NCBI GenBank assembly: GCA_026545765.1
Contig: JAIFAC010000017.1
Coordinates: 336,001 to 400,000 of the forward strand
Direction of reading: 5' to 3'
Length of the DNA: 64,000 bases
DNA from: Plantago major
Lineage: Eukaryota; Streptophyta; Magnoliopsida; Lamiales; Plantaginaceae
In this document: positions 1-64,000 of the stretch, piece by piece
Numbering within the stretch: the first letter of the stretch is position 1
How the letters are laid out: each line of letters begins with the position of its first letter
The notes under the pieces: generated by a model
Database searches by the model: none
Told to the model about the DNA's origin: nothing
The model's input: only the letters and a program-made list of their open reading frames with translations
Position numbers and translations under genes: made by a program

Positions 1-1218
1 CATCTTATAAGGTAGCTTTTTAAGGTGTTTCATGTAGCCAACTTATCAGACTCCAGTCTCGTACCTTATAAGCTAATTTTGCAAAACATAGCCATTTGAC
101 CATTCTGCCTGAAGTTGTATATGTGGAGAACCATAACTTTATGGACTTGACAGGAATAAATTAAGCTGTACAATAATTAACCATCCAAACAACAGGGATC
201 TGGAACAGTTAAGGGTCCATGGATTTAAAGTTTCCAATTCAGCATCTCCTGTAACCTGATAATGTTACTCTGTACCATCTTACCTCAAACCTCAGTGTTA
301 TGGTGTTAGATGAGAGTTGGCTGGTTTTGTTCAATTGGTTATCGGCATTTAGTTTCGACAAGTAGAGCATCCGAGGAGTCTGAAGAGTCCACTTCTAACT
401 ATCATCGTATTCTTGTCATAATCATCATCTTGGTGGGTAATCATTGGCATGACAAGTATAATACCAGTAAAAGAATCGATCACAAGTGACACAAAAGTAC
501 GTTTCAAAGTTGAATACAAAAATGATTTTGAAGGTAAACTATTTCCTTTTTCGAAGTATCACAGTTGCAGTCACTTTTCTACCTTTTTGAAACCTGTTGT
601 CCGAACTTCAGTATAATTCAGGAAATTTCAATAAGATGTAGGTGCTCGGTGCACCATAGATGAGTTCAAGGTGGATACAGAGGTGTACTAGGAGTTGAAG
701 TTGGAAGTCGATCTTCAAAACAGGATTGTACTTGGTCAGATGGATGATGTTGATGCGTGTTGTTTTTCCTCGTAATTGACATCTGAAAGTGTTTAAGATT
801 CGCATAGCTCTACAGATATTAAGCTTTGCTCGGATCAAAAGTCTAATTTCTGAATTTAAGCGTTGATTGTATAGCTCAATTAAAAAATAATGATAGTAGT
901 ACAACTCAAATACAAGCATGTACTCTGTGAAATCGAGTAAAAAAATCACTAGTGAAACTGGAAAGGTCAATCATCAAGATCCAAAGATTCCATGTGACAA
1001 AAGAAAGGAAAACTATACTACTAGCATTCTAACGCAACGTTAATGAAAAGTCATGTGAAGTGACGAATTACATGATCAGTGAATCCGCAATAGTTTAATG
1101 ATACATAGTTATTCAAGTTTCAGCTTCTTGGTTATTAATCAAACTACCTGCCCTCCCATTCTACATAAAATATCAAACTGCACATTCCTTTCCCCGTTCC
1201 GCTCCACTCCAATCTATG
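1..1218. other. 3' flank of the first KRP gene, no gene recognised
   Basis: This stretch lies downstream of the minus-strand KRP stop codon. Short open frames exist here (for example about 120 codons on the minus strand at 608-970), but their translation has no recognisable domain and a low-complexity composition. The proximal part should hold the KRP 3' UTR. I see no clear polyadenylation signal that I would place with confidence, and no transposon termini. Confidence 0.5.
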
Positions 1219-3536
1219 TCAGTTCCTAATGCTCACCCACTCATAACGTCCTGGAAGAGGCAAATCATTGGCCACATCGAAGTTGTACCTGGATCAAACA
1301 GACAAGAAAACATTTTAACACAAACGGGTTAAAGTATAACAATTGTTACATATGGATCCCTCACTTAATAGCCTACTTGGCCGAGGTGTTAAATAAGGAA
1401 TGAATCAGGGATCCATGAGGTGAAAAATGTAGTGTTCGAAAGAAAATTTATGAACCATACTTCTCCAGAAACAGGCGTTGCAGCGATTGCTGTTCATGGA
1501 GGAAAAGATCCTCCACCTCAGGCACGGAAGTAACTGTGGCATTCCGGATATTTTGATTAGAGGTGAAAGTAAACTTTTTCTTTCTAATGGTACAAGGAAT
1601 GGGGATAGTATCAGCAGACATGATTAAGCCACACGGTGTGCTCTCTCGGGTACTCCTGCCAACAATTATAATGGTTAGATTAATGCATTCAAAGAACGTT
1701 CAGTCATGTGGTCTGCTAAGGTCCACAAAAAGAATATAAATGGTAAGTGATGAAATCTAAGAAGCTGAAAGATGGTTCAACATCAGATACCCCACGTATT
1801 TTTCTTGCAGTTATCTACTTGTGGCCCATTGAAGAAGACAGAAAACTCTGATTATATCTGTCTACCATTATTGCTGCTGCATCCAGGAAAGAACTGTTTT
1901 CAGACAGAAAAAATATTGGGTTGAATTCTATACAGCCATATCCCCCGGATAGTCCCCCACGATAACTATCTATCGTCAAATTCGTCAGGTAAGACAATGT
2001 TTCAGGTTATCGTTTTCTTTAATGCAGACGAGCCCAGTGTAATAAAACAGCAAGGATTCTAAAGGACTGTAAGCGCCAAATTTATCATTAATGATGTTGC
2101 ACACAAATATACCACGTTACTTAGATTAATGCTAGAGTTACTGATATGGCTAAGAAATTGTGTGTCGTGTATAGGAAAAGCCGCTGCAGAATGTCGAGTA
2201 AAGAAATATTGTAACCCCCAGGTACAAAAACCATGATTCGATGAGACAGAACTTGAGTTTGGCTCGGATTAGGATCCGAGGAATGTACGAGTTTATGAGT
2301 AGGTAAAATCTGCTACGAAATGGGCACTCAGCGTTGGTTCTGAATAAATTTTGGGAGTGAAATGAAACATTCATGGAGGGGCCTACTCCAAGGGAAAATC
2401 TAAACCAGTCGGAACCAAAGGCAGACGAAAAATTAATAATGTCTGTACTACTACATGTTTTCACCATGAGAGCCAAGTTGAAGTACTTTATGAGTCCATA
2501 AACAGTGAAAAAGTCAAAAACGGAAGAGCAGTAAAGCAACACCGTCGGTGGGGGCAAAGAAAGATTGAATTGGTGTGTGCCTGTGTTATGATCATTTATA
2601 TCTAAAGGCATGTGGGGATAGAAAGTGATGGAGAAGCCAAGATGATTGTTTTTTATTTCATTAAAAGAAGCATCATTCAGTAAATCACCAGGACCAACTT
2701 TTCTCTGAAAGCAATTTTACACAGATTCTGCACCTGAAATTAAAAAATTACTATAAACTTGCAAAAAACTATCCTATGTAAAGCATTTAAAGCTATCCTA
2801 AAAAGATGAAAGGGATATCCTCAGCTTCTCAGATACGAATACTTGATTGGTCCAGTAAGGAAGTGTTGTTAATGTCATCATACATACTCTATCAAAACTG
2901 AAAAACTTGCTCAGATAATTCAGTATCCATTCCACTCTATAGCACTAGAAACAAGTGACAGATCTATAAAGCAACTAGCAGCAATTTCAGGAAATAGTAC
3001 TTTAGAAAGAACAAAAACTCTCACCCAAATTTCACCTCAAACAAGACTCATCAAACATTTCAACTAGTTGTGTAATTCCAAATATTTCACAAACTCGTCG
3101 AAAAATCGAGAATATCTCTAGTTGTAAACAACAAAAACAAATATCAGGAGCGAAAAAGTATGCAAGCCCTAGCACTGGTATAACACAACAAAGGGAAATT
3201 AAATTGCAGAAAATAAAAAACGATAGAATTTGAATTCTGAGCTTGTGAGTAATTATCAAAATTGCATGCAAGTCTGTACCTATCCAATTCCTTCCCCATT
3301 TCACTGTGTCCAGAACAGGCATAGGTGGTTCTCGGTTTTCGCGAAGGTGGCAAGGGTTTGAGCTTCTCCAGGCGCCGAGAACGGAGCTCGAGGTAGCAGG
3401 AGTCGGTCTCCGACGGCGGAGGTGCGGTGGCGGAGGATTGGCCACGGCGTTGGAGAGCTAGGGTTTTGGCGCGGGTAAGGACACCAGGAGAGGAGTCCAT
3501 TGGAGGTAGCTCACCGTTGATTTTAGGTTTCCCCAT
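1219..3536 (-). CDS. KRP: Cyclin-dependent kinase inhibitor, KRP/ICK family (three coding exons)
   Basis: KRP/ICK proteins bind and inhibit CDK-cyclin complexes in the plant nucleus and limit cell-cycle progression. Joined exons are 3280-3536, 1461-1655 and 1219-1288, giving 173 residues. Exon 1 carries the N-terminal family signatures GVLTRAKTLALQ (about residues 18-29) and YLELRSRRLEK (about 48-58). Exon 2 opens with the family motif RSTRESTPCGLI, then PEVEDLF. Exon 3 holds the CDK-binding end FDVANDLPLPGRYEWV followed by SIRN and a stop. Both junctions have GT...AG borders; exon 1 ends GAT AG and exon 2 starts G, restoring Arg before STRESTPC. The first intron is about 1.6 kb and the second 172 bp. 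The start at 3536 gives MGKPKING, a family-like N-terminus. The length is within the KRP range. A small extra exon inside intron 1 cannot be excluded, but none is needed to keep the frame. Confidence 0.93.
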
Positions 3537-3800
3537 TGGTGGTTGAAGGTGTAATTGATTTGTGAGAATGTGGGAGAGGAGAGAAGTGGAGTGTTTTGGT
3601 GTGGATTTTTAAGACTCCATTGGAGGTGGAGCTTCAACAGAGAGCGAGTAGAGAGTAGAGAGAGAAAGGGAGGGGAAAGGAAAAGGGAGAGCGGGCTATC
3701 GAATGAATTCAATTCAATTCAACTACTTTTCATACTAGTTGCCAACAATTTCTTTTCCCACCCCCACCCAAATTTGTAAATCAATCGCAGTTTTCGTGTA

Positions 3801-4353
3801 CTAATTCATCCGTTCCGAAAATAGCTATTCGTGTACTTTAATGGTCAACAAAATAAGGAAATTGAAAGAACGAATAAGAAAATGATAAAACATGAATAAA
3901 AAGTGATAGTGGATTGTTTAAATGGAAAGTTAGATATTATTTATGAGTAACTTTTGCGAGAGACCGTCTCGAAGAGACCAAATCAATATGTCAAAAACAT
4001 CGCATGTTTAGCTATAAACATTGCATATTAATAAATGCATGTAATACAACTATAGTGTAGGTTTATCATACACGTTATTTTTGAAGTTAAGCATATGATG
4101 TTTGTACGTAAATATGTGATGTTGAATTAGTCTCTACGAGGGACGGTCTCTCGCAAAAGTTTGTAATTATTTAAATGTAATAAAAATAAAGTAGAGACTG
4201 TGGATTTGTAATATTGTAAATATGAGTGTTTTTATGTGGGTATTAGTTAAGTGGGGGTAGAAGATAACATTACAAAAAATAGAAATGGTAAGATTATTGT
4301 GGGAAGATTAAAATGACAAAATAGGAAGCTTGTCATGTGACGGATGAGGTAAG
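3801..4353. mobile_element. Stowaway-type MITE with a nested MITE
   Basis: The left end CTAATTCATCCGTTCCG and the reverse complement of the right end, CTTACCTCATCCGTCAC, pair as Tc1/Mariner Stowaway-like inverted repeats. TA dinucleotides flank both ends (3799-3800 and 4354-4355). The element lies about 265 bp upstream of the KRP start codon. A second small element at 3949-4161 has inserted in it. Confidence 0.7.
3949..4161. mobile_element. Small TIR element with GAGACCGTCTC termini
   Basis: Its two ends are close inverted copies: AACTTTTGCGAGAGACCGTC on the left and its complement ending CGCAAAAGTT on the right, about 20 bp each with a further GTCTC pairing inside. It is about 213 bp and non-coding. 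Related GAGACGGTCTC-bearing sequence recurs at 43263-43513 and 45417-45922, so this is a dispersed family. No convincing target-site duplication was found. Confidence 0.65.
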
Positions 4354-4443
4354 TACTTGCTCAATAATTTTATTCTCCTTTTTTAAACCAAAAGATGCTA
4401 TACTATTTTATTAATATTAAAATAAAATAGAAAACCGAATTAG

Positions 4444-5092
4444 TGTGATCAGAAAGTTTCATAAAATTTAAATGAATTGAGAATGCAACTCATACAAAAT
4501 GCACTTTTCTTTTCAAGATTATATCCATAGTAACTTCAAAGTTGAGCACGTTTGATCCAAAATAATTTTTGGATGGGTGACCCATTAGAGAGTTTCTCGG
4601 CGTGCGCAGGAGTGATGACAAAAGTACGTGGTCGAGATCATGCATTGGTTTTGTGGGCCCTACATAGTATCCCCATAGAGCATCCCATGAATAATCGTGT
4701 CAACTCATTAGGTTGAGCCTCGACACATAAGAGGAAGGGTGGTTGGTCCGAGCAAGGCGTGGTCGGGTCGTCGTACAATTTAAGAGCGATGAATTTTACG
4801 CCATAAAGTTTCAAAGAGAGTAGAAAGATTGAGAATGTTACTCATACCAATAAGGTGTGATTTCTTTTCAGTAGACCGTATATGGGAGCTTGTACTCATA
4901 ACCACAAAGTGTATATTTCTTTTCGGGAATTTGTCTAATTTTAGAGTTAAACGTGTTTAATTAAAACAATCTTAGGACATGTGGAGGAAACATGTGTTGG
5001 TTTGTCGGGCCAACATATGAAACACATAGCAATTCATGAGTAATCGCACCGTTTTAAAGGGTTGAACCTTGACAGGGCGTTACAGTTAATCA
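4444..5092 (+). mobile_element. Two degraded Cassandra-type (TRIM) LTR copies carrying 5S rRNA-like sequence
   Basis: Cassandra elements are non-coding terminal-repeat retrotransposons whose LTRs contain a 5S rRNA-like promoter. Two related units lie in direct order, about 4444-4796 and 4797-5092. Each has a GAGAATG...ACTCATAC stretch, a CTTTTCTTTTC-like stretch and then a 5S-like segment; the first reads AAGTTGAGCACG, later GGATGGGTGACC and GTGCGCAGGAG. The second ends GGGCGTTACA, like the Cassandra end at 11912. They are old, diverged copies. Outer limits are approximate. Confidence 0.65.
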
Positions 5093-6754
5093 TAAAAACA
5101 TGTAATTTTATTACTAAAGTAACATACAACATAGGTCCACATCTAGATAAAAATGAAAAACATATTAAATTTTAAGAGACAGGGATTACATTCTTTCACA
5201 ATTTAGCCTAGTTTAGACTACTATCACGAATCCTCAGTCGGACGTTAGCAAGAGAAGTTAAAATGGTTGGAGCTTTTTCTGTACCAACTGAAAAGAAAAA
5301 GAAAAAAGATTTTTTTTTTTTTTTTTTTTTTTTGAATTAATCACAGTTATGGGAAAAACAACCATTATGTTGGGTGAAACCGCTTCACGGAACATTTGGA
5401 GTGGCCCTTCTAAATTTTTTCCACTATGATCATATACATAGGATTCATTCATGAAATCAAACCACTAGAATTCGCAAATGCGTATATCATATTTCATGAT
5501 ATCCGAATCACCAAAGTGTTATGGTTAAGTTAATTATGATATCATCATAGATACGATTTTGTTTAGCATATATTTTCATACACATCATATATCACGACGA
5601 AAAACATAAACCTTAGACATGCATTCTAGAATTTATAAGGTTAGAGTACCCCTTAGGTTTTCACGAACCATTCACCTGCAACAGTTTTAAGTCGGATGAG
5701 TCCTAAGTAGGATGAATCCTATCTTTGAATCTACAACCTTCCACCACGGACCAACAAACTTGATTTCACTTCCTTGAGAAACCCCACGGTCAAGGAAAAC
5801 CCCCTTATGTTGGGGAAAAGTTAGAATACAACGATAATTGATTTCTCAAGTGCCCGTCAGTACCTCACAAGGAGAGTCGAGCGAATAGAGAATCAAATAC
5901 GGAATATGTCTAAAACTAATTCATTAATATATCAAGGTATATGAAGAAGTAGCACATCAGAGTTTCGACGGTTCGCCTTTACTAAAAGAGTTTAGCTACT
6001 CATAACGTAAACATAATACATCATTAATAAATAAAAGTAAAGAAAAAAATTGATTAGTCTTTATGTTCTTGGCGGCTAAGGTTTCTTCTTCTTCGTTGCT
6101 AACGGCCAGGGCTTCCCTGTTTTGGGGTTTCACTTCCCCGAGGACTGGTTCTCTCTCAAGCGAGTTGCTTTGTATGCGGTGTATGAATTATGAGACCCCA
6201 AGGCTCTCTTTTATAGTGTAGGGGGGCGCCTAAAACCGCCACATATCATTAAGGAAGGTTTAAAATGAAGGGCCTTGCATTAACGTACTTGGGCCGGACT
6301 GTTTTTGGCGACAAGCAGGATGACTGCGGCCACTAGGGGGCCGCAATAGCCCTTCTGCGGTCACTAGGTGGTCGCATAGCTTCGATCTTCTAGGATGTTT
6401 GTTGATTCGTCTTTCGGGCTATTTTTGGACTTCGAAATTTCGTTATCTTGTAAAGTGGTCTCTATAAAGTTTTAGCATTTTGAATAAGCTTTGCAACGGC
6501 AGGTTATGTGACTCGATTGGACTCCTCAAACTCCTTGTATGGTTGAATCATCGTATTTCCTTATTTTCTTCGATTCGGCATAAATCTTGCGTTTTGGCAC
6601 CGGAATCGTGCAATTCCTTGAAAACACAACATCACGTACAAAATACATAAGAAAGAGGTAATTGGCCATAATATATATGATATAAATATTGAATCTTGGA
6701 AAAAAAAAAAACAAGGGTGTAAGAGTGTGTTAAATCGCACATTTTATGGTCACA
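5093..6754. other. Intergenic DNA, no gene recognised
   Basis: A 26-bp T run lies at about 5308-5333. A GC-richer block at about 6200-6400 contains an imperfect doublet, GCGGCCACTAGGGGGCCGCA followed by a GCGGTCACTAGGTGGTCGCA-like copy. This could be repeat-derived, but I cannot assign a family. No open frame here resembles a protein. Confidence 0.4.
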
Positions 6755-7576
6755 TTATATAGTTTTTCTGCAAAAACGAATTCCTTCTCTTAAATCATTT
6801 GAGCAACATATAGTTGAAAAGATCATGCTTATAAAATTGAATTAATTTGATTTTATGCTTTTATAGTGTATTATCCCAAGTTGAACTAATTAATTAACTG
6901 AACTCTTGATTATGTAGTCATAATGAATTACTTAGTGAGGAGTACATGTATATGTCTATATAATTGTGTATGCACGGATGTGGATATGTTTTACCTAAAG
7001 AACAACGCCTAGTTTTTCTATCAAGATATACCAGTACTAGAACTTACTTCTGACATTTGTAATAAAAAGGTCAAAAAAATTAATCTAATGGACCCAAGAT
7101 GTGGATTTTTAGTGCATATATGGGTGAATGTTAGGGAGATTTTAATGCGACCAAGTTGGTATGAGTCTAAAAACACAAAATCAATTCAATTCAACAGACT
7201 CACAATAATTTTGTGAGTTATGTGTCTTCTAAGGATTTAAGTGTGTGAAATATTTCAATAGAACAAGAGTAGCATGCAAAAAAATAATATAAATTACGCA
7301 GGAAAGATGAGGAAAAACCAAATTGCAAACCAAGTCTGTTTTATTTCGTTTTTTGCCTCGGACAAAATAAAAATAACATCATGTGGGGCGAGTACTATTA
7401 GTAACCTAACTAAGACTAGCTTCAAATTACACTGCAGGGAGGTAATACCAAAAGCCTACTTCTGAGCGGATCTACCTTCAATGGTGGTAGTATGAGATTT
7501 TCACACTATATTTTACACAAACCTATAAACTAAGCTCCCTCCACTGCCACTATTTCCACTTAACGGTAAATCACCA
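6755..7576. repeat. Duplicated KRP 3' flank, copy 1
   Basis: This segment aligns by eye over most of its length with 14575-15392, the 3' flank of the second KRP gene. Shared runs include TTCCTTCTCTTAAATC, GAATTACTTAGTGAGGA, GGATTTTTAGTGCAT, CAATTCAATTCAACAGACTC and AATTTTGTGAGTTATGT-like stretches, in the same order. It extends the duplication of the decayed KRP copy next to it on its 3' side and shows that a block, not just a coding region, was copied. Confidence 0.8.
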
Positions 7577-7602
7577 CGCTCAAGGCAGAACCTTTACCCA
7601 TT

Positions 7603-8107
7603 TGTGCTATTTCTAGGTATCTTGGAATTGCGGATAATAACACTGCAGAATTATGGGCCGTTCGATCTTGCTTCTAGAATGCTATATCCTTACATATTCA
7701 CAAACTTTTAATACGTACTAACTCTGTTTATGTGTTTCACTGTTTATGTAGGGGCGTAGTACCATTTCGGACAGCGCAGACATTAGTAGCTGATATACGC
7801 CAGCTGACGCGACGTTTTGTGTATCTCAAGCTCCAGTTCGTATACCGAGAATCTAACTGCGCTGCGGATCTTCTTGCACGTGTTGCTAGTTCTCGTTTTA
7901 GTTTAAAAGTAGTTCCCCCACCCCAAAATCATGTACCATATAGGATGATGACTAGGGTGTGGTCTTCAGCCCCTTCGTGGCTTACCGCATGTTTGTGCAA
8001 AGAACTCTCGGTGGGAACAACTAGGGAAGTTGTTCATCCGCCTGACCATGCGATGTATGATATTTTGTCTGTGTGAATAAATGAACTACTTTTCAAATAA
8101 ATAAAAA
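7603..8107 (+). mobile_element. 5'-truncated LINE, RNase H-like 3' end
   Basis: On the plus strand a reading frame ending at 8076 resembles the RNase H-like (RVT_3) domain at the 3' end of plant LINE ORF2. Upstream it reads LGIADNNTAELWAV (with one stop shortly after) and later VYRESNCAADLLARVAS. The tail is A-rich, ending in AAATAAATAAAAAAA. The insert is bounded by AACCTTTACCCATT (7589-7602) and AACCTTTACTCATT (8108-8121), a 14-bp target-site duplication with one mismatch. The duplicated sequence is the KRP last exon. Short length and missing reverse transcriptase indicate 5' truncation on insertion, which is usual for LINEs. Confidence 0.88.
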
Positions 8108-8330
8108 AACCTTTACTCATTCGTATCGTCCAGGGTGAGGCACACCAATCACCACATCAAAGTGCACGTGTGTATGCGACAAAAATAGAGCCGATATGGA
8201 TTTATTCGCAAAAATAGAGAAGTTATGGATTTATGTGCAAAATTAGTGTTTTTTTTAAATAAACTTTTGCACCATATCCCTGGAGTAGTTTGGCCAAATA
8301 CCTCAAAAACCCGTGTGCCCCCAAGGTTTC

Positions 8331-9575
8331 CAGGCTCGGCTAAGCCCATGTGTGGTGAGCCCAACAGCACAAGGTCTCGCCTTTCCTAGGGCCCCCAGGC
8401 CCAAATTTTGGGGCCCAACTCCAGAGTCGAGTTAAAAAAATAAATAAATAAGAATAAATGAAAATAGAAGAAGACGTCTTCTAGACAACATCAATAATTT
8501 CGGAGGCTCTTCGTCTCTTCAGTTCTCTTTCTCTTTTCTCGATTTCTTGTGCTTTTTCATCCCTAATTTCTCTTGGCATCTATTCAATTCCTCAAATTTC
8601 GAAAGAAAAGGTCGCTGCTCATTGTTCTTGTTTGATTCATGTACATAAACATGTTTACCCTTAATCCTTCATTCTAATATTTCATACATATCTCTTTTTA
8701 TCCAATTCTAGCTCTGTTTTGTTAGGCAATATGGGTTTCACTTATTGATTTGATAAAAAGACATGCAAATAGTTGGAATTTTGATTTGAGCATCTCACCT
8801 CTTTGACTTTTTTAGCTATTAATGGATATCCTTTACTCTTGTCTTGGCTGCCTAATTTCCTAAAGCGCTTTTTTTTGTTCATGAGAGAGGTTCTTTCTTT
8901 CTCTTTGATGTTGAATCTTAGAAAGTCATGTTGTTAATTGTCATATTAACTGGATCTGTTTAATCTAAGACTTTGCATTGAAAAACAATTCTTTGTTATT
9001 TGGTCATGTTGTAATGTTGTGTTTTGATCTTGAAGTAGTCCGTCCAGAAACGAGAATTTTGAAAGAATTTTGGTGGCTAAGTGTTTGTCATAGAAATAAA
9101 ACCTTGATTTAAGTAAAAATTAAGTATTTTTAATCCAATTTTTGAATTTTAGTTGTTAGTCAACATACTCTAAGTGAAAACTTCTAGAGTTAGAGTAGAG
9201 ACTGCAGTTAGTTTGATGAATTTATGCATAAAATAATTTCTATTATTTCAAAAAATATCATAGGTCAATGTGACAAGAACGACTCAACGAACTAACGATG
9301 GTATCAATTAATAATGATATGATGGAGAAAGCGAGTTATGAAGATTTAATTGATGATCTTGCTTCAAAGCAAGCTAGAAGAGTTGCACTTTTCAACTAAT
9401 ATTTATAGTCGTTTGTTATATGCATTTTTTCAAAAAATAGATTTATATACTACTTGTAATGGATGAATTTTGTTACTTTTCATTTCTATAAAAGAAAATT
9501 TTATTATAGTATTATTTGGTAGGGCCTTGCTTAAAAATTTCACACAGGGCCCTTTAAATCTCGAAGACGGCCCTG
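8331..9575 (+). mobile_element. hAT-superfamily DNA transposon, internally deleted
   Basis: The ends CAGGCTCGGC (left) and CAGGGCCGTC (right, complement) fit the CAGGG-type short inverted repeats of hAT elements. Flanking 8-bp sequences AAGGTTTC (8323-8330) and GAGGTTTC (9576-9583) are a target-site duplication with one mismatch, as expected for hAT. GGGCCC-rich subterminal stretches occur at both ends. Removing it restores continuous alignment with the intact KRP intron near 15620. Only a small transposase remnant remains, so it is non-autonomous. Confidence 0.88.
9298..9399 (+). pseudogene. C-terminal scrap of a TTF-type hAT transposase
   Basis: A 33-codon frame, starting MVSINNDMME and ending ASKQARRVALFN plus stop, resembles the extreme C-terminus of plant TTF-type (zinc finger MYM-like) hAT transposases, which commonly end with a short conserved helix after the hAT dimerisation region followed by an ASxKARRV-like tail. 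The dimerisation and catalytic parts are absent. It lies near the right end of the hAT element, so the 3' end of the transposase gene was kept while the rest was deleted. Confidence 0.6.
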
Positions 9576-10151
9576 GAGGTTTCTAGATAATTCATCAAAT
9601 CATAGGACTATCTAGTGTCATCAACTAGTAATGTTAATGATTCATATTTCTTGATAAAGTGTCTTCATGGACGAAAACCTCCTCAAGTTTCGGGGCCGTT
9701 GCAATATTCTCATCGGGCAGCAGTATTATCGGGAGTTCTCTGCCTAGTTAAAGAGCTAGGTGACATCATCAACAACCCTAGTGAAATTACTTTTGTTATC
9801 TCTAGTGCTCTTGCCCAAGTGAACAAATAAGTTGTTGAAACAATATTAAGCCAACATCATTATTTGTCCCCATAAAAAACTATCGAAATAGCGTGGATAG
9901 GTTGTATTATAGTATGATGGTAGAGCCTCGGAAGAGCCTTCCTTACAAGACAATCCAACAGGCGAAGTCAGATTCCCCTAGGAATGCCTTACGAGGGGAA
10001 TTATCATTCCCCTCGGATTTCAATATTCATCCGAGGGAAACCACTTCTGTAACGACCCGGACCACAAATGGGCCGAGTCCCGACCCTTTGGCCGGCGCGG
10101 TTACTCATGGGCAGCTCTTCGGGTAATATGCTGGCCCCACTGTACCAACAC

Positions 10152-11692
10152 GGGAGAATGGCAACTTTGGTCCACAACTATGGGGTCATTGTGACATGCA
10201 AACACCACTTTGCAAGAGTTGGGATTTATAGTCCACAACTTTTATAACTTGGCAAATTAAGTACATTCTCGACAAATTAAGGACTAAACTGGCTGATTTG
10301 GCATTGATTTTGCTGATTTGGACTCCTTGACACACTTAGTCAACAATTACTCATAAGTTGTTGACTGCCAACTCAAATAATTTGCCACACAAGCATTGAG
10401 TAAAAAAAATTAAATAAAAAACCCAAACGTCACTATAGAGAAACGTTTAAATCTAAGTCCCAAATCAAATCAAAAAACTCAACACTTAGCAGAAAATGAA
10501 AGAACAAAAAACGGGAGAACATAGAATAGAAGTCGAAATCCAAGGCGCAATCCAATGCCGACATTGATTCGAGTTCGACCAGACTATATGCTCTTCTTGC
10601 CACCACTTCTTCATGGTTAGTTTCCTCTGTAATTTGTGAATCGATTTGGTTTGTGTGCGTTTTTGTGTATTGTTTTCATAGTAGAACTTTGACTGAGAAT
10701 GACCTAGTATATATAGTGGGTTCTGGTGATTTGTTTATATGGAATGGTCCCCATGTTTAATTGGCGTGAATGGTGGTACATTGTAGTAAATATTTGAGTT
10801 AAAGTGAGTAGATATTGTATTAAAGTAAGCAACAGTGGTGATGAACATAGCAAGTACAAACACCATCTACTGGCTCTGTTTTTTCTTCAATTTCATGATC
10901 TTAGCTTCCTTAAGTTCCATTATTGCAATCAAATCGATATTATCTTTAGTGAGTTCATGCACCTCATCGGTTAGTTCCTTCACCTTGTACTCCAACCTGC
11001 CTAACTTCCTTAGCAAACCAGGTATCACTTCCTTCGATCTAAGACACATTTCATCGTCATACCAGGCCCAAAAGTTACAGTGTTGGCGTGGGGGAAGTCC
11101 CTAACACAAATTAAACCATAATCAAGACAAAGAACAAAAAACAAAGCACTACAGCACCCACACATACACCACCAAAACATCAATTGAACAACAGAAACTC
11201 ACCTTGTTGACGCAATTTATAAAACGACGACCTGGATTTTCGTGAGTCCATGAAGTGATACACCAAGCTCGCACCCCGTAATAGAAATTCAGCACAGGTT
11301 TGTTAACCAATCTTCGGTTGTTGTTCGATGTTCCACTGGTACTGCTCGACATCACCGAAATTCAGTTTTAGGGTTTCTGAGATGTGGGAGGATGAGTAAT
11401 TGGGGGAAATTGTGGTAAAATTTTGCTTTTAATAGGTCAAACCAATTTGGAGGGAAACTCCAATTTTCCCGCTTTTTTTTCCCTTGGCAGTGAACAAGTG
11501 TTGACTAAGTGTGTCCAAAACTCCAAATCAGCAAAATCACTGCCACATAAGAAAGTTTAGTCCTTAATATGACGAATTTGCACTTAATTTGCCAAGTTTA
11601 AAAAGTTGTGGACTGGAAATCCCAATAGTTACAAAGTGGTGCTTGCGCGTCACAATTACCCCATAGAAGTGGACCAAAGTTGCCATTCTCCC
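10152..11692. mobile_element. Non-autonomous long-TIR DNA transposon carrying a GRF zinc-finger gene
   Basis: Both ends start GGGAGAATGGCAACTTTGGT when read inward, and the inverted similarity continues for about 220 bp (10152-10370 against 11480-11692). Long TIRs suggest a Mutator-like element. No transposase frame is present. A spliced minus-strand gene for a GRF zinc finger with a coiled coil lies between the TIRs, as in a Pack-MULE that took up host coding sequence. The flanks read TACCAACAC on the left and ACACACATG on the right. They share a CA-rich stretch but are not a clean 9-bp duplication, so the superfamily is not settled. Confidence 0.75.
10867..11355 (-). CDS. GRF-type zinc-finger/coiled-coil protein inside the TIR element
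   Basis: Joining 11203-11355 and 10867-11100 across a GTGAGT...TTAG intron gives 128 residues. The N-terminal part matches the GRF zinc finger: TSWTHENPGRRFINC, then HCNFWAWYDDEM. The end is a charged coiled coil (KVKELTDEVHELTKDN and later repeats). In typical GRF fingers a CxCG pair precedes TSWT; here the equivalent is FYYG, so part of the zinc site looks lost unless the Cys in RAWC substitutes. Proteins with this GRF plus coiled-coil plan are common in plant genomes and often tied to repeats. It lies wholly inside the TIR element, so it is probably a captured gene. Whether it is expressed is unknown. Confidence 0.75.
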
Positions 11693-12214
11693 ACACACAT
11701 GTCCTTTCCCGCGCACTTTGTCCTCACTTGTGTGCGAACTGGGAGACTTTCCAGTTGGTCACCCATCCTAAGATTGCTCCAGAGCAAGCACACTTAACTC
11801 TGGAGTTCTTATGGATGAATTCCCGAAAAGAAAGGTGCACCTTGTTGGTATGAGTAGCGCTCTCGATCCCTTTAAGCTGTTTGGACTTGACTTAAAACTT
11901 TGGGGCGTTACAACTTCTACCCAATAATGAAAATACACCAACACTGTTCCTTTCGAGGGGAACTCATTACCTGTAACAAGGGGACTAACGGACAGGTGGC
12001 GAGATCTGGCAAGGGGGACAAGATCCCATAAATCAAGGAGACTTGTCCCCTCAATCTATAAATACAGGGCTACCCCCTCACATTTTATGGTAAGCCTTCA
12101 TAATCTCATCTACCCCTGCTCCCGAGCTCCGAGGAGAACAACCTACAACTCTTTATTTGAGTCTACCACCGGCTTGTCCAAGGCAAGCCGGCTAAAAGGG
12201 CTGACCCCTTCCCT

Positions 12215-12365
12215 TTGTTACGCAGGGACCATTACGAGGGGAACTTGTACGCCGAGAACTGGTACGCATAGACCATTACGAGGGAAACTGGTACGCAGGG
12301 AACTCTTACGTCGGGACCATTACAAGGGGAACTGGTACGCAGGGAACTTGTACGAAGGGAACTTA
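12215..12365 (+). repeat. Short degenerate tandem repeats in the outer LTR
   Basis: Phrases such as ACCATTACGAGGGGAACT and GGTACGCAGGGAACT recur about every 15-40 bp, with exchanges between GGTACGC and TTGTACG forms. They sit between the LTR TATA-like box and its right end, so they probably belong to the R/U5 part of the LTR. Confidence 0.6.
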
Positions 12366-12488
12366 ACTAAATCATTGAGCACAACATGACTAGGACCACA
12401 TCAACCCTTACGAGGAGAACGCTTACGAGGAGAATTGGATTGGCCTTTACATCATCAAGCGCAATTGAGAGTATATTCTTTTAAATTT

Positions 12489-12565
12489 TGTACTACCCCA
12501 TTTGAGTTTCTTCAAAATTGAAGAAACTGGAAATTATTCCCCAAATCAAGATTTGGACAACCTAA
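12489..12565 (+). repeat. Direct repeat flanking a MITE, copy 1
   Basis: A stretch containing GTACTACCCCATTTGAGTTT, then TTCAAAATTGAAG, GGAAATTATTCCCCAAATCA resembles 13580-13655 (GTACTACTTTTAGTTTATTC, GGGAATTTGTTCCCAAATCA). The two copies flank the TIR element at 12667-13572. They could be a local duplication or the ends of a larger unrecognised element. Confidence 0.5.
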
Positions 12566-12666
12566 ACATTTCAATATGTTTCTATAATAGTTTATAAACC
12601 ACATCAAGCCATTCAAACAAAATTTGACTCGAAATAGCGCAATTAATAGTTTTTTCCCCAAAAATC

Positions 12667-13572
12667 GGGGTAAAATGCACAAATGTACCATATGTTCTTC
12701 AAAGTATGTACGGATGTAACTCATGTTCTTGAAATTGCACCAATGTACCCAATGTTCTTTAAAAGTATGCATACTTGTTCCGGTAATGATGAGTGCACAA
12801 ATTGGGCTTATTTTTTTGCATAAAAATCTTAAATATTCACTAATAATAAGAACAATATAAATTAATTTTATTTTATAAAATTTAAGAGTTTACGACAAAA
12901 ATTATGATAGTTTAAAAAATATTATTAAGAATTATATAAAATTAAAAAAAATTATTAAAGTACAAATTAACATAAAATGAAGAAAATAATATGTTTTTTC
13001 TTTATAATTTTTTTTAAAATTAGTATAAATGCATTAATATAATTTTCTAAAATTGTTAGACAGTTTCACTTAAATATTTTCAGAATAATAATAATTCATA
13101 ATATGCACTATATTTTCATAACTCTTTTGCCTTCAATAATTTTGATAACTTTTTGTAGTGCTATTATAAATTTTGATAATATCACTACAATAAATTTTTA
13201 TAACTTTTTTATTTATATAATTATTTTTTCAATTTAACAAAGTTGTTACATATATTTATATTTCTTTTAATTTTCACATATTTCTATTTTTTTCCATTTT
13301 ATTATAATTTTTTATTTGTTTTAATAATTTTAAATTAATCTTATTGCTCTTTGTTTCAAAAAATAAATATATATTGTGAATTTTAACACTTGTATGCTTA
13401 AAATACAAATCCATTTGCACACATGAAGAGTGTAATACACACACCATTATTGGAGCAAGTGTGCATACTATGAAAGAACATAAGGTACATCCGTGCAATT
13501 TCAAGAACATGAGGTACATCCGTGCATATTTTAAAGAACGTAGAGTACATTTGTGCATTCCCCCCCCCCCCC
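12667..13572. mobile_element. Non-autonomous TIR element with subterminal minisatellites
   Basis: The first and last 160 bp or so are inverted copies. Each arm contains about three units of a roughly 32-bp motif, of the type AATGCACAAATGTACC followed by ATGTTCTTCAAAGTATG. The interior is very AT-rich and non-coding. Flanking AAAAATC and AAAATC may be the target duplication. The right end carries a C run that merges with the terminus. Open frames in the arms are by-products of the repeat. Confidence 0.75.
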
Positions 13573-13672
13573 AAAATCGTGTACTACTTTTAGTTTATTC
13601 AAAATTAAAGGTATTGGGAATTTGTTCCCAAATCAAGGCCTGCCACCTGAAAACTGACAACCTCACTTGTTA

Positions 13673-14439
13673 GGCCATCTCCATCAGAGTTGGAGATGGA
13701 GTTGCAAAGCAACCAATGACTGCTTTGGGACGCTCAATGGCAATTAGATTTGTCCCAAATTTTGGGACGAGTTGCACCATCCTTTTCCTTTTTTTTTAAT
13801 TTTTTTTTGTTTTTTTTCCTTTTCTTGTCTCTTTGTTTTTATTTTTTCTTTTTGTTTTTTTTATTTCTATTCCTTTTCTACTTTTATCTTTTTTATTATT
13901 TTTCATTTTTTTTAATATTTCTATATGATAATAATTATATGTCGAAATAGAAATATACTTATACATTACTTCTAAAATTTAAAATACATATTAAAATCAC
14001 ACTTGTAAAATGTAGTATTTTAATTTTTGTAATTTTCATTTTCAATTATTTTAATTTTCAATTTCAAGTATTGTAATTTTCAATTTTAAGTATTGTAGTT
14101 TTTTTTTAAGTAATGTAATTTTTATTTTCAAGTAATATATTTAAAAAATATTAGTGTGATTTTGTTATAATTAATTAACAACATTTAAAATAAAGTCAAG
14201 AATAAAGTTTAAAAGGAAATGAGAAAATAAAATGAAATGAATAATTAAGTTTGAAAGAAATGTTAAAAGAAAATAGATTTTGGGCCTCACTGTTGGAGTA
14301 GAAAATTGTGGAGAGTTGCAAAGTGAGTTGCAGTGAGTGGAATGCTGACGTGGCAGAGAGAGTGGGTTGCAGAGAGTTGCAACTGCTGGAGATGGCAGAG
14401 AGAGTGGGTTGCAGAGAGTTGCAACTGCTGGAGATGGCC
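13673..14439. mobile_element. PIF/Harbinger (Tourist-type) MITE
   Basis: The ends read GGCCATCTCCA and TGGAGATGGCC, with TTA on both sides (13670-13672 and 14440-14442). That is the 3-bp TWA-type target duplication of PIF/Harbinger. The element is about 767 bp and non-coding, with long T-rich tracts. Near its right end a 42-bp unit with AGAGAGTGGGTTGCAGAGAG occurs twice in tandem. This is not obviously the same subfamily as the Harbinger transposase at 21062-22440, whose visible terminus differs. Confidence 0.85.
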
Positions 14440-14574
14440 TTAGAATTAACTAAAATGACTCATATGAAATTTCTTACCAGCTTGGCCGAAGTAAAAATTT
14501 CCCTCTCATCTGCACTAAAAATCCACATTTCGAGCCATCTTGATCGTTGGTAGGATTATAGTCATCAAGACCCA

Positions 14575-15392
14575 TCTAGTTTTATTGCAAAAAAAATTCC
14601 TTCTCTTAAATCTTCACATGAGCATAGTTGACAAGATCATGCCTATAAAATTGCAGCTGATTTTATGCTTTTATGGTCTAGTCGAACTGATTAATTGAAC
14701 TCTTAATTATGTAGTTTTAAATGAATTACTTAGTGAGGAATACATGGATATGTCTGTATCTGGAATTGTGCATGTGCATAAATGTGGATCTATTTTAACT
14801 GAAGAACAACACACTTGGTTTTGTTGTCAAGATTTACCACTATAAATTAATAGCTTATGATATTTGCAGTAAAAAGCAAAAAGATAGTACGGATTTTTAG
14901 TGCATGTAGGTGTCAATGTGAGGGAGGTTTTTACTGCGATCCAGATGGTAAGAAATTTAATATGAGTCTAACAACATAAAATCAATTCAATTCAACAGAC
15001 TCACAATAATTTTAATGAGTTATGTACCTTCTAAAGATTTAAGTGTGTTAAATTATATTAATAGAACCAAAGCAGAATGTTAAAAAAAAAAAAAAAAGGA
15101 ACACTATAAATTACACACGGAAGATTAGGAAAACTAAATTGCAGACCAAGTTTATTTTATTTTGTTTCTACCTCGAACGAAATAAATATAACATGGATGA
15201 GTACATATGCATTAGTAATCCGACTAAGACTAGCTTCAAATTACAGCAGATGGAGGTTATACCGAAGCCTACTTCCGAGCAGATCTACCTTCAACAGTGG
15301 TTAGTCTGCGACCTGACACTATATTGTACACATTACTAGAAACTAAGCTCCTTCCACTGCTACCGTTCCCGCTTTACAGTAAATCACCACGC
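14575..15392. repeat. Duplicated KRP 3' flank, copy 2
   Basis: This is the partner of 6755-7576 and directly abuts the stop codon of the second KRP gene. The order of shared blocks is the same in both copies. The duplicated block therefore runs from about 1 kb downstream of the gene through its last two exons. Confidence 0.8.
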
Positions 15393-17142
15393 TCAAGGCA
15401 AAACCTTTACCCACTCATAACGTCCAGGGAGAGGCACATCATTCACTACATCAAAGTTATACCTGCGTATGCGACAAAAACATAGCAGTTATGGATTTTT
15501 CGCAAAACTAGAGCTGTTATGGGTTTATGCGCAAATTTAGTGGCTTTTTTGATAAAAAGTTGCACCAGATCCCCGAGTAGTTTGGCCAAATACCTCAGAA
15601 ACCCGTGAGCCTCCGGGGTTTCTAGATAATTCATCAAACTATAGGACTATCTGGTCATCCACTAATAATAATGATTCATACTTCTTGATAAAGCGACATT
15701 GTTCTGACTGCTCGTTATGGGTGAAAAACTCCTCAATTTCTGGGGCAGTCGGAATATTCTCGCCGGTGGCAGTATTTTCAGGAGTTCTCTGCCTAGCTGA
15801 AGATCCATGTGGGGTGACATCATCAGCAACCCTAATGAGACTATTTGGGTTGTTATCTCTACTGCCCCTGCCGAATGAACACATAACTTGTTGAAGCAAT
15901 AAAAAACCAACATTATTTATTTACCTTGTTTTTGCACAACCCCATGATGGAAAATAATTTTTAAAATCTCCGTCCCGGAGAAGCGTTACTGTTCATACAC
16001 AGGTTTTAAGGAGAGTAATATTATAACGCTATATATTATAGTACATATATTATAGTACATGTAGGTTTACTTTATGATTTTATTGATATTTTTTTGACTT
16101 ATTTAGGAATATTGGAGAATATAAAATTATATAATTGTTCCTAAAATGGCAAAGAATTGAAAGTTGACAACTCTACCAAGTTAACAACTCTACCGAGATA
16201 CCCAAAATAGCAAAATTGGACAACTTCTATGGGACGGATAGAGTACATATTTGAGTTATTAAATTTCTTTTGGACATGTAGTTGTTTATACTTTATACGC
16301 ATCTATGACAATATAAGAAAGATTGCCAATTATGTTCATTGTTGAACAGATCGTTCAACAATACAATCACATAAGATTAAGTGCAAAAGTATAACCAACA
16401 AAAAAAACTTGCACACAAATTTTATACAAACAAAGTTAATTGATAATGTAATTTTAAGCAGACGCAAAAGGTTTAAGCCCATACCTTCACACCACAAACT
16501 ACCAAAATTTGACAATGGACACATTTAAGGGAAGCAAAAGATGCATATTAAAAAACAACAACAAAAAGCCCTTACACGTCATTTAAAGAAGCCTAAAAGA
16601 GGATTAGCATAAAAAAAAATTGTTTTATTTGCGCTTGATATAAAAAATCAACCTTTTTTTCCTTTTTAATGTTGTAATTAATATTATTATTATTTTCTAA
16701 AATCGATTCAAACCCAACAAAAACAAGAAAAAGACGTACACACATTCTGAAAATAGAACAATTCACACCAATTTCATCACTAATAACAAACAATTAAACT
16801 CCAATCACATAAAACAACAACTTCAATCGAGTTGAAATTAGCAATTTACCTTGTTGTGGCATCCAATTCCACATCATTTTCACCAGAGACAACATCATGA
16901 ATCTCCTCCAATTCCGGATATTTCTCCTCTGGAGTGTTCTCCTTATCCTCCTTGTCCTGCTCCGGACTTCGCCTCTTCTTCCCCAACACCACCATTTTCG
17001 GCTTCTCGGGACGACGAGAGCGTAACTCCAAATAATCCGGCTTCTCTTGCAAGGCTAGGGTTTTGGCACGAGTTCGAACACCCAAATAGCTCTGTGACAC
17101 CTCCATCAACAAAATGTCACTTGTGTTTCCTTTCTTCACCAT
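15393..17142 (-). CDS. KRP: Cyclin-dependent kinase inhibitor, KRP/ICK family (second gene)
   Basis: Exons 16850-17142, 15682-15867 and 15393-15462 join to 182 residues. Exon 1 has GVRTRAKTLALQ and YLELRSRRPEK, both family signatures, then a Lys/Glu-rich stretch. Exon 2 carries a divergent form of the RESTPC block, then PEIEEFF. Exon 3 encodes YNFDVVNDVPLPGRYEWV and KVLP before the stop, the CDK-binding C-terminus. Intron phases are the same as in the KRP gene at 1219-3536, and both last exons are 70 bp. The first intron is 982 bp and the second 219 bp. As in the family, it should act in the nucleus on CDKA/D-type cyclin complexes. All frames are open, so it looks functional. It differs enough from the first gene to be an older paralogue. 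Confidence 0.93.
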
Positions 17143-17358
17143 TTTTGTGTGGAAGGAAAGCTCTGAGTTTTTCTTTTTTTCTTTTTTTAGTTAGTAGAAG
17201 AGTGAGAAAGGAAAGAGGGGGGTAAAGGAAATATGGGGAAATGGTTTGGTGTATTTGTAAATGGTTTGGTGTAACACTTTACCTATGTTTTTTTTAGTTG
17301 TAATGTTTGGTTAGCTTTTCTTTACTTGAGTTTATCCAAATTTGGAAGAGAAAATATG

Positions 17359-17614
17359 CTCCCTATGTCTCAATTTCATATTCTCACTTGACTTTTTCTG
17401 GTCAACCCTTACAAATTTTATCTGCGAATTATTTATAAATAATGTTGATGAAAAAAATTAAAAATTCATATTATTAAATATTTACATTTTAATTTTTCAT
17501 TATATATTTTTAAAAAATTCCTCATAGGTATTATATGTAATTAAATCAAACTCAAAGTTAAACGGTATTAATCATAAAAAGTCAAATTGAAAGATAAAAC
17601 TGGAACGGAGGGAG
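17359..17614. mobile_element. Stowaway MITE (CTCCCT...AGGGAG)
   Basis: The ends are CTCCCTATGTCTCAATTT and its inverted partner ending GGAACGGAGGGAG, the common Stowaway termini. TA follows the right end; the left neighbour is TG. About 256 bp, non-coding, 217 bp upstream of the KRP start at 17142. Confidence 0.75.
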
Positions 17615-20269
17615 TATGTGCATTTAATTTTATTTGTTTTGTAGTCAATTTTGAAATGTGTTTACTTTTTACTTAATGTGTTGAAAGTATTTTTAGAATA
17701 AAGTAATTGATTTTGTATTTACGATAACGGTTTTCGAGATTTTGAAATGTGAATTTGAGTGACTAGTGCATGATCACACACGTAAAGTAGTCGTAAACTG
17801 TGGCATCGGTAAAGTTTACTTTTAATAATAAATTGAAATGTGAAAATTAAATAAATTAATCGAAAATAAAAGATAGTCAAAATTCATTGTAAGCAACGTT
17901 AGTCGTGGTGTCGATCGGTAGTCATTCTTCATCCAATATTATATCATTGAGTGTTTATTTATGTTAACTATAGAAAATGTAAAAAATAGGGTACTACCAT
18001 ACTCGACTTGTTAATTAGTAACAAGTACATGTTTTTTTACACAAAAATCTATCCCTCAAACGGAACCCAAATAAAATACAAAAGTATACAAAATAATCAA
18101 TAGGGTTGTTCCCAACAATCTCGCGGTGATATGTGGTCACCCCAACGCACACACAAATATTATACAAACGTAATTTCACATGTCACGGTTGTTTTTTCCA
18201 ACCCACCGGTTCCCAGCAACCCCGCGGTGGTATGCGTCACCCCACCAAAGACACAAAAATTATTATTCTACGAACATAATTTCACATGGAAAAAAAAATG
18301 TAGTTTCTACTAACTTAATCATAAAATGTTGTGGTCGGGTCTTGTAACAAAGGTATGGAACGGGTTCGAGTATATACCAGACCGGACCTGAACATCATTA
18401 TTTCGAACGGGGTTGGAATTCGGGTTGGATAGAACTAGTCCTTCCAGCCAGAGATTGTAGAGAAGAGAAACCTTACACCTCATCCTACCGATCGAATCAT
18501 ATACATAAAGAAAAGGAAATTGAAAGTCTTAACATGTAAAAAGTTGTTGATAGACACGTAAAGATCAACACACCACCAATTAGCTCACGTGTGTCTCTTC
18601 TATCTTCTGGAACTGAAAATAACACGTCTAGTACACGATTCATAGAATATTCTTAGAAGATTAGTTGAAGGAATTATGTCAAGCATAGATTCAAAGGTCC
18701 TCCAATCTGGATTCATACCCATTAAGAAAATTAGTGTGGGTGGCGATTTTGATGGAATTATGGGATTTAGAAGATTTGATTGATCACATTTATAAATAGT
18801 TGCAAAGGTTGAACTATCATTGGCAGAATTATGTAACCAAAATTAGATTAAAATTGTAAAGGTAACAGAACCAAATACGCATTAACTTGGCATCAAAAAT
18901 AAATTTACCCTGATTATAATTGTTTTGTAATTTTTTAATCTAAAAAAATGAAAGAATTTATCATATTGATTTGAGGCCAAAGTACCATAGCTAGAATTCA
19001 TAATAAAAACTGGTCTTTATAATATATGGATAGATCTCATCTTCACATGCTTAAACATTGAAAATTAATATATTACTTTATTCTTTATCTTCTCACCTCT
19101 TCTACTTTATTCACTATCTCCTACGACTGTTCATTATTTTTCATACATAAGTATTTAGAGAAAAGTTGAAACCTAAATTCAAAAAAAAAAAAAAAAAAAA
19201 TTAGAGAGTTAATACAACTTAACATGAATTTCTTTTTTACTTTAATATTGTATTAGAAAATGTCCAAGTAATTAGAACGCTCCAAGTATCATTTATGCAC
19301 ATGCTGATCATGTGTGCTTCAAATTAAACCATCAACTTTAGAATATAGTAGAAAAATGGGGTTATTACATATACCCCCTGTTATATAGGGTCATTACATC
19401 TAAACAGCAGTTAGTTCAACAATTACATCTAAGTCCAAAAAGCTGATTTTTCGTTGATCAGCTTATAAGTTGAAATTGATTATTGGACAAACAAATCCTT
19501 AGTTTATTTTACCCCCTTTTCAATTTTAATACACAATAATGTCCAGAAAATAAATAAAAAAATGGAAAAATGATTTAGGGTGAATAAAAAAATATGAACA
19601 ATAAATAAAAAACAGAAAAAATTATTTTTAAAAATATTTTTTTTGAAAAATAAATAAAAATTAGAAAAGTTATTTTAAAAAAAATATGAAAATAAATAAA
19701 TAATATAAAAATAATTTTTTTGGATAATAAATGAAAAATAGAAAAATGATTTTAAGAAATAAAAAAGAAATTACAAAATAAATAAAAATTGAAAAATAAA
19801 TAATGACAAAAATGTTTATAAAATAAAAAATTATGAAATATAAAATAAAAAATACAAACAAATGTGAAAAACAATATAACATTAATTAAAACATGTTTCC
19901 TTTCACTTCCATGGAAGCTCCATCCATGGCAGGAAGATGAAAGTGATTTGTTAGAGATTGATTGATTCATGAATCTGTTGGTTGCATCCTGCCTCCTCCT
20001 CCGTTATTCTGCCTCCTCCTCTTCTCCACCCATGCCTCCTCTGCTCCGCTGCTACCTTTCTTCGTCATCGCTTCATCTTCCTCCAGTTTCAGATCTGTCG
20101 TCTTGGATGATGTTTATTGGACGTACAATGATTGCTCATGTGTATATCGAAGTTTAAAACCGAGATTCGTTCAAAATATTGAAGAACCAAAGTGTAAGAA
20201 AGTTATGGAATTTTACAGGGACTTGATTGAGGTTTTTAAAAAAATAAAGGACTATCATTTGAGAATTAG
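17615..20269. other. Intergenic DNA with short repeats, no gene recognised
   Basis: At about 18113-18290 a unit of roughly 95 bp occurs twice with divergence. Both copies have CGCGGTG near the start, CACCCCA and CACAAA-like middles, and AATTTCACATG at the end. An A run lies at about 19180-19200, and 19550-19870 is a simple AAATAAAAA-rich tract. A Pro/Ser-rich open frame near 19962-20273 has no recognisable domain. Confidence 0.45.
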
Positions 20270-20835
20270 GTGAGCCCTAGGGACTTGTATTGCACAAATC
20301 TGGACGGAGGCCCAAGAGAATGTTGCTCGAACCTATCAAGACTTCCTGCTCTACGACCAGAAGATGACCAAGGAAAGTGTGATCTTCATGGTTCACAGTC
20401 TGTTGAAGTGTGCCGGGCTACGGTGTGGTGTTATCCTCACAAGCAGGAGCAAGCCCTACAGGTGGTGCAGAACCAACTTGGGGAGCAAGGTGCCTACTAT
20501 GCGTTGGCAGACATGAAGGATGAGGTGGAGAAACTGTATACACGATTCTTTTGCTACGGCATGATCCTCACTTGGGACGAAGAGAGTGGTATTTGTGGTA
20601 GAATTAGCTTCAGTGGTGGTAGGAATTGATGCAACTTAAAGGCTTGGGTAGAGATCCGAGGGTATGACTGTCACGCTATCTGGTACTATGTCGTTGATGA
20701 ACCACTATGGCCTCAACTCCAGCTTGTGTTCAAGAAATGTAGGTGTGTGGATCCGGTGAAAGATGCAACTCCTGGCTCCCCACCCGTGTTCAAAGACATT
20801 CCAATGCAAGATGAGGGGTTCTCCCACAGGGGGTA
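20270..20835 (+). pseudogene. Unrecognised coding-like remnant
   Basis: Codon-like, GC-richer sequence encodes protein-like stretches in more than one frame, for example NVARTYQDFLLYDQKMTKE, LYTRFFCYGMILTWDEE and WVEIRGYDCHAIWYYVVDE. Each is interrupted by stops, so no intact gene is present. I do not recognise the family. It lies next to, and converges on, the minus-strand Harbinger transposase gene, so it may be transposon-borne or part of an older insertion. The reading frames were not combined. Confidence 0.4.
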
Positions 20836-21061
20836 ATTGAGCTATGTTGTATTTTATTTTATGTTATATTGTTATGCTATGTTGTAGTGTCTAATTTCTA
20901 ATCAAATGGAAGGGGTGACTATTCGTATTATGAAGAAGGTTCATTGAAATCAACTCAGAAAGAACAATACATCAAATATTACAGTGCAAACCCTAGGAAA
21001 TAAACCAACAACACACATACATATAAATGAAATAAACAACAACACAACTCCGAAAGAACAA

Positions 21062-22440
21062 CTACTCAACGTTGAAAGACCAAACATGGTTGATCATGTC
21101 GTCTTGAAGCTGTAGATGGGTCTCTCGACTTTCTAGGTCAGCCCTTTTCGCCAAATAGCCCTCCATTTGATTGATCACGGAATCCCTGCGTTCAAAGACA
21201 TTATCATCTTCGTTGTGGATGCCTAATTCTACAACATCTTCTTCTAATTCAGCTATGACGTCATTGTAGTTGCGATATAAGTGCCGCTCATCCTCCACTA
21301 TCATATTGTGCAAACAAATGCAACAGTTGATGATCCTAGCAAGGTCTCGTCGGTTATGGGCCAATGCTGGATCTTTAATCACTTTGAAACGTGATTGTAG
21401 AACTCCAAAAGCACGTTCGACATCTTTCTGGCACGCCTCTTGCCGATTGCAAACTTAGCCTGTTTTGGATTGATAGGACCTTTATTTGACTTCACAAATG
21501 TTGTCCACTTCAGATATATGTCGTCCGTTAGATAGTACCCCATGTTGTATTGATTCCCATTCACTTCGAAGTTAACAGCAGGAGCTTCTCCCCTTAGTAA
21601 TTCGTCGAATATCGGTGACCTTTCCACCACGGTGAGATCATTCAACTTCTCTGAAACACCAAAGAAAGAATGCCAAATCCAAGTATCCTGGGATGCAACC
21701 GCTTCCAAAACAAGTGTGGCTTTCTTGTTTTTTCCTTGGAACTGCCCCTTCCAAGCCGACGGATAGTTCTTCCATTGCCAGTGCATGCAATCGATAATTC
21801 CAAGCATGCCGGGAAAACCTCTTGTCGTGTTCACCTCGAGTAACTGACGTACATCCTCCTCATTGGCCCTCCTCATATATGTTGGACCAAAAACGACAAC
21901 AACACCATCACAAAAAGCCTTTAATGCGTCTTGACCAGTCGTTTCACTCACTTGAGTGTATTCGTCGACCATGTCTGCACATACACCATATGCAAGTTGT
22001 CGGATGGCAGATGTGCATTTCTGTTTTGCCGTAAAACCCAACCTCCCAATTACATCCGGACGTTGTTGAAAATATGGAACGTGTTGCTCTAAAGCTTCAA
22101 TGATCCGGAGAAATAATGGCCTTGCCATCCTAAATCGACGTCGGAACTTGATCGCGCCCCATGTTGGACGTTCAACAAAGTAATCGTTCTCGAGGTGAGC
22201 AGAAAATTCTTCCCTCTTCCGATCAATGTATTCACGCGTATACCCCGACCTCCTTCGAGCATTTTGTTGATCGCAGTGGCTGATTATATGAGGAGTGGCT
22301 TGAATAAGTAGTTTGGTAGCACGGGTATAATAATCAGTTTGTGTGCTTGAAGAAGAAGAAGAGTAATCAGTATCAACTCTAAACTCATCATCATCGGAAC
22401 TAGATGATAAGTTGTTGATGTAGTGATTAATTGAAGACAT
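21062..22440 (-). pseudogene. PIF/Harbinger transposase (HARBI1-like), one frameshift
   Basis: The DDE nuclease of PIF/Harbinger elements cuts and rejoins element ends. The frame starting at 22440 encodes a Ser-rich N-terminus, then RPLFLRIIEALEQHVPYF, GIIDCMHWQW (first catalytic Asp) and YYLTDDIYLKW (second Asp). The third acidic residue (DVERAFGVLQSRF) and the C-terminal part (RIINCCICLHNMIVEDE) lie in another frame ending at 21062. The switch occurs near 21445-21451, where one base seems missing before CGGCAAGAG. Apart from this the gene looks complete, about 460 codons. A TATAAATA box lies on the same strand at 24151-24158, separated from the ATG by a solo LTR. The element terminus on the promoter side is visible near 24417; the other end was not found. 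Confidence 0.88.
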
Positions 22441-22456
22441 GTTTGAGTTTATAGAC

Positions 22457-24077
22457 TGTTGGTCCAGATAACGGCAAAGTAAAAGACTAGAGGGGGGGGG
22501 GGGGTGAATAGTCTTTTAAAACTTTTGTCGATAACAAATGTTTCTCAGATATCTCAATGGATATCTGATACTTAGAATCAGAGTGCGGAAGACTTAATGT
22601 AGATAAGTGTAGAAACAGTTAATAAGTGTGTGTGTGTGTTGCTGAAGTATAAATACAGAAATGTAAATGACACAGCAAGTATAGTGGTATCTGGAGGTGG
22701 CGTAATCCTCCAACTAATCCACTTCGGTCTATCAGAGACCTAGAATTCACTAGAACAGATAATTGAGATAACCTTACAAAAATCCTATTCTAAGATTCTG
22801 AACAATTGGTTCCCAACCAAATGTTCCCCCTGAGTTGTTCCCTAGCTTCTTCAGCCAAGTACTTCCTATACTCAGAAACCTTTGAGTTGTTCCCTAGCTT
22901 CCCAAGCTAAGTACTTCCTATACTCAAAAACTTTGGAGTTATTCCTTAGTTTCCCAAATCAAGTACTTCCTATACTCAAGAACCTTGGAGTTATTCCCGA
23001 TTTTTCAAACTAAGTACTTCACATACTCCGCCTTGTTTCGTGTTGGTTTGATTTGAGTTGTCAGATGAGCGTCTTAATAACTTTTCAGTTATTCAGATAG
23101 CTCTGTGAACTTAGTTACTTAATACACTTTACAGCGTATGGTATCTAGTTCGATTTTACTGACCCAAGTCTTATGAAATCTGTTCAAGAGAATGAATCTC
23201 AGATAGTTGATCTTTTGATTTAACTCCTTCACAGATAGCTTTGCTTGTTTAGGATCAGGACACTTAGAACTTCAGTGTTTACTCAAGATCACAAGCTTTA
23301 GTCGCAACAGAAAGCTTTGATAATAAGTAAGTTGCTTTGAGAGAGTAGGATGTTCAGAGTTCTATGTTTCAGCGTATGCAATGTGTCGTGTGTATCTCTC
23401 AAGCTGTCTAAGTGTTGATATTTATAGATGGATTTGAGTGCCGTTTGTCTTCTTCTCAGAAGTTGCCGTTGCTTTTACTCAGACATCTCTGTCCGTGCAT
23501 TAAATGCATTGTACTATACTTTTTGTCATGTAGTGTCAACGAAACTATGCATTGTATCAGAGACTAGACTTTGTTGTCTGATTCTTTGCACGTCCTTATC
23601 TTCATTCTTCAGATACCACTTGTATTGATTGAAACAACCTTGTTTCTTTTCATAAACGTGTTTAACGCTCAAGGTATCTGAGAACAGATATCTGTGGACA
23701 CTTTCCTTGTCTTCAGATATGTATCTCATTTCTCAGATATCTCTTGTGACACGCTTTGTTTGAAATGCTCGTGTTCACAAGATATCTCGCTAAGATATCC
23801 GAACAATGATTCAAGAATCTTGTGCGCTTTTCAAGTCTTAAATTCTTGTTGAGCTTTCTGCTTGGATGTCTTCTTCTTGGTCTTCTCTTCATAAAATAAA
23901 AATTACATTTTGAGACCTAACATCCTATACAAGATTAGCTAGACTATCATACTTAGTGGGTTTCCTCTTTTACAATGTTCAAGTGAACCAAGAGTACTAA
24001 TCACCTTTCTGAGACTAAGATAAGTCATCATGTTGCTGAACAAAATCTAAACAGATATTCTAACAAAATATCTAACA
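22457..24077. mobile_element. Solo LTR in the leader of the Harbinger transposase gene
   Basis: A 1621-bp block begins TGTTGGTCCAG, ends ATATCTAACA, and is flanked by the 5-bp duplication TAGAC (22452-22456 and 24078-24082). It has a G run (22492-22504) followed by TGAATAGTCTTTTAAAACTT, and many CAGATATCT motifs. No coding region and no second LTR are present, so it looks like a solo LTR, probably of a Copia-type element. It sits 17 bp upstream of the transposase ATG. Confidence 0.88.
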
Positions 24078-24150
24078 TAGACGTTTTGAGTTTAAGAAGT
24101 GGAATATGAGAGAAAATTGAGGTGTGGTGAAATGAGATGAAAATGGGTTG

Positions 24151-24158
24151 TATTTATA
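24151..24158 (-). promoter_or_regulatory. TATA box of the Harbinger transposase gene
   Basis: TATAAATA on the minus strand. Without the solo LTR it would lie about 90 bp upstream of the transposase ATG, a normal promoter distance. Confidence 0.55.
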
Positions 24159-24239
24159 GATCTCGAAAAAATATAGTCGTTGGTGTATTTTTTTATTTAA
24201 TATTACTTTATAAATTAATTTAAAAAATAAAAAAATAAA

Positions 24240-24419
24240 AAAATTTAAAAAAGGGGCCCCCAGCCGGGCCTCCCAGACGTTGGGCTGGCCCAGCCCAATG
24301 GCTGGGACGGCCAGCCTCCAAGCTGATCTTGGAGGCAGCCGTGCCCACGACCGGCCGTAGGGCTCCCGTTGGAGCCCCTACAACCGGCTCCAAGACCACT
24401 CCCAATGGGAGTGGTCTTA
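24240..24419. mobile_element. Terminal region of the Harbinger element
   Basis: A GC-rich stretch with GGGGCCCCCAGCCGG and GGGCTGGCCCAGCCCA ends in ACCACTCCCAATGGGAGTGGT, an almost perfect palindrome, followed by CTTAAATTA. GC-rich ends with a palindromic terminus next to a TTA-like site fit plant PIF/Harbinger elements. The opposite end was not recognised left of 21062. Confidence 0.55.
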
Positions 24420-24707
24420 AATTAATTCCGGGATTGGTAAAACTTGTAGTCGATATTTTAGTAGTTGGCAGCTAGATACTCCCTCCATTCCACTTAAATC
24501 TTTCCATTTTTCCATTTGGGCGTTGCATTAAAAACTTTTCATTTCCTTTTATGGAAACCCACTATCTCCATTATTAATATTTTTTTGGAACGAACATTAA
24601 ACTTTTATTTCCTTCCAATCAGTTAAGTACACGCCGATCCAAGGATCCAGGCAAAGTATCCAGAATACTCTAAATGACTAGTAGAGACAAGGTAAAATGC
24701 TAATCTA

Positions 24708-27700
24708 TCAAGCTAACATTAAACGTGCACAATGTTCCCGCAATCGGGGATCAGTCCAAGCTCTAGTAATTAAAGTATCTATAATTTTCTCCTCAAGGTG
24801 TTGATTTGCGGGTTGCTTCTGGAAGTAGACCGCATTCCTTTCCATCCAAACGGCATAAATTGTTTCCGCAAAGGCACTTTTCAAGAGCTTTGCTTTCCAA
24901 TGTTTGCCCCCGAAGCGCCTGCACATCACGTCCAATTCCATGCTCCAGCCGTGGGGTGTACGGTTGATATGCAACCATTTCATCACCCCGGCCCCAGATA
25001 CGATTCGTATAGGGACATTCGAAAAATAAGTAATGTTGGGTTTCTGCTTGTGGACATAACATGCAGGATGGGTCAATGCCAGTGTCCCATATGCGGATCC
25101 TGTCTCGGGTTGCCAAGCGCTCATGGAGAGCCATCCAGGTACAAAACATAGCCCGAGGCCTTGCCTTGTTTCCGAACCAAAACTTCTTCCATTTGACATC
25201 ATGTTTGGTATCTCGAATCTCCTTGAATAGCCTGGTAGGGAACTTAGGAGCCATCAGCGTCATCGGCCGTATATGAGAGGATTGAACGTGCCTTCATTAC
25301 AGCTTTCATAATCCAGGAGCAATTCGCATTTATCATGACATCCATGACATTGCGGTCTTTTATATAATAACAATGTATCCATTTCACCCACAACTTATCC
25401 GCTTTGATGCACAGGTTCCAGAGTAATTTAGCAATGGTGCACTTATTCCAATCAGCAAGGGAAATCAAATTGAGGCCCCCGTGATTCTTCTCATCGCAAA
25501 CTTTGTCCCATGCAACAGGTGTTTTTCTGGTAATAGCATCAGTGCTACTCCACAAAAAAGAGCGACAGATAGATTCAATGCGCTTGAGGACAGCTGATGG
25601 GAGCGGGAAAACCTGTATCCAGTAGCTGGTCATGGCATGAAGCACACTACGAATAAGCTGAAATTTACCGACATAGCTTAGCAGCTTAGATGTCCAGTGC
25701 CGAATGCGAGATGTGATTTTGTCAATCAGTGGCTGGTAATCGCGAATGGTAAGTTTTCGAGTGGATAGAGGTACCTCGAGGTACTTTATAGGTAACTTGC
25801 CTAGCTTAAAACCCGTCATATGCACAATTGCGTCCCTATCAGATCGAGCAACGCCTCCCAGGAAAATCTGACACTTTTCGGGGTTCGCAGATAAACCCGT
25901 GGAAGCTGAAAAAATGCGACAATGGTCAAGTAGCAGCTCTACTGATCGAAGATCACCTCGGGCAAAGAGGAGAAGGTCATCAGCGAAGCACAGATTAGTT
26001 ATACCCAATTCTTCGCAACGGGGATGGAAAATGAAATCCAGATCCCTCTTAAGAAGGCTAAGTACTCGGTGAAGGTATTCCATCATAATAACAAACAGTA
26101 GTGGGGAAATAGGGTCACCTTGCCGGAGCCCTCGCTTAGCTTTTAAAAGCTTCGAGGGGGAGCCATTAATTGCATAACGATAGGAGACCGACGTTACACA
26201 TCTCATAATCCAAATCACAAACTGTGCCGGGAATCCCATCTCTTCCAGAACCGATTGCAACGCCCTCCATTCAACAGTATCAAACGTCTTCTGCAGATCT
26301 ATCTGTATCATACAACGGGGAGAGATAGCCTTCCGGTCGTAACCTCGAACAACCTCGCTAGCCAGGAAGATGTTTTCATGGATTACCTTTCCTGGCAAGA
26401 ACGCAGATTGGCTGTCATCAACAACCGAATTAATGACACGGCTCAATCTCTTCGTGAGAATTTTAGAGATGATCTTGTAGACAGTAGAGCAACACGAAAT
26501 CGGTCTCATCTCCTTCATAGTGCAAGCGCTAGCAATTTTCGGGATGAGAGTGACCAACGTACAGTTGGCAGCCGCATATAACTGATTTGAATGGAAGAAA
26601 TCCAGAACAGATCGAATGACATCCCCCTTGATTATCCCCTAGGCAGATTTGAAAAAATTAGCATTGTAACCATCAATCCCAGGGGCTTTATTATCCCCGA
26701 TGTCATTTAAAGCTTCTCATATTTCTTTCTCGGTGATGGGCGAATCGCCCATTGCTCCACTCGAGTAAGTCGCCACCGGATCTCAAGATGCATCAATATG
26801 AACATTCGGCGCTTGTCGGGTACCGTACAACGAGATTGCCATAAAAGCGAAGGATCTCCCCTTCCAGGTCATGCGGTGAGGTCAGAACCCGGCCATCCGA
26901 GGCAATGAGCTTCGTTATACCCACCTTACGGTTCTTTTCACGAACAGTGGCATGAAAGAACGCGTTGTTTCCATCTCCAGTACGAAGCCAGTGGACTTTG
27001 GCTTTTTGCGCCGCAATCATCTCGTCCATTTCATTCCATTTGATGACCTCCTCAGAGAGCTGCTTAACCTGTTGGATGAGACCCACATTAAACCGATCTT
27101 GAATAATTTCTTGTTTTCGGGAGAGCAACTCGTGCAGTTCGAGATTCGAGTCGTGCAAGGAGTCGCCTCGTAAGAGGCTTGAGGTGCCTCTGAAGTAATT
27201 GCAATTTTCGCCATAAGAAATACATGGGCTGGCCGTGTACTTCCTGGTTCCAAACAGATTGCACAATAGCAAGAAAATCATCATGAGATGCCAAACTGTT
27301 CATAAAGCGAAACTGCCGGGGCTTTCGGTTGTGTTTGGCGGCCGAATCCAGTACATGCAAGGGTGAGTGGTCCGAGACTCCAGGTTCTAGGACATGAATC
27401 TTCCATGAAGGAAAATTGAGGAACCAATCCGGATTACATAACGCTCTGTCGATACGAGAGTAAATAGTAGTCTGATGTTGCTTGTTAGACCAAGTGAAAT
27501 AGTCCCCCTCTGTATCTTTCTCCACGAGAGATGCGGAGTCCATAGTCTCTTCCAAATCAAGAAACTCAGAAGGTGTGATCGGGTTACCTCCCACTCTATC
27601 TAAAGGTCCCAGCACATTATTAAAGTCCCCAATAACCATCTAAGGGCCAAAGACAGTCATGGCAATGCTCTCTATGTCAGACCAGAGTTCTCTTCGCTTT

Positions 27701-28022
27701 TCCAGCGTATTATGTGCATAGACAAAAGTGGTCCACTGTATGAGGGTATCTTGCAGGTCATAGATACTACAATGAATGAATTGATCCGATTTCGAGTGAA
27801 CTCAGAGCTTAATCCGATCATTCGGAGAATCCAAATCGCCCATTCGGGTGGTGGGTATAGTTATCTGGTAGGTCCATTTATTTCCAAACGAGCCCCGATT
27901 CAGATAGCATTCGGTTCCTTGAGTTTTAAGTAGCAAGAATATTAACATTAAGCGAATTGAGGCGGGAGCTAACCTCACGATGTTTTGCTACTTTATTCAG
28001 CCCCCGTGTATTCCAGGCTAAC
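24708..28022 (-). pseudogene. LINE ORF2: endonuclease, reverse transcriptase, zf-RVT
   Basis: ORF2 nicks target DNA and reverse transcribes the element RNA. It begins near 28022 with MLAWNTRGLNKVAKHRE, the usual start of the apurinic-type endonuclease. That domain continues with MVIGDFNNVLGPLDRVGG and SRIDRALCN, SDHSPL. The reverse transcriptase region (about 26700-25500) has MRPISCCSTVYKIISKIL, SAFLPGKVI, LRQGDPISPLLFV and the catalytic FADDLLLF. The C-terminal zf-RVT region (about 25250-24800) has CMLCPQAETQHYLFFECPY. Stops and frame changes lie between these blocks, for example near 26640 and 25250, so the protein is not made intact. Confidence 0.9.
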
Positions 28023-28039
28023 ATTGGTGTCGGGTTGGA

Positions 28040-29455
28040 GGCGTTTCAGTGTCATCCAGTTGACTTAAAGCCTCGAACCCGTTCTGTGTTGAGATTGGTG
28101 GTAATGTATTGGTCGCTCTAGTAGCAGGGGCTGTCCCCGAGGTCGATATGATGCATCCGAGTCCACCGGGTCGAAAGCAGTAACGGTCCCTCTGTGCCGA
28201 GTAGCCTGATTCGCTAGGTGTGGAGCGGCTGATTCAAGGTCTTGATCGGGGCCTAGATGCTGCATTAGGCCGGGCCACCCATTGCCCAGTACCCGTGTGA
28301 CGGTGCCTAGGAGCAGGACGGGGAGCAGCCGCCCGAGTAGTTTGAGTTGGAGCAGGTGGCTCCGTAGACTGCCCTGCTGGTTCGTGTTCGCAAACATGTC
28401 CAATTTGCTGACACTTCTCATAGAAAGTCGAAGACCATTCATATTCGACAGATTGCACAATCTTCTTACCTTTGTTATCGACAATAGGTATCCCGAAGTT
28501 TGCGAGCTGTACACTCGTCAGTAAACAATGGCTTTCCAATGGAACTAGCAATTTTTCCAATGCTGCTATCTCCCCACAGATGAAGCGGCAATTGTGGGAA
28601 TTTAACCCAGACTGGCATAACCCGAAGTAGGTCATCCTTCAACGAGAAATTTTGCGTCCATTGACGGAGGAAGATATGCATACCAAAAATCTAGTAGGCC
28701 TCGCGTTTTAAAACCTCATTCTTGTCCTCTGCTGAATGGAACCGAACTAGAAAGTAGCCTTCTTCGTTATAATATAGTTCCGGTAGTTTCACAAATTGCC
28801 AGTTTTTTTTTATCATGAATTGCTTGACAGCGTTCATGGATAAGTCTCCTCCAAGCACAAAGAAAATGAAGGTGTTTTCCCAGAATTTTAATTCGGAAGC
28901 AACATCATTGTCATCAATCACAATTTCCAGGTCTCCATCCACGATAGTCGGGGCAATATATTTAATTCCACGGCCCTATTGAGGGAGCCGATTACCTATA
29001 ATCACGTCCACCCAAATACGGGTGTCTGCCACCGACGGAATTGCAGCAGAAGGAAGGGGCTCTATAGTCGGAATCGATTGAGCAGAAGGGTCAGGCGGAC
29101 CGTAAACCAATTCAGTCACGTCCACTGCCGGATTCGCAGCAGAAGGAAGGGGCTCTATAGGCTGAATCGATTGAGCAGAATGGTCAGGCGGATGTGAAAT
29201 CAATTCATCACGCCTGTGGAGTCGATCGGGCGGATCCGTTCAAAGTGACCAGGGGGTGAAGGTTGAAGGGGGCGCGGCGGTCGAAGGGTGTTGGGAGTCC
29301 AAAACAGGGTCGACAACCAAGTCAACGACGGGCTCTACGTCAACAGCTCCGGCCAAGGGATCGAATGAGCCACCAGGCGCCTCCGTGAGCCCTGATTTTC
29401 GCGGGCGGCCACGGGGACGGGGTGGGACGGCGGCTGGAGTTTTCTTAGGAGCCAT
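28040..29455 (-). pseudogene. LINE ORF1: AT-hook, DUF4283 and zinc-knuckle region
   Basis: ORF1 encodes the nucleic-acid-binding chaperone of plant L1 elements. It starts MAPKKTPAAVPPRPRGRPRK; the RPRGRPRK stretch is an AT-hook-like patch. Next comes a Pro-rich linker in which a unit of about 37 residues (SAQSIQPIEPLPSAA type) occurs twice. Then a DUF4283-like region follows: ELKFWENTFIFFVLGG, RQWTQNFSLKDDLLRVMPVW and SSIGKIASSIGKPLFTDE. The tail is basic and Pro/Arg-rich. The frame is interrupted several times (for example stops near 28976 and 28691), so this is a broken gene. Confidence 0.82.
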
Positions 29456-29924
29456 CGTCTCTTTGTAATTCTTCTTTTAAGTTTGCATAAGACTTACAAA
29501 TCAGCTAGGTGAAGAGAGACACGACGGAGAGGCAGTGGAGGAGGGAGGAGGCGGCAGAAATCAGAATAGTGATGGTTAGGGGTTTTGGAGAAGAAGGGAG
29601 GCCATGTCTCTCTCCACCTTAAACATTTCATTATTAATATTTTAATCTCTCTCTTTCATACTTTATCAATTTTATTTCTTACTTTTTACAATACACTTAC
29701 TACTTTATCTATATAAACCAATTTTTTACTCAAACTTCCTAAAAGTTGTAAAAAAAAAAAAAATGAAAAGAGATTTATGGAACTGGGGAGTATAAAGTAA
29801 CTTTAAAGTTATAATTCATGCACGTGTCGACATAAAATCTAAATTAGATTCATGAGAGTAATCTTCTTGTCAATATTAGTTCATGCATTGACTGTATTCA
29901 TTAAATTAGTCTCGATATATAGAT

Positions 29925-30060
29925 TAAATTTTGATGTCGGTTTGTTCTTTCAGCGGATATTGAATGCTCTGTATTTAACATGAAATCTTAACTTGGTTTA
30001 TTGGGGGTCTTCATATAGCAAAGCGATGGATTTAATTTTGATGTGTTCTTTTAAGAGATC
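29925..30060. repeat. Direct repeat, copy 1 (partner near 31540-31665)
   Basis: Both copies share, in order, GTCGGTTT, TTTTAGCAGATAGTGAATG-like, TTAACTTGGT and AGCAAAG-GATG-like stretches. They flank the AT-rich TIR element at about 30385-31450. They could be ends of a larger element or a duplicated host segment. Alignment is by eye, roughly two-thirds identity. Confidence 0.45.
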
Positions 30061-30384
30061 TCTTGAATCGCACATTCCCAAAATACAAAATATAATTTTT
30101 AAGTTCACTGTATTTATTTTCAAGCTAATTTAGAAACATACTTATCATTTATCTTTCACCTAATTTATTAGGGTATTCTATAGATTACAACAATGTATAA
30201 CAAAACACTTAATTTTACTTCATTAATAGTTTTTTACGAGATTATGGATCATAGTGGAGTAATTTACATGCTTATAATGACCGTAAAGTAAATTTGGAAT
30301 TTGCACTATCTTGAGATTATTATTCGCTTGTGTATTACCTAGGAACACCAAAATATCGTGTGATGACTAATTTTTTAGTATATA

Positions 30385-31450
30385 TATGCGGTGAAAAAAA
30401 ATTTTTTTGACACTATTTGATGACAGGGTTTAGTTTAGATCTTAAAATAAAACAAAATAATTTAAATACATTACAACAACACACACATTTGATTAAATGG
30501 GCAATTTTTCAATTTTGACTTGATTTAATTTTTTATTGCAAAATATCAGGACACGTGTCAAGCTCATATTAATTCTGAATTTTAAATTTAAAAAAAATCG
30601 TAAAAGCATTTTTAATAATTCAAAAAAATATATAAAAATAAGAAAAGTAATTATAATTTATAAAATATCAAAAATAAAATAAAATTCATTTATTCTAAAA
30701 ATAATAAAAAATTCAAAAGGTTTAATTTTTTTTAAAAATTGTAAAAATATTTTTTAATAATTAGAAAAAATATATATAAATAAGAAAGGCAATTTAAAAT
30801 TATTAAATATTAAAAATATAATATAAATAAAATAAAGTTTAATTTTTTAAATTAATAAAAAACTAAATAATAAAAGACTAAAAAATTCGACAAAACGAAA
30901 TGTTCATTCTATGTAACAATTACCCGCAATTGAGATGAATCCTAACCTCCAAATTCACATATCCATACTTAATTAACAACAAATTCAGACTTCCCTACCA
31001 AAATTTAGACCCACAATTTATATATATTTTTCTGACTATTAAAAATATTTTTACAATTTTTTCAAAATTTAAAACCCTTTTGAATTGTTTTTTCTGTAAT
31101 ATTTTAGACTAAAATAATTTTTATTTTATTTTTGATATTTTATGTTTTATAATTTATAATTAATTTTCGTATTTTTATATATTTTTTCTGAATTATTAAA
31201 AATGCTTTTACGATCTTTTTAAAATTTAAAATCCAGAATTAATATGAGCTTGACACGTGTCCTGATAATTTGGAAAAAAAATCAAATTCGTCGGTCAAAA
31301 TCGAGTCAATGCCGGAAAATTGCCCGGAGTACCTCAATTGAACAGGTGTTGTTATAATATATATACCTAAATTGGACATAGTCGTTCTAGTATACCTAAA
31401 CTGGTTCCGCTCATTGTAGTGTACCAAAAAAATTTTTTACCCGTATATGA
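30385..31450. mobile_element. AT-rich long-TIR element
   Basis: Left and right arms pair over about 280 bp. Examples: GGACACGTGTCAAGCTCATA on the left (30550s) against its complement TATGAGCTTGACACGTGTCC on the right (31240s), GGGCAATTTTTC against GAAAATTGCCC, and AAAAATTTTTTTG near both ends. The interior is almost pure A/T and itself contains inverted segments. No coding region. A non-autonomous MULE-like element is the best guess, but the target duplication is unclear. Confidence 0.6.
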
Positions 31451-32099
31451 TCACATGTTGACTAGATTTGTTAAATTCGAATGGCGGTTGGTTGAACTTG
31501 TAGTCAATATTTATGAGTTGAGTGGATATAACATAACTTTTGCGGTCGGTTTATATTTTTTAGCAGATAGTGAATGTAGTGTGTAGTACATGTAATTTTA
31601 ACTTGGTCTCTTAGGAGTGTTTTCTTTGAGTAGAGCAAAGGATGAAATTTTGGTTATAGGTATATGATATCCAGAAGGCTGATGAAAGACAAAAATCGTT
31701 ACAAAATGGAACCAAACTGACACGTAAAATGAGGTTGTGTTATTTACGATTCCATTAAAACATATTTTCCCCCTCATATACGGTACTTGAGAAAACTATG
31801 GATATATGTTTCCCATGATACAAGGGTTGGGACCAACATGAGAATGCACCTTCACGTTGTTCTTAACGTACTTAATTTGGATTTGCCTGGATAATATCAC
31901 ACTGAAGTATTTGTAAGGGAATATAAGGGAGGAGGATACTCTTGTGTGTTCTCCCAATATAAGGGAGACCTGTTTTAAGTGAGAAACCGATCTCCATCAA
32001 TGTGTTTGACCACAAAATATTTGTGATAATATGTGCCTCATTCATATCTGCCTTAATTTTAAATAATTTATTTCTACAATATTGGTCGACGAAGATGAT

Positions 32100-32548
32100 T
32101 GGTAAGATAGCTAGCATGATCGGACGCCCTTGTTTTTTGATAAACTAACATCAAATAAGGAGCATGTAGCTTATGCTAGGGTGCTTGTCAAATTGAAATA
32201 TGATGAAATGGTAATAAATAGTATTAAGTTGAAAGGTCTTGCAGGGAAGATGTTTACTCAGCGGATTGTGTATGAGGTCCGTCCGTCCTTTGCAATGTTA
32301 TCAATGTTTGAATTCTGGTCGGGGGAGGAATGAGTTTCTAAGCCTCTTGAGGTTTTTACTGCTGGTGTTTCTACTTCTGCTAAGACCGGTAATGGTAATG
32401 TGACTACAACTAGTGTTTCTACTACTGATGTGGGTGATCAACATGTAGTAGCTGAGGTAGTAGTGGATATGGCTGGTACTAATGATAAGGATATGACTAG
32501 TACTGAGGTTATAGAGAATGTTTTGGAGGCAGAGCCTATTGTTCACTA
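32100..32548 (+). pseudogene. LINE-type ORF1 (DUF4283/zf-CCHC) fragment
   Basis: The frame around 32130-32335 reads FFDKLTSNKEHVAYARVLVK and later FTQRIVYEVRPSF. This fits the DUF4283-to-zinc-knuckle linker of plant LINE ORF1-type proteins, where TxNKExLSYARVLVEV is common. Just upstream IASMIGRP is in another frame. After a stop at 32333 the same frame stays open to 32546 with a Thr/Val-rich tail. It resembles, but is not a copy of, ORF1 at 28040-29455. It is an isolated fragment. Confidence 0.65.
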
Positions 32549-35500
32549 AAAGGGAGTAGATGATTTTGAATTAAAAAAAAATAGAGGTGTTTCTCTAAAT
32601 CTGTCAATTTTTAGTATTTATGTTAAATTAACGAATCTGAATCTTAATCAATCAATTCTCAATATTCAGTTAATCAACGAGTTTTGAGTCAATTTTCGGT
32701 ATAGTATGTTTTATAAATATTATTACTAGTAGTTGATACTTAATACAAATTACAAAAGCCAAAAGTAGGGCCTTTGAGACAAATTTTATTACTAGTACCG
32801 ACAAGCACAATATTACTGCCCATTAGCGGTTGCCCCAATGCACCGAGGGAATCTTATCGTACCAACAAGTTCCCGCGAAAAATACTTTCCGCCGCTAATT
32901 GGTTCGTAATATGTACTACTACGAATAATTACAATCTCAAATTCGCTAACCTGTCACCTCCTTATTAATTAAATATAATTAATTAATTATTAATGTTGAA
33001 GTAATTTATTAGGTCATGTCACTTAGTGGCTCATAATTCCTCAAATTAACTTTTCTTGTGGGTGCATTAAGCCACCACATTCGTTTCTTCTAAGATAAGA
33101 TATACTGTGCTCCATTATTCTACCACTTTGATTCATTTGATTAATCACATATTGAACTATCACAAACATAAAATGTTCAATTAAATTATATTATGATACT
33201 TTATGGGCTAAAGTTTCATTATATAAATTAATTGAACATTTTATATTTACAGTTTATGATTAATTCATAGTTGAAGATGGAGACGGTTGATTGAAAACAT
33301 AAACATGGGACGGAACGGGGAAAGTATAAAACTTTAGTGATTTGTGCATATGAGATTTTGTACCCCTTCGTATATTTACTAATAATTATTTTTAGAAATA
33401 CGTCCTGGTCGATCTCATATTTGATTCCGCCTTAATTGGATCAGTAATTGTAATTATAGATATTTAAAGTAAAATTCAACTCAATTTTAATTTATAGCCA
33501 AACACTCCGTTGGTCTGTTCAGGGGGCTTAGATGATTTATACATGTGTGCTGTAGAGTGTTGGAGCAAACCGTTGGCTAGGCATGTAGAGTATGGAAGTA
33601 GTAAATTAGTACAATTAAATAATGCTCCTCAATAAATGTGTGTTAACTGTTAACTAATCTGAATCCTATGAATCATAGCAGTCGACATTGATGAAATAAG
33701 TATATAATACAAGGTCTAGGTCCGTTGGTTGTTTGGCTCAACATATTAGTTATGGTAAATATTCTTCACACCATCATCAAAATAAATATGAAGAAATTAA
33801 GATATTCCCACAATTAATTTGTATATACCAATTAATTCATAGCCATAATAATTAAATTACTCAAGTACGATACCAAAGATATAAAAGCCGTCTTTAGAAC
33901 TCAGAATTTAGCTTAGGTACGATATATTCCATTATTTTTTCCATATCTACTACGCAAGTTTCTAGCTAAATTATCCCTCAAGTGTAATTGAAGCTTTTGG
34001 ATATCCCATAACATGTCATTAAAATAACTATAAATAACGTGTGAAATAAGTATCACAAATTTAAATTTAATCTTGGACGAGACAGTAGTGTGAATGTGCA
34101 CTTAAGCACAATTAGTCCGCCCCTCTACTGCTTCCAGCCTACTTGAGCAATGTATGTACTCCCAAGGAACAGTTTTCATCACAACTAATTTTGAAAACAA
34201 TCATTCCAACCTGTCAAATGTTGAATCTCTATTAATACTCTGTATGAATGATGATGTCAACGGATGAGAAAGGATGAGTAGATTGAATGCTCCAAAGTGC
34301 TAGAGAAACCACTTTTGATATCTAAGAAAAGCTACATCAAAAGTCAAAGTTTAATACTTCGCTAAAACTACCATAAAATCCTCATTAAAGGTGCAAGACC
34401 ATGAGTTAAAAATTTAACTCACTTTTAATCCCAAAAAATAAAGAAATAATTGGTAAAATTGGATTAATACATGGAAGAAATGCAAAATTCTTCAGAATAC
34501 TAACATAGTATGCATAAATTCAATGTGTACCTCACTACTTCGAGTCAACTTTTATTCACACTGGAAATTAATTTTTGCTCATGTATTATATTACTCCACG
34601 TACCTTGCACAACCCACCACCTAAGCATGACAAAAACTTGTGAAAATCCAAGTTTTTGTGAGAGTCCTGAGAGTCCTGCAATATTGTATACTAATGGTGC
34701 GACTTTGTGTGTAAATTGTTAATTTTTGTCTATTTGTAAATTGTCTATTGTTGTATACTAATTGTGCGGATGAATCTTTTTGTTTAGGACTCTCAGGACT
34801 TTCCGAACTCTCAGGAAAGTTTCATTGAATGTATATATATAACATGCTAAAACAAACAGTCGAACGCAGTTAAAATTTATTCAAAGATGTTCTCTAACTT
34901 TCAAGTCAAATTACACATTTTATTGACTTTAGTACGTATAAATAGTTACTCATCCACCCGCTAGTTCCTTTGGTCATATACAGGATACTTACACTTTCAG
35001 CTTGTTTGGAAAGGTCATACAAAGTCATATCCAAGTTTTTCAAGTCCTATGAAGTTTGAGTTTCATCAGCTGTGAAATATACAGATTCTGCATACGTACC
35101 AATCGAAATCCAGCAAAATTCCTTGGCTTAACTTGGACCAACTCCCTACCAGGCAAGTTGTTTCAAGTTACAGGAACAAATTATCTTATTAAAGGCCCCT
35201 TGCTAAGGAAACGTGAACAATTTAACTTGAATTGCGTTGAATTTATCCTACGTTTATACATAATCCAGATGATCGTGGAACAAATGACACCCGAGTCTTG
35301 CTCCGCCCCTAGACACTTTCTAGAAGCAAGCCTATAGCTTAAGGAGTCTTTACACCACGAAGTTTCACAGCACACAAGAGTAGAATCTACGTTCTATTGT
35401 ACCACTTTGAATTGGCAAGGTCACTCTGTTCTTGTCATGTCTTGAGGTGATCAGACCGAATCCAAACACCAAGGCTCTTTGGGAAGCTACCTACCGTCCA

Positions 35501-36500
35501 AAATCAAACATCAAGTAAACTTCAACATGATTTCTAACAATTGAAGCATTCTATCAGCTATCACGTATACTTCACACCAAGTGCAACAGCAGCTTGATAC
35601 TCCAGTTGTGAAGCCAGAATATATAGATTACAGTGAGCAATAATAACATACAAATATTGATAAATACTCAATGTCACAGCAGTTAGATCATAATTCATGA
35701 GCTTAACAGTTATCCAAGTAAACTTCAAACTTGTAAGGTAGCTTTGCCATTTTCAGCAAGGCAGTGAACCTTACACTAAGAAACAGACAACAAATTAAGC
35801 ATCGGCTGTGTAATATGTATGTTCCATTGAGCAACATCAAACATCGGACCTGCAAGCAGTAACAGCAAACAAAGCTGGGCGGTAAATCATTATGTAGGAC
35901 AGCGTATATGCCATAAAAAGTAGTTTGAACTTGGACAAGTAACTGACAAACACGAACAAGTTCACAACTAGGCAAAGGAAGTTTCTAAACGTCCCATTTC
36001 TGGTCCATTCAGGGGGCGGGGGGGTTAAAACTCAGTTCTCAACCGTTTTCCCTTATTCCGAAATTAACAAAAGATGGTCAATCATGTTTCTCATAAACAG
36101 CAATTGATCCACTGTATGACTGTCAATTCACTGGGGAAATAAACCCAGCCAATTCAGAAACACATGAGCTCACATGCTCGCTTCAAACTGGCACACGAGC
36201 TGGCTGAGATTCTCCATTTACACCATTTTTGACGATATTCAAATACAGTGAACCAATTCTCATTTTGGCGAAACACAGACCTACAGATGAAAAACCAGAA
36301 CCATTATGTATGAAGTTGAACAGAGAGAAGGGCCTGAGGTGGGGGGGGGGGGGGGGCAAAGATAAAGGACTGAATTTTGATTATGCAAGCAAGCAAAACT
36401 CATTAAAAACAGCCAAAAACCATACCCAAGATTTCTAATATTCGAAACCCTTATTTGACATTAACCTCTTTAGTATAGTCAGTGAGCAAAATCATGGAGA
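32549..36500. other. Intergenic DNA, no gene recognised
   Basis: AT-rich, with no domain-bearing frame. At about 34655-34815 a small fold-back lies with GAGAGTCCTGAGAGTCCTG at one side and ACTCTCAGGACTTTCCGAAC at the other, around a TAAATTGTCTA-rich centre. It resembles a miniature of the element at 41029-43229. A run of 16 G lies at 36341-36356, 145 bp downstream of the PRT1 stop. Confidence 0.5.
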
Positions 36501-39500
36501 TCATAAAAGCCTTTCATGGGGCTGCGGGTTATCACTCTGATTTTCCTCTCTCTCAGATGAAGGAAGAGGAACGACTTCTTCATTATCAAACGCTTCATTG
36601 ATTTCATGAAATGCTAAAAGGTCCAGGTTTCCATTTCTCAGAGCATCTCTCTCAGATGAAGGAAGAGGAACATCATCATTATCAAACGCTTCATTGATTT
36701 CACTAGCTAAAAGGTCCAGGTTTCCATTGCTCAGAGCAACAGCAATTGCAGATACGCTATGATATCGCTCCCTTAGAACTTCAAGCGGATCTGGTGATGG
36801 CTGAGGAGGGCCAGAGATTACTTCAAATTCATGGTCCGAGGTGTGATGTTGATTAAACCGGCCAGGAAATGTAGACGGGCTTGTGTAGCAATCTTTACAG
36901 AGGTCATAGCCCATTCTCACCACACAATTTTTGCATTTGTATCTTTCACCAATTATTGGATACATCTGCATGTTATAACTCGAATAATAAGATAAAAGAT
37001 ACAAGATTCCAACTAGGGTAACTAATTGGAAATTTCTCCAATCGTAAAAAATAGAGCAGCGGCAGTAAAAATTAGAATGGCTACAGAAACTGCCAGAGTG
37101 TGAGTCATGAACAATGTGTCACAGTAAATATACTTGTATTACGAATACCCTATCTCGGAATAAACTACTAGTAGTCGTAAAATATCATCATCCCAAAGTG
37201 GAAAAGCTTTAAAAACAATTGATTACGATTGACCGGTCATAGTCAAAGTGGAAAGCTTTAAAAAAACGGAGCAAGTATAATAAGAATAAACTGCACATTT
37301 CATATTCCATGTATATTCAGTTTCCTGTCTCAAGGATTCTTTGAGATTCTCAATGACATAATATTCTAGCAAATATAAACAAATAAAAATAATGGAATAC
37401 AGTTATAAAAAATGATTTATAAAAATAATTTAAGCTTTTATTTTCCCTAATTGTAACAATATTATGAACTCGTGTATTATAGTTCGTCCACAAATACACA
37501 TCTTTGTTAACCGTTAACTATGTCCGAATTTATGTTCTTGATTTTCATCGATTAACACATTTATTTCTATGAATTTATCTTTTCTGGGTAGACGTTACTA
37601 TTAGTTTGATTAAATTATATGCATTATGTATGTATGCATATATTTTAAGTTTTAAACGAAAAGGTCTACATTGAACTCTAATTTGGAATAAACTCTTTAT
37701 TTTCTTGCTGCCCAATTACATAACTGTAGGAAATTTTACTGCAATAATATATGGAACAACAGGTATTGCAATGTAAGAGATTATATACCCACGAACTTTA
37801 GTTAAACCATCGCCGATTGTAGCATGTGAAGGAACCTGAATTCGGTCATAAAATTTCATAACTGGGCAGTTTGGACAAGATCATTCTTATGCAATTAGGG
37901 CGGATTCTCTAATTGTTAAAGAAACTTGAGGAGTTTTCTGGAATGCATGCTTTGCAGACTGTCAATGCCATATCATTGCTATTTGCAGGAGAAGGAGCTC
38001 CAAAATAGTACACCAAAGGTTACATTGCTTAGTAAAAATGCCCAGTTTGTGTGGCTTGAGTTACAAGCGGATATAATTGTAGATTCATCCTTTCTTCAGA
38101 CAGGTTCGCTTTCCTTCTAACTTAGATAATTAGCCCAGTTTCAAATTACTATCTCCATCATTATTTCTTTTAGAATTGGATGGAGAGGCCTAACTTGGAA
38201 GCCCACCTAGTATGGTGTTGGGGCATGTAATACACCACAAATACATACATTTCGTGTCCACTAACAGACAATTCTTGTTGAAATCCCCGCTGAGATTGAA
38301 GAAGGCAGATGCTATATGGCACACACATTCCCCTATTATTCTCCAATTATTTTTCTTTTTTTTAGGAGCATTTATCAAAAGCGGAAACCACAAAAGCCAG
38401 TACTTATTCCAAAAACTAAGGGACAGGTCAAGAAGAGAATATAAGAAGGTAAATAGAACCTCCAGTGAGTCATGCATGTACCATGCAATAAACAAGAATC
38501 GACCTTAAAAAACTCATTAGTTCTAATAAATGAATGCATGATAGTGCAGGTGAGTTTGGGTAAGACTTATCAAAGGACCATGGGGGCCAGCTCCAGGCTC
38601 AGTAACAACACAAACATAAGAGAAACACATAACGTCAAATCTATAAGCTCATGAGAAGAGTTACTACTTAATACCCTATAATCTGGGCTGATAAAGTTCC
38701 CATGCTTAGTAAAATAAATATTATAAAACCATAATAAAATCATACCCCACAAGAGTCACAGCCAACTCCATGTTGTACAGCCCAGAATGGCAAATTATGT
38801 TTTCCTGACGATCCTTGTTTACCAGAACTTGATGAGCCTGAAAACCAGACATTGCACTTAGATATGACCAAATCACATAGAATCAACAAAACATCAAAGA
38901 GTTTTAGCAAAAAACAAATATAGAAAGAAAAATGATTCCAGGTCGATAAGCTAGGACATTTTACAATTTTCCGAGCAGAATAATTCAGAAGTAATAGAAC
39001 TCAAGCAACATTACTCCACGTCCAGATATTCCCAATTTGACAAGCTTCTTTTTCATGGATTAGCAAACTCACCCTAGTATGTGAACAAAATCTAAAGAGA
39101 GCATGCAACCAGTTGCAATTTGGTCCAGAATAAGTAAATTCAGTCTAAATAGGTTCTCACGCTAAAATCTAAACGTACTGTAAGTAGAAATACATACTCG
39201 TTCCTGGAGTCTCCCTCGGCGTCTCCTTTTGTTTCGTTAGTGAATCGATGCTTCTCTGCTTATATTCTGTAGAAAATTGTTCCTCCAGAAATCGATCAAA
39301 CTCCAAGCATACTTTTGGGAAATCCCCCGGGTGTGGGTATTCACAAACTTTACAGATCAGCATCTCATTTTCACAGGAAACGATGCAGCCAGCACAAAAT
39401 ACTGTAATATGATCGGGACAAAGAGGATGGGAGGAACCCTTATCATTCCCAAGTCGATAAATGATATCATAACTCACAAGTCAAACACGATACAAGAATC

Positions 39501-40341
39501 TTACCATGGCCACAGTTAAGCACTACAGGCCGGAAGAGTATGTGATTACATGATCCACACAATACATCACCAACGGAAACCGTATTGCAAGTTCCATTGG
39601 CATCTATCATGTTAGGATCAGTATCGTTGGAATTGCTAGCTGCAATATTTTCTCCTGGTGCTTGAGAATTCGAAGAACCTAACTTCTGATGATTTAAAAT
39701 AAACGCAGCAGCATCAAGTTGGGGCGAAAAGCAGCCCCCTTCCTGTTCTTCTCCTATTACATTCAACAGACAGATGATTGAAGTTTATACTGTAATCATC
39801 CACATACCAATCAAACAGCCAGAGTCAAGAAAAACACAAACCTAAAGTCTCCTTTTCCCTTTTCGCAAAAGCATTCGGATACATCTTCTGAAGCAGAAAG
39901 TGAAGTGTCTGGCATACATATGGGAAGTGATGGTACCGATTCCGACATATAGGACAACTAGACATGTCAATGATATTCATCGATTTATGAACACACCAAA
40001 AACAAGAAACATGGCCACAGCCTACAACCACACAAATGTAAGGGATAAATTAGACGGAAATTCACACGGTGTAATTAAAAAAGTTTCAACCTTTCTGGAT
40101 TAGAAACGTTACCTAAAACAACAGGTTTGTAGAGAAGATCTCTGCAAAGAAAACCCAAATCAAAACATGCTTAATTGAAGAGGAAGATGGATGTAAAGGA
40201 AAAATGGGAAAGAAATAGGTTTACCAACCGGCAAACACAGCAGATGAATGATTCGGAGATTTTCTCTAATGATTCATCATCATCAGAATCATTCTCCATC
40301 ATCATACGCTTGAATTCTTCGGGACAATCCATCTTTTCCAT
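36501..40341 (-). CDS. PRT1: PRT1-type E3 ubiquitin ligase (two RING fingers and a ZZ finger)
   Basis: PROTEOLYSIS1 recognises proteins with aromatic N-terminal residues and ubiquitinates them in the N-degron pathway. Seven exons are inferred: 40229-40341, 40113-40141 (29 bp), 39842-40021, 39505-39753, 39198-39401, 38746-38837 and 36501-36965, giving 443 residues. All junctions are GT...AG and keep frame. First RING, about 34-77: CCVCRDLLYKPVVLGCGHVS, CFWCVHKSMN, CPIC. Then a KREKETLGEEQEGGCFSPQ linker. Second RING, about 178-215: LCGSC, FRPVVLNCGHV, CAGC, CKVC. ZZ finger, about 285-335: GCDSCG, RYKCKNC, YDLCKDCY, HH. This order is specific to PRT1. The C-terminus is longer than in Arabidopsis (410 residues) and contains a 33-residue in-frame duplication. 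Intron 6 is 1.78 kb. A second ATG lies three codons downstream of the one chosen. Confidence 0.94.
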
Positions 40342-41028
40342 AACCCCCTTAGAAAGAATTTTGGGAAAACCTTGAGAGGAGAATTGATAGTTTGCAATTG
40401 CTATGCGGTTGTTCGGAGATGGGCTAACAGTTCAAGATCAAATTCCTTTTTTTTTTTTTCCTTACTGCCTCTAATATTAACACGAAATTATACTACCATG
40501 GTGTTTTTCGGACTGTTTGACAAAAACATTTAATTGACCGAATTTGAAGTGACGTATAATTCAATTGGGTTGTAAAAATTTGTACTTTTGGTATAAAAAT
40601 TATAGGTGTTTATAGATTAAAATTTTTAATTGAGATATTTTTTATGACGATCCATTTTACTTCTGTAAATTTAGTTGAACTAAAATTATATTTATAAAAG
40701 TAAGTATATAAGGGTATACTTTATTTAAATAAAAAATATAAATAACATGGAGACCTAATCATTTACATTAAAGTTGGAGCCTAAAATAATTAAATAAGAA
40801 ACTTTGTTTCTGTTGGGTAAGAATTGCTAAGACAACATTATCTTGGGCCTTGGTGCAATTTACCTTGCAAAAGTTGCAATTGTCTCCTCAAATCCCAAAA
40901 CACACTGCTGATCTTTGATCTCTACCATTTTTTCTTTCTTACTCTTTCTCTAATCGCATTTCACCACTTTCTATTCCACTTACACCTTTGCCATTTCACC
41001 TTTACAAAGTCTTATAAAAGTTCTAGAA
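40342..41028. other. PRT1 upstream region
   Basis: AT-rich, with a T run at about 40448-40460. It should contain the PRT1 leader and promoter (minus strand), but no core element stands out clearly enough to mark. Confidence 0.35.
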
Positions 41029-41271
41029 CATTTGGAGAGTTCAGAAAGACACTTTAGTTTTCTATATAAATTGTCTAATTTTTTACTTTTGCCTGTTTTA
41101 CATTTTCGCGGGTCTAATACCGGGTTTGGTGTTTGAAATCCGGTTCGGGTCGTAACGGGTCTAATATAAAAGGGTCTTTTCACTCTCTTTTCCTCATTTA
41201 TTCATGTTTCTTCTTCACGTTCCTTTACAACGCCTCTTTTTCTCCTTCTTCACGTCTTTTTCTTCCAGATT

Positions 41272-41561
41272 TTTCTCTCCAATCGATCGATCTTGAGCGG
41301 TTTCGCTCTTCCAGGTTATTCTCTGCAATCAATTGGCCTCGAGCTTCAGCGACTCTTCTCTGATCGACCGATCAAGCTTCTGCAGAGCAATTGGAAAAGG
41401 AAGATCAAAACCCTAATTTCTCTCCAATCGATCGATCTCGAGCGGTTTCGCTCTTCCAGGTTATTCTCTGCAATCAATTGGCCTCGAGCTTCAGCGACTC
41501 TTCTCTGATCGACCGATCAAGCTTCTGCAGAGCAATTGGAAAAGGAAGATCAAAACCCTAA
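41272..41561 (+). repeat. 145-bp tandem duplication of leader-like sequence
   Basis: Two units, 41272-41416 and 41417-41561, are nearly identical; one difference seen is CTTGAGCGG against CTCGAGCGG. The unit is CT-rich with AATCGATCGATCT and ends in CAAAACCCTAA, typical of plant 5' UTRs. The near identity means the duplication is recent. Confidence 0.9.
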
Positions 41562-41929
41562 TTTCTCTCTAGTTTGTACCGGATTTAGTGAAATTAACTC
41601 CAGAAAGTTGTAGATCGTTCGAGTATTTCAATGTTTCGCGGTGTTTGTTAATGTCAGATCGATATTTTTGGGCGAAATACAGGAGAAACTTGAGGAAATT
41701 CTTATCGAAATTGATTCATCATCGTTTCAGTAAGTAATCTCTCAGAAATCTCTTCGATTTCATCTTGATTTTTTCCATTGATTTAGATTTACTACTTGTT
41801 GTTTAGGATCTATATGTTTCACAAGCCCAGTGAGTACTAGTACATGTTTTGATGAACTAATTTACTAGAATTAACTACAGAAGTACGCAACATATCATTC
41901 ACCACATGTTGCTTTCACTCAATGGTTAC

Positions 41930-42660
41930 TTTACTATAAATTGTCTAGATTTATAATTTTTTTATAAATAGTCTATATTTTAGTAGAAATTGTCTATGTT
42001 TTTCGTTGTTGCTGGTTTAGTTTTTATAATAAATTGTCTATGTTTTACTATAAATTGTCTAGTTTTTTGTATAAATGGTCTATGTTTTAGTAGAAATTGT
42101 ATATGTTGTTCGTTGTTGCTGGTTTAGTTTTATGTATAAGTTGTCTATGTTTTATTATAAATTGTCTATTTTTTTTTTTGTATAAATGGATGTTTTTATG
42201 TTATATGTTGTTGGTTCAGCTTGAATATGGTTTAGTTTTTTTTTTATAAATGGCCTATGTTTTACCTTAAATTATATATGTTGTTATGCGTTACTGGTTT
42301 AGTAATTGTCTATGTTTTAGTATAAATTATCTAGTTTTCTAGTATAAATGTCCTATGTTTTAGTAGAAATTAACTAGTTTTTTTTTATTATAAATGTCCT
42401 ATGTTCTAGTTTTAGTAAAAATTGTCTAGTTTTTTTTGTACAGATGTCATATGTCTTAGTAGAAATTGTCTATATTGTTCTTTGTTGTTGGTTTATTGTG
42501 AAAAGATAGATGTGTTATATATTGTCTAGTTTTTTTGTATAAATGGCCTATGTTTAGCATAAATTGTCTATGTTATTATGTGTTGATGTTTTAGTTTGAA
42601 TTGTTTAGTTTTTTTGTATAAATGGTCTATGTTTGTGTATAAATTGTCTATGTTTTTTTG
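41930..42660 (+). repeat. Degenerate tandem repeat based on AAATTGTCTATGTTTTAGTA
   Basis: The phrase AAATTGTCTATG/AGTTTTT recurs about twenty times at irregular spacing, mixed with GTTGTTCGTTGTTGCTGGTT-type blocks. It fills the centre of the TIR element at 41029-43229. Isolated copies occur near its ends and in the small relative at about 34700. Confidence 0.75.
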
Positions 42661-43262
42661 ATATTTTTGTTGTGTGTATAAGGTTTTCGTAAAAAGGGTG
42701 GTCGAACAAAGAAATTGATTGGTCACAAAAATTGAGACGTTGTGGAAAAAGGGGTCGACGAACAAGTCAAGAGTGTGAAGAAAGCTATTTTGAAGATGTA
42801 TTAAATGTTTTTGAAAAGACATAGTATGTATTTTTATAGGTTGTAAATTTTAATTTTTGTTATTATTTTGCGTATTGAAATTTATTTGTTGACGAATGAA
42901 ATTGAAGTTCATGTTTATTTTTCTAAATATTGTGTTTTGATTGGATAAATAAGTTGTTACTAATGTTTGCATACTAAACATAGATAATTTCACGATAAAC
43001 ATAGACAATTTAATGATAAACTAGAAAATTTGATGTAAAAATTAACATATTTGGATTTGGATGAACATTGATGAGTTGAATAAGTTTTTTTCAAACAAAA
43101 TCCGCGGGTCGACCCGCGAAAAAATCAAAGTATTTAGTTTTTAGGGTAAATTGTCTATGTTTATCTTTTAAAGGGGACTTTCGGAACTCTCCAATATGTT
43201 TATCTTTTAAAGAGGACTCTCCAATATCTAGAAAACAAAATTGTTTTCTATCCCAATTAAAA

Positions 43263-43513
43263 AACAAAGTCTCATGAGAGACGGTCTTTAAATAACTTAT
43301 CTAGAGACGGCTTATGTTATCAATAAAATCATGCATGTTATTAATCAAAACGTCTATGTTGCTAACGAAATAAGTCTTGTTATAATATGAAAAAAAATAT
43401 ATATCTATGTTGAAAACATAGGTGTTTTGATTAATACATCGATGATTTTCTTGACAATATAGGTTTGTATCTAGATAAATTATCTAGAGATCATCTCTCA
43501 GGATACTTATTCG
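43263..43513. mobile_element. GAGACGGTCT-type MITE
   Basis: It starts with GTCTCATGAGAGACGGTCT and ends with ATCATCTCTCAGGATACTT-like complement; GTTTTGATTAATACAT and ATTAATCAAAAC pair inside. The same terminal vocabulary is seen at 3949-4161 and 45417-45922, so it is a member of that family, diverged. Confidence 0.5.
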
Positions 43514-44204
43514 TGTTAGAATTTTATATTACTAAGATGTGATGTGATGATTGATTTCAAAGTAGTTCATATGATACTTTACTAGTGTTAAACTTGCTCG
43601 ATTTTAGCGAGTTTTACATGGCTTTTGGTGAATATTTTGGTTTTTTTTTTTGAAGTGTATATATAAATCCTTTGAAAAGTCAAATAACTTTCAAGTAGAT
43701 TATTGAGATTAACAAACAACTCATAATCTGTTATATACTCTCGCTTGCTCTCTCTCTAGTCTTTTAGACTCAACTGTATTCAAAGTGAATTCGTTAAATT
43801 CAGTGTTTATAGTGTTTTTACACTATCTTAAATTGGTTTTTATCTTGGTTGATGTAGACGGTCTAAGATCTATAATAAAAAATTCGGTTAGTTTAGGGGG
43901 CACAAGGGACCTGCAAAACAAAAATAAAAGCACGTTAGAACGTAATATCCAAATGGAACGTGGTACGCTAGTGTGGTGCCTATCGAGTGGATTCCGATGC
44001 TCAACCAAAACGTCTTGAATATGGCAATATAAGGAAAAAAATAAAGAAGATATGCGGGAGTACTCAGATACTGGGGCTCTAGAGTAGAGTCTTTGTATGG
44101 TCACATGGGAGGTCTCTCGATCTTGATTGCGTAAAGCTTTCAGATGTCGATGAGCTTTGCAGTCACCTAGGAAGGACAAGAGTTGTATCACTTAATAGAC
44201 TCTA

Positions 44205-44945
44205 GTATTTATTTATTTTCGCAAATAGTTGAAATATATTGAAGCCCAAAGGAAAGTACAAATTTCAAGGGGCATACCCCATGAAAATATACAAAGATTC
44301 ACACCCAATCCAAACATAAACTCAGCACCAAACAACCAAAACTCGGCACTTGGATTCGTAATTAATCTCCTAGGCTAAGCTTACTCAACGTTACAATCCA
44401 ACTGAATCAAAAACAAGCTAAACTCACTAGGGAGATATAAAAGACACCGTCTAAGTATCAACCATTATAGCAAAGTGCAGGAAAAGCCTCTGCCACCCTG
44501 GGGAACTTGCGAACAAATTCCAAACTTACTCCAGGAAACCTGTGATCAAGCTGCAACAGACCCAAATAGTCAATTTTGCTATCCCTAACATGTTAGCTGT
44601 TTTGTGCCTCTTTCCAGGCTTAAAAAAAACCCCACTCAATCATCATCGCAAACCCAAACAATCAGCATAGCAGGTCACCAACAATCCCACGGCAGAAACC
44701 TGAAAACAACCACACTCCACATACCAAACAATCAAAAGTTCAAGACACTAAAATTCTATTCAATCTATACTCTATAGTTCTAACAAATCTATTAAACGGT
44801 TGTTTACACTTAACATGAAGAAGTAAAGAGAACTCAGTACTTACCTCTTTAAAAACCTGATCAAAGTTAACTTGTTTCTGATCAAAGCACATCCTATTTC
44901 TAGCTCGCCAAATATGATCTAGAACGCAACCAAAGAGGTGCGGAG
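44205..44945 (-). mobile_element. LINE 3'-end fragment
   Basis: Near 44850-44935 the minus strand encodes LDHIWRARNRMCFDQKQVNF, matching the RNase H-proximal part of plant non-LTR polymerases. The following sequence ends in TTTCCTTTGGGCTTCAATAT and AATAAATAAATA, which is the usual style of plant LINE 3' UTRs. No reverse transcriptase is present, so it is a truncated copy. Confidence 0.6.
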
Positions 44946-45416
44946 CAAGGATTTAAAAGTAGGGGTGACGGAGTATTATAACACGGGTACAATATGTAAT
45001 TTAGTTAGGCTGAGTTAGGACGGGCCATATCGGGTCGGATCAATATTTTTTACACCAAATTCATCATACATATTTAAATATGAATATCCAAGAAAAATGA
45101 AAGGAATGAAAGAACCACACCATGATAAGGCAAACAAAAAATGAATAAACGACCCACTTATGTGAAAATCGTACTATACGTCTCTTCATCTTCTCAAAAT
45201 CGCTAGTGATTGAATCAATGTCAAAGCCCTCGACAATTCCTTTTTCAATATGCATTATCAAATTGTTATACAAGAAGTCATCCTCCATCGAACTCCACGG
45301 TCTTATCTATGCAATTTTCATTACTGGAAATGCACGCTTAGAACTTGTTCCAAAAGTACAAAAACTATCCGTATAACCCTCTTAAATTAGTTAATTAGTA
45401 AAATATATCTTTAATC

Positions 45417-45922
45417 ATAAAGTCTTGCAAGAGACGTGTATTAGTGAGAGACGGATTGATGTTCTTAAGTATATGTATAATGTTTTATGAGTACGTCTGC
45501 ATTTTATATCATTTTTTTATGTATATGTATATTACCGATGTTTTTTAGTAAAACCTCTAATGTTTCTGGATATCCTGTAATGTTTGTCTGTCTCTTTTCG
45601 TCTCTCTATAAAACCGTCTCTCAGGAGACTTACGTTAAATTTATCAAATATTATAATTTTCTCAACTTATTTAATTATGAGTAAGTCTCCTGAGAGACGA
45701 TTTTTCGGAGAGACCAAAAGAGACGGACAAACATAACAGTTATAATTAAAAACATTAGAGGTTTTAAAAAGAACATCGGTGATATATATACACATAAAAT
45801 TAATATAAAATGTCCACTCATAAAATATTATTGATATTGTTTAAAACATTATACATATACTTAAGATAATCGACCCGTCTCTCAAGTCTATCACTATTAC
45901 ACGTCATTTCCAAGACTTTGTG
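45417..45922. repeat. Large inverted repeat (hairpin) of MITE-like sequence
   Basis: Arms at 45417-45632 and 45681-45922 are inverted copies around a 48-bp spacer. Pairs include TTAAGTATATGTATAATGTT with its complement, AAAACCTCTAATGTTT with its complement, and CTCTCAGGAGACTTAC with GTAAGTCTCCTGAGAG at the loop side. The right arm has a 20-30-bp extra stretch. It looks like two GAGACGGTCT-family elements in opposite orientation. Confidence 0.85.
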
Positions 45923-46249
45923 TTTAATTATAAAAGCCGACTAATCTAAATGTACTAACTAAAAAATTTAGGGGTGGCGGGACATATAATTTTCTAAAAT
46001 ATGTCTATAGTAATAATGAAAATGAAAAATCGCCACCCTCTCTCCGTCTCTGCAACCAAATAGACTAGTATTTTGTTATAGTAAAAGATGTCAGATAATC
46101 GTTTTGGAATCTTTGTCTTCTTCTTTATAGAATAGCTTATTGCAATATTATTAGCAACCGCTTAAGCCTAAGCTCTAGGATTCTATGCAAGTTGTGGATA
46201 TCTATGAGGAAGTGGATTTACCGCCTCTCAAGTCTCCGTTGGTACTTTA

Positions 46250-46492
46250 CCCCCTCCGTCCCGCAGAACTTATACATTTGTCATTTTTAGCTGTCCCACA
46301 TAACTTCATACATTACTAAAAAAGAAAGCTACCCCACATCCAACAAATAATAAACAATCTCAACTTTACACTCAAATTACACAATTTGCCATTAAAAGTA
46401 CACTTTTTCCCACTTCTTCTATATTCTATCATTACTTTAGCATAAAACTGCGCGCTAACCCTAATGTATGAAGTTCTCCGGGACGGAAGAAG
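46250..46492. mobile_element. Stowaway MITE
   Basis: The ends CCCCCTCCGTCCCGCAGAAC and complement CTTCTTCCGTCCCGGAGAAC pair well over 25-30 bp. TA dinucleotides lie on both sides. 243 bp, non-coding. Confidence 0.82.
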
Positions 46493-46729
46493 TAGTTTTT
46501 AGGCTAAATGGGGTGAAACGGAAGCACCTTGGCTGCATTGACTTTCTTAATTTTTACATTGTTGTCTTGAGGCTTGGGCCAAGCCCAAAATCGCATAAGC
46601 CCAAAATCGCATTGGACTTGAAAAAGGCTTTGGAAGATTTGAATTGGCCAAGTCTATGTACTACTATTTCTCTCCCAAGGTGCTTGCATAGGTATATGGA
46701 TCTAACCTTATACTTTGGCCTCTCTAAAA

Positions 46730-47530
46730 AAACATCATATTTGATAATTTTTTACTCTAAATATGGTAGTGGATGTCAAATTACAATAACTTCATATTTG
46801 GTAGTTTTAGACTCCAGATGTGGAGTGGAGTCCAAAGTGACAATAACTTCATATTGGTACTTTTAGACTCAATATGTTGAAGTGGAGGCCAAAATCACAA
46901 TAACTAATTCATATTTGGTATTTTTAGATGTGAGAGTGGTTGCCAAAATCACAATTACTTATATTTGGTTAGACTCTAAATGTAGGAGTGCAATCCAAAA
47001 GTCAAAAGCAGTAGATTTTGGACTCCAAATGTGTAGGATTTGAGGCTAGAAACATATTAAACCTAATACTCCCTCCGTCCCGGATTCAACTTCCCAAAAT
47101 GTCTCAATTTCAATCACTCACTCCTTTAGCAAATATCTATTCTACTTTATTCACTATCTCTTACACTTTATTCAATTTATTTCCTCCTTTATTACCATCT
47201 ATCCTACTTTATTCACTTTTTTTTTTTAAACTTGTGTCCGGGTTCGAGGGTAATTGAAACCGAGACGGAGGGAGTGTACTTTGAACTCCAAAGGTGGGAT
47301 TCGAAATTTGAGTGGTACAAAGTCTCATATATGATACCTTGGACTACAAACCTCGGGGTATGGAGGCTAGAGTTGTACCAAAGCGCATTAGTTTCACGTT
47401 AGACTCCCAAGGCAGCTTTAGAGACTGTAGTTGTACCAAATCTCATATGTGGTCGTATTTTGGACTTCAAATGTGGGAGCATCCTCACATATGCCATTTA
47501 AACTCTTGAATGTGATTGTGGAGGCTAGAA
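46730..47530 (+). repeat. Degenerate tandem repeat of about 60-70 bp
   Basis: The theme TTCATATTTGGTA, TTTTAGACTCCAAATGTGG, GAGTGGAGGCCAAAATCAC recurs eight or more times with drift and gaps. A Stowaway MITE (47069-47274) is inserted in it; the repeat theme continues on both sides. Confidence 0.7.
47069..47274. mobile_element. Stowaway MITE
   Basis: The ends CTCCCTCCGTCCCGGATTCA and complement CTCCCTCCGTCTCGGTTTCA are close inverted repeats. TA precedes the left end and TG follows the right end. 206 bp, inserted in the tandem repeat. Confidence 0.85.
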
Positions 47531-48743
47531 TTGAATAAAATCACAAAACCTTTTATGTATATACTCCATAACATAGCATCCCACATTGCTTTTGGAAATC
47601 ATGAGAGTTGAGTCCTTCTGGGGGACAATTGAGGACTTTCTAAGCCTTTGATGTCACCGTTTTGTTATACTTTGTCCAAGTGCACTGGAGACTATTTTCA
47701 CCACTATAGTGGACAATTGCCAACGTACCGTAAGTATCAAGAGCGGCAAATATTGCTTCAGGTAGAGATATAAAATTATTCACCCTTGATCAGTTTGTTA
47801 CTTCATTATATGCTCTCCATCCATATACTTACCCTTATATCCTACCAAACTCTGAGAAGCTCCAAACATTGGCAAAGGAGGAGGATGGTCTTAGCTCAGC
47901 TGCACCAGATGACTGAGCATGAAATAATATAGGTTAAAAAGTCCTACAAATGCCGGAAAATCATTGGCCATCCGGGAAAAGTTCTATCTTCACCCATATA
48001 GATTCATTTTGTGGAACTTCTGCTTCTGCTCGAGGACCATTTAAAGTTCTGCAACTTTTACTAGTACTAGTACAGTACAAGTTATAGACAATATTACGCC
48101 CTCTTTCGTCTTTTCGCAGCCATATCGCCACACAGGGGCACATGAGGTGTCATTGATGCAACTTGTGGCAGTTGTAGCGTGTTCCGCCTCATGTGAAATT
48201 CATAGAAATTCCAGTTTAATTTCCTTGGCATTAGAAAAAAGCAAAAACACAAGACCAATTCATCACAATATAATGTTAAGTTTTTTTTGTAATCTACGGT
48301 AAAACAGGATTTTCCTTGCACTTTGAAACCTTTTACACTCTATACAAAAAACTAAACAAACCGCCTATCTGCAAATTATCTCCTTAGCTTCACCCGTAAG
48401 TTGAAAAACCGTGCTAAAAGCAAAAGAAAGGCCAAAAAAAGTTGCTGCCATAAATACAACAGCAATTGATTGAAATATAAATACCTACAAACAGAGTACA
48501 CACTTCGGGTCATTGTTCCCTTTTTGCAATTCATGTTCTAATCTGAACATAACTCCTACTTTAATTATAATATTAGTTACAAGACTTCATGGTGGAGCAT
48601 TGATCCTCGCCTACTAATCGGGGTTCACCAGATATCTCAGAAGATTTTATATACTATTAATAGTGAATGTACCTCAGCATAAACACCATGAAAAGGCATC
48701 AGCTCCAACATGTAAGTGAAAGATATGAGCAAGCCAACCAAGC
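47531..48743. other. Intergenic DNA, includes LUH 3' region
   Basis: No domain-bearing frame. The last few hundred bases before 48744 should hold the LUH 3' UTR on the minus strand. Nothing else stands out. Confidence 0.45.
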
Positions 48744-51700
48744 CTACTTCCACAACTTAATAGAACTGTCATGACTTGCAGAGGCAACCGTTCCAGTTAA
48801 AGGAGACTGCGCAAGAGCAGTAATAATGTTCTCGTGCCCAGCAACTGTCATGCTTTGGTTCTCAGCCATGTTCCACAACTCCAGAGACTAAATCACCACA
48901 ATAAAAAAATAGAAAAATATTCACATGTCGATAGTTTCATGAGATCTCAAGCTGGTGATGGAACATGCCACCATGACATGAACTCTAAGAGGTATAGAGA
49001 AAGTAAAGCATACGAGTTGAAAATAACAAGCAAATATGAATAATTAAAACCATTCGTTAAGGAAGCTGCCAATCATGTTGATTTCTCTTCTAACAAAATT
49101 CTTTACTTAGACATTTCCATAAGCTTATATCTCCATGTATCAGAGTTTCTCTAAATTTAACCAAAAACTGATATCAACATTACCATTTTTCAAGTATCAA
49201 CACATTAACAGAAAGTCAAATCGTTTGTAGCCTGGTTGAGTAGTAGGTAAGCTGAGACACCTCTAACCAAGAGGTCACGGGTTCGATTCCCAAAAAGGGT
49301 TATTTATTTCCGCTGTGTAGACCTTTAGAATTTGTGCTAAAATAACTTGTTCAAATCATTATTACATTAATATAATATTATATCTCAAAAAGAAAATTAT
49401 ATCAACAGAAAGAACATGTGTTCTTCATTTGCTGATTTTATATTCTCAAGCAAGTAGCTACAAGATTCTCGTTGTGTTTCTGAAATGTCTCGAAATGTTT
49501 TCTGACATCAACTTGTAGTCATTAATTTCAAGCCCACCACCCCCATTGAGGTAAAGTTTTCTACAGGTGTTAACAATTCAATAACTGCAGAGCTAAAGCA
49601 TCAAGAGTGATCTCACATCAACCAATACTCACAACACAGTAGTAATCTAGTACGTTAGATGTGGCATAAAGTATGTCAAAGACCATTTAGTTCCTCTGTG
49701 TGAGGAAAAAAATAAAATTAAGAGAGATGTGATTTACCCGCAATCCTCCAATCACCAAGAGAGCAGAATAACTCGGATGAAACACACATGAATAGAATTG
49801 ATTCCCGTTGGAGTTGAGTTCATGGATACAATCACCAGAAGATAGTGACCAAACTTTAATGCAGTTCTGGCTTACAGAGGCCAAAAGGTCACCATTAAGA
49901 TCCCAGCAGAGATAGTTCACTACACCACTGTGTCCCTGTTAAAGTGCCAAAACTATTAGGATGCAAGAGAGTCTCAAAATAAAAAGAATACAGAAAGATG
50001 TTTATTCATACATTGATGTTCAACTACTATTTTTCATAAACGAAGGATCATAGAGATTTCACTAGTACAGCACAAACCTGGAAAGAATGTATTTGTCTGT
50101 CATTCTCCACATCATATATTGACACCACTTTATCTGATGCGGCAGCCAATAGATTTCCTGTTATAGGTTGAAATCTCACTTGTGAGTTGCCTCCTTGCTG
50201 CACCAATTGAGAAGACAAAGTTCAAAATTATAGGCAACAACCTCAAGATACAGAGAAAATAAATTTAAGAGCATGAAATTGCCAAGTAAACGCTCAACCT
50301 TGGAGATCCGAATGCATGAAAATGGACTGACACTCCAATAACGTATTTCATTGTTACTATCGCAGAAACAAAAGAGATCATTCTTTTTAGGATGGAAATC
50401 TAGGGACATCACATGGGAAGCATGGCCAGTGTAGGCATTCAGACAATAGCTGGGCTGTACATTAGTAAAACGATAATCAAACAATAAAACCTCCAAGGAG
50501 ATAAGAATGAATGGTATCAGAAATGTTCACAAGGGGAAGGAAATACGTACATTAGCTGCATCCCACAATCTGACAGATTTGTCAAATGAAGCTGTAGCTA
50601 GTTGGGTTGAATTTGGTCTGAAGCGGACATCGGTGATCAAGTGTTGATGTTCTTCGGGGGTGGTCTCTGTCTGCAGAGTATCCATGTTCCAAAGAACAGC
50701 CTGATTCATGGCGTGGCAGTGCAAACCAAAGCTTTAGAAAATATGGAAGTAGTGATAATCACATGAGATTAACTATAATAAATTGCTCACAGAAATAATC
50801 TAGCGACACTTTGCCGAATAGCAGAATGACCAAAAATGCCTCCCAAGTGTCTTAAAAACCAGCATTCGGATGGACATTACCTTCCTCTGAATGGAGAGAG
50901 CAAGCCCCAAAACTTTTAAGAGTACCGTTTATGCAGGAGTAGGTAATTACTTTTGAGAAGAAAATAATGGTGAAATGTTATGACCTACAGGCTTATATAT
51001 GCTACAACCACCAAGAAGAATAGCATGTACAATCAGAAAAACTACCTGCTTGACTAACCTACTTCGTCACTTGAGTAAGAACCAATAACCATTCCACATA
51101 AAAGATCTGTACAGGTTTTTAAATGATTAGCTTGCATACAATGATCAAGTGACCATTTATGTTTCCACTTCCCACATAGGAATTTTGACAAAATCTCCAA
51201 CAATGTGACATGTAAAAAATTTTATTTGAAGAGAGCGTGCAGGGTGTTGTAGGATTAAAAACACTCCCTAGGAGATCGTAGGGAATTCAACCCGCGAGGG
51301 AAGTACCCTACTGACCACCCTGGAGCAGTTTGGTGGCAAAAGACCCTGGAGTGAACCCCAGGATGTGCCTTTTAGAACTGGTGCAGACATAACAGATGCA
51401 ATAAATGACAAGACACAGAATGGTGTCCGCATATCCATTTGCATTATTAAGCCCCTAGAATGCAGGGGTCTGAGTCACCCACCTTTTTGTCATGTCCAGC
51501 ACTAGCTAACAACTTCCCATCAGAAGAAAAATGGCAACAAGTAACTTTATTTCTGGTCCGGATACAACCAACCTCTGCAAATGAAAGACCTGCACAGAAG
51601 AAATAAAACTTGATATTTCAACTGTTTACGGCAACAGCTGCATTGGAGATCAGAAACTACATGTGCATCTGTTACTAGGCACTACCTTTAGAGGTTTCTG

Positions 51701-54700
51701 TTTTATGCTCAGAAAGAGTTTGTTTCAGAGAGCCATATAGGTTTCCATCTCCTCCATCATTTGACAAAAAAGATTCTACATCTTCAAGGGAGCCAACATC
51801 TCCGAAGTTCTCCAAGTCATCCTGTGAAAATAGATAAGATGATGGGTTCGAAGAAAAGTTGTTGAATGTTACAAGAGTTAAAATTCTTAAAACTGTAAGG
51901 ATGAAGCCAAATGGAAACCTAAAAATGAAAATAAAAGCACATAGAGATAAAATTTGACCAAGTTCGATGGATAATTTTGCAATTTAAGACATATTTTTGC
52001 AGATGTGGGTTCAAGATGTCATAATTACAAGATAAGCAGTACTGGAGATAATATCCAAAGATGCAGATCCATAAAGGTGTCTTATTTAGAGAATCATCTA
52101 GATGGATATAGACAAAACCACTTACCAGCTGATTTGCGGATGAGCCAATTCCACGAGCTCCATCTGCACCATACATCATCATACTCTTGGACACATTATT
52201 GACATGCTGCAGGCTGCTAGCAGGAGCCATCCCATCACCAGGTGTATGAGTTGATTGAGGCGAGCCTGGGGAAGGGCCTACAGTATTTCCTGTACCAGCA
52301 CTGTTGGCAGGTCCAGATGAAGAGTGTGTTTTTCTTTTCCTATTGTTCTGTTTCAGGTCAAAGAGTACATCATATTCTATCTTCAGGAAAAACATATAAG
52401 ATAACTAAAAGAACGGACAAATTGTTATAATAGATACTTCTGAAATAGGTGAAGGAAACAGCAGGTAGATTGCTATTCTTTATGTGCTTATCAACATATT
52501 CAACAGAGAGCATCACCAAACTAAAATGAATAAACTTGCCTGTTGCAGCTGCTGTTGCATCTGATCCTGTTGTTGAGATGATGCTTGCTGCATTTGAGTC
52601 AGTTTCATCTGCAGAATGAAAACATGCTGATTCTTAACATCCATTGAGTCTCCAATGATTATATGCATCCATTGTAACTCTAGATAAAACAAATAATCTC
52701 AGGCCAGGAACATTCTAATGAAGGATTCTAATTTTATTATTCTGAGGTGTGAACAGTGCATTCGTAATTGAAGAGCTAAAACTATTTTCTTGTCCGACTG
52801 TCTCTTTTACATTATACAACACTCAATTTGCTAGCCGAGGTATATGCATGCCCAAACCCAGGCCAAGGACTTCTGCTAAATTTTATTTCAATACTCAAGT
52901 CAAAAGGAACAAAGTTCTCTTAGAATAGCATCCAGGTCCATCAATGAAGAAGGGAAGGCCAAATAGAGAGATTGACAGGTCGAAACAACTTAACAATCTA
53001 TTAAGTCAATCACTCAATAGTAATACAAGCAACTAAAAATGAATGCATCATGATGAAATGAACATGTTCAACTGCCATAAATCACGTACATGAATAATTA
53101 TGTTAAGCACGTATGTTCAGAAACTAGCAATGAGCTCGAAGAGTTTCATTTATCAAACTCTTAGAAATCGGTCCATAACAAGTATAGTAACTTTACATCT
53201 GTAGTGTTGCCCCCTCCAGAAACCACTCCAAACAAAGTACTAGTAAAATTGTAAGGGCACTGTGACAAATGGATGGACCAGATTATATTCCACATTCATT
53301 TAATGGTTTATATAAGGTACCCAAGCTTAGCCCGGTATGGACACAACTTGACAACATCCCAATATGTAATGAACACTCTGATAAAGTGACAATGTCATCC
53401 TGCTCATATTGATCGTACGGGTTAAACTCAAGATAAAATTTCTTGTAATAAATGTGATAGCTATCTATTCCCCAGACAATGTTGCTGGTTTAAGAAGCAC
53501 CAAGAAGAAAGAACAGCAAACTGAACTCTCACTGAGAGACAAAATATAAATATATCACTATATAGGAATGTGCCCAATATTCGTATGGTGAATATTTTAC
53601 TGTTTATTAGCTGTGCTTGCAGCTCCTCTAGATATACAGTGCAAGGAGCTAAATTTGGAAGATTAATTGATTTCTTTTAGTTTTGTTATCCTCTACTAGA
53701 CATTTGATGAGATAGAACAGTTCTCACCAACCGAATTTGTTATTATAAATAATGGTTTACAATATTAACATGACTACCTAAATTGACAGTAGGTGAGGAG
53801 AACGTTATGAGTGGCATGTACAGATTGATTTGTCAAGTATTATGAAGTAGAATTTCACAAATATTAACCTTTGGGGAATTTGATTGAACTGGAGAGCAAA
53901 TAGATCCATCATTTCTAGGAGTTTGACCATCTTTTGCTATCAAATTACCCCTAGGTAATCCTCCAAATCCATAGTTGGGTGAATTTCCAATGTTTCCTTG
54001 TGCCTGAACTTGTGCAAGAACCTGCTGCTGTTGTTGAGAAGCTGAAAGAAACTGGTTTTGGCTCTGCTGATTGGGCTTTTGTATTTGTAAACCCAAACTA
54101 GGTCGCAGTTGGTCAATTCCCTGTTCGCTATTGTATAAGTATCATATTCAAGAATTTCCTCAAACTTATACTATTACCTTACTAAATTGTGGAAAATAAA
54201 TATAGCCAGAGAAAACTCACCGTTAACGGCCAACCCTTTAGTGGAAGACCAGTTACTCCCTGGTTCATACCTACAAAAGAAATTGTAAGATCTCAAGTAA
54301 CAACTAACAACTAACAAACCAATGACAAAAAATTAACACTTCATATACAAAGCACATAAATCACACTTGTATTAATTTTAATAAACTTAAGCAACAAGAC
54401 CACAAAGTTACTGCTGTTACCTTGGGTTGAGCAGAACCTGAAAGTTGCTGCTTTATAAAGCAAGTAAAATCACTAAGTACAAAAAGATCAATCTACCGAG
54501 GCATGTAGCAGGCTGCTGCAGTCAAGCTTTTATAACAGTGAGGTATTGGCGTCCAAGATATTTCAAAATATATAGCATGCGAGACTAAGATAATGTTAAC
54601 TGTGAGAATGGGTGTGTTAATATTGGTGGAAGCTCTTGCACTCTCCTGTGCAGCCAAATTACAACTGATAAAAGCATGTCCAGTATGTGATGACTACTCC

Positions 54701-56464
54701 CTCTATCCTAGCTCAACTTCTCATTGAACTGGGCATGGTTTTAAGAGTAATATTTACATACTGAGAATGATTTAAAGAACGTAAGGTGGAACGAATAGAA
54801 GTATGAGAGACGATGAATAAAGTATGAGAGATAATTAATGAAGAAAAAATATTTTTCAATTAAGGTATGGGAAAATAAGATTGGGACAAACAAAAAAGTA
54901 AAGTGGGAAGATGAGATTGGGATGGAGGGAGTATCTGGTTTGATGTCAATACTCAGCTGAAATTTCTACTTAGTTCAATCTGGAACATAAGTTATTAGTG
55001 AACTGCTCTATGTGACACAGATAGACACACATGTAATGTAATCGTGCAACTTGGGTGACAAACCTGGACCACCAAGCCCAGATTTCGATTGAAGAATCGC
55101 TTGCCCATACAAAGATGATGGATCCATGGACAAAGATTTCTGAGTTGCGCCCAGGTTAACTTCCCCTTTGATGTCCTAAGAGCACCAATGCATACACTTG
55201 TCAGACTTATAACGAACAAAAACATCAAAGCTAATATCCAGAAAAAGAAATTATTTGATCCGTTACATTAGCAGGCTGGGGCCTTCCTTGCATCTGCTGT
55301 AAAGCTCCAGACATGTTGCCAGAATTTCCTTGTGTCAACTGACTGAATTAACACAGGATGACATCAGGAAACATAAGTTTTTAAACTCAAACTTCTAAGA
55401 AACAAAGCATTGAAGCAAGGTATATCAATTTTACCCTTGCTGATTGGAAGCTGACTTCATAAGTGCCATCTTATTGGCATCCATGGATTGTGGATGCTTC
55501 ATACGTTCTTCGTACATTTTCATATCCACTAAACTGGCTGACGGCTGCCCTATCATTCCATCAGGACCACCAAGCAGAGGATGGTTAGGATCCCTTCGTT
55601 GCATCTGTGGATTGCGCTGCTGCATGAGTTGCAACTGCTGCATTTGCATCTGCTGCTGGTGTTCTCTAGCTTTCATTTGTTGGGTCTATAATCAATTTTA
55701 AAAAACCAAGAAATATTATTAGACCATATAATGAATTCTATAATTTTTATTTCTGTAAAAAAGAGATTAAGCCATCTCGACCTCTATATAAGCAGCAGCA
55801 GACTCGGAATGCTTATCATTTGTCCTTGCAATGAAAATATCCCAAAAGACAGACCACCATTCAAAAAGAAATCCTCCAGGTGCATCAATAGCTACCAACA
55901 CAAATAAGGTCGTTAGTGACTGGAGAAAGCAAAACACAATGCTGAACAACTAGCACCACAAACATATCATCTAACCCCATAACATGATCAGTTACTACAA
56001 ATCATACCTACAGGGTCAGTAGCAACCTTTCCTTCTGCCATGAAAGCTTTTGCAGAGTTGTGCAATTTTCTTTTTAACAAGTAGTCGTGAATGTAGACGT
56101 CAAGCCTGTAAAAATTTTAAAAAATTGGAAAACAGAAGACTTCCATAAGTGTATGCCCATACATACTAACACAAGAATGCTCGCTTGCGAAGTAAGGAAA
56201 TATAATCCTACTACCAAAACAAACACATTATTTCCACTTGTCTACTTGAGATTCTTGTAAACAATGCCAGTTCTGGCAACTCACCATTTAAGAATATAGC
56301 ACCAAGAAACAAAAGAACGGAAAATAAGTCAGATTACATGGTTCTGGTTTTGGTACTTAAGACAATAATCTGGAAGTTTCAAGCAATAGAGAGATAAGGA
56401 AGAAATAAAACTACAGAGATGAAAATCCTTACATCTTATCCGCTTCCCAATTACTCTGCGCCAT
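48744..56464 (-). CDS. LUH: LEUNIG_HOMOLOG transcriptional co-repressor
   Basis: LUH is a Groucho/TLE-like nuclear co-repressor that works with SEUSS-type adaptors in floral, embryo and seed-mucilage development. Seventeen coding exons, 5' to 3' from 56433-56464 to 48744-48887, join to 760 residues (Arabidopsis LUH 787). Others: 56008-56105, 55782-55891, 55435-55685, 55267-55342, 55064-55175, 54221-54270, 53869-54120, 52540-52608, 52126-52347, 51686-51821, 51483-51589, 50551-50700, 50299-50454, 50078-50197, 49738-49935. Residues 1-80 form the LUFS domain with LisH ([39 protein letters not shown]). A Gln-rich middle follows; [20 protein letters not shown] is the LUH rather than LUG form. WD40 repeats fill about 470-760, ending [12 protein letters not shown]. 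Frames are intact throughout. The intron after 52540 uses GC-AG (CAG|GCAAGT). Confidence 0.96.
49225..49395 (+). mobile_element. tRNA-derived SINE in the last LUH intron
   Basis: TAGCCTGGTTGAGTAGT resembles a pol III A box, and GGTTCGATTCC about 50 bp later is a good B box. The following 80 bp is unrelated to tRNA and AT-rich. AACAGAAAG occurs at 49209-49217 and 49404-49412 and may be the target duplication. It lies in the intron between 49738 and 48887, opposite to LUH. Confidence 0.7.
54697..54931. mobile_element. Stowaway MITE in a LUH intron
   Basis: The ends CTCCCTCTATCCTAGCTCAA and complement CTCCCTCCATCCCAATCTCA pair, with TA at both sides. 235 bp, inside the intron between exons 55064-55175 and 54221-54270. 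Confidence 0.85.
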
Positions 56465-57170
56465 TACTGAAATCTTGGTGACTCAATTCCAAAAAGGCAA
56501 AAACCCTTCACTTTCCTTCCCCAAAAACCATTTCCCCTAGTAAATTCAACCAATTGAACACATTAATCTCTCACTAAACAAGCAACTGAACCAAAAAAAA
56601 AAAAACCTAATTGAGTTCCCAATAATCAGAAAACCACAAACTTACGAATGGCGGAGATCAAGCCAGGCATTGACGATCCATGCAAGATCCTGACTTGAAA
56701 CCGCAGTCTAACCAAATTCCAAACCAGAAATGGCAAAATTCAGCTCAATTCATCTGATCAACAAAACAAAAAAAGAAGAAAAAACAGTAAGAAATAGAAA
56801 ATGAGGCTCACGTAGTTTGTTAACTTCCTTCCGAATTAAGCTCTTGAAAACGACAATTTCTTTCTTCAAACCAGCGAATTGCAGCTCAGCAAATCGCAAA
56901 AAAAAATCGTACAGCGATCACGATCCTGTTGAAGTGAGTCTATTAAATAACACTGACTCTCGTCAGTCAAATTCCTTTAGCCAAACAGAAAAGTTTGAAG
57001 ACAATTGAAAACTAAAATTGAGTCATTTTTACCTTGTTTGAAATTAGAAAGAGAAGAAAAAGAAAGAAGGTGCAGTGAAAGATAGACGAGGAAGGAGTTG
57101 AGGAGTGAAAGAAATAGACTAGGTGGGAGTTTCCGTTGGGATCTGAAGCTGAGGGACGACGGGTTGAGAA
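56465..57170 (-). promoter_or_regulatory. LUH 5' leader with probable introns
   Basis: Splice-like sites suggest a split leader. A donor CAAG|GTAAAA lies at about 57033, an acceptor TTGATCAG at about 56758, a donor CATTC|GTAAGT at about 56645, and an acceptor TTTCAG directly before the TA-ATG of the start codon (56467-56468). CT-rich DNA further upstream would be the first exon and promoter. This is inference from consensus sites only. Confidence 0.45.
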
Positions 57171-57584
57171 ATGAGAATATGAATCAGATTCTTCTGACTG
57201 TCAAGTGTGAAATGTGAATGAATGAAGCGGTTCAGTTCGGTTCGGTTCGGTTTGCGTTACGTTCGGAATGGAATAGAGGCTCGGTTAAGTTGGCTAAACA
57301 TCAACCGGTTTTTCCGGGGGATTTAATTGCTTTGCTCATCCGGATTTGGAGTTCAAGTACTTCTCCTACACTACTGCACTGCGCACTGAAAATTGAAATG
57401 TTCCATCATACCAAGTGCACCAGTCCTTTTCACTTGATTGGGCTTTAATTTGAGCTGTTCAACTAATTTCTTTTTTTCTTTCTCCAAATAGTACAAGTGA
57501 AATCTTTCAGGGAGTAAATAATTAGTATATCATAGATTTTGCTTTCAGATCTACTATTGGTTTGGTAAATTTTATTTTGGATTT

Positions 57585-57950
57585 TTTACAAATTAGTCAC
57601 TGATGGAATGACTTTTCTTATGAAGACCATGAATTTTATTTCAACGAGTAGGCCACTTTAATTCTGCAAGTCACCTCGATGATGCAGTCGGACATCGGTA
57701 CTGGGCATCGGTACCGGTACCGGACATGGGTGGTGGAATCCGGTGGTGTGGGTGGCGGAATCCGGTGGTGGGTGGTGGAAGATGGTGAAAGGAAGAAGAA
57801 GGTGAGATGGAGAAGAAGGGTGAAATGAAGAAGAAGGGAGATTTTCAAATAAGTCACTAAAGATAAAAACGACTTTTCATACCAATTGGTGGCAAGAAAC
57901 AGAATCATCTACGCTTTACGGTAAAAAGTTAATTGGCCCATTGGTAATTT
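57585..57950. mobile_element. Fold-back MITE, copy 1
   Basis: It starts TTTTTTACAAATTAGTCACT, like the next element at 58027. Its right side has AAAAAGTTAATTGGCCCATT, matching the right side of that element. The centre holds GGTGGTGGAATCCGG repeats and a GAAGAAGAAGG tract. Non-coding; not identical in length to its neighbour. Confidence 0.6.
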
Positions 57951-58026
57951 CTTCAAATAATTTCGCTAACAAACTGCAAACATTCGTTACCACAAGGACA
58001 ATGGCGTGTACTGGGAGGTAACACAA

Positions 58027-58375
58027 AGGATTTTTTACAAATTAGTCACTAATGGAACAACTTTTTACGTGAGACACCCATAGATTTTTAACGAAGAGGC
58101 CACTTTGGTTACTGAATGGCATTCACTTACTGCATGCAGACACGGGTGGTGGAATCGGGTGGGGGGTGGCGTATTCCACCACCACCCCCGGAATCCGCCA
58201 CCCACAACTGGATTCCACCACCACATCACCGGATTCCACCACCCATGTCCCAGATCTGCATCGAGGTGCGTCTGCATTAAGTGACTTGCCCGTAACCAAA
58301 GTGACCCGCCTATCGGTGAAAATCTTTGGGTGTCACCAGAAAAAAGTTAATTGGTGACCCATTTGGTACCTGTAA
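58027..58375. mobile_element. Fold-back MITE, copy 2
   Basis: The left arm AGTCACTAATGGAACAACTT, GAGGCCACTTTGGTTACTG and the right arm (complement GGTCACCAATTAACTTTTTT, GGGTCACTTTGGTTACGGG) are inverted repeats of about 90 bp. The centre contains GGTGGTGGAATC-type repeats in both orientations, which add to the fold-back. About 75 bp after copy 1, same orientation. Confidence 0.7.
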
Positions 58376-58670
58376 CACAAACATGTGGCCCAACCTACTA
58401 ACAAACTTCTTGTTATTACAGTTTTGGACTGCACGTGAGGTAAGTTGGGGTCAATTTGTAAATATTTTTGATTTCCCTTGCCAGCTCCTTCATTGATTTC
58501 CAGCGCCAAAATTCATTTCAAGCAGTGACACATTTCCCCATTACTGCTCAAACCCAGATCTACAAATCCCAACCTCAAAACAAAATTTTCATTTCACTTT
58601 CTTACAAAAAAAACTAAGTCCACTGGGTTTCATTACAAAGATCGATCAACCAACTCCTGAAAGATACGCC

Positions 58671-61600
58671 ATGGCTACGCCTGTAGTTTTTATGGTTTCT
58701 ACTCCGCTCGGCAATTACGCTATTCAGGCAAAGGATGCTATGTCGCTACCGGAACTCCGGCGCAACATTAACTGTAAGTTCCAATATGCCAATGATACTT
58801 TTATTCAGCTCTATTACTGTGTTGGCTCATTGGAAAATTGCATTCTAGAATCTGATGATGAATTCGATACTATGATAATGCTTGCTGCTATGTTCTCACC
58901 GCCTATTGTTAGGATTCAAGTTAGATTTGAGAACATCGTTTCTGAAACCCCCAAATCCCCACCTAAAACACCCCTTGTGGCTTCTTATGCTGCTGGCTGT
59001 AAACGACCTTCAAGTAGTAACCTAGACGGTGGAAGTAATTCAAACCCATCCAGTCGTATTTCTGGTAAAATTAAGACGCACATTCACAATCTTGGGTTAG
59101 CTGATTCTTGCACACATTCTCCCATCCGTAATGCCCACCCAAATAATGAACAATTCAACCCTGAACTAGACAGTGATGAGTTGTCGTATGGTAATCGAAT
59201 GGATCATGATAGTGAGGATGACCTATATGTTAATGGGGAGTATACTGTTAGGGGGCTGAATTCATCAGACGTAGAACTACAGGATCCTAGTGGTGATGAA
59301 TTCGAAGGGGGAATGGTTCCCAGGTGCAAGGGATGACATACCTGATTATGACATCTCCAAGCCTCCACCCAAAATCACTCTGCAGTCGGCTGGCTGGGCC
59401 AATAATATAACGGGAATTGGTCAGGAATTCAAAGGAGGCATGGTAGAATTTAGGCAGGAGTTGATCAAGTATTCCTCCAAGTTGGGCGTCCACTACAAGT
59501 ACATCAGGAACGATGTGTGATACTACCAGGCCCAGTGCAGGCACAAAGCCCAGGACGGTTGCAATTGGTTTATCCATGCTAGTATTAGTGCCATCACCCG
59601 AACCACTTTCATCAGGACAGCAGATCTAGTTCATACTTGTAAGCTCAAAGTAAAGCGGTACGACACAACTAGAATGGGAGCTCACATCATTCAAGAGAAA
59701 GTCCGTAATAATCCAGCTACTCGTCCCCACGACATTGTTGCTAGTATCCAGAACAGCCATGGGTTCAAGCTGTCTTATATGAAGGCCTGGCGCGGTGTTG
59801 AAGTGGCTAGGGCTAATATTTTTGGGAGTTACTATGATTCTTTTGATGAACTACGCTGGTATTCAGAAGCCATTACAACCAAGAATCCCGGCAGCATAGT
59901 CAAGCTTGATGTGTATCCTGAAACCAACCAGTTCAAAAGGTTCTTCTGGTCATTCAAGGGGTCTCTAGAGGGTTTCGAAAGCTGTAGGCCAATGCTTTTT
60001 ATAGACGGCACTTTCATGCACAACCGATACAAGGGGACGCTCTTAGCGGCCACAGCCAAGGATGGGAATAACGGTTCATTTCCCTACAACCCTCAATATC
60101 TATCTATATCAGTTGTCATGCCTTCTATTATGTTTTAGCAGCTTACAATTATTAATTTATGTTGTGCATGTCCTCCAACTCTAATATTACTGCATAATTC
60201 CGTCTCAATCTTCAGCCAACAACTTATATTTGTTCCACATAGGAGCTCACAAAACAGAGCATATTATGAATACGTTTACGAACCCTTTACTATAGTATAT
60301 TTCTACTGACATTCCACATTCATCAGCTATGTAGTTCATCTACCATCTATATTTCCACTAAATCTATATTTGTAACACATCAGATGCCTATGTACTTCAA
60401 TTAACATTATGCCAACATTTGGAACGGAAATCAAACACATTTACTTCATGATTGGTTGGTAAAACTGCAACTACTGTGTTATATTTGGGTTTTAATTTTT
60501 CTATCAACTCCATAACAACTGCTACATAACATGTTAATTTCGACTACAGGAATTTTCCCCGTTGCCTTTGCAGTAGTTGAGTCCGAGACCACTGCAAATT
60601 GGGTATGGTTCTTGGACCTCGTCCGCTAACACTGTCAGCATCCTCAAGAAGTCATATATGTTTCCGATAGAGCCGGCGGCATCCTTGCTGCGTTCGACAT
60701 GCTCCCACACAAGCCTCACCACTTTTTCTGCATTTGGCGTTTAATGAAAAACCTTAGGGAGAGGTACTCGACAAAGAAATTCTCAGATATGTATCGAAAC
60801 AGGTTGTGTAATTTGCTAAAAAAGGTGGCATATGCACCAACCGTCAGGTGCTACGAAGAAGCTCTTGTTGAATTCTTTCATGTCGGAGGAGATACAGCCA
60901 GACAGTTTCTTGAGGGTCTACTTGTTGAAAAGTGGGTGGTAGCTTTTGCCCCGGACCTACTGCGATACGGTGAACTTACAAGTAGTTCATCTGAATCATT
61001 CAATGCTTGGATTATGTCTGCTCGCTCACTACCAATTACCTACTTAATCGATACAATACGAACTCAAATCATGGAATGGTATGCTCCATGCCCAGCACAG
61101 CAGTGGAATGGAGCATTAACACCAAAAATGGAGGCAATCTGGAACAAGCATGAAGCCATCGAATCTACCTGGAAAATTCTCACTGTTGAATTCGGCGTCG
61201 AGTACGAACTGTTGTCCGATAAATCTGTTACTGTGAGTACTCTTCCTCATCTTTTACATATTCAGATTTTCTATCAGTTCATTGTTTTCTTCATTTACCA
61301 ACGACTTCAACCGAAGTTCTTCCTTACATGTTCTTTACACAATAAACTGCTCATAGTTGTATTCTGTATGAACCATTGCATAGGTTCAGTTTACAATCAA
61401 TTCATTACAGTTGCGATTCCAACACTGGATGGATTGTGTGATCGGATTTCAATTTTACCTGTACAAGCGTACAAGACAACTCTGTCAATTAGAGACTACT
61501 ATATATGAAACATTTAATGTCTCTGTTTTCTAGCAGTTGATTATTTGTTGATTCCGAATAAGTTGCTACAATACATTCTACACCACATTACAATATAACT

Positions 61601-61993
61601 GGGGTATGATTTGTACAGGTAAACCTGGCAAAACGAACATGTTCTTGCTGGGATTGGCAAATCAAAGTCTTCCCATGTGCCCATGCTATCGCTGTTATAG
61701 CACGAGGAGAAATTGAGATACGAGACCTCATTGACCCATGCTATTTCTCAGACACATACAACAAGGTGTACCTCCACAAGATAAACTCAATCCCAAGTAC
61801 TGAAAAGTGTGAACTATCACATCTGCAAGGACAAGAAAAGGTTAAGCCACCCAACAACAAAAATGTGCCTGGCAGGCCTCGAGCTAAAAGGTTCAGGGCC
61901 CCTGCTGAACCGAAGAAACCAAAGGCAAAATGTGATCGATGCGGGAAAATTGGAAGGCACAGCAGAGTTATATGTGGAGACGCCATAAGATGA
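58671..61993 (+). pseudogene. MuDR-type (MULE) transposase gene, decayed
   Basis: MULE transposases mobilise Mutator-like elements. The first frame (58671-59336) has a PB1-like N-terminus. After a frame change near 59300 come GQEFKGGMVEFRQELIKYSS, the MuDBD region, then a TGA at 59518-59520. The DDE core follows: MLFIDGTFM (first Asp), VIYVSDRAGGILAAF (second Asp) and SSSSESFNAWI (Glu). A SWIM finger (CSCWDWQIKVFPCAH) comes next, and a C-terminal zinc knuckle (CDRCGKIGRHSRVIC). Two introns are likely: 60076-60549 (AACG|GTTCAT...TACAG) and 61233-61618 (ACT|GTGAGT...TACAG). A TAA at 60627-60629 interrupts the core. All catalytic residues remain, so decay is moderate. TIRs were not found. Confidence 0.88.
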
Positions 61994-63092
61994 TTTCATA
62001 CCATGCCCAGCTATAACTACAGAGTTTTACCTTCAATGTTCAATCTCTGTTTGCTATCTCCGTAACTATGCTTAAACTTAGGACTTTTGTAGCCAATGTT
62101 GGATAATATCTGAAGGTCTGCGTAATTCACCTTCATTTTGCGGAACATGTACTTCTGATTACAAGTCATGTGCAAACATGACCCAACTTTGTAATGCTTT
62201 CTATGCAATTGAACTTTTGTCACTGCACTTCTACCCTCTTTATCTGCGATTCTAATTGTCATGTTATGCACTAGCTTGTCACGTCATACGCAGTCTGGAA
62301 ATGTTGCTGGTAATAATTCAGAATACTTGTTACAAACACCCATACCATTTAGCTCGAGGCCTGATAGTTTGACAGCAATGACCGGCTTCAAATCTTCTGG
62401 TCCTCCAGTTATTCGTCAAAGCAAGCAAGTTGACTGTACCAAGCTTTGCGGTGACGTCTCATCAACGACACACAACAACATATAATAAAGTAACTAAGAA
62501 TACCAAGTTTGGTCCTCCATATAAATTTTATCTTATGTTGCCTCGTCCAAAAAAAAAAAAATAATAAAAAACAAAACAAAGGAGCTCATAAACTAATATT
62601 GTTCGTTATCATATAGTACTACCATGAATTAAAAAATGAGTCCAAAAGCTGTCAACGAATATGCCTTCATATATAAATACACATAATTACATTACTTAAT
62701 TATTTATCAAATCAAAAGTTCAGCAATATAGTTTGTAGACCTCGGCGACATAGTTACTATTCGAACCCATTCACATTTACTAAAATCAATACAGAAACAA
62801 AAATTGTTTTTTTCTTTAACGTCCCAAACAATAATTTGATTTATATATACCGTGGGTGGAAGTGAACACAAATATACTAACATGCTTGCTTTTGCCAATG
62901 GTATTCCCGCCAAAACATAGGGCTTTACAATATTCTGATAAGTACGAAAACATTAAGACGGTCAACAATATCACTTCAGTAAGAATACACGGAAAGGTAA
63001 AAACAGATACTATCACCCATATCCAATCACATAGATATGGGAAAGCCAAGCCTGACATCAAAAGAACGCCTGTTAGTTGGGCATGGTAAGTT
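61994..63092. other. Intergenic DNA, no gene recognised
   Basis: An A-rich tract lies at about 62550-62575. No protein domain and no transposon termini were recognised. The right end of the MULE may lie here. Confidence 0.4.
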
Positions 63093-63468
63093 ACACCCAA
63101 AACCATGCCCATATAGGCCCAACTAATAAGCAAGTATCTTAACAACACATGAGGAGTAGGGCATGGTTTCAGGCAATGCCCCGCATATATGCCCAACTCA
63201 TAAATTAGGACCCAAACACAGGTAGTGGAGCTGTGCATGGATGTGCACACTGCCCAGCACATACTTAGGCATCTAATTAACCCAAAACCATGCCCAGCAT
63301 ATAGGCCCAACTAATAAGCAAGTATCTTAACAACACATGAGGAGCTGGGCATGGTTTCAGGCAATGCCCCGCATATATGCCCAACTCATAAATCAGGACC
63401 CAAACACAGGTAGTGGAGCTGTGCATGGATGCGCACACTGCCCAGCACATACTTAGGCATCTAATTAA
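63093..63468. repeat. 188-bp tandem duplication
   Basis: Two copies (about 63093-63280 and 63281-63468) differ at a few positions and by a small indel near the start (CCATATAGG against CCAGCATATAGG). The unit contains CATGCCC/CTGCCCAGCA-type motifs in both orientations, giving internal fold-back. An upstream GGGCATGG extends the theme. A long minus-strand frame at 62816-63310 is produced by the repeat and is not a convincing gene. Confidence 0.88.
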
Positions 63469-64000
63469 CCAAAAAGAAAAAAAAATACAAAAAACATAAA
63501 AAAAAAAACGGTAACTAATAAATATGCATAACTCTTTTCAATATGTAATCTCAGCCAGAATAGGAAAGAGTACAAAATCAGACTTGTTCCATAGAACAAT
63601 TACAATAAGAACCTGGAAGTTAAAATCATAATACACATTCATAGCGATAATAATATATGTTCCACTCGTACACACATAACATCGAGGCCAAATGAGTAAT
63701 AAATATTTAAGTCAGTCAAATAACATAATAAATTCATTAAGGCAGTATCATCAAAAAATCCATTCCACCGAAATTAGATGTTGATAGTATCACAAAAAGA
63801 GTTAATAGTTGGTAGACAGCCAAACCATTTAACTGGTTAGTATACAAATCTTTTGACCAACTCAAAAGACATAATATAAGTTGGCTAAAGATTATGTAGT
63901 CCCGTGTGTACACACAAAATCTGGAAATTACTCATAATTATTTCTCACGCTTCAGTACCGTCTCGCAGATAACATTAACCATATGAGCACGGTGAATTCC
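63469..64000. other. Intergenic DNA to window end
   Basis: AT-rich; A runs near 63475-63510. Nothing recognised. Confidence 0.4.

Follow-up and report, generated by a model that had tools for sequence, protein, structure and literature searches.

Introduction

KRP/ICK proteins carry a CDI domain at their extreme C terminus, and these inhibitors are dosage sensitive. Their genes have a recognizable architecture. Most KRP genes of soybean and nine other species contain three or four exons, and among these the last shows the strongest conservation of both size and sequence (PMC9911667). Class C genes in the six species of a maize study generally contain three exons and one large intron (PMC5338338), and the KRP proteins of pepper are marked by the motifs PLGVRTRAKVLALQR, YLQLRSTR, and TRESTPCSLIREPDSVVTPG (PMC13408456). 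No tandem duplications were found among the KRP genes of soybean (PMC9911667), and the six pepper genes lie on six chromosomes (PMC13408456). Since KRP genes are dispersed in both surveys, a neighboring pair is a modest local oddity. A literature search for KRP tandem pairs in Caryophyllales and for KRP in quinoa found nothing.

Here we describe two KRP genes and one dead copy within 16 kb of Plantago major DNA. "The window" refers to the whole stretch of 64,000 nucleotides that was analyzed; its introns and plant-type transposons mark it as plant-like. An earlier note on this DNA had described two intact KRP/ICK genes and one dead copy on the same strand, and had explained them by tandem duplication followed by decay. 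The coordinates proved accurate, and the locus comprises the following features.

1219-3536, minus strand: gene 1, a group-C-like KRP/ICK gene (gene model, Pfam CDI match, and motifs)
6757-9868, minus strand: middle dead copy, a partial duplicate of 14574-15922 split by two transposon insertions
7601-8104, plus strand: 5'-truncated LINE in exon 3 of the dead copy (boundaries and Pfam RVT_3)
8331-9575, no strand assigned: hAT-like element in intron 2 of the dead copy (boundaries and gap in the alignment with gene 2)
9869-14573, no strand assigned: junction between the dead copy and the gene 2 unit, transposon-derived sequence
14574-15922, minus strand: source segment of the middle copy at gene 2 (self-alignment)
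15393-17142, minus strand: gene 2, a group-C-like KRP/ICK gene (gene model, Pfam CDI match, and weak p27 matches)

Results and Discussion

Both intact genes consist of three exons on the minus strand. The exons of gene 1 (3536-3280, 257 bp; 1655-1461, 195 bp; 1288-1219, 70 bp) code for a predicted product of 173 amino acids with the C-terminal end YNFDVANDLPLPGRYEWVSIRN. Those of gene 2 (17142-16850, 293 bp; 15858-15682, 177 bp; 15462-15393, 70 bp) code for a predicted product of 179 amino acids that ends with YNFDVVNDVPLPGRYEWVKVLP. Every intron is of the GT..AG type, and the two genes agree in the phases of both introns and in the 70-bp last exon. The first intron of gene 1 (1624 bp) is a prediction made solely by eye; inspection of its three-frame translation, also by eye, revealed no convincing missing exon.

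The two proteins match the Pfam CDI model (PF02234) above its cut-off of 25 bits (gene 1: 48.3 bits, E 1.1e-12, residues 132-170 of 173; gene 2: 65.4 bits, E 4.8e-18, residues 133-177 of 179), which places the domain at the C terminus as in other KRP/ICK proteins. The same stretch of gene 2 gave weak matches to human p27 structures in the PDB, with E values of 0.03 to 0.13 that are below significance by themselves. The resemblance to the inhibitory domain of animal p27Kip1, as known from solved CDK-cyclin complexes, is visible in the sequence KYNFD..N..PL.GRYEW here and K.NFD..N.KPLEGKYEW in p27, but is limited to about 28 residues. By analogy with the family, the products of both genes would presumably bind CDKA-cyclin D through the conserved C-terminal CDI domain and restrain the cell cycle.

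Both proteins also contain the motifs TRAK.LALQ and YLxLRSRR, and both genes have three exons with one large intron. They resemble group C KRPs (Arabidopsis KRP3/KRP4/KRP5 type) in the C-terminal CDI domain, in LGVxTRAKxLALQ, in the putative nuclear localization motif YLELRSRR, and in a gene structure of three exons in which the first intron is large and the last exon constant (PMC5338338, PMC9911667, motif table of PMC13408456). The motifs also match those of pepper, except that the third (TRESTPCSLIREPDSVVTPG) has been lost in gene 2. Specifically, gene 1 contains GVLTRAKTLALQR, YLELRSRRL, and STRESTPC, with TRESTPC retained in the context STRESTPCGLI, whereas the same position in gene 2 has eroded to TRDNNPN (TRDNNPNSLI). 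Unlike typical group C proteins, gene 2 also lacks the MGKY start motif, and gene 1, in which the central region is short, begins with MGKPK.

In a six-row tree in which the Arabidopsis KRP sequences serve as a yardstick only, genes 1 and 2 group with KRP3 and KRP4 apart from KRP1 and KRP6; support is modest (80/83), and the tree does not order the branches within the group. No relative was found when bacterial and archaeal genome contigs were scanned, as expected for a plant gene. Judged by their sequences, genes 1 and 2 are best read as group C KRPs. On this reading their exon structure would be inherited from the family. The earlier note had cited the agreement of the two genes in intron phases and in the 70-bp last exon as a sign of duplication. 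Both features are present, but a three-exon structure and a last exon of constant size have been reported throughout the family (PMC9911667, PMC5338338), and for this reason they are no evidence for a tandem event.

The middle copy has a different relation to gene 2. Self-comparison of the window by blastn aligned it with gene 2 in three colinear blocks of the same orientation: 6757-7600 with 14574-15413 (75%, E 1.7e-162), 8106-8333 with 15400-15625 (83%, E 1e-57), and 9578-9865 with 15617-15922 (76%, E 1e-56). Together these blocks run from the last part of intron 1 through exon 2, intron 2, and exon 3 into 0.8 kb of 3' flank, which bears out the claimed alignment of the copy with gene 2 and its downstream sequence. 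Both splice sites of intron 2 are lost in the copy (donor GT to AT, acceptor AG to AC). Exon 2 contains deletions of 5 bp and 16 bp, other indels, frameshifts, and premature stops, and in exon 3 a tryptophan codon has become a stop.

Two transposons interrupt what is left. The LINE in exon 3 contains an open reading frame (7678-8076) that matches Pfam RVT_3 (E 1.3e-8), an RNase H-like reverse-transcriptase tail; its 3' end is A-rich, and it is flanked by a 12-bp target-site duplication (AACCTTTACCCA/AACCTTTACTCA). The hAT-like element in intron 2 has the ends CAGGCTCGGC and GACGGCCCTG and an 8-bp target-site duplication (AAGGTTTC/GAGGTTTC) with 7/8 positions alike. Because of the lost splice sites, the indels, the stops, and these insertions, the middle copy cannot encode a KRP protein. 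It resembles ordinary partial tandem-duplicate pseudogenes of plants, namely an intron-bearing fragment of a neighboring gene with frameshifts, stops, lost splice sites, and transposon insertions, and differs from them in nothing of note. A search of the 64-kb window by blastn and tblastn identified no further KRP copies beyond genes 1 and 2 and the middle copy.

The divergence between the middle copy and gene 2 provides an estimate of its age. Non-coding positions differ by a K2P distance of 0.233 +/- 0.017, and exons 2 and 3 by 0.21 and 0.16, all estimated from short sequences. Changes are distributed nearly evenly over the three codon positions (10/74, 12/73, and 15/75). Since exon divergence is close to that of non-coding DNA (0.16-0.21 versus 0.23) and the codon positions are near-flat, there appears to have been little selection on the copy. 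This pattern of substitutions suggests that lasting selection never acted on the copy and that it evolved neutrally from early on, with constraint acting on the gene 2 branch. At a rate of 6.5e-9 substitutions per site per year, which is an assumed general value, the duplication would date back about 18 million years.

The earlier note had also stated that the copy lacks exon 1. In agreement with this, when intron 1, exon 1, and the promoter of gene 2 (15923-18500) were compared with both strands of the junction (9869-14573) by the Smith-Waterman method, the scores stayed within the shuffled range, and therefore the copied unit, as far as visible, stops in intron 1. Two histories would fit: a duplication that was partial from the outset, or a later removal of the 5' part or its replacement by transposons. 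The partial duplication is the simpler option, in which case exon 1 may not have reached the middle locus at all. The loss of a third gene, as the note describes it, goes beyond what the sequence shows, as the middle copy contains no more than 1.35 kb of the gene 2 locus.

The junction and its surroundings contain several other elements. Part of the gene 2 3' flank is present a third time, in inverted orientation, at 14457-14573, which matches 14916-14968 (83%, 53 nt) and 7080-7165. This piece lies beside the edge of the duplicated unit and may be a trace of the rearrangement from which the copy arose. A PIF/Harbinger-like MITE at 13670-14443 has the ends GGCCATCTCCA and TGGAGATGGCC and a TTA target duplication. 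A Harbinger-type transposase is encoded at 21379-22515 (Pfam Plant_tran, E 2.5e-59), with a further piece at 21062-21454; the terminal sequence of the MITE was not found around this open reading frame. The element at 10036-11912 has the ends TGTAACGACCCGG and GGGGCGTTACA, a possible 5-bp duplication (ACTTC), and inverted arms of 197-202 bp at 10152-10353 and 11491-11692, and a related end is located at 4468-4622. A terminal-inverted-repeat element at 12667-13572, with arms of about 122-129 bp (84%), is flanked by AAAATCG. No exact LTR boundaries with 5-bp target duplications were found at 9865-12667. Farther away lie a LINE with a reverse transcriptase (24708-28638, Pfam RVT_1, E 9.2e-39) and a frame that is broken several times, a possible host-gene exon with a ZZ zinc finger (36501-37118, minus strand, Pfam E 7.7e-5), and another possible host-gene exon (51919-52404, minus strand) without a Pfam match, which we take to resemble LEUNIG-like co-repressors.

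Genes 1 and 2 are far more distant from each other. They are neighbors on the same strand, about 12 kb apart, and when aligned with the references their proteins are identical at 64/149 positions (about 43%). The NG86 estimates are dN 0.55 and dS 1.63, and 17/27 fourfold sites differ, which indicates saturation. Over the last 44 codons dN is 0.29 versus a dS of 1.35, and hence selection has conserved the CDI end. Comparison of introns and flanks by blastn, and by Smith-Waterman against shuffled sequences, revealed no homology, only simple-sequence scores at the level of the shuffles. From their sequences we conclude that the two genes are paralogues much older than the split between gene 2 and the middle copy. 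The claim of tandem duplication followed by decay thus stands for gene 2 and the middle copy, given their non-coding homology and the lesions; it does not carry over to genes 1 and 2, with saturated dS and no non-coding homology.

The reading that we prefer, with a probability of about 0.78, is that two old KRP paralogues lie side by side and that part of gene 2 was copied later and then decayed. Genes 1 and 2 would have separated first, before any non-coding sequence that can still be aligned. Much later, a segment of about 1.35 kb from this locus of gene 2, consisting of its 3' half and 0.8 kb of downstream sequence, would have been copied in the same orientation and inserted downstream of gene 2, where it is now about 5 kb away. 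Without a promoter or exon 1 the copy was probably non-functional from the start. Its decay by point mutations, indels, and the LINE and hAT insertions is directly visible.

A single tandem series of whole-gene duplications could instead have produced all three copies, with the middle one losing exon 1 afterward. The same strand, the similar clade-type motifs, the spacing within 16 kb, and the plainly local duplication that links the middle copy to gene 2 would all fit. We nevertheless consider this scenario unlikely: exon 1 and intron 1 are untraceable in the 4.7 kb of the junction, the exons of the copy have diverged nearly like non-coding DNA, no non-coding DNA links gene 1 to the other two and dS between the two intact genes is saturated, and the common exon structure is family-wide (PMC9911667, PMC5338338). 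Somewhat less probable still is that a Helitron or Pack-MULE type element captured the fragment and moved it. The surroundings are rich in transposons, the fragment retains an intron, and the short inverted piece of 3' flank at 14457-14573 adjoins the edge of the unit, but the copy has the orientation of its source about 5 kb away, and no terminal repeats were found that enclose 6757-9868 as a unit.

Compatible with our preferred reading of two old paralogues and a later partial copy is the view that genes 1 and 2 are an ancient, long-kept tandem pair and not paralogues brought together later. Their adjacency on the same strand makes an ancient tandem origin plausible, and the lack of non-coding homology does not speak against it, as the genes are too diverged for any to be expected. 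In addition, both carry group C motifs, and in the six-row tree the four group C proteins cluster apart from KRP1 and KRP6 with the modest support given above. On the other hand, the genes are as similar to the yardstick sequences of AtKRP3/KRP4 (42 to 46% each) as to each other, with 44-46% for AtKRP3 against 43% between the pair, the tree gives no branching order within the group, and chance or the relocation of one copy could also account for the adjacency. On balance we give this view even odds. The more specific proposal of a very old, conserved group C tandem pair, held together by shared regulation or divided function, seems to us improbable.

Conclusion

The dead copy is a routine case of partial duplication and decay. 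The pair formed by genes 1 and 2 could help to date the expansion of the KRP family in this plant lineage.
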